Made by a program: the position numbers and the translations under genes
Notes under the pieces: model-generated
Told to the model about the DNA's origin: nothing
What the model saw: only the letters and a program-made list of their open reading frames with translations
Databases searched by the model: none
Shown: positions 1-45,996 of the stretch, in pieces
Numbering within the stretch: position 1 is the stretch's first letter
Layout of the letters: the number at the start of each line of letters is the position of its first letter
DNA from: a virus
Reading direction: 5' to 3' (one strand)
DNA length: 45,996 bases
IMG/VR virus record: IMGVR_UViG_3300025122_000030
Location: 1-45,996 of that record

Positions 1-196
1 TAAACCGTGGGGTAAAGGCTACGATTTTCGCTTGGTCTTTCTCAATGTAGTCTCGGGTTCTTTCATTATCTCGTTCAAGATTGTGGATGGCTCGGCCAAT
101 GCATCGACGGAGTTCAAAGTTTTCTTTCTCCAAATCGTCGCACTTATCTTTGAGGCGTGCAATCTCATACTCCAGCCATTCTAAATCTTGTTCCAT
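1..196 (-). CDS. Partial small coiled-coil protein (3' end outside window)
   Basis: An open frame starts at an ATG at 196 and runs off the left edge with no stop, giving 65 codons. The visible peptide is rich in Glu, Lys, Arg and Leu and looks like one continuous amphipathic helix (heptad-like stretch around MEQDLEWLEYEIARLKDK). Its start overlaps the last 16 bases of the upstream gene ending at 181, a translational-coupling arrangement seen all over this window. I do not recognise a family. A real gene is likely because of the coupling and the absence of stops; function unknown. Confidence 0.6.
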   Translation of the reverse strand, partial: MEQDLEWLEYEIARLKDKCDDLEKENFELRRCIGRAIHNLERDNERTRDYIEKDQAKIVAFTPRF

Positions 197-378
197 TCGT
201 GGGCTTCTTTCTCTATTCTCTCGATTAACTCTGCGGCTTTTTCACTATCATGCAAAGTTAAAAGAAATGTTTTAATCTCGTCAAGTAACAGGGGTTTCTC
301 TTCCTTCTGCGGTTGCCGACTCCAGGTTGACCGATACTCTCCGTAATGATGGCTCATATTAGTATATATCCTTTTCAT
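181..378 (-). CDS. Small hypothetical protein, 65 aa
   Basis: A 65-residue open frame starts at ATG 378, immediately 5' of the leftmost gene, which it overlaps. It is hydrophilic, with a predicted helical C-terminal half (LHDSEKAAELIERIEKEAHEW). It lies just downstream of tRNA-Ile, so it would be the first protein gene after the tRNA pair on this transcript. No family recognised. An inner ATG (residue 8, MSHHYGEY) could also be the start. Confidence 0.55.
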   Translation of the reverse strand: MKRIYTNMSHHYGEYRSTWSRQPQKEEKPLLLDEIKTFLLTLHDSEKAAELIERIEKEAHEWNKI

Positions 379-385
379 AAAAAAA

Positions 386-461
386 TGGTACGCCAGGGTG
401 GGATTGAACCACCGACCTTCCGCTTATAAGACGGATGCTCTAACCCCTGAGCTACTGGCGC
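386..461 (-). tRNA. tRNA-Ile (anticodon UAU)
   Basis: The minus strand folds as a full cloverleaf: acceptor GCGCCAG with CTGGCGT (first pair G-U), D stem GCTC/GAGC, anticodon stem TCCGT/GCGGA around loop CTTATAA, and T stem GGTGG/CCACC with loop TTCAATC. The anticodon at positions 34-36 is UAU, reading the AUA isoleucine codon. CCA is encoded at 386-388 after discriminator A. Most bacteria read AUA with a lysidine-modified CAU tRNA, so a UAU tRNA-Ile is less common and useful to a phage rich in AUA. It lies 10 bp downstream of tRNA-Arg and is probably co-transcribed with it. Confidence 0.95.
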
Positions 462-471
462 ACAAAAGGGG

Positions 472-545
472 TACTCCGAGTAGGAGTCGAACCTACGACC
501 TACAGCTTAGAAGGCTGTTGCTCTATCCGTCTGAGCTATCGGAGC
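472..545 (-). tRNA. tRNA-Arg (anticodon UCU)
   Basis: The cloverleaf is complete: acceptor GCTCCGA/TCGGAGT, D stem GCTC/GAGC, anticodon stem ACAGC/GCTGT with loop CTTCTAA, T stem GTAGG/CCTAC. Anticodon UCU reads AGA. The sequence after the discriminator A is CCC, so the terminal CCA is not encoded and must be added by nucleotidyltransferase, unlike the two other tRNAs here. The 5' half overlaps the 3' end of the protein gene 507-710, whose stop codon falls in the anticodon loop. Confidence 0.95.
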
Positions 546-710
546 GAATGAGCCACTGGTATAAACGGGGTGGTGTCCTGGCACAAGTGCCAATACCGTT
601 CCGTATTCTTGTCGGGTGTACTCCCAAGCTGCTATAGCATCGTGGGGAGCGTCCGTCACTTCTGACTTCAAATCGTTTTTGTAATCCATATAAATAACTG
701 TGTAAATCAT
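507..710 (-). CDS. Small hypothetical protein, 67 aa, ending inside tRNA-Arg
   Basis: The frame starts at ATG 710 in an ATGA overlap with the stop of the preceding gene, which supports translation. The first 54 residues look like an ordinary small soluble protein (MIYTVIYMDYKND start). The last 13 codons are read through the 5' half of tRNA-Arg (peptide APIAQTDRATAF) and the TAA stop lies in the anticodon loop. Either the protein really ends this way, or the reading frame lost an earlier stop. RNase P processing of the tRNA would cut the message before its stop codon. No family recognised. Confidence 0.55.
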   Translation of the reverse strand: MIYTVIYMDYKNDLKSEVTDAPHDAIAAWEYTRQEYGTVLALVPGHHPVYTSGSFAPIAQTDRATAF

Positions 711-901
711 GCTTTGCTTATAACCTCAATGTAGCATTTCCACTCATTCGTGGTGTTTCCGTTTCTCCAAAGAACATTGTAAATATCTTGGGTTTGCGTT
801 TTCTCGATGGCTCGGATAATCCCAACTCCCTGTTGGTGCCACCCAACGAGTTTGAGCATGCCCGGAGGCGGCACAAACTTTACGATATCTCCAACTTTCA
901 T
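707..901 (-). CDS. Small SH3-like barrel protein, 64 aa
   Basis: Begins MKVGDIVKFVPPPGM. The pattern G-D-[LIV]-V-[KR] followed by a turn, a glycine-rich strand and a Y-x-V-x-W strand is that of short beta-barrel proteins with an SH3/KOW-like fold, common among phage accessory genes. At least three neighbours (1116-1340, 2338-2604, 2615-2869) start the same way, so this looks like a paralogous group. The start codon lies only 7 bp from a consensus -10 box, so a transcript from that promoter would be nearly leaderless. Function unknown. Confidence 0.7.
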   Translation of the reverse strand: MKVGDIVKFVPPPGMLKLVGWHQQGVGIIRAIEKTQTQDIYNVLWRNGNTTNEWKCYIEVISKA

Positions 902-907
902 ATATAT

Positions 908-936
908 ATTATATCCTATTTTTTCTCATTTGTCAA
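908..936 (-). promoter_or_regulatory. Sigma-70 consensus promoter, perfect match
   Basis: Reading the minus strand, TTGACA (931-936) is followed by exactly 17 bp and then TATAAT (908-913). All 12 hexamer bases match the consensus. Expected transcription start is about 900-901, the first base of the start codon of 707-901. It should drive that gene, the 507-710 gene and the two tRNAs. Confidence 0.85.
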
Positions 937-946
937 GTCAAGTTAA

Positions 947-1120
947 TGTAAAGGAGGAGCCCCTGGAGAGGATCGCTGTCTTCGCCGCGTCTTCCACTCG
1001 TTAGCCTACTTTCCACTCCTGCATACCTCGCAGGTTTCACCTCACCAGATGGGTACAAGGTTCATTGTAGACATTGAACCCGAGTTCCTTATAAGTGTTC
1101 TCCAGGGGCCAGCACTTACA
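947..1120 (-). ncRNA. Candidate structured RNA closed by an 11-bp perfect stem
   Basis: This 214-bp gene-free stretch holds a long-range stem: bases 959-969 pair perfectly with 1099-1109 (GCCCCTGGAGA with TCTCCAGGGGC), extended by TGTAA/TTACA at the ends (947-951 with 1116-1120). Inside are a 6-bp hairpin GGTTCA/TGAACC (1059-1080), a 5-bp hairpin CCTGC/GCAGG (1018-1034), and two GAGTGGAA copies. It sits between a gene stop and a strong promoter. The family is not recognised (not tRNA, tmRNA, SRP or RNase P RNA). The strand is inferred from its neighbours. Confidence 0.55.
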
Positions 1121-1340
1121 CTTTTAGTTCATACGTCACGTCTTGTTCACTTTCTTCTCCCCGTAGTTCGGACCCATAAAGAATATGGGAACCATTTTCA
1201 AACTGAATAGTATAATGATCGGGAATATAATCAGATGACCCTGATACTTCTACAATCATTCCGGCTTCGCCTCCCAAATAATATGGGGCGTGCATCGGAA
1301 AATCAATCACAATAACTGTATCGCCTGCTTCAAAACTCAT
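1116..1340 (-). CDS. Small SH3-like barrel protein, 74 aa
   Basis: Starts MSFEAGDTVIVIDFP at ATG 1340, directly abutting the TAA of the upstream gene, with GAGGAAG as ribosome-binding site. Like its neighbours it has a G-D-x-V opening strand, a glycine-containing turn (YLGGEAGMIVEV) and Y-T-I-x-F strands, the pattern of a small SH3-like barrel. Charged C-terminal tail. Its stop codon forms the outer edge of the candidate structured RNA downstream. Function unknown. Confidence 0.7.
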   Translation of the reverse strand: MSFEAGDTVIVIDFPMHAPYYLGGEAGMIVEVSGSSDYIPDHYTIQFENGSHILYGSELRGEESEQDVTYELKV

Positions 1341-1712
1341 TTATTCTTCCTCGGGCATTTCATTAAACCACGGCATCGGCTCTCCCGAAACTGCGGTGCG
1401 AGTCTCGCGCCACAAGACTGACCCGTCCAATCGTTTTACATAAACATAGCTAACAGGACTGCTTTCCATATAATCCATAGGATTAAAAAGAAAAGAATCG
1501 AACATTCCGCCCTGATAGTCTACGCCCTTCGTAGGATGAATGGAGCTTAGACCTCCGCGTGTTTGTCCCTTGACAATAATACCATATACTTCGGTATGGG
1601 TTCTCTGTTCAAGTTGTGGAAACATATGGGAAGGATAGCCGTCAAACTGACAATAAGTGCCAAGAAAGCCTCCCCCTTCGGTTTCAATATAAATATGCGA
1701 GCGTGTGCCCAT
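1341..1712 (-). CDS. Conserved phage protein of the MGTRSHI type, 123 aa
   Basis: A longer frame is open upstream, but the ATG at 1712 overlaps the stop of the preceding gene (TAATG) and gives MGTRSHIYIETEGG, a start shared by many phage and some bacterial small proteins that run MGTRS-x-I-x-x-E. The body carries a Y-C-x-F-D-G-Y-P segment typical of that group (CQFDGYPSHM). The biochemical role of the family is not known to me. It belongs to the operon driven from the promoter near 1920. Confidence 0.8.
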   Translation of the reverse strand: MGTRSHIYIETEGGGFLGTYCQFDGYPSHMFPQLEQRTHTEVYGIIVKGQTRGGLSSIHPTKGVDYQGGMFDSFLFNPMDYMESSPVSYVYVKRLDGSVLWRETRTAVSGEPMPWFNEMPEEE

Positions 1713-1897
1713 TAGTTTTCTTCCTTTTGCTGACAAATGCCAGCTTTGATTAGATCGCGGGCGTGTCGTCCAAACCATCCTTGTAGACGCCATGCCAGCC
1801 CTGTGTTAATAAGATGTTGCCATGCTGCGATGAAGGTATCTTCATCGGGGCATTCGACAAAACCTTCTGCCATGCCGACTGCTTGATAATCGCTCAT
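1712..1897 (-). CDS. Conserved phage protein with GLAWRLQGWFGR motif, 61 aa
   Basis: This belongs to a very common family of 60-75 residue phage proteins with the pattern A-E-G-F, then L-(I/V)-(N/D)-T-G-L-A-W-x-L-Q-G-x-(F/Y)-G-R-x-A-x-x-L-I-x-A-G; here INTGLAWRLQGWFGR and LIKAGIC. Function is unknown. AAAGGAGAAC stands 3 bp before the ATG. First gene of a short operon (1897 to about 1116) opened by the promoter at 1920-1948. Confidence 0.85.
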   Translation of the reverse strand: MSDYQAVGMAEGFVECPDEDTFIAAWQHLINTGLAWRLQGWFGRHARDLIKAGICQQKEEN

Positions 1898-1919
1898 TCT
1901 GTTCTCCTTTCTTTCTTAT

Positions 1920-1963
1920 AATATAACATAACTGCCTGTGTCCGTCAAGAACAAAGTTGTCAA
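1920..1963 (-). promoter_or_regulatory. Promoter with doubled -35 box
   Basis: On the minus strand TTGACG (1943-1948), 17 bp, TATATT (1920-1925), with TGT just upstream of the -10 (extended -10). A second -35-like TTGACA lies at 1958-1963, 15 bp further upstream. The same spacing recurs at 2298-2341. Drives 1712-1897 and the genes after it. Confidence 0.75.
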
Positions 1964-1975
1964 GCAAATGTAAAG

Positions 1976-2188
1976 CTATAGATTCTTAAGTGTTTTCAGC
2001 ATCTTTTTCTTGTCCACAATGCCGACATTCGCCACTTTGTGCCAGGGTGTCAAATCAGAAGTGTTTGGTTCCCATTCGACGCATACCCATAGCCAGTCGT
2101 TTCGCATTTTTTGCTCGACAACACGACCAAAATATACATTATTATAACCGCTGCAATAAAAAACGGCTTTATTTACAAAATCTTTCAT
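1976..2188 (-). CDS. Small hypothetical protein, 70 aa
   Basis: The frame is open further upstream into tRNA-Leu, but the start is placed at ATG 2188 (MKDFVNKAVFYCSG), preceded by AAGGA. It follows tRNA-Leu by 15 bp and so lies on the same transcript. It has alternating hydrophobic strands (VYFGRVVEQK, WLWVCVEW) and an acidic-to-basic tail. It may be another small barrel protein of the local group, but lacks the G-D-L-V start. Function unknown. Confidence 0.65.
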   Translation of the reverse strand: MKDFVNKAVFYCSGYNNVYFGRVVEQKMRNDWLWVCVEWEPNTSDLTPWHKVANVGIVDKKKMLKTLKNL

Positions 2189-2203
2189 TTTTTCCTTTTT
2201 AAA

Positions 2204-2288
2204 TGGTAGCCAGAGCGGGACTCGAACCCGCAAGCCTAAAGGCGGCAGATTTTAAGTCTGCTGTGTATACCGATTCCACCATCCGGCC
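2204..2288 (-). tRNA. tRNA-Leu (anticodon UAA)
   Basis: Class II tRNA with a long variable arm: acceptor GGCCGGA/TCTGGCT, D stem GTGG/ACAC, anticodon stem GCAGA/TCTGC with loop CTTAAAA, variable stem around CGCCTTTAGGC, T stem GCGGG/CCCGC. Anticodon UAA reads UUA. CCA is encoded at 2204-2206. The 5' end lies about 10 bp from the -10 box of its promoter, so the primary transcript needs almost no 5' trimming. Confidence 0.95.
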
Positions 2289-2297
2289 TCACTATAT

Positions 2298-2341
2298 AAT
2301 ATAGCATGCTACAACTGGCGCGTCAAGTAGAAAATTGTCAA
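2298..2341 (-). promoter_or_regulatory. Promoter with doubled -35 box, drives tRNA-Leu
   Basis: TTGACG (2321-2326), 17 bp, TATATT (2298-2303) on the minus strand. A further TTGACA (2336-2341) lies 15 bp upstream and overlaps the stop codon of 2338-2604. The -10 region is itself a palindrome (CTATAT-T-ATATAG). Same architecture as 1920-1963. Confidence 0.75.
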
Positions 2342-2604
2342 GATGGTGTTAAAGAATGGAGACATTCTATTTCCCAATCAACAAAATATCTGCGCTTGCC
2401 GTCTAAACAATGCACATTATAAATAATGGCATAGCCGAGTCCCTGGCGATTAACCTCCGATTCAATATCTACTATTATTCCGTAATGAATAGTATCCTGA
2501 TCATCGCCTCTTAAAGTGGATCCTTTATCAAAATCATAATGATAATAACCATATAGATCGTATATGCACCGGACTAAATCACCAATTTGAAAACTATCGC
2601 CCAC
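2338..2604 (-). CDS. Small SH3-like barrel protein, 88 aa
   Basis: Starts at GTG 2604 and reads MGDSFQIGDLVRCIYD. It shares with the next gene upstream (2615-2869) the G-D-L-V-R opening, a mid-protein H-Y/C-G-I-(I/V)-(V/M)-(D/E)-(I/V) strand, a Y-x-(V)-x-C/D-C region and a C-terminal E-x-E-x-L segment, so the two are diverged tandem paralogues. An out-of-frame ATG overlaps the GTG. Function unknown; possibly a nucleic-acid or polymerase-binding barrel, judged only from the fold pattern. Confidence 0.7.
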   Translation of the reverse strand: MGDSFQIGDLVRCIYDLYGYYHYDFDKGSTLRGDDQDTIHYGIIVDIESEVNRQGLGYAIIYNVHCLDGKRRYFVDWEIECLHSLTPS

Positions 2605-2614
2605 ATATTAAATA

Positions 2615-2869
2615 TCACCCTTCTTCTTTTAAATGATGGCTACTTAATAATTCAAACTCATCATGGATCATATATAAGATAGTCCAGCCGGCGTGGTCCT
2701 TGCAATCATAACAATAAACTACAATTGCCTGAGAATCTTTTGCAGATACTTCCATTACAATGCCGTGACAATATTTCGGGTATTCTCTGTTTACGACCCC
2801 CTCGGCTGAAGCCACATAAATTCCCCAATCTACCACCCACCTTACTAAATCGCCACGTTTAATAGCCAC
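2615..2869 (-). CDS. Small SH3-like barrel protein, 84 aa
   Basis: GTG start at 2869 gives MAIKRGDLVRWVVDWG. Tandem paralogue of 2338-2604: same G-D-L-V-R-W/C strand, the strand YCHGIVMEVS matching HYGIIVDIE, and a closing E-F-E-L-L segment matching E-I-E-C-L. Both genes start with GTG preceded by AT, so an out-of-frame ATGTGG is present in each. No clear Shine-Dalgarno sequence precedes it. Function unknown. Confidence 0.7.
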   Translation of the reverse strand: MAIKRGDLVRWVVDWGIYVASAEGVVNREYPKYCHGIVMEVSAKDSQAIVVYCYDCKDHAGWTILYMIHDEFELLSSHHLKEEG

Positions 2870-2891
2870 ATAATAACTATGGGAATATCAG

Positions 2892-3161
2892 TTAAATTGG
2901 ACAACTAAAATTAGAAGTGGTAATGGTTTTTTTTAAATGTGCCTGTAGATCGTCGTGACCCCCAATCACTAAAGTTTCGTGTTCACTTCGGCGTACAATG
3001 ATGGGAAAAGTAGAGCGTCTATGTTGTTTTTTAAGTTGTGTGCGATAACTTTTAGCAAAATCTGTTTCAACAAAAACATATTCCAACTCTGCTTCCATTA
3101 AATCGGCACAGGCACGGAGGCACGCGGGGCAGTCCGTGATTCCGTAAACAAAATAGATCAT
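2892..3161 (-). CDS. Glutaredoxin-like protein
   Basis: An 89-residue thioredoxin-fold protein. The redox motif C-P-A-C is at residues 11-14, followed by a helix. The cis-proline segment TFPIIV lies near residue 52 and the glutathione-site-type IGGHDDL near residue 66, the three hallmarks of glutaredoxins in order. It probably donates electrons to the phage ribonucleotide reductase at 31356-33323 or to a host enzyme. AAAGGAATAAG precedes the ATG. It sits in an operon of small unknown genes, a usual place for phage glutaredoxins. Confidence 0.85.
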   Translation of the reverse strand: MIYFVYGITDCPACLRACADLMEAELEYVFVETDFAKSYRTQLKKQHRRSTFPIIVRRSEHETLVIGGHDDLQAHLKKTITTSNFSCPI

Positions 3162-3162
3162 C

Positions 3163-3429
3163 TTATTCCTTTAATTTAGTTTTAATAATTAAGGCTTGGT
3201 GAAGGGGGCCGCTTGAATAGCGTACTTGCACATCGCATGCGCCTTTAAATAAATTTCTTAGCTTGGTTGTAGCTGGCAACTCCCATTTTCCATCGATCTC
3301 CATCAACACATTCCCAGGCCCCTTGTTGCAAAGTTTAATAGCGTCCCGATGGGAGGCATCGACCGAGGAATAAACACCGTGAAAACTTCCCCGCCCATCA
3401 AATAGACAATAAATATAAATTTTTGTCAT
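3163..3429 (-). CDS. Small hypothetical protein, 88 aa
   Basis: Starts MTKIYIYCLFDGRG in a TGATG overlap with the upstream stop. The N-terminal strand IYIYCLFDG is followed by GVYSSVDASHRDAIKLC, a pattern seen in small phage proteins that begin Y-x-x-F-D and continue G-V-(Y/F)-S-(S/T), but I cannot name a function. Coupled to glutaredoxin downstream. Confidence 0.65.
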   Translation of the reverse strand: MTKIYIYCLFDGRGSFHGVYSSVDASHRDAIKLCNKGPGNVLMEIDGKWELPATTKLRNLFKGACDVQVRYSSGPLHQALIIKTKLKE

Positions 3430-3686
3430 CAGGAAAATTGTTCTTCTTCAAGGGTGTGCATCATCGCACTCGCTAATTCAAACGCTCCTTCGCACATAGC
3501 TATTTCTACATCTTTTCTTGCCATTGTTTCAGGATCATTTTCTAAAAAGGCTTCAATATATTCTTCTTGTAATTTTTGATGCTGCCTAACTGACTCGTCA
3601 AAAACATAAGAAAAATAAATGTTCATTCCAAAATCCTCAAGATCCTTGCCTACCTGTGCAAATGGTCCTACCGTGAATTCTATCAT
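3429..3686 (-). CDS. Small acidic helical hypothetical protein, 85 aa
   Basis: Starts MIEFTVGPFAQVGKD with an ATGA overlap on the gene upstream. Residues 30-85 are strongly helical and acidic (VRQHQKLQEEYIEAFLEND, then ELASAMMHTLEEEQFS). No family recognised. Part of the chain of overlapping genes between 4107 and 2892. Confidence 0.65.
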   Translation of the reverse strand: MIEFTVGPFAQVGKDLEDFGMNIYFSYVFDESVRQHQKLQEEYIEAFLENDPETMARKDVEIAMCEGAFELASAMMHTLEEEQFS

Positions 3687-3862
3687 ACGCTCTCGTCCTC
3701 TTTGGTGCCCTGTGGAATCTCTAAGTCTAATAATATTTGAGTTAAAAACTCCTCCTGGATTTCGCAGTCTTGTATTTCTTTTTTTAACTTTAATTTTTTA
3801 TTCTTCATTACCTGTAACTGAATCAAGCAAAATTGCCGCACTGATTCAATTTGATTTCTCAC
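3683..3862 (-). CDS. Small coiled-coil hypothetical protein, 59 aa
   Basis: The frame is open further upstream, but the best start is GTG at 3862: it overlaps the upstream stop (GTGA) and is preceded by GGAGG nine bases away. The product is Lys/Glu/Gln-rich with heptad-like leucines and isoleucines (FCLIQLQVMKNKKLKLKKEI), so probably a short coiled coil. Function unknown. Confidence 0.6.
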   Translation of the reverse strand: MRNQIESVRQFCLIQLQVMKNKKLKLKKEIQDCEIQEEFLTQILLDLEIPQGTKEDESV

Positions 3863-4098
3863 TTCTTGCAGCCTCCGCAACTGCGTCGAGATTTATTCTT
3901 CTTCCATTCTGCCCTGCGTACCTGAATCTTCCTAAAGTTGTGAATCTTATCTTCTATTAATTGCCCGTTAGACATAGCTTTGATGGTGCCTTCTTTTACC
4001 TTAAAAGCGCCACACACAACAATTTGGTTAGTGGGCTTGTAAAGCAAGAATTCGCCTGGGTATGCTTTTATATCATTTTTAATTTCTTCAAATTCCAT
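3859..4098 (-). CDS. Small hypothetical protein with Cys-rich tail, 79 aa
   Basis: Start set at ATG 4098 just after the stop of the nucleotidyltransferase gene; an in-frame GTG three codons earlier is possible. Begins MEFEEIKNDIKAYPGE and ends with a basic, cysteine-containing tail (RRSCGGCKK). The middle (NQIVVCGAFKVKEGTIKAM) has beta-strand character. The C-x-x-C tail could bind a metal. No family recognised. Confidence 0.6.
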   Translation of the reverse strand: MEFEEIKNDIKAYPGEFLLYKPTNQIVVCGAFKVKEGTIKAMSNGQLIEDKIHNFRKIQVRRAEWKKNKSRRSCGGCKK

Positions 4099-4099
4099 T

Positions 4100-5182
4100 T
4101 TAATCACTCATCGACATTTTACTGTCATAAATATTATACTTCAAATCATTGAGCTTTGCAAGTGCTGATTCTCTTCGCAGAATTTTAAAGGCGATGTTTT
4201 CAGATGAATACTCGCGTTGAGGGCTTGTTAAGCCTGCTTTTCTCATATTGCGAATTTTCTCTTTTAATCTCTCAATACTTTTGAGAGCCATCGCAGGCTT
4301 ATCCTCTCCAAAATAAGAAATTAAATTAATTTGCGTCATAATATCATCACTTTTCTTGCGAGCCGTCGCAAAATCTATTTCAACATCTTGGGGATTCGGC
4401 TCTACAAGCCAGCGATCAAACAAGATTGAATAGATACCCGTCGAATGATGTGAGTCTCCGACGTTCTCAACATATATCTCTACCTCAAACCCATATAGTT
4501 TAATGTCGTGTAAGCCGTTCCAGCGCATTCTGGCGCTGTCAAAAAACGCTTTGACTAGTTCGATGTCCTCATCAATTTTCTCAAAGTCTACGACCAAGTG
4601 TAGGTCCACGTCTGAATATTCCGACCAGTTGTAATTGGCAAGTGAGCCGGTCAGTCGCAAGTCCTCGATGCCCACCTCTATTTCCAAGCCTTCCAAAAAG
4701 TCATTGACAATTTCTTTTAAGCGATCTGAGATGTCAGGCCACAACTTATTGTCACGCCAAAACTCGGGTTGCAATTCATCATGGACCTCAAAGCTTTCTT
4801 CTTCAACCTCTTCTTCTAATTGGCGATCAAAAGTTACATGGGAACCCATTTTTTGTGTGAAAGGTGGTGTGTTTTTTTGACCACCAACCTTCAACATGGA
4901 ATCTCGATCTTTAATATAGCGATCAATACGCTTGCGGTAGCCGGGCCGGCCCTCCGAATCCTCTTCTAAACCACCGGGTGCACCGGGTGGTGCAGAAATA
5001 TCATTAAACTTCTTCTTTTTGAAATTAGGGCGTCGTTTTTTGGGATACCCACCTTTCTTTTGTGGACCCTTATCAAGAAACCAACTTAAGGCGCGTTCGA
5101 GCCCGGCGCCGCTTTTTCTCTTCGGGGTCTTTTTCTTTTTTCGAGCTTCGGTTAAGAAGTTCTGCCACGTATCTAAAGACAT
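4100..5182 (-). CDS. Pol-beta superfamily nucleotidyltransferase with capsid-targeting-like N terminus
   Basis: 360 residues. Residues 178-200 carry the nucleotidyltransferase signature L-T-G-S-L-A (GS at 179-180) and S-D-V-D-L (190-194), giving the two metal-binding Asp 191 and 193. A third acidic site may be the Glu in VEIYV near 236. A helical C-terminal domain follows. Residues 1-120 are very basic and low-complexity. The first residues, MSLDTWQNFLTEAR, resemble the short N-terminal tags (x-F-L-x-E-A) of proteins packaged in T4-like capsids. The target (tRNA, protein or small molecule) cannot be read from sequence. I infer it may be injected with the DNA. It has its own promoter and a 100-nt leader. 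Confidence 0.75.
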   Translation of the reverse strand: MSLDTWQNFLTEARKKKKTPKRKSGAGLERALSWFLDKGPQKKGGYPKKRRPNFKKKKFNDISAPPGAPGGLEEDSEGRPGYRKRIDRYIKDRDSMLKVGGQKNTPPFTQKMGSHVTFDRQLEEEVEEESFEVHDELQPEFWRDNKLWPDISDRLKEIVNDFLEGLEIEVGIEDLRLTGSLANYNWSEYSDVDLHLVVDFEKIDEDIELVKAFFDSARMRWNGLHDIKLYGFEVEIYVENVGDSHHSTGIYSILFDRWLVEPNPQDVEIDFATARKKSDDIMTQINLISYFGEDKPAMALKSIERLKEKIRNMRKAGLTSPQREYSSENIAFKILRRESALAKLNDLKYNIYDSKMSMSD

Positions 5183-5224
5183 ATCTATCCTCTTTCTATT
5201 AATTAGTTTTGAGAAAGAGAATAT

Positions 5225-5258
5225 GCCAAATTTGGCGCAGATCCCAACCTACCTGCGC
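5225..5258 (-). promoter_or_regulatory. Leader hairpin and palindrome in the 5' UTR of the nucleotidyltransferase gene
   Basis: A perfect 12-bp palindrome GCCAAATTTGGC (5225-5236) overlaps a hairpin with 6-bp arms GCGCAG/CTGCGC (5235-5240 with 5253-5258). Both lie between the promoter at 5288-5316 and the start codon at 5182, in a 135-bp gene-free gap. It could be an operator or an mRNA control element. No partner is known. Confidence 0.4.
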
Positions 5259-5287
5259 TAATCCACCCATATAGAGGTACCAATTAT

Positions 5288-5316
5288 AATATAATCACTT
5301 GAGAGTCATCTGTCAA
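5288..5316 (-). promoter_or_regulatory. Sigma-70 promoter for the nucleotidyltransferase gene
   Basis: TTGACA (5311-5316), 17 bp, TATATT (5288-5293) on the minus strand, abutting the stop of the fibre-like gene. The -10 region is a palindrome (ATTATATTATAAT). Predicted start near 5281 leaves a leader of about 100 nt. Confidence 0.8.
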
Positions 5317-5317
5317 A

Positions 5318-6052
5318 TTAGATGGCAACGTATTCGGCTATTCGAATCCAGCCGTCTGTTCCAACACAGATTAAGGTATTACATGTACCGTTTCCAATTG
5401 ATGAGATATCAGAGCCTGCGCCGTCAATGTTGGCACCGTTGCGTGCAATTACTAAATCATTGCCACCGCCACCTCCGCCAGAGTCGGCTCTTTTAATGAT
5501 GTAACGCCGCCCTGTTATGTTTGCGGTTGCGGCTGGCAACGTCAGCGTGACGCCGCCCCCATTGCAATCTGCAATAATAACATTGTGAGTGTCTCCCAAT
5601 TGTGCTGCGGCAGTAAAACTTACAACATTGAATCCAACGCTGCCCGTAAGATCAAGAGTGTGATATGCAACCGCTGGGCCACCAATACCGACGCGTCCCG
5701 AGCCACTTACAGTTAAAATATCAAAATGGCTATCAGATGTGCAACTAAACATGGGTGTCCCTTGGCCCACATCAGAACCTGTAATCGTGAGTTTTCCTGA
5801 TTTAGCAAATTGGCCGCCTTTGCTTGTTCTACCAATTACCATAGTCGAAGCGGTTAAAGGAGAGCGGCATAAAACAATATTGCCGTCTGTGTGTGCACCG
5901 CCTGACCCGGATATCTCTATGCCGGTGACGCCCCCCGCCACGAAGGCAATTTCATCGTCTTCAAAGTTAATATAGGTAGGCTCCCCCGTGCGGTCATCTT
6001 CAAAATATATATCGCCGCGGCGAACACTACCTGTGGTAAATTTGTAGCTCAT
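5318..6052 (-). CDS. Fibre-like virion protein
   Basis: 244 residues, starting MSYKFTTGSVRRGDIYFED with GGAGGATAAAATTGA before the ATG. It is poor in Lys/Glu and rich in Gly, Ser, Thr, Val and Ile, with many short repeats of the kind found in trimeric beta-structured fibres (IEISGSGGAHTDGNIVL, LTVSGSGRVGIGG, LDLTGSVGFNVV). A C-terminal stretch with GRRYIIKRADSGG and ends WIRIAEYVAI resembles the end domains of phage fibre proteins. A role in the tail or capsid surface is inferred from this composition and the neighbours. Confidence 0.65.
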   Translation of the reverse strand: MSYKFTTGSVRRGDIYFEDDRTGEPTYINFEDDEIAFVAGGVTGIEISGSGGAHTDGNIVLCRSPLTASTMVIGRTSKGGQFAKSGKLTITGSDVGQGTPMFSCTSDSHFDILTVSGSGRVGIGGPAVAYHTLDLTGSVGFNVVSFTAAAQLGDTHNVIIADCNGGGVTLTLPAATANITGRRYIIKRADSGGGGGGNDLVIARNGANIDGAGSDISSIGNGTCNTLICVGTDGWIRIAEYVAI

Positions 6053-6058
6053 TCAATT

Positions 6059-6400
6059 TTATCCTCCATCATATATAGTCTGCTCCCCATCTTCAAACGT
6101 AATAATTGTGTGGTTTGTTGGGTGAGATTTCACATGAATTTTGACAAAATCATCAAAAGCATCAAAAAAGGCGATAGAACCTCGTGGTGCGGGGGTTAGC
6201 CAATGGATTACTGTATGCCCCGTGGCGAATGTTGCGCCCTCTATTACCACCCCTTCGCCAGAAATGCCTGTTTCGTCATGTGGCCGACAAACAGTAAACG
6301 TCCTGATGCCTTCCGGGGCGCGGTTGCTTGGTCGTTTGGGCTTTAGATCTTCAGGTTCTGTCGCCAGTTCTAATAGCTGCTCACTATCTATTTCACTCAT
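6059..6400 (-). CDS. Hypothetical protein, 113 aa
   Basis: Starts MSEIDSEQLLELATEPEDLK (acidic), followed by a strand-rich half with RTFTVCRPHDETG and a closing HTIITFEDGEQTIYDGG. The start overlaps the stop of the 53-residue gene upstream by 8 bp. Lying between a protease and a fibre-like gene, it may be a minor virion protein. No family recognised. Confidence 0.65.
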   Translation of the reverse strand: MSEIDSEQLLELATEPEDLKPKRPSNRAPEGIRTFTVCRPHDETGISGEGVVIEGATFATGHTVIHWLTPAPRGSIAFFDAFDDFVKIHVKSHPTNHTIITFEDGEQTIYDGG

Positions 6401-6554
6401 TGGGTCTTACCTCTGTTTTCTTTTCTGAATTCTTTTTGCGTTCAAATTCCACGCGCAAATTCATAAGTTTTTCTTTGATATCACATATTTTTGATTCAAT
6501 TGAGTTTATCTTATCAAAAATGGAGATATAACAATCGTTTTGTTTTTTTGCCAT
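6393..6554 (-). CDS. Small coiled-coil protein, 53 aa
   Basis: A short frame of 54 codons, ATG at 6554 and TGA at 6393, filling the gap between the protease gene and the next gene. Its stop overlaps the following start (ATGAGTGA), which supports it being real. It reads MAKKQNDCYISIFDKINSIE and continues as an amphipathic helix with I/L every three to four residues, so likely a coiled coil. A weak AGGGA precedes the start. Function unknown. Confidence 0.65.
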   Translation of the reverse strand: MAKKQNDCYISIFDKINSIESKICDIKEKLMNLRVEFERKKNSEKKTEVRPNE

Positions 6555-6566
6555 TTAATTAGATCC

Positions 6567-7340
6567 CTACGGTGCGAGCATCACTTCCCATCTTACTCTA
6601 AATAGAGGGATGACCCACACAAAGTTCTCTAAAACTTCAATACCAAACCGGGTTTCCCCAACATCCAGGGCCAGAACATATCCAATGAGTTTTCCATCGG
6701 ATGAAAAAACGCCTGATCCTGACGAGCCAGCCCACGCAAAAGAATCAATAAATATTGCTTCATCCGAATCAAATCCTATAATTTTTCCACCAAAGGTAAG
6801 GGGGCCTTCATTGTTCGGAAACCCTGTATAATAAACTTGATTCATTACTGAAAGTTTTTTTGCCCATTCTCTATTTTTTGGTATATCTGTTGGTATTTGG
6901 AGAGGGGTTTTTGTTTCTATTTCTTCTATCTCGATAATAATATAATCAGTGTCTATATCAATTAATGTAAAATTAATACAACTAACCGCTTGTTCTTCGA
7001 CTATGATTTTTGTAGTTAAGCAATCGCCAAGAATACCATGGAAAGTAGTTAATACATAATATTTGCTCTGATGGGCAAAATATATGCCACTGGATGCCGA
7101 CATAATTCCAGTTTGAGGCTCCATTGAGGCCACTTGCACGGCACTTTGTCGAGATTTAATTAATGCTTGCCTGTCTTTTTCCCTTAATTCTCCTGAAACA
7201 TTTGTGTAGTGATTAATTTCTCCTTCCCTGGGAAGGCTCAAGGATTGGTGGGCGCTAAAATAACTTCCGTAAAGAGCTAAGACAAGAATCGCCGTAAAGC
7301 TTAATGTAAGAGCCAGTCTTTTTAGAAGCCTTTTCAGCAT
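6567..7340 (-). CDS. Membrane-anchored trypsin-like serine protease
   Basis: 257 residues. Residues 1-9 are basic and 10-29 form one hydrophobic segment (signal anchor or uncleaved signal), so the enzyme would face the periplasm. The chymotrypsin-fold triad is visible: His101 in VLTTFHGIL, Asp132 in DIDTDYIIIE, Ser207 in WAGSSGSGVF (trypsin-type GxSG-x). The pattern GKLIGYVLAL after the serine matches the last strands. S1/HtrA-type peptidases without PDZ are known in a few phages. Substrate unknown: superinfection, envelope or virion roles are all possible. Start set at ATG 7340 after the preceding stop. Confidence 0.8.
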   Translation of the reverse strand: MLKRLLKRLALTLSFTAILVLALYGSYFSAHQSLSLPREGEINHYTNVSGELREKDRQALIKSRQSAVQVASMEPQTGIMSASSGIYFAHQSKYYVLTTFHGILGDCLTTKIIVEEQAVSCINFTLIDIDTDYIIIEIEEIETKTPLQIPTDIPKNREWAKKLSVMNQVYYTGFPNNEGPLTFGGKIIGFDSDEAIFIDSFAWAGSSGSGVFSSDGKLIGYVLALDVGETRFGIEVLENFVWVIPLFRVRWEVMLAP

Positions 7341-7349
7341 ATCTCATTC

Positions 7350-10300
7350 CTACACTTGTCTTTGATAACTTAAAAATACCGGCAAATCTGCGAGGCCTGC
7401 TTTTTTTGCAAACCATACTAAATCTTCATTTCCAGTAATTTTAACTCTGCCATTCTTTCCTATAGCTACGAATACTGGGTTGCGCGCGCCATCCTTAATA
7501 AATTCTTGATATTTTGTTGGGTCTTGTAAGTCGTCCTTAAGACGCTGGTAAACCGCGTCAAACTGTTGATATTTAGCATCGAAAACATCTCTGGGGTGTC
7601 GGCTGATGCGCGAACAATAAGGCCACAGTTCCTCGACCGGCATCATAACATGATATTGCATATCGTTTGTGTTGACAGGAAAATCATATAATTGGACTCC
7701 ACCTTCGGTCCAATCATCTGCAATTGATTGTAATGTTGAGCGGGGAGTGGGCATTACAGAGGCCGGGGACGCTCGTTGGGCACCCAGAGATCCAGCGACT
7801 CCTCCAAAATTACTCATTCCAAAGGCGCTTCCGAACCCTTGCTCTTGAAGTCGCTTAAGACCTTCGCGAACATCACGCACATTCCGAATAGTTCCTTGCA
7901 CATTGGTTTGATAAACAGCCGTCCAATCAATAACCTTCAAGCCTTCGATTTCTCTCATCTGTGGCAGTATGATATTGTCACGATATTCAATACGATTCTC
8001 CGGCCCCAAAAGCTCATACTTAACCTCGAATACAATATAGTCTTCAGTGGGAGTGAGGGCGCGCTTAGAATCTGCCAAAGGCCGCACGGTCGTAACAGCC
8101 GAGATGCCGCGAATTTCAGCGCCAAGCTCGGAGTCAGAACCACCAACCCCGTCGATCACTCCACATCCTACCCGGACTCGATAAATTCGTAAGTCATAAG
8201 TGGGATCGGTTTTCTTTTCCAACAGCTTCTCGACTCTCTCCAATTGTTCTTCTTCATACTGCTCGGGAGTTTTGATCCAAGGTGGCAGTTCTTCAGAAAG
8301 GTTAATGTTTTCTGGGAGTCTGTAGTCGCCAGCAGGTCTCATGGACCCGGCATCTTGCGGCTCTCCAATAGTTCCCTGCATTGCAGGGGGCTCGTTGATT
8401 TCCGCATCTTTTGCGATGCCCCATTTATATTGAGGCCCCCACGCGCCGCCGGTACCCTTTCCTCGAAAGCGATATTCCTCTGCTACTTTTCTGTTCCAGT
8501 CTAACGGCATGCCTAAGTTTTGCTGGTCTTCTACTTCAATGTTAATATTATAAAGCGGGTAGGCGCCCTGACTTATCGGATAGATGTAAGAATTAATTGC
8601 CACCACTCTTTCAATAGCGCCCATTTGATCCCAATTAGCGCGGACCCAGCGCGCTATTAACGTGACTTTTTCTGCTAGGTTGTCGCCCTCTGCTGCTCGT
8701 TCGCCATAGCGCCGGTCGATTGCATCAAGCAATGTCTTAGCCATAGAGCCATCCACCATGTCTTGACGGTCCCTTCTGGCTTCGTCCTCCGCTTTTTCAA
8801 CTGGTAAGCTGAGGATTTCATCAGCAGCTTCGAACACTTGCTCAGGGTTGTCGTTTAAATACTCCGCAAAGTCCACGGCGGTATTAATTTGTTCAACGTC
8901 ATCATAGGAATCAACCACTATGCTCAACATATATTGTAGTAAAACGCTCTGGACGCCACCACCCTCAAAGTACATAATTTGGGGAACGATAACAAATCGC
9001 AAGTCTTTTGCGATAGCGACGGTCGGCGCCGTCCATTGATATTCTGGGCCAAGTGGGAGTTCTTCTTGGCCTTGTCTCGCGCCTCTCTGGCTCATTGCGG
9101 CTTGGGCTCGGAGTTGTTGCTCCATTTGTCTATTGAGGGAGCCTCCGGCATACGTAAGATTATAGTGAGGATTCCCTTTTTGCAAACCGGGCCAAAGCCT
9201 ACCAAGCTCTTTGGGTATATCCCGGCTCTCCCCATAATAGAAAACGTCCCCCGGAACCTTTATATTAGAAGGAATGATTTGTAGCCGCTGTTCTTTTGGG
9301 GTGTCAGCATCTCTACCAGGAGGGTCTTTCGGATCAAACTGAAACAGAATCTTATCGTGGTCTAAAGTAATCTTCCAATTATCGAGCCTTTCTTTAAGCT
9401 CGTCAGTTCCCATTCTCTTTCTTTCATCATCATAGAAAGTTTTGGTTGCGTAGTGGTTTTCAACCAGATTCGTGCGAAGAAGTCCGCGGTATGCAGACTC
9501 ATTGTCATCGACATCCGTTTGTATGCTTCGCGCAAAGTCTGCGAAGTCTTCGGTGGAGTGGTTGTTCTTCATCACCGCGCCTACCCACAATTCAAGGTGT
9601 GCGGTCTTTGTCTCCGGTGTGTCGATATCGTCGCCGCGTATTCGGCCTGTCTTCATGGCAACTGTCCAGTACGTAGCATCATGCTGCTCCACCTCATGAT
9701 CCAGGTTGTCTAAGATTTCCTCGGTGCCAATCTCGTCCATAAACTCTTGTTGCTCTGGTGTGATGCTCGCCCATCCCCAGAAGCTCTCTCGGGCAGACTC
9801 AGGCTCCTGCCTTTTTGGAATACGGTTGATATCGTGCAATTCATTTTCATCTCTCTTGTCCATGGGGATCCATTTACCATCCAGCACGTTTATGTTAGGC
9901 CACCCGAGATCAACTTCTGCTCGTATCTGGACGAATGCGTCAAAACTTACATCGTCGGGGCGTCCTACATCGCCATTCACCGCAAACCCCAATATGTAGC
10001 GTTGTTCATGATCGGCAAAGCGATCTTCAAGCTCTTGCAGTTCTCGTTCCATCTGGTCGACACGAGACTCAACAGTGCCCACAAATTTTATGTCAGGATT
10101 TTCATCACGTAGCCAGCTAATCATTTCCATGAAGGCGGAGGGGTCTTCGGAGTGCTGGCCCTCTTCTTCCACGCTGTCTACGTTGTGGGCTTGAAGAAAC
10201 GCACTAATATGGGGCCAAGTATCTTCATCGGGTGGTTGATTATAGCGCCCTTTAATCTGATAAACGGTGTCGTGGTCCACACTATATCCTATCGAGGCAA

Positions 10301-11099
10301 ACGAGGAACTTTCTTTGCGCCCGGGGAGGTGCTTGCGGAGTGAATACATCATAGAACCCTCCCCAGACGTGGCGCCGCAGTGTCCCATTCGTTCCGCCTC
10401 AATAGGACAGTCGTCTTGTTCGGTGTCATACCAAAAATAGCCATCGTCCAAGCGCATTATAATCTGATCGGGTTTTTCCTGCTGGGCCAAGAAGTGGCCG
10501 GCCACATGCATGGCTTCGTCGATATTCCTTTTAGCAACGGTTTGATAGTTATCAGGATGATGATTTAAAAAGAGGAACACATCTCGATATTGATTCTTAA
10601 AGCGTTCAAAAGCGCTTCTTAATACCTCTCGACATTGTAATTGAACATTTTCAACATCCCTGGAAGGAAGGCCTTGGTCGCTTAAGAACCCCAAAGATTT
10701 CTTAAAGGTTCGGTTCCAGCTTCCAAATCGATGCTCCTCAACCGAATTGGCCATCTTCTCTAGTTCGTTATATATTTTCTCGCGGTTTGCGACTGCCTCG
10801 TCTTTCTTGCCCGCGGGGAATGCGTACTCTAGTTCGAACTCTAGTTTCTCTTTGAATTCTTGAGCAAATGCTTCAGACGCCTTTTCGTTGGCGCCGCCTT
10901 CCCATGGATTCACCCCAAGATTCCACAGGCGCGTGGCTTTCCATTGGTTTGCCGCCCACACTTTTCCTTTTTCAGGTGTTTTGTCTAGCGCGTCTTCGAA
11001 GAGATCGATAATAATCTCGGGCAACCCTATGTCGCGGAGACCTTCTATTAGTATCTCTTCATTAAGATACTGGAACCATTTATCGGTTGCGTAACTCAT
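7350..11099 (-). CDS. Giant multidomain protein with PcfJ-like domain, probably virion-associated
   Basis: 1249 residues. The N terminus (MSYATDKWFQYLNEEILIEG) resembles the W-x-x-(F/Y)-L-x-E tags of packaged proteins. Residues 215-300 match the core pattern of PcfJ-type proteins from phages and conjugative elements: E-x-x-x-M-G-H-C-G (235-242), a serine-rich Y-S-L-R-K segment (252-256), then Y-Q-I-K-G-R-Y-N-Q-P-P (280-290). The rest is acidic and helical with no recognised motif, including a Pro-rich part near residue 930 and a Gly/Ala/Ser part near 1110. PcfJ-like domains occur in large polyvalent proteins that enter the recipient cell with the DNA; by analogy this may be injected. SD GAGGT is present. 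The catalytic role of the domain is unknown. Confidence 0.65.
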   Translation of the reverse strand: MSYATDKWFQYLNEEILIEGLRDIGLPEIIIDLFEDALDKTPEKGKVWAANQWKATRLWNLGVNPWEGGANEKASEAFAQEFKEKLEFELEYAFPAGKKDEAVANREKIYNELEKMANSVEEHRFGSWNRTFKKSLGFLSDQGLPSRDVENVQLQCREVLRSAFERFKNQYRDVFLFLNHHPDNYQTVAKRNIDEAMHVAGHFLAQQEKPDQIIMRLDDGYFWYDTEQDDCPIEAERMGHCGATSGEGSMMYSLRKHLPGRKESSSFASIGYSVDHDTVYQIKGRYNQPPDEDTWPHISAFLQAHNVDSVEEEGQHSEDPSAFMEMISWLRDENPDIKFVGTVESRVDQMERELQELEDRFADHEQRYILGFAVNGDVGRPDDVSFDAFVQIRAEVDLGWPNINVLDGKWIPMDKRDENELHDINRIPKRQEPESARESFWGWASITPEQQEFMDEIGTEEILDNLDHEVEQHDATYWTVAMKTGRIRGDDIDTPETKTAHLELWVGAVMKNNHSTEDFADFARSIQTDVDDNESAYRGLLRTNLVENHYATKTFYDDERKRMGTDELKERLDNWKITLDHDKILFQFDPKDPPGRDADTPKEQRLQIIPSNIKVPGDVFYYGESRDIPKELGRLWPGLQKGNPHYNLTYAGGSLNRQMEQQLRAQAAMSQRGARQGQEELPLGPEYQWTAPTVAIAKDLRFVIVPQIMYFEGGGVQSVLLQYMLSIVVDSYDDVEQINTAVDFAEYLNDNPEQVFEAADEILSLPVEKAEDEARRDRQDMVDGSMAKTLLDAIDRRYGERAAEGDNLAEKVTLIARWVRANWDQMGAIERVVAINSYIYPISQGAYPLYNINIEVEDQQNLGMPLDWNRKVAEEYRFRGKGTGGAWGPQYKWGIAKDAEINEPPAMQGTIGEPQDAGSMRPAGDYRLPENINLSEELPPWIKTPEQYEEEQLERVEKLLEKKTDPTYDLRIYRVRVGCGVIDGVGGSDSELGAEIRGISAVTTVRPLADSKRALTPTEDYIVFEVKYELLGPENRIEYRDNIILPQMREIEGLKVIDWTAVYQTNVQGTIRNVRDVREGLKRLQEQGFGSAFGMSNFGGVAGSLGAQRASPASVMPTPRSTLQSIADDWTEGGVQLYDFPVNTNDMQYHVMMPVEELWPYCSRISRHPRDVFDAKYQQFDAVYQRLKDDLQDPTKYQEFIKDGARNPVFVAIGKNGRVKITGNEDLVWFAKKAGLADLPVFLSYQRQV

Positions 11100-11141
11100 A
11101 TAATTTTTACCTCAACACTGTAAATAGTTGCTTATTTTACA

Positions 11142-11492
11142 TTACTTCCAAAAGAGTTGGACTGCTACAATCATACAAGATAAAAGTATACATGTCATCG
11201 TTTTGGGCGTGAAGGGAGATTCATTCATCAGCCACCACGTTAAAAGAGGAAATACCATATAAGAAGCTGCAAACGCAATAAGGCGCGAACTCCATAGCTC
11301 CTGTGTTGCCTCTACAAGAAACTTGGTCCCAAACCAGAAAGAAAGGCCTACCGGAACAGCATAAAGAAAGACAGCTTCCAAAGGTCTATCTTTCCACCAT
11401 TCCCACACAAACTGTGAGTTAAGCTGAAACCATGCGAGGGTGTGTCCCAAACAAAAACAAAGGAAGCCTGCGAACATTTTAGAAGTTAGCAA
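11142..11492 (-). CDS. Small polytopic membrane protein, 116 aa
   Basis: Four hydrophobic segments are visible (about residues 5-22, 38-60, 70-90 and 97-115), with few charges apart from loops such as WEWWKDRP. It starts inside the end of the Dam-like gene, so the two are coupled. It could be a holin or another inner-membrane protein, but the endolysin lies 18 kb away, so a holin role is only a guess. Confidence 0.65.
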   Translation of the reverse strand: MLTSKMFAGFLCFCLGHTLAWFQLNSQFVWEWWKDRPLEAVFLYAVPVGLSFWFGTKFLVEATQELWSSRLIAFAASYMVFPLLTWWLMNESPFTPKTMTCILLSCMIVAVQLFWK

Positions 11493-12246
11493 TTACCAAC
11501 TCTTCCCATTCTTTAGGGTTGTTTTTAACATTTCCATATTTATCGAGGCCTACAATCTTGTAGTCTTCATATAACTTTAATAATTCTGCGTGAAAATTAT
11601 AAACCACAATCCATTTTTGGTCTTTGTCCATTTCTTTTAGCGTAGCTGCTAATGCTTTATGATTTACTAGTGTAGTCTCATATCCTCGGCTTTTGCCATG
11701 ATCAAATAAGTTATAATTAAATTTTCCAACAGGCACCAGCAAATAATCAGCATGTGTTTTAGGAAGAGCGTCTACAAATTCGCTTTCTTTATCCAACACG
11801 ATATGAAAATTTGGAGGATTAAATCTTTTTAAGTATGACAACGCAATTGGGTTAAAATTTTTATCACTAAGCTCTCCACTGGAAATCAGCCCGTTTGTAG
11901 AACAACGATTTAAGAGAAAAAATAAGCTGGATCGTAAATAAGGATCGCTATAAGTCGGCCACGTTTCCTGGAGAATGGGAAACATATTCTCGCTTTCAAA
12001 AGTAAAAACCGGAGAAGTTACAATCTCATGGATGCGTTGAGGATCTTCTAATGCACACTCCCAAAATTCGTAAATAACAGGCTTGATAGTGTGAGCACAA
12101 ACAAATCTCTCGTTCTCTGCCAAGCTGAATTCAAGTTCCCCAGCATAAAACAAAAAAGAATGAACGATACTTTCTTTAGGAATTAATTCTTTTAAAAAAG
12201 TGGTACATTTAAATTTGTTTATTGAGTCCTTAATCGGAGACTTCAT
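11479..12246 (-). CDS. Degenerate D12-class (Dam-like) adenine methyltransferase homologue
   Basis: 255 residues with start at ATG 12246 (SD GGAGAG); an ATG five codons upstream is less likely. The arrangement follows D12 N6-adenine methyltransferases: an N-terminal FLFYAGELEFSL region where Dam has the S-AdoMet motif (V-E-P-F-x-G-G-G), FVCAHTIKPVIYEF in place of N-D-I-N-x-x-L-I, RSSLFFLLNRCSTNGL in the R-x-A-x-x-x-x-x-x-N-R-x-x-F-N-G-L position, FNPIAL, and later VNHKALAATL and WIVVYNF near the end. The catalytic D-P-P-Y is replaced by L-V-P-V, and the glycine loop is lost. So it is probably an inactive relative, perhaps DNA-binding. The assignment is by eye. Confidence 0.6.
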   Translation of the reverse strand: MKSPIKDSINKFKCTTFLKELIPKESIVHSFLFYAGELEFSLAENERFVCAHTIKPVIYEFWECALEDPQRIHEIVTSPVFTFESENMFPILQETWPTYSDPYLRSSLFFLLNRCSTNGLISSGELSDKNFNPIALSYLKRFNPPNFHIVLDKESEFVDALPKTHADYLLVPVGKFNYNLFDHGKSRGYETTLVNHKALAATLKEMDKDQKWIVVYNFHAELLKLYEDYKIVGLDKYGNVKNNPKEWEELVIANF

Positions 12247-12583
12247 TCGAAGGCTCTCCATTTGCGAAGCTCTCTTTAAAGTTATCTAATTTTTGTTGGA
12301 GGTTTTCTAAATCCTCTTGTGGGGTTACTGGTGCCGTCCGATAATTAAGATATCCAGTTACAATATTGGTGACATCATTCAATATAAAGTCGGCTTTAGC
12401 CATGGCGCGCCTCACTTCGTCTAAGTCTTCTATTGTTTTGAGCGACAAAAGAGTTGGATTTTTCAAAGTCTTTTCTATCTCCGCAATCTCCAAATTGCTT
12501 GATGCTTTTTGTAAAAGGCGCTCCACTTCGCCCTGCAGTTCAGACAACTCTACAGAATATTGTATATTTACTCGCTGGCTCAT
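12230..12583 (-). CDS. Coiled-coil hypothetical protein, 117 aa
   Basis: Starts MSQRVNIQYSVELSELQGE after GAGG. Nearly all helix, with heptad-spaced leucines (VERLLQKASSNLEIAEIEKT; LENLQQKLDNFKESF). The pattern of an initial beta strand (VNIQYSVEL) followed by helices is seen in small phage assembly or virion-associated proteins. No family recognised. Overlaps the Dam-like gene downstream. Confidence 0.65.
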   Translation of the reverse strand: MSQRVNIQYSVELSELQGEVERLLQKASSNLEIAEIEKTLKNPTLLSLKTIEDLDEVRRAMAKADFILNDVTNIVTGYLNYRTAPVTPQEDLENLQQKLDNFKESFANGEPSNEVSD

Positions 12584-12584
12584 C

Positions 12585-12878
12585 TTAACCTCGCAACAAT
12601 TGTTGAGTGCTACTGTTCAACTGCTTTTCAATAATCTCGGGGGCGCCCACTACTATAATTTCCGTGCCGGTTTGCCCTCGATTAATAGTTAGCTTAGAAA
12701 ACCGATGGTTATTATCAAGTCCCGGCGAGATTCCCCCGGTTTCATTTAGTTTTTGCATACTTTGTTCTTCTCTAATCATTACTACATGTTCAGGATTAAC
12801 TAATATTTCTCGCAACGTAAACTTTTGATTAGTTGTAAAAGCTCCTGCGCTGCAAATTTCTGTAAGTTTAATTAACAT
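12585..12878 (-). CDS. Small hypothetical protein, 97 aa
   Basis: Start placed at ATG 12878, seven bases after the end of a strong GGAGG; the longer open frame lacks such a site. It begins MLIKLTEICSAGAF and contains LREILVNPEHVVMIREE followed by LTINRGQTGTEIIVVG. This order (strand, L-R-E-I-x-V-N-P-x-H-V-V-x-(I/V), strand) is one I associate with short conserved proteins of T4-like marine phages of unknown function. Lies just downstream of groEL. Confidence 0.65.
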   Translation of the reverse strand: MLIKLTEICSAGAFTTNQKFTLREILVNPEHVVMIREEQSMQKLNETGGISPGLDNNHRFSKLTINRGQTGTEIIVVGAPEIIEKQLNSSTQQLLRG

Positions 12879-13072
12879 TTTTCCTCCATAGGATATACGT
12901 GTCGTTTCTGGGCTAGCATTTGTCGGCCCCGCACCCACAGCAGGGCATGGTGGTCGGCCTGTTCTCCGAGATAAATAGCTGCTATTGGTTTCTGTGTGGT
13001 TATAACATGGGGTTCTTGGTCATTAAATAGCTGAACCGCCTGTGGTATGTAGCATAAGTCGCCTTGTTTCAT
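12872..13072 (-). CDS. Small SH3-like barrel protein, 66 aa
   Basis: Start set at ATG 13072, with GGAGTAA (overlapping the groEL stop) as ribosome-binding site; the longer frame into groEL is not needed. Begins MKQGDLCYIPQAVQLF and has AAIYLGEQADHHALLWV, the G-D-L strand then a Y-x-G turn expected of a small barrel. It ends by overlapping the next gene. Function unknown; co-transcribed with groEL. Confidence 0.6.
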   Translation of the reverse strand: MKQGDLCYIPQAVQLFNDQEPHVITTQKPIAAIYLGEQADHHALLWVRGRQMLAQKRHVYPMEEKC

Positions 13073-13076
13073 TGTT

Positions 13077-14651
13077 TTACTCCGTTTGTATAATCCCAAA
13101 GTTTGTGGTAATCAAAGTGCCGGCGCAACTCGCAGCATTCTGTAGTGCTGTGCGCGTAACTTTGATGGGATCAATAATACCAATTTTATAACAATCTACT
13201 AGCTCTGAGGTTCTAAAATCCCAGGCCTGTGTCTTATCGGATTGAAGAATTTCTTGAATAATGAGATCGGCTGACTCGCCGGCATTTAATGCCATTTGGC
13301 GGAGGGGGGCGCTGCATGCCTCTTTTACAATAGAAATTCCCAATGCCTGATCACTGTTATCCAGAGATGACAGCTTAATGTTTGCTGCAGCACGTAGTAA
13401 CGCTGTACCACCGCCGGGCACTATTCCCTCTTCTTGTGCAGAGTTTACTGCCTCTAGCGCATCTTCAATGCGATGTTTTTTCTCGGTCATTTCAACTTCT
13501 GTTGCGCCGCCGACGCGGATGACACCGACCCCGGAGGCCAGTCTTACAATACGGTCTTGGATTTTTTCGGCGTCAGAAATTGATTCAGTTTCCTTAATCG
13601 CGTTTTTAAAACGAGTGATTCTCTCTTCAACTAATTCAAAATTAGCATTACCACCAACAATGGTTGTACTATATTTATTACTCTCGATAAAATTTGCACT
13701 ACCAAGATCGGTTAATTTTACATCTTCTAGTTTCTGACCGCTTTCTCGCGTCACAAAAGTTGCGCCCACCGACAACGCCAAGTCGTCTAAAATACTGCGT
13801 CTCTCTTCTCCATAGTAGGGTGCCTTGATGGCTGCGATCTTTAATGTTCCGCGCAGGGCGTTCATAATCATAGCAGCGAGGGCTTGGCCTTCTACTTCTT
13901 CAGCAACAATAATAAGCGCCCTTCCTTCGCGCGCCACCAATTCCAACAAAGGCAAAATAGGCTCGACCGACGATATCTTATGGTCGGTTACAAAAATCAA
14001 CGGCTCTTCGTGATGCATCATAGATCGACGCTCATCGGTTATAAACGCACCAGCGCAATAACCAATGGGCAACTTAAATCCTTCGGTAATATCTAAGGAA
14101 GTTTCGAGGGATCGCGATTCTTCAATTGCGATTGAGCCATCTTGCCCAACCTTGTCAACTGCCATCGCTATAAGCTCGCCTATTATCAAATCATTATTTG
14201 CAGAGATGCTCGCAATGTGTGTGATCTCCTCGGTGCTGGTAATGGGTGTTGACATGTCAGTCAACTCTTTAACCACCATTTTAACAGCAGCGTCGATGCC
14301 GCGCTGTAATTCAATGGGCGATACTCCAGACGCTATGTAACGCTGCGCTTCTAATAATATGGCGCGCGCTAATACTGTGGCCGTTGTCGTTCCATCTCCA
14401 GCATCGCTATTGGTTTGAACTGCCGCCTGTTTAATAATCTCTGCTGCCGCGTTCTCAAATGGATCGTCTAACGCAACAAAGTGCGCGACGGTTACACCGT
14501 CTTTTGTAATGAAAGGAGTCTGTCCCTTTTCTTGTAGAAGAACGTTTCTGCCGCGTGGTCCTAGTGTGGAGGCCACATTGTCGGCCAGTGTGTTAACACC
14601 GTTCATAATCTTCTGCTGTAATTCTCTCTGGCTGTCGTAAGCTCTGCTCAA
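13077..14651 (-). CDS. groEL: GroEL-family chaperonin (60 kDa)
   Basis: 524 residues, full-length relative to bacterial GroEL (about 548). It folds proteins in an ATP-driven double ring. Visible signatures: TLGPRGRNV (29-37), KDGVTVA (50-56), GDGTTTATVLARAI with the ATP-binding Asp at 86, the catalytic Asp of RIEDAL, and EEGIVPGGGTALL near the end. It starts at TTG 14651 (SD GAGG); no ATG lies near, and alignment of the N terminus with GroEL supports this start. The hydrophobic GGM repeat tail is missing: the protein ends LITTNFGIIQTE. A perfect promoter lies 21 bp upstream. A GroES-like gene lies 16 kb away at 30846-31127. Phage GroELs are known from a few large phages; the usual client is inferred to be a capsid or other phage protein. 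Confidence 0.95.
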   Translation of the reverse strand: MSRAYDSQRELQQKIMNGVNTLADNVASTLGPRGRNVLLQEKGQTPFITKDGVTVAHFVALDDPFENAAAEIIKQAAVQTNSDAGDGTTTATVLARAILLEAQRYIASGVSPIELQRGIDAAVKMVVKELTDMSTPITSTEEITHIASISANNDLIIGELIAMAVDKVGQDGSIAIEESRSLETSLDITEGFKLPIGYCAGAFITDERRSMMHHEEPLIFVTDHKISSVEPILPLLELVAREGRALIIVAEEVEGQALAAMIMNALRGTLKIAAIKAPYYGEERRSILDDLALSVGATFVTRESGQKLEDVKLTDLGSANFIESNKYSTTIVGGNANFELVEERITRFKNAIKETESISDAEKIQDRIVRLASGVGVIRVGGATEVEMTEKKHRIEDALEAVNSAQEEGIVPGGGTALLRAAANIKLSSLDNSDQALGISIVKEACSAPLRQMALNAGESADLIIQEILQSDKTQAWDFRTSELVDCYKIGIIDPIKVTRTALQNAASCAGTLITTNFGIIQTE

Positions 14652-14671
14652 GTCACACCTCTATATAATAC

Positions 14672-14700
14672 ATTATAACCTCTTAACAAAGCTATGTCAA
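14672..14700 (-). promoter_or_regulatory. Sigma-70 consensus promoter for groEL, perfect match
   Basis: TTGACA (14695-14700), 17 bp, TATAAT (14672-14677). The -35 overlaps the TGA stop of the upstream gene. Twelve of twelve hexamer bases match the consensus. Predicted start about 14665, a leader of some 14 nt before the TTG start codon. Confidence 0.85.
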
Positions 14701-16178
14701 GTCTTAATAACAGTATTTACTTCATTTTTCAGAATGTCGGCATCTTTCTTGGCTTGCAGTCCGATTGCTTTTCTATTCTGATCTTTAGCACCAATAAAAT
14801 ATTTATTAATGTTCTCGGATAAATCGCCCAGGGCGTTAAAGATTGCGACGATACTTCCGTTGAGGCTCTGGGTATATTCCTCGGCCTTTGTTTTTAGTAA
14901 TTCTGGATTTAGATCCAAGGTGCCCTTATAAGATTTTGAACCATCGGGGTTCGTGAGGTTTCTATACACAGTAGGGCTAATTGACCACTGCGCTCCTCCA
15001 ACGACCTTGCTGCCATACCCCTTTGTATCTTTTAAGGCTGCAAACACTTGCCGACTAATATCAGCTTCGGAAGAAAATTCACCTCTAATTCGTTCGTACT
15101 CTTCGGCCGAAAAAAGTTTAGCAGAAGCGACGTCTTGGGTGGCTGTTGGCTTATAGCGCAACACCTCCGTTCCTCTCGGTATTTTGGTGCCAACTTCAAT
15201 GTCCCCTCCGTCAATAGTTTTGAAGTGGGGCATATTTCTCGCTTGTTTGGGCTTTTTAAGAAGACGCTGGGTCATCTGCTGTGTCAGAGTTTCCGGCTCG
15301 TAAGTAAAAACGGGTATCTGTTTTGGCGCGCCAATGAGATTTAAGAAATTCTCGCGAGTAATGGTAAATTCATAAAAGTCTAATTTACCGTTCCAGCCTT
15401 TCGTGCCTTTGTCGGCGTCCTTAATGACGATTAGATAAACTATAGAATCAGATTTTCGTTGCGGTGCGGGATCCAAAAAGAAGTCCACAAGGTTTTTATA
15501 AGAACCATGAACAATGCCCCCCTTTCTAAGAACCTTAAGGCTATAGGGAACAATGGCAAAATCCTCTTCGGATAGCTCCCCGTCTTCTTTACCGCGTGAT
15601 CGCTGCAACTGTATACGAAGCTGATTATCTTCAATCGGAAGCGAACCGGTCGCACCAACATCTTCGGGGTCATCAACCTGAATGGAAGTGCCTCCGAATA
15701 GGGCTGCGAGGAAAGCTTCAAAAAGAAAGCCTGTAACAGACGCACCATAGTCACTAATGATACTGGCGAACGTATCGAGAAAGATCAGGTACGACATGAT
15801 CATAGCTATATCCCCCTCACCAGGAGGGGGTGCTTGCTGGTCTACGAAGGCTTTTACGCTTTGTATTTTGGCTTCGACAGTGGGGCCTTCAATGTTTCTC
15901 ATTAAAGATTCCATGATTTCTCGATCACCGTTTTCTGTTTTGCCCCAGAGTTCTGTAATTTTAATGACGGGCCTCCTGATAACGGTCACATCCTCGGATC
16001 GGGTGCTTTCCTCCGTTGGGTCGTTTTGTTCTGCTTCTGCTAATGCATAACCAGTCGATGAAAAATTACCAATTGCATCCATCGCCTCTTCAATCATTTC
16101 CAACAAGGACGTTGGATCTATAACCTCTTTGAGGGTCTTGTCATATTCTTCTTTTAAAATCTCGCGCAAATCCGACAT
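14697..16178 (-). CDS. Hypothetical protein, probably virion-associated, 493 aa
   Basis: Start set at ATG 16178 (MSDLREILKEEYDKTL), with GAGGGAAC before it; an ATG five codons earlier overlaps the ClpP stop. The first residues match the L-R-x-I-(L/I)-(K/R)-E-E pattern seen at the start of several structural or packaged marine-phage proteins. A hydrophobic helical stretch (IAMIMSYLIFLDTFASII) is at about 120-140 and an alanine-rich GFLFEAFLAALFGG follows; the C-terminal half is mixed, with LKDTKGYGSKVVGGAQWSIS. I do not recognise a domain. Neighbours (ClpP-like protease, groEL) suggest virion assembly. Confidence 0.65.
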   Translation of the reverse strand: MSDLREILKEEYDKTLKEVIDPTSLLEMIEEAMDAIGNFSSTGYALAEAEQNDPTEESTRSEDVTVIRRPVIKITELWGKTENGDREIMESLMRNIEGPTVEAKIQSVKAFVDQQAPPPGEGDIAMIMSYLIFLDTFASIISDYGASVTGFLFEAFLAALFGGTSIQVDDPEDVGATGSLPIEDNQLRIQLQRSRGKEDGELSEEDFAIVPYSLKVLRKGGIVHGSYKNLVDFFLDPAPQRKSDSIVYLIVIKDADKGTKGWNGKLDFYEFTITRENFLNLIGAPKQIPVFTYEPETLTQQMTQRLLKKPKQARNMPHFKTIDGGDIEVGTKIPRGTEVLRYKPTATQDVASAKLFSAEEYERIRGEFSSEADISRQVFAALKDTKGYGSKVVGGAQWSISPTVYRNLTNPDGSKSYKGTLDLNPELLKTKAEEYTQSLNGSIVAIFNALGDLSENINKYFIGAKDQNRKAIGLQAKKDADILKNEVNTVIKT

Positions 16179-16189
16179 ACTTTGTTCCC

Positions 16190-16846
16190 TCATATAATAA
16201 TGTCTGCAATACCTAGTTCGACTGCTTCTTCTGCTGATAAATAGACATTAACTTTTCGTTCGAGCATCTTTTTCAGTCTTGATTTTGTCATTTTTGTTTC
16301 TGCCACCAAACAATCTGAGTACATTTCTTGCAATTGTTCGATTGCTTCCATTTCATTTAACATGTTGTGCAGGTTTCCCTGGTTGCCTCCCATAACAGTG
16401 TGAAGCATGATTCTGCAGTTTTTTGCAATCTGTCTTTGGCCCTTTGTTCCGGCTGCTAAAAGCAAAACGCCGGCCGACATAACTTTGCCCAATCCGATTG
16501 TATGAATCTCAGTATCTTCTCTGATAATCCTCATTGTATCATAAAGCGCGAACATATCGTCAGCGGATCCTCCATAGGTTGAAAGATAAAACTTAATGGG
16601 CTTCTTGTCTTCTTCCTTTTCTTTTAATTTATTAACCTCGTTCAAATATAAAAAAGCGTGAACCAAATCTGCAATTTTTTCTTCTACTACGTCCGCAAAA
16701 AGGCCGATCATATTTAACTCGGGCTCTTCGGTGTCGTCCTTCTCCTTTAATATCGAGGGATCAAATAATATTATTTTCTTGTCTTCCTCTTCTTCATCCT
16801 TGTTGGTGATGAAGTTGGTTAGCGCGCTCTTGATTTTGTCAATCAT
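16190..16846 (-). CDS. ClpP-like serine protease (first copy)
   Basis: 218 residues, close to ClpP (about 195-207) with an acidic N-terminal extension (residues 13-40). ClpP fold motifs in order: FYLSTYGGSADDMFALYDTM (the S-x-G-G strand-helix), nucleophile Ser124 in GKVMSAGVLLLAAG, His149 in RIMLHTV, and VYLSAEEAVELGIAD at the end. The usual catalytic Asp is not obvious in ERKVNVYLSAEEA, where ClpP has D-T-D-R-D. No Clp ATPase is encoded in the window. Possible roles: working with host ClpX/A, or a prohead-type protease, since it lies among probable virion genes. SD AAGGAG. Confidence 0.8.
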   Translation of the reverse strand: MIDKIKSALTNFITNKDEEEEDKKIILFDPSILKEKDDTEEPELNMIGLFADVVEEKIADLVHAFLYLNEVNKLKEKEEDKKPIKFYLSTYGGSADDMFALYDTMRIIREDTEIHTIGLGKVMSAGVLLLAAGTKGQRQIAKNCRIMLHTVMGGNQGNLHNMLNEMEAIEQLQEMYSDCLVAETKMTKSRLKKMLERKVNVYLSAEEAVELGIADIII

Positions 16847-17253
16847 TATTGCTCCTTGTCGATTGAAAGAAATTGTGCCACAAATTCCTTGTGCTTGTTT
16901 AAGTATAACATACTAGAGTCCCAATCGTCAAACTCTAATAATGGTTTAAAAGATTTTGAGTGACACTCGACTATTTCAGTGATGGCTTTTTGTTTATAGA
17001 TGGCAAGCTCATCTTCGTGCCGATGGATAAACGCCATGATATTATGGGAACTTTCTTTGGAGTCCCGCATTTTTTCTGCGCGATATATTTTTGAGTAAGC
17101 ATAATGTTCAATGCCTCTCACAATAATTCCCAAGCTTATTAATTGAGAAGTCTTAATTAATCGAAAGCTGCTTCGAGTGGCGTTTAAAAAATAAAACGTC
17201 TTGCATGTAAAGTATCCAAATAAATAGGCTAGCACACATAGGGCCCATTCCAT
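16846..17253 (-). CDS. Membrane-anchored hypothetical protein, 135 aa
   Basis: One N-terminal hydrophobic helix (residues 1-24, WALCVLAYLFGYFTCKTFYF) followed by a cytoplasmic, mixed-charge helical domain with several His (SSHNIMAFIHRHEDELAIYK). Start ATG 17253 has AGGTGA before it. The stop shares a base with the ClpP start region and a promoter lies within its 3' end. Function unknown. Confidence 0.65.
   Translation of the reverse strand: MEWALCVLAYLFGYFTCKTFYFLNATRSSFRLIKTSQLISLGIIVRGIEHYAYSKIYRAEKMRDSKESSHNIMAFIHRHEDELAIYKQKAITEIVECHSKSFKPLLEFDDWDSSMLYLNKHKEFVAQFLSIDKEQ
16902..16931 (-). promoter_or_regulatory. Possible internal promoter for the first ClpP-like gene
   Basis: TTGACG (16926-16931), 18 bp, TATACT (16902-16907) with TGT before the -10, inside the 3' end of the 16846-17253 gene. 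Weaker than the others because of one mismatch in each hexamer and an 18-bp spacer. Confidence 0.5.
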
Positions 17254-17273
17254 ATAATCACCTTTAAAAAAAT

Positions 17274-17302
17274 AACCATCAGAGAGAAAGTCACTGATGG
17301 TT
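17274..17302 (-). terminator. Intrinsic-terminator-like hairpin abutting a promoter
   Basis: Arms CTGATGGTT and AACCATCAG (17294-17302 and 17274-17282) form a 9-bp stem with an 11-nt loop, followed on the minus strand by TTATTTTTTT. It would end transcripts coming from the gene at 17333-18109. The stem is moderately AT-rich, so efficiency is uncertain. The promoter at 17303-17331 lies just upstream, with its start point inside the left arm. Confidence 0.6.
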
Positions 17303-17331
17303 ATTATAATCGCTCGCTGTTACTTTGTCAA
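17303..17331 (-). promoter_or_regulatory. Sigma-70 consensus promoter, perfect match, next to a terminator hairpin
   Basis: TTGACA (17326-17331), 17 bp, TATAAT (17303-17308) on the minus strand; the -35 lies one base from the stop codon of 17333-18109. The predicted start (about 17296) falls inside the left arm of the terminator hairpin, so its transcript would lack part of the stem. Drives 16846-17253 and the ClpP-like gene. Confidence 0.85.
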
Positions 17332-17332
17332 G

Positions 17333-18109
17333 TTATTTCTTTGCAGTGAGTCTCGCAAAAATTCTTTCAGCTAATTGATCGCTTACTTCTTCGCGCTGCT
17401 TTTCGGCAACTAAGCGCGCAGCAACACGACGGGCAACCTCAGCGACGATGGCGTCCTGTTGTTCGGCTACCTCTTTCGCTTTGTCTTTTCCAAAAAACTC
17501 CTCTTCGGGGTCGTATTCGGGATCTCCGGGGCCTTTGGCCTTTTTAGATTGCTTGCGGCCGGATGCGAAGCTTGGCTTATCTGCTGTCGCAGATTGGGCT
17601 GCAGCGCCACCGACGACAGGACGGCGGCCTTCTTCTTCGATTTCTTGGCCTTCTTGATAGCCGCGCATTCCTGGCTCTTCTTCGACATCTAATTCAGCGC
17701 CCATCTCTTCGGGCGGACCTTCCTCTCCGGGCATACCGGGCTCTTCCATATCCATTTCTACATCAGCATCCACTTCGAGTTCTTCACCTCCTTCCACAGA
17801 TGCATCGACGCCAAGACGGTCAGCAAGGAGATCAACTAAATCGCCAAGCAATTCTTCTCGTGCCTCTTCGGGGATATCCAAAAGAGGATCGCCCTCGTCT
17901 TCAAGGTCGCCCTCTTCGGGCTCCATTCCCATATCCATCTCGGGAGGCATTTCGTCTCCTCCTTCGGGTGCGGGAGGACCTTCTTCCACATCCAGATCCA
18001 TTTCCATTTCTGGTTGTTCACTTAAATAAGTTTCGGTGAGGGGTGTTAGATTCGCAAGCTTCATAAAATGCCGAATCTCGCCCTCTGTTAATAGTTTCTT
18101 ACGAGCCAT
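17333..18109 (-). CDS. Acidic low-complexity protein, likely scaffold or virion protein
   Basis: 258 residues. The N terminus (MARKKLLTEGEIRHFMKLAN) is basic and helical. Residues 30-170 are extremely rich in Glu, Asp, Met, Pro and Gly, with repeats such as EMEMDLDVEEGPP and DADVEMDMEEPG. A basic patch follows (GRKQSKKAKGPG), then a helical C-terminal end (IVAEVARRVAARLVAEK). Long acidic cores with helical ends are usual in phage scaffold and prohead-core proteins; that is the only basis for this suggestion. SD AAGGAG. Confidence 0.7.
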   Translation of the reverse strand: MARKKLLTEGEIRHFMKLANLTPLTETYLSEQPEMEMDLDVEEGPPAPEGGDEMPPEMDMGMEPEEGDLEDEGDPLLDIPEEAREELLGDLVDLLADRLGVDASVEGGEELEVDADVEMDMEEPGMPGEEGPPEEMGAELDVEEEPGMRGYQEGQEIEEEGRRPVVGGAAAQSATADKPSFASGRKQSKKAKGPGDPEYDPEEEFFGKDKAKEVAEQQDAIVAEVARRVAARLVAEKQREEVSDQLAERIFARLTAKK

Positions 18110-18190
18110 TTAAAATTCTCCTTAAGCCAAATTCTTGAACTCAAAAATAAATAGTAGGATCGTCCGTTAAACACCTAAAAAAACGTACAA

Positions 18191-18517
18191 TTAAAGTTCT
18201 GAGTGCTCTTCTGCAATGAGATCAAAGATGTCTATAACCTGCTGTTCGGAGAGTCCTAAGTCACTTAAGTTTTCTTTTCCGGTCTGCCTAAGTTTTTCAG
18301 ATTTAGCTACGCGGCTTTTAGATTGAGGCTTTACTTCGTTTATAAAACCATGAATCCGGTCGTCGCTTTCAATGTACCCCGTAATTAAATGTCGAAAGAA
18401 AGCGGCCTGCGATAAACCATCGTGCTTCAGTCTAATTAAAAGCTTTGCATGCCGATGGTCATTGTCAGTAAAAACAATTCGCTTTGTTAAATTGCCATAA
18501 TCTATTTCATTAGCCAT
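18191..18517 (-). CDS. Hypothetical protein, 108 aa
   Basis: Start set at ATG 18517, which shares a base with the upstream stop (TAATG) and follows AGGAAG. Begins MANEIDYGNLTKRIVFTDND. The segment LIRLKHDGLSQAAFFRHLIT resembles the helix-turn-helix of ribbon-helix-helix-type proteins, and the basic centre (KPQSKSRVAKSEKLRQTGK) would suit nucleic-acid binding. The C-terminal acidic tail ends DLIAEEHSEL. No firm family. An 81-bp gap downstream (18110-18190) holds no gene and no clear terminator. Confidence 0.6.
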   Translation of the reverse strand: MANEIDYGNLTKRIVFTDNDHRHAKLLIRLKHDGLSQAAFFRHLITGYIESDDRIHGFINEVKPQSKSRVAKSEKLRQTGKENLSDLGLSEQQVIDIFDLIAEEHSEL

Positions 18518-19542
18518 TACCACTTCCTGGTTGTAATATGCGTCTGGCTTTCTGATAAGCTTGAGGGCGTCTGTTCAATAAACGTTGCTTTAGATTGAAG
18601 CTCTTCGATTGACCTTGCGCCGCTATACGACAGGCCCGACCGAATCCCTCTTTCTATGTCCTCAAGAATAACGGCAGCTTTTCCGCCATAGGGAACACGG
18701 GATGCAATACCTTCTAGCGAAGAATATTTTCCGCGCCAGTCTGTCTGCGCCTCTTTGCTGGCCATTCCTCGATAGGATTTCCATACGCTACCGTTAGCTT
18801 CTCTAAAAATTTCTCCTGGCGCCTCAGCCGCACCTGCGAGCAGGGAGCCACACATTACTGCGTCGGCCCCCGCGGCGAGAGCTTTTACCATGTCGCCAGA
18901 ATTGCGCAAGCCGCCGTCAGCAATGATGGCTACGTCCCGATCTGTTTGCGCGCAATCTAAGATTGTTTGTAAGCCAGGAAGGCCATGGCCCGTTTGAATT
19001 CGCGTTGAGCAAATGGAGCCCCCGCCAATATTGCACCGCACAGAGCTAGCACCCCAATCAGAGAGATCGTTAATCGCCTCCAAGGTTGCAACGTTGCCTG
19101 CCATAATATGAATGTCGTAATCAAACATAGTGCGTAACTGTTGTAAGGCTGCCTTCATTAATATATGGTGCCCGTGGGCTACGTCTATGCAGATAAATGT
19201 TGCGCCGGCTTCAGTTGCTGCAATGGTGCGGTCAGTATAATCTCCCGTAACTCCAACAGCGGCACCAATATTAATCTCGCCGGCATTATCTGTTGCTATA
19301 GCAATATGGCGCGCTTGTTCTTCTATCGAATTATATCGATGAACAATGCCCGCGGCTCCCCTTTTGGCCAACTCTACAGCCATTGGTGCAGTGGTTACTG
19401 TGTCCATTGGGGATGAAAAAATTGGCGTTTGTAATATTAAACCATCGCCTAGGTCTGTAGAGATATCAATCTCCGAACGTGATTCGATATCGGAATATTG
19501 GGGTGACAATAATACATCGTCATATGAAATTGTTTTACGCAT
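18517..19542 (-). CDS. IMP dehydrogenase / GMP reductase family enzyme
   Basis: 341 residues of TIM-barrel, with start at ATG 19542 (TAATG overlap); the longer frame is not needed. Catalytic loop GGGSICSTR with Cys178, phosphate site IIADGGLRNSGDMVKALAAGAD, and flap YRGMASKEAQ then VPYGGKA. There is no CBS (Bateman) regulatory domain, so its length matches GMP reductase (about 347), but the flap (Y-R-G-M-A-S, V-P-Y) is like IMP dehydrogenase, while T-G-H-G after the loop is closer to GMP reductase. It acts on purine nucleotides, IMP to XMP or GMP to IMP. The missing CBS domain removes ATP/GTP feedback. Operon with the thioredoxin gene. Confidence 0.85.
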   Translation of the reverse strand: MRKTISYDDVLLSPQYSDIESRSEIDISTDLGDGLILQTPIFSSPMDTVTTAPMAVELAKRGAAGIVHRYNSIEEQARHIAIATDNAGEINIGAAVGVTGDYTDRTIAATEAGATFICIDVAHGHHILMKAALQQLRTMFDYDIHIMAGNVATLEAINDLSDWGASSVRCNIGGGSICSTRIQTGHGLPGLQTILDCAQTDRDVAIIADGGLRNSGDMVKALAAGADAVMCGSLLAGAAEAPGEIFREANGSVWKSYRGMASKEAQTDWRGKYSSLEGIASRVPYGGKAAVILEDIERGIRSGLSYSGARSIEELQSKATFIEQTPSSLSESQTHITTRKW

Positions 19543-19901
19543 TAGGCATAACTCTCGATGAAATTTTTGATATCGCTTCTCCGATACCATGTATCTTTGT
19601 GAGGTTTCTCCGGGTCGCTCAAGATTTTAACTTGGGTTTGCGGAGGGTCTGCAATCACCATTGCGATTGTGGGAACCCCATTAAACTTTAACTGTCTTTC
19701 AACCTCGGGATGGTCATCGATGTTGAATGCAAAAAAATAGACGCCTTCATAATCAGACGATATCTCTTCATAAAAATCCTTTAAAGCATGACAGTAGTGA
19801 CACTCATTAGAATAGAACTTAATCAAGCACGTAGCTGCTTCTCTGGTCTTGCCATCAAGCAAGTTGTTCAATGCCTTAATCGACAATCGTTGTACTGTCA
19901 T
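19542..19901 (-). CDS. Thioredoxin-like protein
   Basis: 119 residues, thioredoxin fold: a strand (CLIKFYS) leading into the redox site C-H-Y-C (Cys35 and Cys38 region, NECHYCHAL), the FAFNIDDHPEVERQLKFNGV segment equal to thioredoxin's V-D-x-x-x-x-x-x-x-x-Y-x-V, and the cis-proline VPTIAM. The site C-H-Y-C differs from the usual C-G-P-C. It may reduce the class II ribonucleotide reductase or the IMPDH-like enzyme. SD AAGGAG; overlaps the zinc protein gene upstream. Confidence 0.8.
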   Translation of the reverse strand: MTVQRLSIKALNNLLDGKTREAATCLIKFYSNECHYCHALKDFYEEISSDYEGVYFFAFNIDDHPEVERQLKFNGVPTIAMVIADPPQTQVKILSDPEKPHKDTWYRRSDIKNFIESYA

Positions 19902-20169
19902 CTTCTTGCTCCTTTTGTTTCATATATTCTGCGACCACTTTCTGCGCTTTGTCCCAGCAGTCCGGACAATAAAGACGTACTGTGTCTTTATCTTCTCTTA
20001 CAACTACGTTCCACGACTCTACCATGACTTTATCTTGCTTGTCAAACGGCTTTACACAGGCGTTACATTCGTCTGGTAGCTGGTTGAACTGGAAAATTTT
20101 TTCCGACAGATTTTTAGTGCTATCCTCCCCTAATTGTTTTTCCATTGCGCGCCGTTGTTTTCTATTCAT
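19876..20169 (-). CDS. Small zinc-ribbon-like protein, 97 aa
   Basis: Start placed at ATG 20169 (ATGA overlap with the methylase stop), giving MNRKQRRAMEKQLGE; the M-N-R-x-Q-R-R-A start is frequent in phage proteins. Two C-x-x-C pairs (CNAC and CPDC) about 34 residues apart may bind one zinc. The rest is charged, with a Lys/Glu/Gln C-terminal helix. Function unknown; possibly nucleic-acid or polymerase binding. Confidence 0.65.
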   Translation of the reverse strand: MNRKQRRAMEKQLGEDSTKNLSEKIFQFNQLPDECNACVKPFDKQDKVMVESWNVVVREDKDTVRLYCPDCWDKAQKVVAEYMKQKEQEDDSTTIVD

Positions 20170-20645
20170 CGGTTGATTCCCTCCACCCATCCGGGAATCA
20201 TTCTTTGTGTTCCATCAAAAACTACGACTGCAGATGGGAAGGGCGCCGAATTTTGACTGTCTCCAAATTTTAAGCGTCCTTTGACAAAGTGAATTTGAGC
20301 AGCCTTCATAACATATTCGTGCCAATACTTTGTGTCTGTTCGCGCTGGAATCAACATCACCACTTTAGTGTCTGCGTGCTGCGATTCTTCATATCCCTTT
20401 TTAATCCACGCATCAATGCCGCGGCCATATGGGGGGTTAACAAATACAGTATATCCTTCCCAACTTTTCTTCAAGCCATCTTCCATTGGTGTATAGAAGT
20501 TAGTGCACTTGGTATTATGCGGAGTGGCGCACGGATCTAAATCAAAAGGCCCAAATCTCCAATCTAATTTCTTAAAGAAATCATCGGGTGTTGCCCACTC
20601 TCCGCTTTTGCTTGAAAACATAACTACTTGTGTTGCTTTATCCAT
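20166..20645 (-). CDS. Phage-type DNA N6-adenine methyltransferase
   Basis: 159 residues, start at ATG 20645 (MDKATQVVMFSSKSGEW). It matches the phage Dam family that begins with S-x-x-x-x-E-W-x-T-P and D-x-x-(F/W): WATPDDFFKKLDWRFGPFDLDPCA is where the S-AdoMet pocket begins (FDLDPCA), and the catalytic motif N-P-P-Y-G is at VNPPYGRGID. VVMLIPARTDTKYWHE is the usual next strand. Likely methylates phage DNA against restriction or for regulation. Overlaps the second methyltransferase gene. Confidence 0.9.
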   Translation of the reverse strand: MDKATQVVMFSSKSGEWATPDDFFKKLDWRFGPFDLDPCATPHNTKCTNFYTPMEDGLKKSWEGYTVFVNPPYGRGIDAWIKKGYEESQHADTKVVMLIPARTDTKYWHEYVMKAAQIHFVKGRLKFGDSQNSAPFPSAVVVFDGTQRMIPGWVEGINR

Positions 20646-21513
20646 TATTAATCCTTTGTGTTGCTTTGTTATAATATTCTTCATCTATCTCGCAACCCAC
20701 AAAGCTGCGATTAGTATTCTGTGCGGCTACTGCTGTGGTTGCGGAGCCTGCGAAACAATCCAAAACTAAATCGCCTTCATTGGAGTGCTTCTTAATTAGT
20801 GCCTCAAACAGAGGAAGACTTTTCTGTGTGGGGTGAAATCGGGATTTTCCCCCTTGGAGGGGATATTCGTAAATACCTTTGTCGTATTTGCTATTAAAGG
20901 TGGGCTTTGACTTCTTGATGCCCAGCAGTGCGATCTCTCTGCAATTTGTCAGATAGTTTACGTTGCTATTAATTGGTTGTGGGTTGGTTTTAATCCATTC
21001 TATAAATCGGATTTGTTTAAACTTAGCTTTTTCCAAAGTATCTTTAAGGTTTGTAAGTTTCCACAAATCAAAAAAAACGATGCAAGTACCTCCAGGGCGC
21101 AATACTCTATAAAACTGTTCTATGAACAATTCTAATTTTTCAAGTGTAAATTCTGAATCCCAATCTCCATAATTGGTTACTACTGCGTACTTTTTACCGT
21201 AAATGCTTCCGTATTTTAAAAAGTCTGACTTAAGTTTTTTTAATTTACTTGCGCGGCGCGGGGCCTTAATTCCAGAACTGGCGAACCATTGATCCCATTC
21301 TTGAGGAGTCTTATAGTTTTCCCACTCTTCTTCAGTTTTTAGATTAATGGCACCCTCTTTGTCTTGCACTGTAACATGTTTTACCCACTTATCCATTCCG
21401 GTGTCTCGGGAGGTGATATACGGAGGATCAGTTAAGATAAGGGCCACCGAATTATCTGGTAATTCAGATAAAAATTGTAGACCTTCTTGGTGTTTAAGGA
21501 CAATTGAGTTCAT
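20638..21513 (-). CDS. DNA methyltransferase, class beta (N4-cytosine or N6-adenine)
   Basis: 291 residues. The catalytic motif T-D-P-P-Y comes first (residues 28-32), then a target-recognition region, and at the end HPTQKSLPLFEALI and VLDCFAGSATTAVAAQ (S-AdoMet site F-x-G-S-x-T). This circularly ordered motif pattern defines beta-class enzymes. Recognition sequence unknown. Embedded between a ParB-like gene and a second methyltransferase. Confidence 0.92.
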   Translation of the reverse strand: MNSIVLKHQEGLQFLSELPDNSVALILTDPPYITSRDTGMDKWVKHVTVQDKEGAINLKTEEEWENYKTPQEWDQWFASSGIKAPRRASKLKKLKSDFLKYGSIYGKKYAVVTNYGDWDSEFTLEKLELFIEQFYRVLRPGGTCIVFFDLWKLTNLKDTLEKAKFKQIRFIEWIKTNPQPINSNVNYLTNCREIALLGIKKSKPTFNSKYDKGIYEYPLQGGKSRFHPTQKSLPLFEALIKKHSNEGDLVLDCFAGSATTAVAAQNTNRSFVGCEIDEEYYNKATQRINNG

Positions 21514-22605
21514 TTAAAATTTTGTGTCCTTGAGATATTCACCTGCGATTAACTCTTCATCTTGCTCCGCTTCAATTTGGGGAACAAAAATTATTCTATC
21601 AACACTCTTTTTGTTGCCCATTGATGGGTTCCAGTCTTTAATTTTATCAATAGCATTTTGGCGTGCTTTCTGAATATTTTCAACATTCTTATCATTTAGT
21701 GCGGCGATTATTACGATTTCATCACATAAATTATTGATATTTCTTTTCCATTGAGTGTTTGCTAAAGTTGCACCAGCGAACTCAGATGATTTAGAAACAA
21801 AATAAGGTGAAAGTTTTTTTTCCACACCATCTACAGTTAGAATAAAAACATCACCAGATTTTGTTTCGAAGTTGCACTGATCTTTGGTTATACCATAGTC
21901 GTTGTTGTTTCCAAAATAGGTAGCCAACTCGTTCTTGTCCCAAGTTCGCATCTTACGGCTTGTAGCTTTATCCTGTTTCTTAATTCTGTTCCACAAAGTT
22001 TGAAATTTGTGATCTGGCATTTTACACTTTTTATAAAGCTCTTTGACCTTCGTTCTCTGTTCCCCTTGTTCGAGATCTTTGTAGTTTGGAATTTTCCCTT
22101 CGCTAATCATATCTAAGATTGACTTTACATTATCTTCCTCGGATGCCCTCACGTTAACATCATGAACATTGTTTTCGATAGCCTGATACATTTTCAAATC
22201 AGTGTGAGAGTGCTCGTAAAGAGATATCCAAATGAAGCCTTTATCGCAATTGTAGATTTTTTCTCCACGGGATTCGAGAATATTTGCTCCGCGGAAGCGC
22301 GTGTTGCCCCAATAAAGGTCAAATATTTTATTGCCTTTGTTAACCCCAACACAGATACCGGTGCTCTGTCCCTTGGAGCTTTTCATCTGTTCTGCCTTTT
22401 CAATTACGGCTGTTTCAGAGCAGTCTTGAACCCTCGGTTGGTGTGATTTGGGCAGGCGTCTGATTATAATCAGAGGAACTTGATATTCTGTGAGTTGTAC
22501 TTCCCTAACGGGGCACCAAACATCACGGGTTTCATATTGTGTCATATCGAAAACATCTACTTTGTCATCTGTTTCTGTATTCACCAATGCAAGTTGTTCA
22601 TTCAT
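21514..22605 (-). CDS. ParB-like (ParB/Srx fold) protein of a methyltransferase module
   Basis: 363 residues, start at ATG 22605 after AAAGGAAA (a longer frame is open upstream). Residues 50-150 show the ParB N-terminal pattern: VPLIIIRRLPKSHQPRVQD, then FDLYWGNTRFRGANIL (the G-N-x-R-x-x-A-x box of ParB-type domains), WISLYEH, and YQAIENNVHDV (E-N motif). The C-terminal half has no known signature. ParB-like domains next to DNA methyltransferases are frequent in phages and may give sequence-specific DNA contact, nicking or ATP/CTP binding. No proof here. Confidence 0.6.
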   Translation of the reverse strand: MNEQLALVNTETDDKVDVFDMTQYETRDVWCPVREVQLTEYQVPLIIIRRLPKSHQPRVQDCSETAVIEKAEQMKSSKGQSTGICVGVNKGNKIFDLYWGNTRFRGANILESRGEKIYNCDKGFIWISLYEHSHTDLKMYQAIENNVHDVNVRASEEDNVKSILDMISEGKIPNYKDLEQGEQRTKVKELYKKCKMPDHKFQTLWNRIKKQDKATSRKMRTWDKNELATYFGNNNDYGITKDQCNFETKSGDVFILTVDGVEKKLSPYFVSKSSEFAGATLANTQWKRNINNLCDEIVIIAALNDKNVENIQKARQNAIDKIKDWNPSMGNKKSVDRIIFVPQIEAEQDEELIAGEYLKDTKF

Positions 22606-22606
22606 T

Positions 22607-23134
22607 TTAAATTTCCTTTGTTCCATATTTTTTAATTTCTTTCCAGCAAATAGTTCCAGATGGGCGCGGATCGGCGGGACTTTTTCCTTCCTCTGCCTGC
22701 TTCTTCTTTCTAAGAAAATCTTTTTTAATTTTAGGAAGCAAAATTTCGTATGCTTGTTCTCCCGTCATCCACCAGCTTTCAATCAATTCGCCAGTAACTG
22801 GATCAAATCTATCAAAATAGTGTCGTCCAAGATCTCTAATCTTAACCTTCAAATATTCTACTTGTTCTTCCCAGCTATTCTTGCGAGAAATACCAGTGTA
22901 GTTGCCACAAGGATGCTTGCCGATGGTTGATTTTCTTTCACATCCCATCTGTGTTGGGATCAGTCTTTCATTGATACAATCGGCGCCAGACTTCGCTGTA
23001 GATGGGATACAACCAGTTTGAAGCGATGCGACCACCTCGCGCCACTTCCGCGGATCGTTTGAATAGCCCTGCGCAACCATGAGGGTGCTCAGCAGTGTCA
23101 TCGTTTCAACAATTTTAAGATCATCAGCAGTCAT
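22607..23134 (-). CDS. Hypothetical Cys-containing protein, 175 aa
   Basis: Starts MTADDLKIVETMTLLSTLMV with an ATGA overlap on the dUTPase stop. Cysteines are spread (GCIPSTAKSGADC, QMGCERKSTIGKHPCGN), and the middle has basic and aromatic residues (RDLGRHYFDRFDPVTGE). It could be a small nuclease-like or DNA-binding partner of the ParB-methyltransferase set, but I see no clear HNH motif. Function unknown. Confidence 0.6.
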   Translation of the reverse strand: MTADDLKIVETMTLLSTLMVAQGYSNDPRKWREVVASLQTGCIPSTAKSGADCINERLIPTQMGCERKSTIGKHPCGNYTGISRKNSWEEQVEYLKVKIRDLGRHYFDRFDPVTGELIESWWMTGEQAYEILLPKIKKDFLRKKKQAEEGKSPADPRPSGTICWKEIKKYGTKEI

Positions 23135-23589
23135 CCTGTACTCCCTAGTGCGCCATCACCTCTATCGCTGATGGTCATTGGATATTCATTATAGAGCGAC
23201 TCTGTGGCTGTCTCTTGCGGCCGAAAATGTACTACGGGGGTCAGCACCAATTGTGCAATTTTTGTGCCGTGCTCAACATATTCTGTGGTTGAGCCGATGT
23301 TGTGAAGGTTAATAAAGACCTCGCCTTCATAACCTGAATCAATTACGCAGGCTCCTACAACCAAGCTTCTCTTCGCGGCCATTCCTGACCGGTTTTTTAC
23401 CTCAAGCATATAGCCATGTGGCACTTCAAACTTCAAGCCAGTTGGGAAGATTTTGCTATCTCCCGGCTGCATCCGCCAGTGAGCGGTGGTCATATCGGGG
23501 CAAAAGTATACATCGAGTCCTGCGTCCGAAGGGTTTGCACGAGTTGGGGTCGTAACCCCTTCCCGCACTTTTGAATATCGTATAATCAT
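23131..23589 (-). CDS. dut: dUTP diphosphatase (dUTPase)
   Basis: 152 residues, typical of trimeric dUTPase. Motif 1 SDAGLDVY, motif 2 NRSGMAAKRSL, motif 3 VIDSGYEGEVFINLHN, motif 4 KIAQLVL, and motif 5 at the C terminus RGDGALGSTG. It cleaves dUTP to dUMP and pyrophosphate, keeping uracil out of DNA and supplying dUMP for thymidylate synthesis. In an operon with the small upstream gene. Confidence 0.96.
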   Translation of the reverse strand: MIIRYSKVREGVTTPTRANPSDAGLDVYFCPDMTTAHWRMQPGDSKIFPTGLKFEVPHGYMLEVKNRSGMAAKRSLVVGACVIDSGYEGEVFINLHNIGSTTEYVEHGTKIAQLVLTPVVHFRPQETATESLYNEYPMTISDRGDGALGSTG

Positions 23590-23840
23590 GGAGTGCTGTT
23601 GCCTCCGCTAATCATTTCAAAGTTCTCCACCACTTCATCGATGTTAAACTTACCCTTGTAAAGCCGATAAGCTTTTACTGCTGCTCGAATTTCGTCGGTA
23701 TTCAACCAACTGTTCTCGCGGTACTCTGACCGCAGGTCTCGGCGCTGATCCTTATAGGGTTCCATCGCCTCTTCAATTGCTGCCAATGAGCGAATATACT
23801 CCTTGACATACTTTTTCTTTTCTTCGTGTGAATTGGCCAC
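23586..23840 (-). CDS. Small hypothetical protein, 84 aa
   Basis: The frame is open back to an ATG at 23873, but that lies inside the -10 promoter region. The likely start is GTG at 23840, just after AAAGGAGG, giving MANSHEEKKKYVKEYIRS. The product is charged and helical (EAMEPYKDQRRDLRSEY). The stop overlaps dUTPase (ATGA). First gene of the dUTPase operon. Function unknown. Confidence 0.65.
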   Translation of the reverse strand: MANSHEEKKKYVKEYIRSLAAIEEAMEPYKDQRRDLRSEYRENSWLNTDEIRAAVKAYRLYKGKFNIDEVVENFEMISGGNSTP

Positions 23841-23863
23841 ACTGCCTCCTTTGTTACTTATAT

Positions 23864-23892
23864 AATATAACAAATTCTAGAGGGAATGTCAA
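23864..23892 (-). promoter_or_regulatory. Sigma-70 promoter for the dUTPase operon
   Basis: TTGACA (23887-23892), 17 bp, TATATT (23864-23869) with TGT upstream of the -10. The -10 and start region is bracketed by a 6-bp inverted repeat, TTGTTA/TAACAA. It is placed just after the stop of the 50-residue gene. Confidence 0.8.
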
Positions 23893-23896
23893 GCGT

Positions 23897-24049
23897 TTAT
23901 TTGCCTTGACCCCGATATTTTTTCTTGTATCTCTTGCCGCCGCCATTTGGGCCGGGACTACCATATTTCGTGTTGGTAGATTGTCCATTACGCGTTCTTT
24001 TCGGCCTTATACCTGCCGTTTTGTTCTTAGTGTGCTTGCTAGATGCCAT
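23897..24049 (-). CDS. Tiny very basic protein, 50 aa
   Basis: 51 codons, ATG 24049 to TAA 23897, filling the gap between the second ClpP-like gene and the next promoter. It begins MASSKHTKNKTAGIRPKRTR and is about one third Lys or Arg with many Gly, Asn, Ser and no long hydrophobic stretch, like a ribosomal-protein tail or a nucleic-acid-binding peptide. AGGAGTAAAA precedes the ATG. Not recognised; a real gene because of the SD and its fit between neighbours. Confidence 0.6.
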   Translation of the reverse strand: MASSKHTKNKTAGIRPKRTRNGQSTNTKYGSPGPNGGGKRYKKKYRGQGK

Positions 24050-24057
24050 TTTTACTC

Positions 24058-24663
24058 CTATTTAAAGTCAAATTTAACTGTAGCTTCAATTTTCAAGTGT
24101 GGGACGTGAAGATGATTTGCAAGATTGTGCTTCAAACACTCGTCAGATTCTAGGAACCAATCTGCGTGTCCTTTTTCATGAATAATATCTAAAAAATAAT
24201 CTTCGTGATGGCCACAATTTTTTGCCATCATCTTATAAACTTTTTGGTTGAGCCGCTCCGTTTCTTCTGCATCGGCTTTAACCTCTTCTACTTTTCCAAT
24301 AGTCATTGACGAGACATCATGAATCATCAAGGTAGCGTCTGGGTCCATATAGCGCATACCTTCTTTACCAAAGCTAAAAAGGAGCGCACCACATGACATG
24401 GCCTTTCCTTGAACTATTGTAGCAACTGAAATGCGAGAATGTCTTATGTCAGAAATCATTGACATCAAACTATATACTTGCCCTCCATAGCTATCTATAA
24501 TTATAGGGACCACCGGTTGGCCTGTGTTTTGGGCTTTGCTCATTTTGTCCGAAAACTCTTTTGCGGACGCTTCATCAAATTTTTTGACGCGGATAACAAT
24601 CGGAAGATCGTCAATGAGTTCTTTATCTTTCAATAAAGGACTAAAATTTTTAATAACATTCAT
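24058..24663 (-). CDS. ClpP-like serine protease (second copy)
   Basis: 201 residues, the normal ClpP length. Ordered motifs: PIIIDSYGGQVYSLMSM, Ser90 in GKAMSCGALLF, His115 in TLMIHDVS, and ADWFLESDECLKHNLAN at the end where ClpP has D-x-F-x-x-x-E-A-x-x-x-G-L. It is clearly different from the copy at 16190-16846, so these are not a recent duplication. It sits just downstream of dnaE. No Clp ATPase in the window; it may use the host ATPase or interfere with host ClpP. Confidence 0.8.
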   Translation of the reverse strand: MNVIKNFSPLLKDKELIDDLPIVIRVKKFDEASAKEFSDKMSKAQNTGQPVVPIIIDSYGGQVYSLMSMISDIRHSRISVATIVQGKAMSCGALLFSFGKEGMRYMDPDATLMIHDVSSMTIGKVEEVKADAEETERLNQKVYKMMAKNCGHHEDYFLDIIHEKGHADWFLESDECLKHNLANHLHVPHLKIEATVKFDFK

Positions 24664-24671
24664 ATTATTAA

Positions 24672-27600
24672 CTAGCCCAATAGCCTGAAAGTTCTACCAA
24701 TTGCATAGGTAGAAAACCCCCATTGCTCATCATACTTTAATCTTGCCATATAAGGTCGGTTCAAGAAGATCGCATCTTTCTCTGGTTTAATGCCCCAGCA
24801 GCGGATTTTGGTCAACTCGTTATTAGAATCAATTGTCTCCACAATCCAATAAAGTTTTCCATTTTTTGTTTTCTTCGGAATAATCTTGCGCGGAATAAAC
24901 CAGCACACTTCCAAATCGGTATCAAATTCAGAAATGGGAGGAATAAATTTCTCTTGGAGTTTCTCCACCGTTTCTGTTTTAATGACAAGGTTAATCGGGA
25001 AGACTCCTGTAAGCTCTGTCTTAAATTGAATGATCTCTTCTTCGGTGAAATCGCCTTCGGGCCGATACAGTTCCAGATTCTCTCGAAACTTCTTTAAGTT
25101 CTTCGGACGCTCGACCACACAAGCTGACCAAAAATGCTTTCGACCAGTGAATCTGTCATCCATGATGTTGTCCAGGGCTCCTCCACGACATAGCGCGTCG
25201 AGGGCTTTCTTGTTGAATTTGCTATAAGATATTTCTTCTCTAAACAGAAGATCTTCTGCGTTCTTAAAAGGTCGATGCTCAAGAATCTGTTCAATCGCTG
25301 ACATACCTAGACCCTTAATGGAAGTGAGCGGCTGAATAAGCGTTTTGCCATCTTTGCTAATCTCCCACACGGTTCCAGATTTGTTGATGTCTAACGGAGC
25401 GATCTTGAAGCCATACTTCTTGGCGATGTTGATTGCCTTTTCTTTTCTTGTCTCCGGCTCTTTGTCGAGGAAGGCGGCCATCCACTCAGAAGGATAATAA
25501 TTCCACAGCCACGCGCATTGGTAAGAGATAATGCTGTATGATACTGCATGCGACTTATTGAAGCCGTATCCAGAGAAATACTCAAACTTATCCCACAAGG
25601 CTTCTGCCTTGTCTCTATCGATCCCCTTGGCTGCGCAGCCGGTGACGAACTTAACTCTAAGTTTAGTTTTGATCCCCCCCTTGCCAGTTCCCTTTTTAGT
25701 AAGAATCTTGCGTAGGAGGTTACCCTCGTCCAGCGTAAGGCCACCGAGCCTATGAGCCAACAATGCAATCTGTTCCTGAAAAATCAAGAACCCAAAGGTT
25801 TCGCCAGTAATTTCTTGTGACTCTTCGGAAAGATACGAGACATATTGGGGATGGTTCTTTGCTTCCATATAATCTGCGTCAACGCCAGCCGACAATGGCC
25901 CGGGCCGAAAGATAGAAGTTACGGCAGAAATATCAATGATGCTCGTTGGTTGCACTCTTGTGCAAAAACTCTGCGCTCCCTGTTCGGTAAACTGAAAGAC
26001 ACCGGCCCACTTGCCTTGGTGAAAGACGTTCTTATAAACTTCTTGATCATCGAAATCGATTACATCGGGGTGGATCGTCTTATTATAATAGTCTAATATG
26101 TCTTCAAAAGTTGGCTCTTCCACTCCATAATGGCGGCGCAAGATATGTTCGATGCACCCTTCCATCATCTTTAAGGTGGAGAGGCCCAATAGATCAAACT
26201 TAATGAAACCCATTGGTTCTAAGTGTCGAACGTTCTGGCCTTCTGCCCAGGGCGCCTGTCGCACGCCTCCTGAATTAATCAGCGGCATGGACCGGTCAAG
26301 ATCCTCTGCGATTACTACGCCGCCTGCATGCCGAGAACAGGAACGAACCTGTCCCACAAGGCCTTCAACGCGCGCTTTGACTTCTGGATACTTTTGCAAA
26401 AAGCTTTGGAGGGTGACAGAATATTCCATCACCTCTTCCCAAGTGGGGGCGTATACCCCAGCTTTAATACCGTGCTTCTTTTTGGCTTCGGGCATTGCTT
26501 CTCGCATCATCACGCTGGTAACGTTATTAACCTCGGTGAAAGGGATGCCATAGAGCTTCGAGATATCTTTAATAAGAGATCTCAACTGCAAAGTGTTCCA
26601 GTTCGAAATCGGGGCTACACAATCCTCACCCCACATCTCGACCAGCTTCTCTTTCAGGATCATGCTATCTGATACATCATAATCAATATCGGGATAATCT
26701 GTTGCGTCTGAACGCAAGAAGCGCGAGAACAGGAGGCCGTGTCTAATGGGATCTACTTGTGTAATGCCAAGACAGTATGCGACGAGGGAGCCTGCGGCTG
26801 AGCCGCGGCCGGGGCCGGCAAGCATCTGCTTCGTTGCTTCGTCAGCAATCGCTTTCATGGTCAAGAAATACTTAGAGAATCCTCGATCATCAATAACGTC
26901 TAGTTCTTGCTTGAGGCGCGCTAAGTATTCTGGATCTTCGTTTAATCCTTTCTCGCGCAATCCTTCTAGAGCATAGTTAACCAATGCATGCGTAGCAGTT
27001 GTGCCGGCAGGAACCACAAAGTCTGGAAGGCGCACCGTCGCGTCTGGGAAGAAGCTCTCGATGCGGTCGTGGGCAATATGGTATGTCTCTGTAATACTGT
27101 TCATTACCAAGTCATCATCATACTCAAAGCCTTGGCTCTTGGAATAACTTTCATAGCTCTCCCACATTTGCTCGCCATTCTTGGGATATAGTTCATAGCC
27201 GATCTCTTCTACGTCCGCGGGGAATTCTGCCCCCTCACCCCAGGATGGTGTTCCTTTTCCCAGCCATCCTAGGCGCTTGTATAGCTCTCTATCCTTCCAT
27301 GCAGTCTGGTTCGGGTAGTGACTGTCGGCTGTAGAAATCAGCTTCATATTAAACTCTTCAGAAATCTGAACGATGAGCTGGTTAAGTTCGTGCTGCTCTT
27401 TAATGTTGTTCCACTGTAGCTCTCCATACCAGCGATCTCCGAAGATCGCTTGCATGCGGCGAGTGGTATCGCGCATGTCATCGAGGGCTGCTTCACGATC
27501 AACACCGGTGCGGTTGCCTTCATCGTCGTAGGTGCCGTTCTCCCAGTAGTTTCCGGCATACACGCCGCCTAGGCACGCAGACGCAGCGATCACACCTTCG

Positions 27601-28112
27601 CCATACTTCTCTAGCAGTGCATAATCCATGCGAGGATAGCGATAGAAATTTTCGCTCTTATAGCTCTCGGATACAAGCTTGAAAAGGTTATTAAGGCCCG
27701 TCTGATTTTGAGCCAAAAGAATTAGATGGCGTCTACGTCGCAATAGGTCTTGAACTTTTTTGCTATCAGTTTCATCCTCTACAGTCGCGCCAGACGCTGC
27801 GTCTTTCTTGGCGCCGCGAGAGCGCTTCTTGTCGGCCATAACCGTTTCGTATTCTTCGCGCCACTCTTCGATTGAAGGAATAAAATACGCCTCCACTCCA
27901 AAAATAGGCTTGAAGTCTCTTCCCTCTGCGTGCATCTTTTTGGCGTGCAATACCTGATATGCTAGACCGTTCATATTGCCGTGGTCAGTGAGTGCTAACG
28001 CATCACTGCCATTCTCATATGCAAAGTCCATGTGTGCTTGCGGATAGCCAATGGCATCAAACAGCGATCCCGCTACGCTGTGGGCGTGAAGCCCTACGAA
28101 TTTAATCGTCAT
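24672..28112 (-). CDS. dnaE: DNA polymerase III alpha subunit (DnaE type, family C)
   Basis: 1146 residues, near the length of bacterial DnaE. The N-terminal PHP domain has LHAHSVAG (8-15) and LTDHGN (41-46) with metal-type His/Asp residues. The polymerase core has GPGRGSAAGSLVAY (433-446) and the catalytic aspartates in PDIDYD (Asp475 and Asp477), plus VRSCSRHAGGVVI, FRPGPLSAGVD, GYGFNKSHAVSYS and IKGLG in the usual order of DnaE thumb, palm and fingers motifs. It synthesises DNA with 5'-3' polarity. Full-length DnaE is rare among phages, and a family A polymerase is also present at 39009-40193. A promoter lies in the 3' end of the preceding gene. Confidence 0.96.
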   Translation of the reverse strand: MTIKFVGLHAHSVAGSLFDAIGYPQAHMDFAYENGSDALALTDHGNMNGLAYQVLHAKKMHAEGRDFKPIFGVEAYFIPSIEEWREEYETVMADKKRSRGAKKDAASGATVEDETDSKKVQDLLRRRRHLILLAQNQTGLNNLFKLVSESYKSENFYRYPRMDYALLEKYGEGVIAASACLGGVYAGNYWENGTYDDEGNRTGVDREAALDDMRDTTRRMQAIFGDRWYGELQWNNIKEQHELNQLIVQISEEFNMKLISTADSHYPNQTAWKDRELYKRLGWLGKGTPSWGEGAEFPADVEEIGYELYPKNGEQMWESYESYSKSQGFEYDDDLVMNSITETYHIAHDRIESFFPDATVRLPDFVVPAGTTATHALVNYALEGLREKGLNEDPEYLARLKQELDVIDDRGFSKYFLTMKAIADEATKQMLAGPGRGSAAGSLVAYCLGITQVDPIRHGLLFSRFLRSDATDYPDIDYDVSDSMILKEKLVEMWGEDCVAPISNWNTLQLRSLIKDISKLYGIPFTEVNNVTSVMMREAMPEAKKKHGIKAGVYAPTWEEVMEYSVTLQSFLQKYPEVKARVEGLVGQVRSCSRHAGGVVIAEDLDRSMPLINSGGVRQAPWAEGQNVRHLEPMGFIKFDLLGLSTLKMMEGCIEHILRRHYGVEEPTFEDILDYYNKTIHPDVIDFDDQEVYKNVFHQGKWAGVFQFTEQGAQSFCTRVQPTSIIDISAVTSIFRPGPLSAGVDADYMEAKNHPQYVSYLSEESQEITGETFGFLIFQEQIALLAHRLGGLTLDEGNLLRKILTKKGTGKGGIKTKLRVKFVTGCAAKGIDRDKAEALWDKFEYFSGYGFNKSHAVSYSIISYQCAWLWNYYPSEWMAAFLDKEPETRKEKAINIAKKYGFKIAPLDINKSGTVWEISKDGKTLIQPLTSIKGLGMSAIEQILEHRPFKNAEDLLFREEISYSKFNKKALDALCRGGALDNIMDDRFTGRKHFWSACVVERPKNLKKFRENLELYRPEGDFTEEEIIQFKTELTGVFPINLVIKTETVEKLQEKFIPPISEFDTDLEVCWFIPRKIIPKKTKNGKLYWIVETIDSNNELTKIRCWGIKPEKDAIFLNRPYMARLKYDEQWGFSTYAIGRTFRLLG

Positions 28113-29004
28113 TTAGTTTTCCCTCTCTATATACTAATTTAACATGTTTATGGGCTTTAGTCAAGTTATTTGACGGTTTTTGTATAAAATTTTCAGAACC
28201 CATAAATAGTTGATATTCTTGCCATTTTGAGATATCATAGTACCAGTCAAGCTCTTCTTTGTGGGCATTCGTCTCGTTAATTTTTTGAAAGACTGTATCG
28301 AAGTCAAATTGGCGTGCTGACCACCTTTCGTTAAGTGGCAATTTTTTTTGGGGGTATTTTTCATCTGGGCCCGGGTTCAAGTATTCTCTAGATGTAGTCT
28401 TGTTAATATGTCTGCGACACTGAATATAGTCTTCTCCGAACATCGTAAAGGCAAGCGGTACATTATCTTTCACAGTTTTGCCGTCGTGTGTTAAAAAAAA
28501 GTTATTTTCAAAATCTGAAATTTTGCCTCGGAAATTTCTCAGCGAATATACATTATAGGCACTCATCGGAAATGTCACGAAATACTTATGTGGAACCACC
28601 CAGTGGGAGATAATGTTTGCCACTCTCCACGCTGAATTTATACCATGTAAAGCTGACCAGCCATAGGAGTCTCGACGGTCGCGATCTTTGGGATGAACTG
28701 GCACGTAATATATAGGTATCTCCTTGCGTTGTTCACTGGGGAAAACAGCGTGCTTTCGATAATAATATACGGGGTCGTAAGCCCACTCCCCTATGACTTT
28801 TTTTATTATGGGCGCAAGGTCATCATTGGCCACAATCCAGATGGTTTGACAGCCGGCGACAGCGCACTCAAAAACTGCTTTTTGAATGGCTGTAAACCCG
28901 GGATCTACTGGTAGCAAGCACTCTGGAGTGGCCAAATCAAAATCCGTCTGTAGGTTTGCTAGCGGTATAATACCTGCAAGATGTATGTGTCTTCCATCGC
29001 TCAT
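28102..29004 (-). CDS. Nucleotidyltransferase-like protein (GT-A fold), possibly sugar-nucleotide
   Basis: 300 residues. The N terminus runs LAGIIPLAN, ECLLPVDPGF, then a helix VFECAVAGCQTIWIVANDDLAPIIKKVIG, the order (P-x-x-L-L-P-V, then E-x-x-x-x-A-G-x-x-x-I-x-I-V) of sugar-nucleotide pyrophosphorylases of the NTP_transferase group. GWSALHGINSAWRVANIISH could match the next helix. The usual G-x-G-T-R-(L/M) box is not clear. Pol-type NTP transfer or a glycan role is only inferred. It overlaps 29001-29882. Confidence 0.5.
   Translation of the reverse strand: MSDGRHIHLAGIIPLANLQTDFDLATPECLLPVDPGFTAIQKAVFECAVAGCQTIWIVANDDLAPIIKKVIGEWAYDPVYYYRKHAVFPSEQRKEIPIYYVPVHPKDRDRRDSYGWSALHGINSAWRVANIISHWVVPHKYFVTFPMSAYNVYSLRNFRGKISDFENNFFLTHDGKTVKDNVPLAFTMFGEDYIQCRRHINKTTSREYLNPGPDEKYPQKKLPLNERWSARQFDFDTVFQKINETNAHKEELDWYYDISKWQEYQLFMGSENFIQKPSNNLTKAHKHVKLVYREGKLNDD
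28136..28164 (-). promoter_or_regulatory. Probable promoter for dnaE inside the preceding gene
   Basis: TTGACT (28159-28164), 17 bp, TAAATT (28136-28141) on the minus strand. The -35 has one mismatch and the -10 two. The site lies within the last codons of 28102-29004, just upstream of the dnaE start at 28112. Confidence 0.5.
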
Positions 29005-29882
29005 AAATTCTCTAAAAGTCTATGATATCCCACACAAGCCTGTGGTAAATCTTGGAGTAAATCTTTTTCTTTAATCTCCGGAACCTCGACAGTCTCGACG
29101 GATGGCTGTGGGCGCTCCAGTTCCTCGCGCCTCTCGCGGCCAATGATAGTCGTTCTAAATTTGTAATGTTTCGGTGTTCCGGTGGGCGAATAGCCATTAA
29201 ATAACCCCTTCATTCCTCGGTTTTCCATCTCAGCTATCATCTTAAATCTCGCCATGGTTTGCGAGTAGTCAAAATTCAGCAATTCTGTTTCTGTTAGCCT
29301 GGAAACAAGACAAGCATCCTTGACAGGAGAAGACCCATCAATGCGATCTGTAGGGTAAAACCAGATTTGCTTAACGAAATCATCCGCCGTCTCAATGAAA
29401 TCGATTTCATGTTTCCCTCCACGATTGAATGCTATCCAATCATAACACATATAAGTGGGATCTGCAACTGTTTTTTCTTCAGTGAGGCCAGTGCAATTGT
29501 CATCACCAAAATAATAAGCTTTTTCAAATTTGATCTCGGCTATTTTTGAGTACTCGTTGGAACACACTAAAGTCTCTCCCGTGTATCTCATGCTTTCACA
29601 CAGATCGCTTAACGGCATTTGTCCTTCGAGCGAAAGAAGAAACAAGAGTCTTTCCCAGAGTAGTTCTTTGGCATGGCCCACGTTAATATTTTGGCCGTGA
29701 GTGATAAGGGGGCGCGAAACATCCTCAAGACGCACGCAAGTAAGATTCAACGATGGTTCTAAATAATCAAACCTAAAGGGCCGTTGCGGTGTTGTGAAAA
29801 AAATGGGCAATTTGTTATGGAAGGCATACAAAACTGCCGTTAAATTACTGCCGACTACTATCTCACTGTATTCAAGATTCAT
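29001..29882 (-). CDS. Hypothetical protein, 293 aa
   Basis: Start at ATG 29882 (MNLEYSEIVVGSNLTAVLYA), nested in the end of the endolysin gene. The first strand-loop-helix (VVGSNLTAVLYAFHNKLPIFF) looks like a Rossmann-type start without the strict G-x-G-x-x-G. The remainder has VKQIWFYPTDRIDGSSPVKD and a C-terminal Pro/Glu-rich linker (PQPSVETVEVPEIKEKD). The tight overlap with the nucleotidyltransferase-like gene suggests they act together. No family recognised. Confidence 0.6.
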   Translation of the reverse strand: MNLEYSEIVVGSNLTAVLYAFHNKLPIFFTTPQRPFRFDYLEPSLNLTCVRLEDVSRPLITHGQNINVGHAKELLWERLLFLLSLEGQMPLSDLCESMRYTGETLVCSNEYSKIAEIKFEKAYYFGDDNCTGLTEEKTVADPTYMCYDWIAFNRGGKHEIDFIETADDFVKQIWFYPTDRIDGSSPVKDACLVSRLTETELLNFDYSQTMARFKMIAEMENRGMKGLFNGYSPTGTPKHYKFRTTIIGRERREELERPQPSVETVEVPEIKEKDLLQDLPQACVGYHRLLENL

Positions 29883-30828
29883 CCTCGCAGACTTCGCTGG
29901 CGCTGCTGTATCCACTCTCTTCCTCTTTTTCTACTTCTTGTAAAAGGGCCTTAATGTCTAAATTAACACAGTCTCTTTTGGTCTTGCTCACATGATAGTG
30001 ACTAATAAACCCCGAGAAGGCTCCGTACTTCACTTCTTGCTCATAATTTGTTGAGGTATTGCCAAATTGAGTGAGAGGCGCCTCATAAGGAATTTCGAGC
30101 CCTTCATGGATCGCTTTCCAAAGTGCTTTCAAGGCTCTAATTTGAACCGGATAAAAATCTAAGTAAGGATCTAAGCTCTCGCCGTGCACGCGTGAGTTTT
30201 CAACCAGGGGTCTTTCTCCATATCCATTTTTAACATACCAAGCTTGGTACTTAAGATAGTAAGCGTTGCTGATCTCCACTCCGACAGAGGCGCGATTAAC
30301 TCGGGTGCTCCCGGCATGCCAACACCCATGTTGCATATCAATAGTTTGATATATGGTCCCATCATTATCAATTAAAAAATGTACCGAGATTCCTTTCTTG
30401 TCGAGCACTTGCTGACAAGAGCTAGAGCTTAAGCAAACATCCCAGTGGTTTACAAACAGGCGTATCTTTCGTGGGGGGCGCCCTATATAGTCATAGTAGG
30501 TGCCGGCTTTAGATTTATGACCCCCGCTCTCGGACCACAGAACCACTTTGTCCCACTTGATTGGAATAAAGTTTCCGTTGTAAACAATATAGTTAGAATA
30601 AGCGGGGGTTTCGGGCTTGTGTTCATCTATTTCTGCTTGTCTTTCGGTCCAAATCCTACGAAACGTCATAGGCCCAACCAAGCCATCAGGAGAGAGGTCG
30701 CGAATTCGCTGCCACTTCTTAATTGCTCTTACTAGCTCGTCATCAAAATATTTCTCTCCAAACCAAGTTGGATCCCATCCCAAATTTGCCCCGGATGATT
30801 GGTTATAAAAGTTCTTATCAATGGGCAT
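29872..30828 (-). CDS. Endolysin: N-acetylmuramoyl-L-alanine amidase with peptidoglycan-binding domain
   Basis: 318 residues. Residues 20-62 fit the PG_binding_1 domain (FDDELVRAIKKWQRIRDLSP, then DGLVGPMTFRRIW). Residues 120-290 form an Amidase_2/T7-lysozyme domain: VNHWDVC (zinc His128), GCWHAG (His171), SVGVEISN (Glu185), and SHYHVSKTKRDC, where His279 and Cys287 are eight residues apart as in T7 lysozyme's zinc site. It cuts the lactoyl-alanine amide of peptidoglycan at lysis. No signal peptide, so a holin or other exit is needed. The Glu/Ser-rich C-terminal tail is free of known domains. Confidence 0.93.
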   Translation of the reverse strand: MPIDKNFYNQSSGANLGWDPTWFGEKYFDDELVRAIKKWQRIRDLSPDGLVGPMTFRRIWTERQAEIDEHKPETPAYSNYIVYNGNFIPIKWDKVVLWSESGGHKSKAGTYYDYIGRPPRKIRLFVNHWDVCLSSSSCQQVLDKKGISVHFLIDNDGTIYQTIDMQHGCWHAGSTRVNRASVGVEISNAYYLKYQAWYVKNGYGERPLVENSRVHGESLDPYLDFYPVQIRALKALWKAIHEGLEIPYEAPLTQFGNTSTNYEQEVKYGAFSGFISHYHVSKTKRDCVNLDIKALLQEVEKEEESGYSSASEVCEDES

Positions 30829-30845
30829 AGCATTTTATTTTCCTG

Positions 30846-31127
30846 TTACTCCGACAATATTCCTACAATATAATTATCTAGGACTAGGTTAATTGTCTGA
30901 TTTTTCACATTAATTTCCTCAATCATTGACTTGTCAACGATGATCTGTGCGCCTACGTGCAGTTCTTCTTTAAATCTTACATCGGGCGCCCAACTCACCA
31001 CCTCCACAATTACGTGCTTTTCTTCGGTAGGTTTAAAATCTGCAGGGAGGACGATTCCACTTGCGGTTGTTGGTCCAGGGGGCGGTGGAACCTCTATTTG
31101 TAGATGTCTATTTACAGGCTTAAGCAT
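30846..31127 (-). CDS. groES: GroES-like co-chaperonin
   Basis: 93 residues, GroES length (97). It begins LKPVNRHLQIEVPPPPGPTT, where GroES has I-R-P-L-x-D-R-V-x-V, followed by the mobile-loop-like segment TASGIVLPADFKPTEEKHVI (GroES: GG-I-V-L), then HVGAQIIVDKSMIEEI and the end DNYIVGILSE. The loop has one strand match (GIVLP) to the GroEL-binding I-V-L. Together with GroEL at 13077-14651 it would complete a phage chaperonin pair. The gene overlaps the zinc-protein gene upstream and is downstream of a perfect promoter inside the RNR gene. Confidence 0.8.
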   Translation of the reverse strand: MLKPVNRHLQIEVPPPPGPTTASGIVLPADFKPTEEKHVIVEVVSWAPDVRFKEELHVGAQIIVDKSMIEEINVKNQTINLVLDNYIVGILSE

Positions 31128-31347
31128 TGTTTACCTCTTTATTGATTACTCTTTCATGGGTGTTGAATTCTTTTCGCGTTAAAAAAGCTTCTTCGCGTGC
31201 ATTACATTTTTTACAACGCATTGAAACATTGACATTTTCACAAACCATTGCTTCTATCCTCCCGGTTGGTACCCAATAGCATTCTTTTGGGTTTCCTTTA
31301 CAGGCTATCTTTATTCTTTTTTCAGTAAGAAGGTGGTTAAAATTCAT
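31120..31347 (-). CDS. Small zinc-ribbon-like protein, 75 aa
   Basis: Start set at ATG 31347 after AGGAGAAACT; the track of open codons extends further but without a site. Four cysteines in two groups (ACKGNPKEC and RCKKC) with VPTGRIEAMVCENVNV between, ending in a helix (FLTRKEFNTHERV). Likely binds one zinc ion. It lies between RNR and groES with overlap to groES. Role unknown. Confidence 0.65.
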   Translation of the reverse strand: MNFNHLLTEKRIKIACKGNPKECYWVPTGRIEAMVCENVNVSMRCKKCNAREEAFLTRKEFNTHERVINKEVNNA

Positions 31348-31355
31348 AGTTTCTC

Positions 31356-33323
31356 CTATAGTGTGCATGTATCATTTGTGCAAAATTTTGTGCCGTTGCC
31401 GCCTTCTGTGTCTAGTATCCTGACAATCGGCACGATCTTAGCGGACATCTTTTCATAAGTTTCTTTTGTGATGGATTCGTAGGGGGCTTGTTTATAGCCT
31501 GTTTCTTGATATCTCAAAAAAGAAACGGCTTTTAATCTGGTTTCGTACATTTCTAGTGCATTCTTAAGTTGGTGGGCTTCTTCATCTTTAAACGTTACAG
31601 TAATTGAAACTGAATTATCTGCCCAATAATATTGATACTGTGCTGCAATCTCAAGCTGTTCCCATATACTCACCTTGGATTTACTTTTTGTGAAATATGG
31701 TTCGTGAATTGGGAATTCCACCACCATTGTACGTGGAGAATATTCGTCTTTTTCAATATTATACCCGGCATTTTTAAGTCTGTCAAGAATTTTTGAATCT
31801 TGAGAAAATCTGATGCGTCTAATATAGTATTCATCTTCTGGGAAGTGGATGCCCGGAGTGGAACCATTCAACAAAGAAACGGTGCCAGACGGCTTGATAG
31901 AGGTGGTTCGCACAGATTTTGGAATGCATAACCAGTTTGAGTACTCTTCATCTAATTCTTTGACATAATTATAAGCTTTGTCACACCACTCATACATTTC
32001 GCGGCGCCCATGTTTATTAAATGCCTGTACAACACCCGATTGAGAAAGTCCAATGCGCCGGTTCTTGAGCATCTTGGCGTTAGTCTCTGGCCAGTGCGTA
32101 TTAGAGAGTGTGATGGTCTTGCCGTATAAATATGCAATCTTTAATGTCTTCAGGTAGTCTTCTAGATCGTCGTGCTTGGCTGGAAACGTTTCAACCAGAC
32201 AACAAAGCTCTGCGTCTTCAAGCTGCTGTTCTACACACGGGTTAAAGCCAGCAACGTTAATGTCGTCGAGCCTGATTCCATCCTTAAAGCGGCCGCGGGT
32301 TCGCGCATTCTCTAACCAGATATATCCCGGCTCTCCGTTGGCTTGACTTTGTGCAGCGTGCCATGTGTAGTCCATGCCCACCACTGCATTGAAAGAGTTG
32401 TTGGACCCCCATCGATGATGATAAAGCTTTTCGTCATCGTTTTTCATTTCCAGGTAATATCGATCATCATAATTGCCAATGGCCAACGCAGCAGAACGAC
32501 GGACATTGCCAGCTACCACACAACGTCCAATCAAATTTTCTGTGTCTACGATATCAACTGATGAAATCGGCTCGCCAGATTTGCTTCCGTATAGCTGAAC
32601 TAAATTTTCATGGAGTTCTTTAAGGGGGCCATGGCCACTAGAAGTTCCACCAAACCCATGGATAAGGGCGCCTTCGGGACGGATGGCAGAATAATCAAAC
32701 TTGGGAACCTTGCCCCCAAAGAAAAATCCATCTAGTAATAGATGAACAGAGTCTACCCACCCTTCGCGGGAGTCGTCAATGACCAGTGTATCATTTGTAT
32801 ATTGCGGCTCTTGAATTGTGAGAGTGTTGGCTCCTTCGGTATCAAACCCTACGCCAATCCCCAGCATCAAGGCATCCATCATCCACGCAAAAAGATATCC
32901 CCCCTTGCTGGAGAGATCTCTTGTGGAACGGAATGCGCAATTAAAAAGTCCTGCGGCTGTGCGCTCTTCTACAAACTTGGTGCCCATCATCCACAGGCCG
33001 CGGCCCGGAGGTGTCCACTTAAGATTAAACAAGCGATCATAAGCCTCTTTGGCGGTCTTTTGTGCTTTTGCATCATTCCATTCAAGACTAAGCAAAAAGA
33101 CATGTTGCTTTTGCATATTAAACATCCCCTCGATAACGCGTTTGCAAGTTTGCCACCATTCTTCTGAACCAGTAGCGTCGGGATCAAATTCGTTAAGCCT
33201 GCGGGAGTAAGTACGTTTAAACGTAACGTATCCTAACGGACCCCACGGCACTTCTTTCGCTTTATAGGGCTCCAAGAAGGTGTCTGATAACCTAAATCGC
33301 CGGATGTTTTCTATTGTTCTCAT
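31356..33323 (-). CDS. nrdJ: Adenosylcobalamin-dependent (class II) ribonucleoside-triphosphate reductase
   Basis: 655 residues, close to the monomeric Lactobacillus-type RTPR (739). Expected active-site set: Cys129 in GLFNCAFRS, the N-P-C-x-E motif (Asn361, Cys363, Glu365) and Cys374 eleven residues on, as in RTPR. VVAGNVRRSA is an RTPR-type stretch, and the C-terminal redox pair Cys648 and Cys653 is five apart, as in RTPR. It makes dNTPs from NTPs using B12 coenzyme without oxygen demand. Needs a thioredoxin or glutaredoxin donor (see 19542-19901 and 2892-3161). Carries an internal promoter for the downstream zinc and GroES-like genes. Confidence 0.94.
   Translation of the reverse strand: MRTIENIRRFRLSDTFLEPYKAKEVPWGPLGYVTFKRTYSRRLNEFDPDATGSEEWWQTCKRVIEGMFNMQKQHVFLLSLEWNDAKAQKTAKEAYDRLFNLKWTPPGRGLWMMGTKFVEERTAAGLFNCAFRSTRDLSSKGGYLFAWMMDALMLGIGVGFDTEGANTLTIQEPQYTNDTLVIDDSREGWVDSVHLLLDGFFFGGKVPKFDYSAIRPEGALIHGFGGTSSGHGPLKELHENLVQLYGSKSGEPISSVDIVDTENLIGRCVVAGNVRRSAALAIGNYDDRYYLEMKNDDEKLYHHRWGSNNSFNAVVGMDYTWHAAQSQANGEPGYIWLENARTRGRFKDGIRLDDINVAGFNPCVEQQLEDAELCCLVETFPAKHDDLEDYLKTLKIAYLYGKTITLSNTHWPETNAKMLKNRRIGLSQSGVVQAFNKHGRREMYEWCDKAYNYVKELDEEYSNWLCIPKSVRTTSIKPSGTVSLLNGSTPGIHFPEDEYYIRRIRFSQDSKILDRLKNAGYNIEKDEYSPRTMVVEFPIHEPYFTKSKSKVSIWEQLEIAAQYQYYWADNSVSITVTFKDEEAHQLKNALEMYETRLKAVSFLRYQETGYKQAPYESITKETYEKMSAKIVPIVRILDTEGGNGTKFCTNDTCTL
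31758..31786 (-). promoter_or_regulatory. Perfect sigma-70 consensus promoter inside the RNR gene
   Basis: TTGACA (31781-31786), 17 bp, TATAAT (31758-31763) on the minus strand, inside the codons of the RNR sequence LDRLKNAGYNIE. All twelve hexamer bases match. It would drive the 3' end of the RNR message, the zinc protein and groES. It could also be coincidental codon choice. Confidence 0.6.
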
Positions 33324-33329
33324 TTGTTT

Positions 33330-34706
33330 TTATTTCCTTTTTAGTCTTGAATATTTTTCTCGTAATAACATCTGCTGTTCTTTGGAGCTTAGTGTAAGCG
33401 GGGATGTTACAACAGAATTAACTGTGGTGGGCATCGGTGCTTTTGGAAGAATCTTAATCTGTACATTGGATGTATCCATAAAGATCGGATACACCATCCC
33501 ATCCGGTCCATTTCTATTCTTTGCAATAAACAGCTTTCCCTGGTTATTTTGTTTGTCTTCAATTGTTCGCGAGATCGAAAAAATAAAGTCTGCTACAAAG
33601 CACTTATTAAACGCTTCTGAAATCTGCTCCATTGTGATAACTTCTGCGCTTAATCCTGATCGATTTGTTTGTGAAGCTGTCCAAATAGGACACTTAAACT
33701 CGGTGGACATGGCGCGGAGATCTTCATAAATAGATTCAAGTTCGTTTCTCTTCTCTTTTCTCGCGACAACCGGTCTCAAAAGATCTGCATAATCAACAAT
33801 AATCATTCCCGGCTTAATGCCACGCTTGATCAAACGAGATAAGTGTGAACGAATCGTGCTTGTGCTCGCTGATTTTGTAGGATACTCTTTAACAATCAAA
33901 GAACCATCCAGTTCTTTAATCTCTTCATATATCTCATCTTTAAAATTTCGAATATCTGACAATGGATAACGGGTAATGCAACTATCATATCGTATGCCAA
34001 TCACAGTATCTTGAAGTTCGAGCGTATAGTGTATAACAGTCTTGCCCTCTAAGATTGCCTGCGTGCCCAGATGAACTAACGCCATCGATTTTCCGGCGCC
34101 CGTGGGTGCAATCACGACGCCCAACTCACTCTTACCAAGGCCGCCACCAGTAATGACGTCAATTTCTTTCCACCCTGTGGTCACCGGGTTGCGATGTTTG
34201 AGCTTAAAGCGCTCCTCAAAGTCAGCAAAATAATCATAACCAAAGTTGTTTTCTGATCCAAGCTTAAGCGCCTCATTAATAACAGTAGAAATTTCATCAA
34301 AAGAACAGTTCTGCAGCAATCCTACAGATTTCATCATGGCCTCTTTAAGGTTTTGCTTTCGGCAGAAATCGAGGGAAGTCTCTTTAATATATTCAATGTC
34401 GGACATTTCACGAGTATGAATGCGTGCAAAATATTCACGTACTTGATTTTGTAATACTTCATCGTCTCCATCCATATCAGTTCGCAGAATAGTAATCATT
34501 GCTTCAACCGATGGATGGGTGCCGTAACGGTCGCGATAATCAATTACTTTTGAAACAAAAACCCGCAAATATTCTAACTCTAAGAACTGTACATCAAGCA
34601 CCTCGCTAATTTGATCAGCGAACGGTCTGTCTTCAAAAATAAGTTGTACGAGTCCCTCTTGAAAGGCCTTTCCATACCTTCCAAAATTCACATTTTCAGT
34701 GAGCAT
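33330..34706 (-). CDS. Replicative DNA helicase (DnaB/gp41-like)
   Basis: 458 residues. N-terminal helical domain up to about 170, then the RecA-like motor domain: Walker A APTGAGKS (200-207), DYADLLRPVVARKEKRNELE (Walker B MIIVDYADLL), IWTASQTNRSG (a DnaB-type sensor box) and later RNGPDGMVYPIFMD. It is a ring helicase unwinding DNA at the fork. It sits between the 5' nuclease and RNR, in the replication cluster. A promoter lies just upstream at 34733-34760. Confidence 0.9.
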   Translation of the reverse strand: MLTENVNFGRYGKAFQEGLVQLIFEDRPFADQISEVLDVQFLELEYLRVFVSKVIDYRDRYGTHPSVEAMITILRTDMDGDDEVLQNQVREYFARIHTREMSDIEYIKETSLDFCRKQNLKEAMMKSVGLLQNCSFDEISTVINEALKLGSENNFGYDYFADFEERFKLKHRNPVTTGWKEIDVITGGGLGKSELGVVIAPTGAGKSMALVHLGTQAILEGKTVIHYTLELQDTVIGIRYDSCITRYPLSDIRNFKDEIYEEIKELDGSLIVKEYPTKSASTSTIRSHLSRLIKRGIKPGMIIVDYADLLRPVVARKEKRNELESIYEDLRAMSTEFKCPIWTASQTNRSGLSAEVITMEQISEAFNKCFVADFIFSISRTIEDKQNNQGKLFIAKNRNGPDGMVYPIFMDTSNVQIKILPKAPMPTTVNSVVTSPLTLSSKEQQMLLREKYSRLKRK

Positions 34707-34732
34707 CTAATCCCTCTCGATGTTGTATTGTA

Positions 34733-34760
34733 TATATAACAGATTGACAGCTAAAGTCAA
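34733..34760 (-). promoter_or_regulatory. Probable promoter for the helicase gene
   Basis: TTGACT (34755-34760), 16 bp, TATATA (34733-34738), preceded by TGT-type extension, in the 70-bp gap after the 5' nuclease gene. A second TTGACA overlaps the end of the nuclease gene (about 34791). Weaker than the neighbours because of mismatches and a 16-bp spacer. Confidence 0.5.
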
Positions 34761-34776
34761 ATCATTTTTAAAATAA

Positions 34777-35748
34777 TTATTTTTGATTGTCAAGACATTC
34801 TCTGCTAATCTTGTTTAAGTTTGTGCGTAGATCTTCCCAGTTTAATTCACCAAATCCATCATCACGCATCATGCCAATAATTTCAGTTTTATTAAATTCA
34901 CATTCAAAGTTCTCTATCGATTCTTTGACATACATTTTAGACTGAAAAGACATTTGCGGAGCATATAGCTGCATCATCTTATAATTGTGTTCGATAAGGC
35001 CTTTATTCTCTGCAATGCTTGTAAAAAACTTAAGTTTGGTTTTAGTTTTATGACAAAATTCTACCACTTCATCGATGGTATAAGTTTTGCTATCGCCTAG
35101 AAAGTTTAATCTTTTGCTCACAGTAGGAAGGCCCGCACCTTTAATACCGGGTAGATTATCGGAAGCGTCTCCCGCAATTGCGCGGGCTAGTGCCATATTA
35201 GTAGGGTGAATACCTGTCTGTTCAATAATGCGCTTCTGGTTAAGCAGTTCGTTTTTAGTGGGGCGCAACAATACAGTTTCGTCATTACACACTTGCATGA
35301 AATCTCGGTCATTAGAAATGATAATTTTCTGCCAGCCCTTATAATACTCCATCTGCGTAAGATATGCGATCACATCGTCAGCTTCAATCTCTGGAATCAT
35401 AAACTGAATGATAGGCATGTTGTTCAGATATTCAATAACGCGGCTTTGCTGCCACATTTTGTTCTGCAACTCTTCGTCGTCAGTGAGGTTGTGGAACGCT
35501 CGATTTAATCTGATCGGCTTCCTACCTTCCTTATAATTTTTGTCCATACTCTTGCGCTTTCTAGAGCCGTTAGGGCCGTCCCACACCACCACGATCTGAT
35601 CCGGCTTAGTCTCTCGGACATGTCGCTGCAGGATCTTAACAAATCCTTTCAGTCCCCCAATCGGATCCCCGTTAGAGGAAATGGACGGGTCTACAATATA
35701 TGCCCTCAAATACGCATTCAACGCATCTACAATTAATACTCGTTTCAT
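34777..35748 (-). CDS. 5'-3' exonuclease / FEN-type nuclease
   Basis: 323 residues, the family of T4 RNase H and the PolA 5' nuclease domain. Metal ligands: Asp8 (VLIVDALNAY), VVWDGPNGSRKRK with the basic clamp YKEGRK, IPEIEADDVIAYL, and ISNDRDFMQVC. The later GDASDNLPGIKGAGLPT is the helix-hairpin-helix. It removes RNA primers and flaps; it replaces the domain missing from the mini-PolA. Its start codon directly follows the T-run of a hairpin. The SD (AGGG) lies in that hairpin's right arm. Confidence 0.9.
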   Translation of the reverse strand: MKRVLIVDALNAYLRAYIVDPSISSNGDPIGGLKGFVKILQRHVRETKPDQIVVVWDGPNGSRKRKSMDKNYKEGRKPIRLNRAFHNLTDDEELQNKMWQQSRVIEYLNNMPIIQFMIPEIEADDVIAYLTQMEYYKGWQKIIISNDRDFMQVCNDETVLLRPTKNELLNQKRIIEQTGIHPTNMALARAIAGDASDNLPGIKGAGLPTVSKRLNFLGDSKTYTIDEVVEFCHKTKTKLKFFTSIAENKGLIEHNYKMMQLYAPQMSFQSKMYVKESIENFECEFNKTEIIGMMRDDGFGELNWEDLRTNLNKISRECLDNQK

Positions 35749-35753
35749 TTAAA

Positions 35754-35793
35754 AAGCCCTACCTGTTATATACAATATAACATAGCAGGGCTT
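35754..35793. terminator. Long hairpin, intrinsic terminator on both strands, containing a promoter
   Basis: Arms AGGGCTT (35787-35793) and AAGCCCT (35754-35760) plus inner perfect arms TGTTATAT/ATATAACA form a long stem with a TGT tip. On the minus strand TTTTT follows the right arm. It should stop transcripts arriving from the RecA and secreted-protein genes. The -10 box of the next promoter is inside the left arm. Confidence 0.75.
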
Positions 35794-35802
35794 AAATGTC
35801 AA
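35774..35802 (-). promoter_or_regulatory. Sigma-70 promoter embedded in a terminator hairpin, for the 5' nuclease gene
   Basis: TTGACA (35797-35802), 17 bp, TATATT (35774-35779) with TGT before the -10. The 17-bp spacer holds the outer left arm of the hairpin, and the -10 is in the inner left arm. A transcript starting near 35767 would contain only the right arm, so it cannot form the terminator. Confidence 0.8.
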
Positions 35803-35809
35803 GCAGTTT

Positions 35810-36139
35810 TTAACGATATCTGCGTGCGGGAGGATGCGGTTTTCCGCGGCCTCTTACATAGCGTACATGAGTGTGCGGCTGGCGTGCTAGCATATGCCGG
35901 GGCACTGTGCGCAAGTCCCAATACCCGTGTACCCAGCCGCCATGGCGTGTGCGATGGCCTGATACCCATACCCAGGCGCGTACATTAACATTGTGAGCAT
36001 TGGGATTACTCGGTGCATGTGCGTGGCCATGAGGACGTGCAGCCGGTGGCGGCACGGGCTTGGGGGTCGGGTGAGGGTGGGCATGCACCACACATGCGCT
36101 GCTCAAGAGTGCGATAGCCGCAATCATAATTTTATTCAT
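35810..36139 (-). CDS. Secreted His/Pro/Arg-rich protein with WVxGH repeats, 109 aa
   Basis: Start at ATG 36139 (SD AGGAGATTTCAG), giving MNKIMIAAIALLSSACVVHA, a clear signal peptide, with a likely cut after HA (A-x-A type); an SSAC lipobox is less likely. The mature part is rich in His, Pro, Arg and Gly (HPHPTPKPVPPPAARPHGHA) and carries VRAWVWVSGHRTRHGGWVHG, then YWDLRTVP, the W-V-x-G-H / G-G-x-x-x-G-Y-W pattern of some bacterial periplasmic proteins with Y-x-W-x-x-G-H repeats. Such proteins are unusual in phages. Possible metal binding by the histidines. Overlaps the recA stop. Confidence 0.7.
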   Translation of the reverse strand: MNKIMIAAIALLSSACVVHAHPHPTPKPVPPPAARPHGHAHAPSNPNAHNVNVRAWVWVSGHRTRHGGWVHGYWDLRTVPRHMLARQPHTHVRYVRGRGKPHPPARRYR

Positions 36140-37283
36140 CTGAAATCTCCTGTTCTTCTTCATAAGGTTCATAAAAATCTTCCGCGCTTCCGTCGCGTCG
36201 ATCAAATCGCTGAATAACTTCTTCATCCATTAGACGTATGACTTGCTCTCTAAATTCATTATCAGTTTGAATAAGCTCTGTCCATTTTGACGGTTGAAAC
36301 TTCTTTGTATAACCTCCGGGCGTTTCTAAGGTATACCATGCACCCTTGGAAGTAAGATACTCCGATGTTTTAATAGCGTCAAACCAGCTTTCTTCGTCGC
36401 GGATACCAACCTCGTCGGTACCCCACATGATGCGGAAGGCACAATTTCTTCCCTGTGTTCCGAAGCGGGACTTTTCCAATCGAATCTTAACTTCTGATCC
36501 AATACGGAAACCTTTATCATCCGTTACAAACGCACTCTTGGCTTTGCGGCCGGTGAGCCAGATTCGCAATGAATAAGAATAGTGCATCGCTTTTCCACCG
36601 GGTGTCATGTACGGCGTAGTCATCGCTGTGATATGAGCCATCGGCCCACTCGTGATGTTGGTCTTAAGCTGATTAAGAACCAAGAAGGTTGCTTGCTTGT
36701 CTGCAATCGGAAGAGTAAGCTTTGACATACCCTTCGCCAGAATGCGCGCCTTCATTGCCATCGAAGATTGAGGATTAAAGTCGCCCTCAACATCCGAAAC
36801 GGCAGGCGTGAATGCAAGTGAGTCCCAAATCAACAGCAGCTTTTCATCCGTTGCCGCCAATAGTTCTTCAATTGTTTCTAAAACGAACTCGACAGACGAT
36901 GCCTGGATGTACATTAAGCGCTCTAGGTCGCATCCTGCGGCCTCCAAAAAAGCTGGGTCGATGGCTGACTCGGAATCAAAATATACGACGAGCTTATCCT
37001 GTTTCTGGGCGTTGGCTGCGATCTGTGCTGCCATGTAAGATTTGCCTGTAGATGTTAGTCCTGCAATCTCTGTGGTCTTGCCGACAGGAATGCCTCCCAT
37101 CTGGCCTTTACATATAATACTGTCAAGCCAACGAGATCCTGTGGGGATCCATTCCTTGACTTCGGTGGGGTTATCCCCTGTAAGATCGTGTGCGACATTT
37201 CTGCCCGCTTTCTTATTTACAAGAGTCATTAGATCTTGCATAGATACACGACCAGCTTTGGTTTGTTTTGCCTTTCTTGGCAT
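36132..37283 (-). CDS. RecA/UvsX-like recombinase
   Basis: 383 residues. Walker A GLTSTGKS (75-82), YFDSESAIDP, Walker B LLLIWDSLAF, and the loop L2-type region FLVLNQLKTNI with GGKAMHYSYSLRIWL (RecA: GGNALKFYASVRLDI). It binds ssDNA and catalyses strand exchange for recombination-dependent replication and repair. The acidic C-terminal tail (DFYEPYEEEQEISDE) is RecA-like. SD AAGGAAGG. Follows the ssDNA-binding protein gene, its functional partner. Confidence 0.93.
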   Translation of the reverse strand: MPRKAKQTKAGRVSMQDLMTLVNKKAGRNVAHDLTGDNPTEVKEWIPTGSRWLDSIICKGQMGGIPVGKTTEIAGLTSTGKSYMAAQIAANAQKQDKLVVYFDSESAIDPAFLEAAGCDLERLMYIQASSVEFVLETIEELLAATDEKLLLIWDSLAFTPAVSDVEGDFNPQSSMAMKARILAKGMSKLTLPIADKQATFLVLNQLKTNITSGPMAHITAMTTPYMTPGGKAMHYSYSLRIWLTGRKAKSAFVTDDKGFRIGSEVKIRLEKSRFGTQGRNCAFRIMWGTDEVGIRDEESWFDAIKTSEYLTSKGAWYTLETPGGYTKKFQPSKWTELIQTDNEFREQVIRLMDEEVIQRFDRRDGSAEDFYEPYEEEQEISDE

Positions 37284-37313
37284 TTTGCCTTCCTTTGTTT
37301 CTAATTAATAGGG

Positions 37314-37337
37314 TGGCAGACTTTGCCCGGTCTGCCA
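37314..37337 (-). other. Stable hairpin between the ssDNA-binding and recombinase genes
   Basis: Perfect 8-bp arms TGGCAGAC/GTCTGCCA with an 8-nt loop lie in the 65-bp gap just after the ssDNA-binding protein stop. No T-run follows, so it is probably an mRNA-stability or partial-termination element rather than an efficient terminator. Confidence 0.55.
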
Positions 37338-37348
37338 GCGGGGCGAGC

Positions 37349-38116
37349 CTAGCCTGCTACCAACTCATTAAATGCACGGTCGACGTCAGTGGCATCGGTC
37401 GTGCTATATTTGGTAGTCTCGCGTGAGCGCGACTCAGCGGATCCGTCTCCGGCAAGCTGCTCGTCGAGAATAGCGTCTACCTGCTCTGAACTAAGTCGTT
37501 CAAATAGACCGTCAAAGTCAGGCATGCCATCAAGGAGGGCGGGGATGGCTTCAGTATCCTCAAGCAATGTTGAGGTGTTACGACGCATTTTCAGGCTCGT
37601 CTGGGGGTAGGCACCGGGTTTCGTGGGCTTCGTATAGGTAAGAGTAATATCTGTACCCTCCTGAACGTCTGTGACGTCCCCATATTCCGGGTCCAAAATG
37701 TAGCCAAGAAGAAGTTCGTATGCGGTCTTACCATAGCCGTATACCTTAATTCCCTCGTCTTCTCGACCACGCACAACGACAGGGCTGAAATAGCGAGTGC
37801 GTACAAAGAGTGACTTTGCAAGCTTCTTGCTTTCCTCGTCGTTGGTTTCGCTTCCTTCGCGCCAAAGCTTGGAAGCGAATTCGCAAATCGGACAGTTCTC
37901 TCCATAGTTCCGCTTGGGACAGAGGACACCGCCTCTGTGATCACCTACGTTATAATGAAAGAACATTTCCTTCAATGGATCTCCGTCGTTAGTTGGAATG
38001 ATCCGAATGTCGGTGTCTCCCTCGTCTGGCTTGAACCAAACAGAGTTAGAATCACCCTTGTTTTCACCGCGCAAAGTTGCGAGCTTGCGGCGCATAAGCT
38101 CCATATCAATTGACAT
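37349..38116 (-). CDS. Single-stranded DNA-binding protein (T4 gp32-like)
   Basis: 255 residues. Short basic N-terminal segment (MSIDMELMRRKLATLR), then an OB-fold core with a zinc site arranged like gp32: His54, Cys66, Cys75 and Cys78 (FFHYN and LCPKRNYGENCPICEF; T4 uses H64, C77, C87, C90). The C-terminal part is acidic and Ser/Thr-rich. It coats ssDNA at the fork and helps the recombinase. SD GGAGAAATTGAAT. Its promoter overlaps the end of the tubulin-like gene. Confidence 0.85.
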   Translation of the reverse strand: MSIDMELMRRKLATLRGENKGDSNSVWFKPDEGDTDIRIIPTNDGDPLKEMFFHYNVGDHRGGVLCPKRNYGENCPICEFASKLWREGSETNDEESKKLAKSLFVRTRYFSPVVVRGREDEGIKVYGYGKTAYELLLGYILDPEYGDVTDVQEGTDITLTYTKPTKPGAYPQTSLKMRRNTSTLLEDTEAIPALLDGMPDFDGLFERLSSEQVDAILDEQLAGDGSAESRSRETTKYSTTDATDVDRAFNELVAG

Positions 38117-38142
38117 TATTCAATTTCTCCTTTTGTGAATAA

Positions 38143-38171
38143 AGTATATCACTCTTGCTCAAGATTGTCAA
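38143..38171 (-). promoter_or_regulatory. Sigma-70 promoter for the ssDNA-binding protein gene
   Basis: TTGACA (38166-38171), 17 bp, TATACT (38143-38148). The -35 and spacer coincide with the last codons of the tubulin-like gene (ending LDNLEQE). Predicted start about 38136, leader about 20 nt. Confidence 0.8.
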
Positions 38172-39012
38172 GAGTTTTTTGTTGTTGTACTACGTTTGTG
38201 TGGGCAACGCAGAACCCAAAATCATTGTGTTCAGTCTCGTAAATGGCATACGAGATTTTTTTGTAAGCATTCTTTGGCTTTTCTTTTAGCATATCAACTA
38301 GCTTCTTATGTAGACCGCCTTCGGTCTCCATTCGTTTCTCATTTATACATATATAATAACATAGCTCTCGGGACTTGTCAAGGTTAAAAAGCCATTTTTC
38401 TTCTAAATTTTCTATATCGAGCATTCCAATTGTTCGGATGCGATTAACGGCTGCTGGCCTTGAAATCTGACCGATTTCGGGATCAGTAAATTCAAAGAAG
38501 TTCAAGTAATGGACTGTAGAAAAAATTGACTCGTTGAGAACATTGAAATAGGTTTTAATTGGTACCTCTCCCAGAACCTTTTCTAAGTGAAGATTGGAGA
38601 TAAAGGTTATTGATTTGAATAAGCCTGAGCGCGCGTATTCTTGGAGCACTCCGAATGTGACATTCTCTAATAACTGTGCGTTCTCTGTTAGTAGCTCAGT
38701 GTCGGGCTTAATATAAAACAAATCAATTTTTCGATCTCTGATTTGCTCTAAAATTCCTAAAGTATAATTGGAGCTTTCACTGGCTCCGGTAATAAAAACT
38801 TGAACCCGATCTTTTACACCTGAGAAAAAGTTTTTAAGGTCTGGAATATTTTCTTCGTATTCTTCTGCGCTATTGTAGTTTTTAATCTTAAATTCTTTTT
38901 TGGTATTCTTAAAAACTTTACTGTTTAAAAGAAAAATATCATAATTTTCAATAGACGAAAACTTTTCTGCGATTGCTGATGCGGCATTACCAATACCAAT
39001 GATTGAGATCAT
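38149..39012 (-). CDS. Diverged tubulin/FtsZ-superfamily-like protein
   Basis: 287 residues. The layout follows FtsZ: an N-terminal IIGIGNAASAIAEKFS (FtsZ I-G-V-G-G-x-G-x-N), a middle VQVFITGASESSNYTLG at about 71-87 where FtsZ has the G-G-G-T-G-(S/T)-G loop, then DLFYIKPDTELL and GVLQEYARSGLFKSITFISN (FtsZ: L-V-I-P-N) followed by VLNESIFSTVHYLNFFEF. The tubulin-signature glycines are not conserved (TGASES), so GTP binding is uncertain. Tubulin-like proteins such as PhuZ form phage DNA-positioning spindles; similarity here is only by pattern. Other Rossmann-type proteins are possible. It carries an internal promoter near the C-terminal third. Confidence 0.45.
   Translation of the reverse strand: MISIIGIGNAASAIAEKFSSIENYDIFLLNSKVFKNTKKEFKIKNYNSAEEYEENIPDLKNFFSGVKDRVQVFITGASESSNYTLGILEQIRDRKIDLFYIKPDTELLTENAQLLENVTFGVLQEYARSGLFKSITFISNLHLEKVLGEVPIKTYFNVLNESIFSTVHYLNFFEFTDPEIGQISRPAAVNRIRTIGMLDIENLEEKWLFNLDKSRELCYYICINEKRMETEGGLHKKLVDMLKEKPKNAYKKISYAIYETEHNDFGFCVAHTNVVQQQKTLDNLEQE
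38353..38381 (-). promoter_or_regulatory. Internal promoter in the tubulin-like gene
   Basis: TTGACA (38376-38381), 17 bp, TATTAT (38353-38358) with TGT before it, on the minus strand. It lies upstream of an in-frame ATG (METEGGLHKK) preceded by GAGAAACGA, so a 60-residue C-terminal product is possible. It may equally serve the ssDNA-binding protein gene downstream. Confidence 0.5.
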
Positions 39013-40193
39013 AACTTAAGCTCCTCTAGATCATAATAATTTTTACCGACATTTAGATTAACTAAATAATTAGCCAGTTGGTTTTCTGAAAAAAGTTTTT
39101 TAATTTCAGGTATTAATTCTCTTTCGTCATCAGCTAAATCAATGATAATTTCATCGTGAACAATATGAGAAATAAACGATTTTTTATCCTCTAAAAATTT
39201 ATCAATCTCAACTGCCCTTTCTAATACTATATCGGCGGTCGTGCTTTGAATTAAATAGTTGAGGGCTTTTTTTGAATCTACTCTTATCTTTCGTTTAAAT
39301 GGGGTCGTTACATGCGTTCCGCTATACCACTCACTAAGCAATGCTTGCCGGTGATAAATCGCAAATTCATCATCGTTTGAATCATAGTTATAAAGCCACG
39401 CAAAAAATCTTATCTTCGCGTCCTCTCTAGTCAGTTCGTCTTCAATAAGATTCTTAATATGCCACTGGTGAACGTCTTCTAGCGGCTGCTCTTCACCAGT
39501 CAAAGCAATGAAGGTGCGCACCTCTGCAGCATTATAGTCTAGTGATAAAAACCAGTCATTATGAGGTTTTAGTAGTTTGCGAAAGTCTCTCTTAAGAGTG
39601 AGGGCTGGAAAAGATTCTGACCGAGTAGTGAGCCTTCCTGTGATTGTTCCGAAGAGGTTATAATCGATAAACCGTGGGCCCTCTAACAAGAGGTTGGCCC
39701 TTGCTCGATTAATAGAAGAATAGTATAATTCTTTACATCCTTCATTGTTCAAATTTAATTTTTGATATTTGATCTTGAACAACAATTTCTGTACTGCGTC
39801 TAAATGAGCATAATTTTGGGGCTCTTCAAAGTTTTCAAATACGTGCTCTGTGATCTTATTTTTGATCTCGCAAAACTGCTTTAAAAAATCTTCTGGGACC
39901 AAATCAAAAATACAATGATCATACATATTAACCTTGGCTATTTTAAACGATTTTATATATGCTCGCAATCGTTTTTGGATTCGCAATAATTCAGACTCTA
40001 GTTCTGTCGGGCACGCATTGTTTAAGTCAAGACCTTCACAGAAAAGCCAAGCATATTTAATAGTGGGGTCGGTGATGGAGCCGCCATATTTCCATGTCTT
40101 GCTTAAATTCTCTGGAAAATCATCATAATATAATTTACCGCCTGAGTAGACACCGATACATTCTGATTTATCGTCAATGGTTTGGAAGATCAA
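39009..40193 (-). CDS. Compact family A DNA polymerase (PolA-like polymerase domain)
   Basis: 394 residues. Motif A SLDYNAAEVRTFIALTGE, TGRLTTRSESFPAL preceding it, motif B-like REDAKIRFFAWLYNY, and motif C HIVHDEIIIDL (HDE) are present, in the order of PolA. The protein has neither a 5' nuclease nor a proofreading 3'-5' exonuclease domain, and the N-terminal half (about 150 residues) is not recognised. Most phage family A polymerases are 600-700 residues, so this is very short. A separate DnaE polymerase is encoded. Possible role in gap filling, or the main polymerase with partner proteins. Overlaps the gene upstream by 4 bp. Confidence 0.88.
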   Translation of the reverse strand: MIFQTIDDKSECIGVYSGGKLYYDDFPENLSKTWKYGGSITDPTIKYAWLFCEGLDLNNACPTELESELLRIQKRLRAYIKSFKIAKVNMYDHCIFDLVPEDFLKQFCEIKNKITEHVFENFEEPQNYAHLDAVQKLLFKIKYQKLNLNNEGCKELYYSSINRARANLLLEGPRFIDYNLFGTITGRLTTRSESFPALTLKRDFRKLLKPHNDWFLSLDYNAAEVRTFIALTGEEQPLEDVHQWHIKNLIEDELTREDAKIRFFAWLYNYDSNDDEFAIYHRQALLSEWYSGTHVTTPFKRKIRVDSKKALNYLIQSTTADIVLERAVEIDKFLEDKKSFISHIVHDEIIIDLADDERELIPEIKKLFSENQLANYLVNLNVGKNYYDLEELKL

Positions 40194-41404
40194 CTGTTTT
40201 CCGCTTGGGCCGCAAGAGCTTTTACCTGTTTATTAATATAACTCAAAGAACCATTATAGTCAAATGTTTTATTTAAAATCTGCTCAAAAATTGTGAGAGC
40301 GAGCAGTGTTCCTGCTCCAAGTTGTACCGCCAAACATTCATCAATAAGTCTTTTTTGCTCTTCTGTGCTGAATCGCGACTCTTCTTCTAAAAATCTAATT
40401 TGCAAATATTTCTTTAAAAAATAAGAATTTGGAAATCCTTCTTCTAATTCAAATAATTGATAGGAGTCTGACTTGATATATTTTGGATGAACCATATTGT
40501 TCTCACACACCATAGGACGGATAATAGTGTCTTTTCGTACTTTATTATATATTTTTAAAAGATCTTGTGCAAATCTGTCATAATAACGGAAATGTACATA
40601 AGTAAATTGATTTAACAAGACAAGATCCGGAGTGGGGACATTGTATGTTTTTCCATATTCTCGCATTATTATAGAATCAATATCAGCCACTATTCTCCAG
40701 GGTGCATTTAAGTCTATCATGAATCCATAAGAATTGCAAGCATTAACATAAAACTCAAAATTCACACTGTTGACAAAATCCTTTGCTTTTTCGTCGTCAT
40801 TTTCATAGCTTAAATCTGCTATCTCTATTGCAAACCCACTACAATTAATTGGGCATAAACGACTTTTTATATAGGCAGTCTTAGTTAAAGGGTAATTTAG
40901 CGCACCATCCTTGATCACATTTAAAAGACTCTCCATAAACCCTTCAAAATTCATAACATCTATTTTTCTATTTCTAAATTGAGTCTCTAGTGCGTCGGCA
41001 AAAATATCTAAATAAGCATCGTAACGAAAATTTGGATCAAGATATGCTTTATAAACTTTAATATTAGATAGGAATGGATCATTCGGAGAAATTTTACCAA
41101 TAGCCGCAGATTTTTCAAATTGATTGGCGAACTCATTAAATACGTCTACAACAAAATTCATAGCTTCCATATTAGCCGAAGGCTCTAGTAAATATTTAGG
41201 AGAAATTTTCTTTAAAAATTGTTGGTTTCTTATCTCGATAGGAATATACTTACGCCCTACTCGTCCAAAAAGAAATTTTTCACCTATATTAAAATCTACA
41301 ATATGACGCGGCTTCGCGCTTTTAAATAAAGCGCGGTACCATGCTCTTTTATAGAACAAGTCTAAAGTACCTTCATCGTTGTTTTCTGCAAAAAAATCTG
41401 ACAT
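40190..41404 (-). CDS. Hypothetical protein, 404 aa, likely virion-associated
   Basis: Start set at ATG 41404 (MSDFFAENNDEGTLDLFYKR) after GAGGATAGTTTA. The longer open frame overlaps the hub gene and carries GC-rich codons unlike the rest. The body is AT-rich, with YKRAWYRALFKSAKPRHIVD and FEFYVNACNSYGFMIDLNAP. No 3'-5' exonuclease motifs (D-x-E, then N-x-x-x-D) are found, so it is not the missing half of the PolA, although it abuts it with an ATGA overlap. It follows the hub gene, so a tail or baseplate role is possible. Confidence 0.65.
   Translation of the reverse strand: MSDFFAENNDEGTLDLFYKRAWYRALFKSAKPRHIVDFNIGEKFLFGRVGRKYIPIEIRNQQFLKKISPKYLLEPSANMEAMNFVVDVFNEFANQFEKSAAIGKISPNDPFLSNIKVYKAYLDPNFRYDAYLDIFADALETQFRNRKIDVMNFEGFMESLLNVIKDGALNYPLTKTAYIKSRLCPINCSGFAIEIADLSYENDDEKAKDFVNSVNFEFYVNACNSYGFMIDLNAPWRIVADIDSIIMREYGKTYNVPTPDLVLLNQFTYVHFRYYDRFAQDLLKIYNKVRKDTIIRPMVCENNMVHPKYIKSDSYQLFELEEGFPNSYFLKKYLQIRFLEEESRFSTEEQKRLIDECLAVQLGAGTLLALTIFEQILNKTFDYNGSLSYINKQVKALAAQAENS
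40235..40263 (-). promoter_or_regulatory. Promoter for the compact PolA gene
   Basis: TTGACT (40258-40263), 17 bp, TATATT (40235-40240), inside the last codons of the upstream gene (TFDYNGSLSYINK). One -35 mismatch. Predicted start near 40228. Confidence 0.65.
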
Positions 41405-41429
41405 TAAACTATCCTCATAGAAGTGCCCC

Positions 41430-44400
41430 TTAGAGGCCAGCGGCGAGGCGCGTGGATCCAGCGGTCGGGGTCGGGGCTGGTGCCGCTGTCGCGACATTAT
41501 CGGGCGGACGGGTGGCTAGCTCCTTGGTGATGGTTGCGCCGGCTGTGATTTCGCCGGCTGCAGATCTGCGGTGGTCTCCATAAGTTGTACACTTGGCGCC
41601 CTCCTTCTTTGGCGCCGGCTTCTCTTGCTGTTTTGGATCAAGCTCTGCGACCCACTTTGCAAAAACTCTAGTACTGGCTTGGCCTGCTCCAAATAAGTGT
41701 TCCGATCTATAAATCATATAATATCCTCCAATTCCAAAATTTGTTAAATTCAAAGGATCATTTGGATCTGCTGTCCAATTTGGCGCAAATCCTTTAGGAT
41801 CTATATAAATATAGCATCCGGGAAACGTTTTTGGGCTTGCAAAACATTCAATCTCGGCATCATATTGAATCCTTAATTGATCTAAGCCTCCCCATCCATC
41901 TTGCTCATATCTCACTTCTGCTAGCCCTTTTGAATCAGTCTTGGTAAGTTTAATATCTTTAATGAGGCCTCTGTCTCTTCCCAATAAGTAATGAAAAATA
42001 CCATTATTTTCATCTATCTCTTTGTCGCCTGTCATTAAATTCGTTGGTTTCGTTCTTCCAGCAAAATAAACGAAATAGTTCATTTCGGATTCTACGCCGG
42101 CGCCGGGGGCGGGTGACTCTCTATCGCCTGAGATGTTTAATATTGAACCGTTAAATGGGGGCCCGAGGGTATCGCCATGTTTCCACCAACCTAAGTTGCA
42201 TCGCTTGTAGTCTGTGTTTTCTTTGTTGTCGCTGGCTCTTCCTAAAGCATATGTAATCTCATCTTCACCTTCTGTTTCAGGATAAGAAGTTACAACTGAT
42301 TGGTTAACTCGGATTTTTTGGTTTATCTTCACTTTAAAACAACTTTTATTATTTAAAAATTCTTTTACCAAGTGATTAAATAAATCATTTAAAAACTTAG
42401 TTAAAGAATACATTGTCTCTTCTTTCTTTAGCATTCTTTCTGTTAGCCATTCAATAAAATATTTTACCGAGATAGGAATATCTCCAAAATTAACAAAGAA
42501 TGCCGTACTCCGACTTCCTTGATCGACAAACTCAACGGGCCCCAATAAAATCCTTAATTTTTTAAAGGCTATTTGTTGATTTAATAGTTTTGCTTTTTCA
42601 ATCGCCAGATCGCAAGGATCAAAAATCTGAACGGTCCCTAATTTGTCCTTCGCGAGTTCGTCTATTTTGCCGGGCAATCCTTCCAAGGCTTTGCCAATAT
42701 CATGTAAAATTGTATCAATTAAATCACTCACGTAAAAAAATCCTAAACTATAGTTATCTGGATTATCAACGAACAATGCTGCACTGAATGTAGATCCCGG
42801 AAGGCTTGATGCTGCAGCTTCTCGAAAATCCAAAGTATTCATCGCTTCTGTAACCGCAGTCTTTAATCTAGCGTCATTTTCTGAACTAGTTAGGGGGCGG
42901 CTATAACTAGTAGATGGTGTATGAAGTGGCCCTTGTGATTGAAATGCCTGAATTTCTGAATAAGGCATATTTAGGTAATATATTTTGCTATTGTCATCAG
43001 TCATTAATGATTGAATTAAATTTTGAAGCATTAAACTTTTCTCTGCTGCAACTGCATCAATATGTAGTTTTTTGAGTGTTGCGAGTTGATCATCATCACA
43101 ATTTCTAGTAAAGTTATCAACTTGTAATTTTCTTTTAATTTGTTTTTCTGTTATCGCAGCCTCGGCAAATATATTAAATCCCTGTTGGTCAAAATAATCT
43201 TCAATATAAGCGAGATAATTAATTATAAAATTAACTCTCCCCATATCATCTAATTCAAATTCATGAACAGTGGGGGTTAAATTTAAAGTTACAAACGAAT
43301 TATATAAAGCATCTTTGACTGCTAAGCTGGAGGCACTTGCCCCTTTTGGCTCAGCCCAACCCACCACGGCTTTTAATCTAAAGTTTAATTTTGAATTTTC
43401 TTCATTCTCTTTGTAAACTTCCTGAGCTTGCTTAGAATCACTACAGGCTTTTTTTTGGGAGCCCCCTGTTTTAAGCGCTAAGTCTGCATATCTCCATCCG
43501 CCGCGGTCGAGTAATAATTCATCAAATGAATTCGCAAAGATTTTTAATTTTCCTTTAATGCTTTTTTTAATAGCAAACGGATTGGATCCCTCATATGTAA
43601 ATGAAAAATCTTTGACCCCTACCCCAAATCCTCTTTTAGCTTTCTTGTGCAACGCATCTTCAAGTTTTGTGGGCCACAAGCTCCCAGCATTAGATTCAAA
43701 TTTAATTTCTTGTTGCCATTCGGTACCATCTTCGTTTCGATTAATCTTATATAACCGAATCATCGGTTGCAAATGAGAAAGCTCACTAGTTGAAATATCA
43801 AAAAAGGCCTTCATTTTAGAATCTAATGTGAGACGATTCAAAAAACCAAAAGGATCTCCATCTACTAAAAGCGTTGCGTTCGCTTCTCGTTTGTCTGGGT
43901 TTGTCTCGGTGGTTTTATATGGCAATCGCTTTTGTCCCCCTTGGGGGGCGCCCTTCTTCGGGGCATCGGGGCTATCGAGATTCTCTTTTTTCCATTTAGC
44001 TAATTGCCCGACATAGGACAACAAATAACATTGCTCTTGAAAAAGCATTCTTTCTTTATTTTGACTGTATGAGAGAGTCAGAGGGCGCCGAGCATCACGA
44101 ATTGCCGCCAGGGCCTTTTCTATAGCACTTGGGGTTAACTCTGGAAAATCAAGCGCTTGGAGTCCTTTGCAGCCCTTGGAAGCGCCCTTGGCCGACTTCG
44201 TGCCCTGGGCGGCCCCCAAGCCGAAAATTGCGTGCGCGCCGAGCGCTCCGGCCAGGAATTGCTTTATCGGTTGTTCGGTCGTGGTCGCAGCTGTTTCGGT
44301 ACCGGTCTCGGCACAGCCGGCAAGTTCGCCCCCAAGTGCGTCGACCAATTCTTGGACTCGCTTGTGCTGCTTTTCAACAAATTCCTTTCCCGCTTCAACA

Positions 44401-45302
44401 ATGCAATCCGACTTTTCCTTAATCAGAATCAATAGGCGACGAATATCCGGAGTTGCTGCAACAAGAGCCTCCATTCCCGCATATATAACCTCCTCGTCTG
44501 CAACCCATTTATTTGTCTCCACATTTGAAAGTCGGTCAGCCTGGGGAAGCTTGCCCGGGGGGTACTTGGCTAGCTCTTCATCGGACAAGCCGGGGAGGTT
44601 GCCCGGGGGCCCGGTGGTATATTTTGCTTGAGCGGGGGCACATTCGGGCCGGTCTGTGCATTCTTCAAGCGCGGATCCCCACCCCTGCTCGCCGGCGAAT
44701 GAGGCCATCTGCTCTCCAGCCTCTTTGCCCGAGACGCCCACCGTGTAAGGCCACCAGCGCAGGGGGCCCTCACTGGCCTTGCGAGAGGCCTCGACCGTGT
44801 TCTTGAGCCATGTGGCCTTTTTTATTACAGCTAAATCTGTAAGAACCTGTTTATCATCACCTGCAGGATTTTCAATAAATTCGCTAATTTGTTCAACATC
44901 TTCTGCAGTAATAGCGACGGGAGCGGTATTCGCCGGGCCGGCCTTGACATAGGGGATCTGGGCGCCTGGGGCCGTAGTAACGCGCGGTGTCGTGAAAAGA
45001 TCGCTGATGAGTTCAACCCCCTCTTTAAATTGCTTAAGTTGCCACTCCGGCGCGCTGGTATCCGCGACTAGAACTAATGCAAGATTAAACTCGTCCTTAC
45101 TGCTTAGCTGTGTTAGCTTTTGCCATAGCTCGCTAGTGAGGATGGGTCGCAGGGCGCTGTCTAATTCAGTATAAGCTGCCTTCGCGGCTTGAGCGCAGGG
45201 CAACATTTTTTGCAAAGCATCGTCGGAAGCTTGCGATACGTCATCTCCGACTTCCGCCATTAAGCGAACTTGGTCAGGGCTTAGATTTTTTCTTCCAGCC
45301 AT
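41430..45302 (-). CDS. Giant baseplate hub/tail-like structural protein, 1290 aa
   Basis: Starts MAGRKNLSPDQVRLMAEV. Residues 1-420 and 1225-1290 are GC-rich, Ala/Gly/Pro/Thr-rich and low-complexity; residues 450-1200 are AT-rich with ordinary composition. Near the C terminus LTNFGIGGYYMIYRSEHLFG, then TRVFAKWVAEL, resembles the G-G-Y-Y-x-(V/I)-x-x-x-x-H then T-x-x-x-x-x-W ending of baseplate hub proteins. The central region contains a coiled coil around 745-800. Position next to the LysM-type baseplate gene supports a tail role. Its precise equivalent (gp27- or gpD-type) is not settled. Confidence 0.6.
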   Translation of the reverse strand: MAGRKNLSPDQVRLMAEVGDDVSQASDDALQKMLPCAQAAKAAYTELDSALRPILTSELWQKLTQLSSKDEFNLALVLVADTSAPEWQLKQFKEGVELISDLFTTPRVTTAPGAQIPYVKAGPANTAPVAITAEDVEQISEFIENPAGDDKQVLTDLAVIKKATWLKNTVEASRKASEGPLRWWPYTVGVSGKEAGEQMASFAGEQGWGSALEECTDRPECAPAQAKYTTGPPGNLPGLSDEELAKYPPGKLPQADRLSNVETNKWVADEEVIYAGMEALVAATPDIRRLLILIKEKSDCIVEAGKEFVEKQHKRVQELVDALGGELAGCAETGTETAATTTEQPIKQFLAGALGAHAIFGLGAAQGTKSAKGASKGCKGLQALDFPELTPSAIEKALAAIRDARRPLTLSYSQNKERMLFQEQCYLLSYVGQLAKWKKENLDSPDAPKKGAPQGGQKRLPYKTTETNPDKREANATLLVDGDPFGFLNRLTLDSKMKAFFDISTSELSHLQPMIRLYKINRNEDGTEWQQEIKFESNAGSLWPTKLEDALHKKAKRGFGVGVKDFSFTYEGSNPFAIKKSIKGKLKIFANSFDELLLDRGGWRYADLALKTGGSQKKACSDSKQAQEVYKENEENSKLNFRLKAVVGWAEPKGASASSLAVKDALYNSFVTLNLTPTVHEFELDDMGRVNFIINYLAYIEDYFDQQGFNIFAEAAITEKQIKRKLQVDNFTRNCDDDQLATLKKLHIDAVAAEKSLMLQNLIQSLMTDDNSKIYYLNMPYSEIQAFQSQGPLHTPSTSYSRPLTSSENDARLKTAVTEAMNTLDFREAAASSLPGSTFSAALFVDNPDNYSLGFFYVSDLIDTILHDIGKALEGLPGKIDELAKDKLGTVQIFDPCDLAIEKAKLLNQQIAFKKLRILLGPVEFVDQGSRSTAFFVNFGDIPISVKYFIEWLTERMLKKEETMYSLTKFLNDLFNHLVKEFLNNKSCFKVKINQKIRVNQSVVTSYPETEGEDEITYALGRASDNKENTDYKRCNLGWWKHGDTLGPPFNGSILNISGDRESPAPGAGVESEMNYFVYFAGRTKPTNLMTGDKEIDENNGIFHYLLGRDRGLIKDIKLTKTDSKGLAEVRYEQDGWGGLDQLRIQYDAEIECFASPKTFPGCYIYIDPKGFAPNWTADPNDPLNLTNFGIGGYYMIYRSEHLFGAGQASTRVFAKWVAELDPKQQEKPAPKKEGAKCTTYGDHRRSAAGEITAGATITKELATRPPDNVATAAPAPTPTAGSTRLAAGL

Positions 45303-45305
45303 TAA

Positions 45306-45641
45306 TTATGCTCCCAATGCGCTAAGTGCATTTTCAAGGTTAATTGGAATTTCAATTACATCTCCAGGGATAATGTCTGCCTCTGTGAGGGTACCATTAT
45401 ACCATGCGATTACCCACCAAAATCTTACATCATTATAATATTGATTTGCCAATTTATAAAAGCGATCTCCATATTTCCAAATGTGGGTATTTGTTACTAA
45501 GGCTGCACGTTGAGCCACGGTAGGATTATGCATCATAGGCGTTTCGTATTGGCGAATGTTCCTGAGATCTCGTCCTTTTCTCAAGAAACTATAATATTCG
45601 CTTGAATTATTAAGAATGCGGTATTTTGAGTATCTTCCCAT
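45306..45641 (-). CDS. LysM-domain baseplate protein
   Basis: 111 residues. Residues 50-100 form one LysM-like domain: NTHIWKYGDRFYKLANQYYN (G-D-x-x-x-x-I-A-x-x-Y-Y), FWWVIAWYN and IIPGDVIEIPIN (G-D-x-x-x-I-P). In tailed phages such short proteins (gp53-like or gpX-like) join the baseplate or tail completion and bind peptidoglycan. N-terminal Arg/Tyr-rich part unassigned. Sits between the hub gene and the right-edge gene. Confidence 0.75.
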   Translation of the reverse strand: MGRYSKYRILNNSSEYYSFLRKGRDLRNIRQYETPMMHNPTVAQRAALVTNTHIWKYGDRFYKLANQYYNDVRFWWVIAWYNGTLTEADIIPGDVIEIPINLENALSALGA

Positions 45642-45655
45642 TAGTATTATTCCTC

Positions 45656-45996
45656 TTATTCTGTCTCGTCCGGCTCACGAAGATGCTCCGAAACGGTTCG
45701 ATCTAAATATTGCAGCTTATCGGATGATCCGAGTCGCCCTGATTCCGCTGCGCGGTTCACCCTTCTAAAATCGCTGCGGGCCCGCATATTTCCAAACATC
45801 CCCGCATAACGAGCTTCTGCGTTAGCAACGTCTTGTTGTCTCTGTTCTGCTTTTTGCTCGACCTCTCTTTGTTCTGCCTGCGCGCGCGTAAAAGCTTTGG
45901 CATTATCGCTTTCCATCTGTTGAAGTTCTTCGGCGCTTTTACCGGCGGTCACGCTAAGTCCATATGGAAAAGCATCAGTCGAAAAATGTCCCCTTT
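45656..45996 (-). CDS. Partial virion-like protein, 5' end beyond the window
   Basis: The frame ends at 45656 and stays open to the right edge, so the start is outside the window (an inner GTG at 45952 gives 98 residues). The visible part begins FSTDAFPYGLSVTAGKS, similar to the H-x-T-x-x-F-P-Y motif seen in phage tail and baseplate proteins, followed by a Glu/Gln/Arg coiled coil (ELQQMESDNAKAFTRAQAEQ) and an Arg-rich end (NMRARSDFRRVNRAAESGR). Probably a tail or baseplate component. Confidence 0.6.
   Translation of the reverse strand, partial: RGHFSTDAFPYGLSVTAGKSAEELQQMESDNAKAFTRAQAEQREVEQKAEQRQQDVANAEARYAGMFGNMRARSDFRRVNRAAESGRLGSSDKLQYLDRTVSEHLREPDETE

Follow-up and report, generated by a model that had tools for sequence, protein, structure and literature searches.

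Apart from tRNAs, riboswitch-like leaders and giant RNAs, lytic phages have few known small structured RNAs. Phage phi29 encodes a packaging RNA (pRNA), similar in length to the RNA described here, whose hairpin loops form tertiary pairs, and phage T4 makes RNA C and RNA D, small stable RNAs of unknown function produced with the phage tRNAs. Phages and prophages also carry ROOL and GOLLD, ornate RNAs located near tRNA islands (PMC12286853), and marine phage metagenomes have yielded the manA and wcaG motifs, structured RNAs of cyanophage (PMC2864571). The latter are catalogued as cis-regulatory and located near metabolic genes (PMC2864571), whereas the RNA of the present locus lies ahead of the predicted promoter of the next gene and fits neither the manA nor the wcaG model. 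We describe this RNA in a linear virus record of 45,996 bases, analyzed at its full length (hereafter the window) and not closely related to any of the cultured viruses searched, and compare it with homologues found in three other uncultured phage records (G007, G016 and G052). Together these sequences indicate that the element is probably a working RNA part of the viruses that carry it.

Extent and fold of the element

On the evidence of sequence comparison, the minus strand of the window at 958-1111 is a structured RNA element with a well-supported fold. An initial annotation had pointed to an unassigned structured RNA in a 214-base gene-free gap, and we confirm both the gap, which separates open reading frames (ORFs) at 707-901 and 1116-1340, and the assignment, which now has behind it three homologues, compensatory changes in stems and the lack of an Rfam match. 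That annotation gave no strand; the element lies on the minus strand, as do the genes and promoters here. Its extent, ~153 nt, is marked by conservation between the window and G007, which starts at GGCCCCTGGAG, stops at CTCCAGGGGC and drops sharply at both ends; the core of the element is 97.8% identical between these two records, compared with 57-78% for the neighboring genes. Because stop codons interrupt every forward frame, and the conserved block has lost ~26 bases in G016 and G052 and differs by a 2-base indel in G007, we conclude that the element is not coding.

The ends of the RNA are closed by a long-range stem, P1, in which the 5' arm GGCCCCUGGAGA (1099-1110) pairs with the 3' arm UCUCCAGGGGCU (958-969). 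The plus strand at 959-969 reads GCCCCTGGAGA, of which 1099-1109 is the perfect reverse complement, so that the coordinates first given for this stem were exact, with 11 of 11 Watson-Crick pairs, or 12 pairs if the terminal G-U at 958/1110 is counted. P1 thus measures 12 bp in the window (one of them G-U) and 11 bp in G007, and in G016 and G052 an unrelated but complementary stem, AGAGAATGTCAAG with CTTGACATTCTCT, provides 13 Watson-Crick pairs, or 15 with wobble pairs. Inside P1, the P2 hairpin (1059-1080) consists of GGUUCA and UGAACC around the loop AUGUCUACAA; its stem is identical in all four homologues and, because it never varies, comparison affords its pairing no independent test. The P2 loop holds the 5' strand of a pseudoknot that the initial annotation had missed, in which GUCUAC (1067-1072) pairs with the downstream strand GUAGGC (1004-1009) to form 6 bp, including a G-U pair that is invariant in 4/4 sequences.

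Between and beside these helices lie the other parts of the fold. A variable arm includes the predicted hairpin CCUGC[GAGGUAU]GCAGG (1018-1034), present as originally described along with the P2 hairpin and the repeat GAGTGGAA; the arm comprises two small predicted hairpins in the window, gains a 2-nt insertion in the loop of the 1018-1034 hairpin in G007 and is reduced to a CCC-UUYG-GGG hairpin in G016 and G052. The letters of this arm had a hammerhead-like appearance, a resemblance we rejected since they are absent from G016 and G052. The repeat, TTCCACTC/GAGTGGAA, falls at 992-999 and 1011-1018, where it forms two conserved purine-rich GAGUGGAA motifs, the first (1011-1018) present as GAGUNGAA in 4/4 and the second (992-999) as GAGUGNAA in 4/4, with its 3' end overlapping helix P5a. 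The GGA motifs suggested a CsrA/RsmA sponge, and this too was set aside, as the motifs lose GGA in G016 and G052. Finally, the P5 hairpin GGA-AGA-CGCGGCGAAGACAGCG-A-UCC (970-995) stands beside P1 at the 3' side and comprises P5a (993-995/970-972) and P5b (987-989/974-976).

Homologues and covariation

The homologues were sought among 80 related viral contigs gathered by their ribonucleotide reductase (RNR) gene, where BLAST followed by a covariance model run on whole related records identified G007 (203 kb) and G016 (196 kb), and in a pattern scan of IMG/VR, which identified G052 (38 kb). The model matches the window at 963-1105 with 180 bits, and G052, which was left out of model building, scores 98 bits (E 3.7e-24). 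The core of G007 is nearly identical to that of the window, and the closing stem of G016 and G052 is completely different; the four carriers are uncultured viruses, most likely marine, with only distant relationships to one another. Each record holds a single copy, near small genes and oriented with the flanking genes. The gene order of the window (recombinase, exonuclease/polymerase, helicase) resembles that of Microcystis phage Mel-JY01. Its replication genes form an unusual mix: in the region 39009-45302, a 394-aa ORF (39009-40193) is recognizable as DNA polymerase family A only by the C-terminal part (Pfam match to profile 292-380), accompanied elsewhere by a PolIII alpha gene (24672-28112) and a T4 gp32-like protein (37349-38116). 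The window also encodes two ClpP-like proteases (16190-16846 and 24058-24663), GroEL (13077-14651) and an IMP dehydrogenase/GMP reductase-domain protein (18517-19590).

Two further viral scans recovered no other copies, a scan with the P2 pattern gave no further copy among the matches listed, and the other RNR-related records that were searched, most of which are fragments ending short of the region, yielded no element. Rfam 15 (4227 models) returned no match to window 900-1160 at E 10; matches of the CRISPR-DR25 and P36 models on L088 were at chance level and on the opposite strand. BLAST with the window and G016 forms found only matches of 20-30 bases in phages (E ~1 or more) and no match in plasmids, and searches of 395 and 398 genomes from two bacterial phyla, run with filters under which weak matches can be lost, detected no copy. 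Weak model matches on L118, L212 and L259 were inspected and judged to be chance, a match on L086 covered 16 bases with no similarity around it, and candidates in L124, in W02 (Synechococcus phage DSL-LC02) and in four bacterial metagenome-assembled genomes (L224-L227) failed as matches.

The length of P1 stands out against shuffled sequence: when the 214-base gap underwent 300 dinucleotide shuffles, the longest comparable stem was 9, and when the flanks alone underwent 2000 mononucleotide shuffles, a closing stem at least as long as the real one arose no more than once for any of the four homologues. The advantage in folding energy over shuffles is only mild (z -2.0 to -3.3 over several stretches, -2.1 to -3.3 for the four homologues), so that comparison with relatives was needed, and the strong main support for the element is accordingly comparative rather than energetic. 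The initial annotation had named homologous gaps lacking covariation as an outcome that would refute it; this test was run and did not do so, as the homologous gaps covary, with the compensatory changes expected of a conserved structured noncoding RNA. The pseudoknot reads GUCACC/GGUGGC in G016 and G052, with two of its six pairs changed on both sides and pairing kept; one P5a pair changes from G-C to A-U between the two groups; and P1 is wholly replaced yet complementary. Across 20 pairs, 97.5% of the cells in the alignment are paired, as opposed to 25-40% after displacing the partner strand by 1-3 columns, and the covariation score was reached by 1 of 500 shuffles, in a comparison set of four sequences that form two close pairs, so that nearly all of the covariation falls on one evolutionary contrast. 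Because alignments A5 and A7 place gaps wrongly in P1, a script rather than the pair counter was used to assess covariation in this stem.

Genomic setting and promoters

All genes and promoters around the element are on the minus strand, and promoter motifs occur on the coding strand versus the other strand 10 to 0 times in the window and 10 to 0, 8 to 0 and 7 to 0 times in the other three records. Read in the direction of transcription, the window presents a predicted promoter at 1948-1920 (TTGACG-17-TATATT, extended -10), small genes down to position 1116, the RNA, a second predicted promoter at 936-908 (TTGACA-17-TATAAT, sigma70-like, 12/12) and the next gene, a 64-aa ORF beginning MKVGDIV (707-901) that thus has its own promoter. 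The last of the upstream genes, a 74-aa ORF (1116-1340), ends 5 nt before the element and follows an ORF beginning MGTRSHIYIE (1341-1712) with a weak match to phrog_1987 (unknown function); both are syntenic in G007. G052 shows the same order, with predicted promoters at 4648-4676 and 5432-5460 of L228 and an 11/12 match between the RNA and the next gene, and a TTGAC..TATAwT motif match directly follows the RNA in G007 and G016. Because a predicted promoter separates the RNA from the next gene, the RNA would end the upstream unit rather than lead the downstream one. No intrinsic terminator (GC-rich stem and U run) was detected at the element, no terminator was found near the RNA in the window or G052, and neither search revealed a promoter dedicated to the RNA. 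The gene downstream encodes an MKVGD-type small protein in the window and G007 and is a different gene in G016 and G052; the upstream gene also differs between these groups.

The surroundings have further features of their own. The minus strand of the window at 300-3700, like L228, L230 and L232, is packed with very small SH3/KOW-like ORFs that start MKVGDLV or similar, are often in tandem with overlapping stop and start codons, and are served by many strand-specific, near-consensus sigma70 promoters, some of which put the transcription start at or beside the ATG and would give leaderless mRNAs. The initial annotation extended the outer stem by TGTAA/TTACA, an extension we do not retain, as the TGTAA arm is absent in G007 and TTTACAT stands before sigma70-like promoters that lack the RNA (window minus-strand position 44023 and G025). 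TTTACAT followed within ~15 bases by TTGAC recurs before promoters with or without the RNA in the window, G016, G052 and G025 (in the window at minus-strand positions 44023 and 45045, which correspond to ~1974 and ~952 in plus-strand numbering), and is perhaps an upstream promoter element.

ARAGORN detected three tRNAs only in the window (386-461, 470-545 and 2204-2288), and the element is neither a tRNA nor a tmRNA; no tRNA was found within the 11-14 kb around the RNA in G016 and G052. In the relative G025, tRNA genes come after small ORFs like those that precede the RNA, indicating that the RNA occupies a slot also used by tRNAs, and the syntenic interval from tRNA-Leu to tRNA-Ile lacks the RNA, which marks it as an accessory element.

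Proposed function and relation to known phage RNAs

We favor, as reasonably probable, a new family of small phage RNAs that are clamped at their ends, excised from the 3' end of an early transcript and active in trans. The host sigma70 RNA polymerase would transcribe the RNA at the very end of a short early unit composed of small genes, and cutting in or beside P1 would release it. A stem of 11-15 pairs with no fixed sequence would be a suitable target for RNase III in this step, as it is in other stable RNAs that are excised. P1, free in sequence but never shorter than 11 pairs, fits an end clamp or the substrate of a double-strand-specific nuclease. The released RNA may then persist as a compact molecule whose P2/pseudoknot core and GAGUGGAA motifs bind a protein or another RNA, with the invariant core and the purine-rich stretches GAGUNGAAAG and CGAGUGNAAGA as its likely binding surface. 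Since the RNA sits in the tRNA-type slot of these phages, a role related to translation is our first guess. That it represents an undescribed class of pseudoknotted phage RNAs, released from mRNA 3' ends and trans-acting early in infection, with host translation or defence as examples of what they might affect, is a more tentative proposition that we consider rather doubtful.

The main rival is a cis-acting 3' UTR element that stays on the upstream mRNA, where it would block 3' exonucleases or control decay. The RNA begins a few bases after the last stop codon of the unit in both the window and G007, and in G016 and G052 it likewise comes directly after a gene; no terminator was found near it, and a 3' roadblock requires just such a long clamp stem. 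We nevertheless think this explanation unlikely, as the upstream gene differs between the two groups and a role in stability would not call for a pseudoknot or for a 100-nt core that hardly varies. A position upstream of a same-strand gene would suit a cis-regulatory leader or riboswitch; riboswitch aptamers are similar in size and can contain pseudoknots, and the manA and wcaG elements occur in marine phages (PMC2864571). The cis-acting leader suggested by the initial annotation nonetheless fares poorly, and we judge it very improbable: a strong predicted promoter (window, G052) or a promoter motif (G007, G016) intervenes before the next gene in all four records, the type of that gene differs between groups, and no Rfam family matches.

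Two other possibilities concern the molecule itself. A self-cleaving ribozyme that parts the upstream mRNA from what follows would account for a compact pseudoknotted core with invariant unpaired bases, an intergenic location in a phage and a closing stem of free sequence, but the RNA is bigger than most small self-cleaving ribozymes and matched no Rfam ribozyme family, making this improbable in our estimation. Covariation alone cannot separate RNA from single-stranded DNA, so the same pairings could belong to a replication origin or a packaging or recombination site folding as DNA; a G-U pair that never changes across the four pseudoknots, an orientation constant with transcription and the presence of one copy only per record near small genes render such a site the most remote of these readings. 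Excised, trans-acting RNA remains our preferred interpretation, and an RNA more constrained than the genes around it, whose fold is testable down to a covarying pseudoknot, offers a concrete starting point for studying RNA-based functions of uncultured phages.

Compared with the small phage RNAs, the present RNA differs from phi29 pRNA in having no Rfam match, in occurring in large phages of another group and in showing no link to a packaging gene, with no terminase identified in its vicinity. Of the initial annotation's interpretation the structured RNA stands while nothing supports the packaging role, for which no pRNA-type match was found, or the cis-acting leader. It likewise has no detectable homology to T4 RNA C and RNA D and, unlike them, follows small protein genes. 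Like ROOL and GOLLD, orphan RNAs that often lie beside tRNA genes, it is phage-encoded and pseudoknotted, but those RNAs are cages of several hundred nucleotides, and the present RNA, at ~153 nt, matches them in neither sequence nor structure. Orphan structured RNAs of phages are already known, and the family described here, unmatched in Rfam, differs from them in size and placement.
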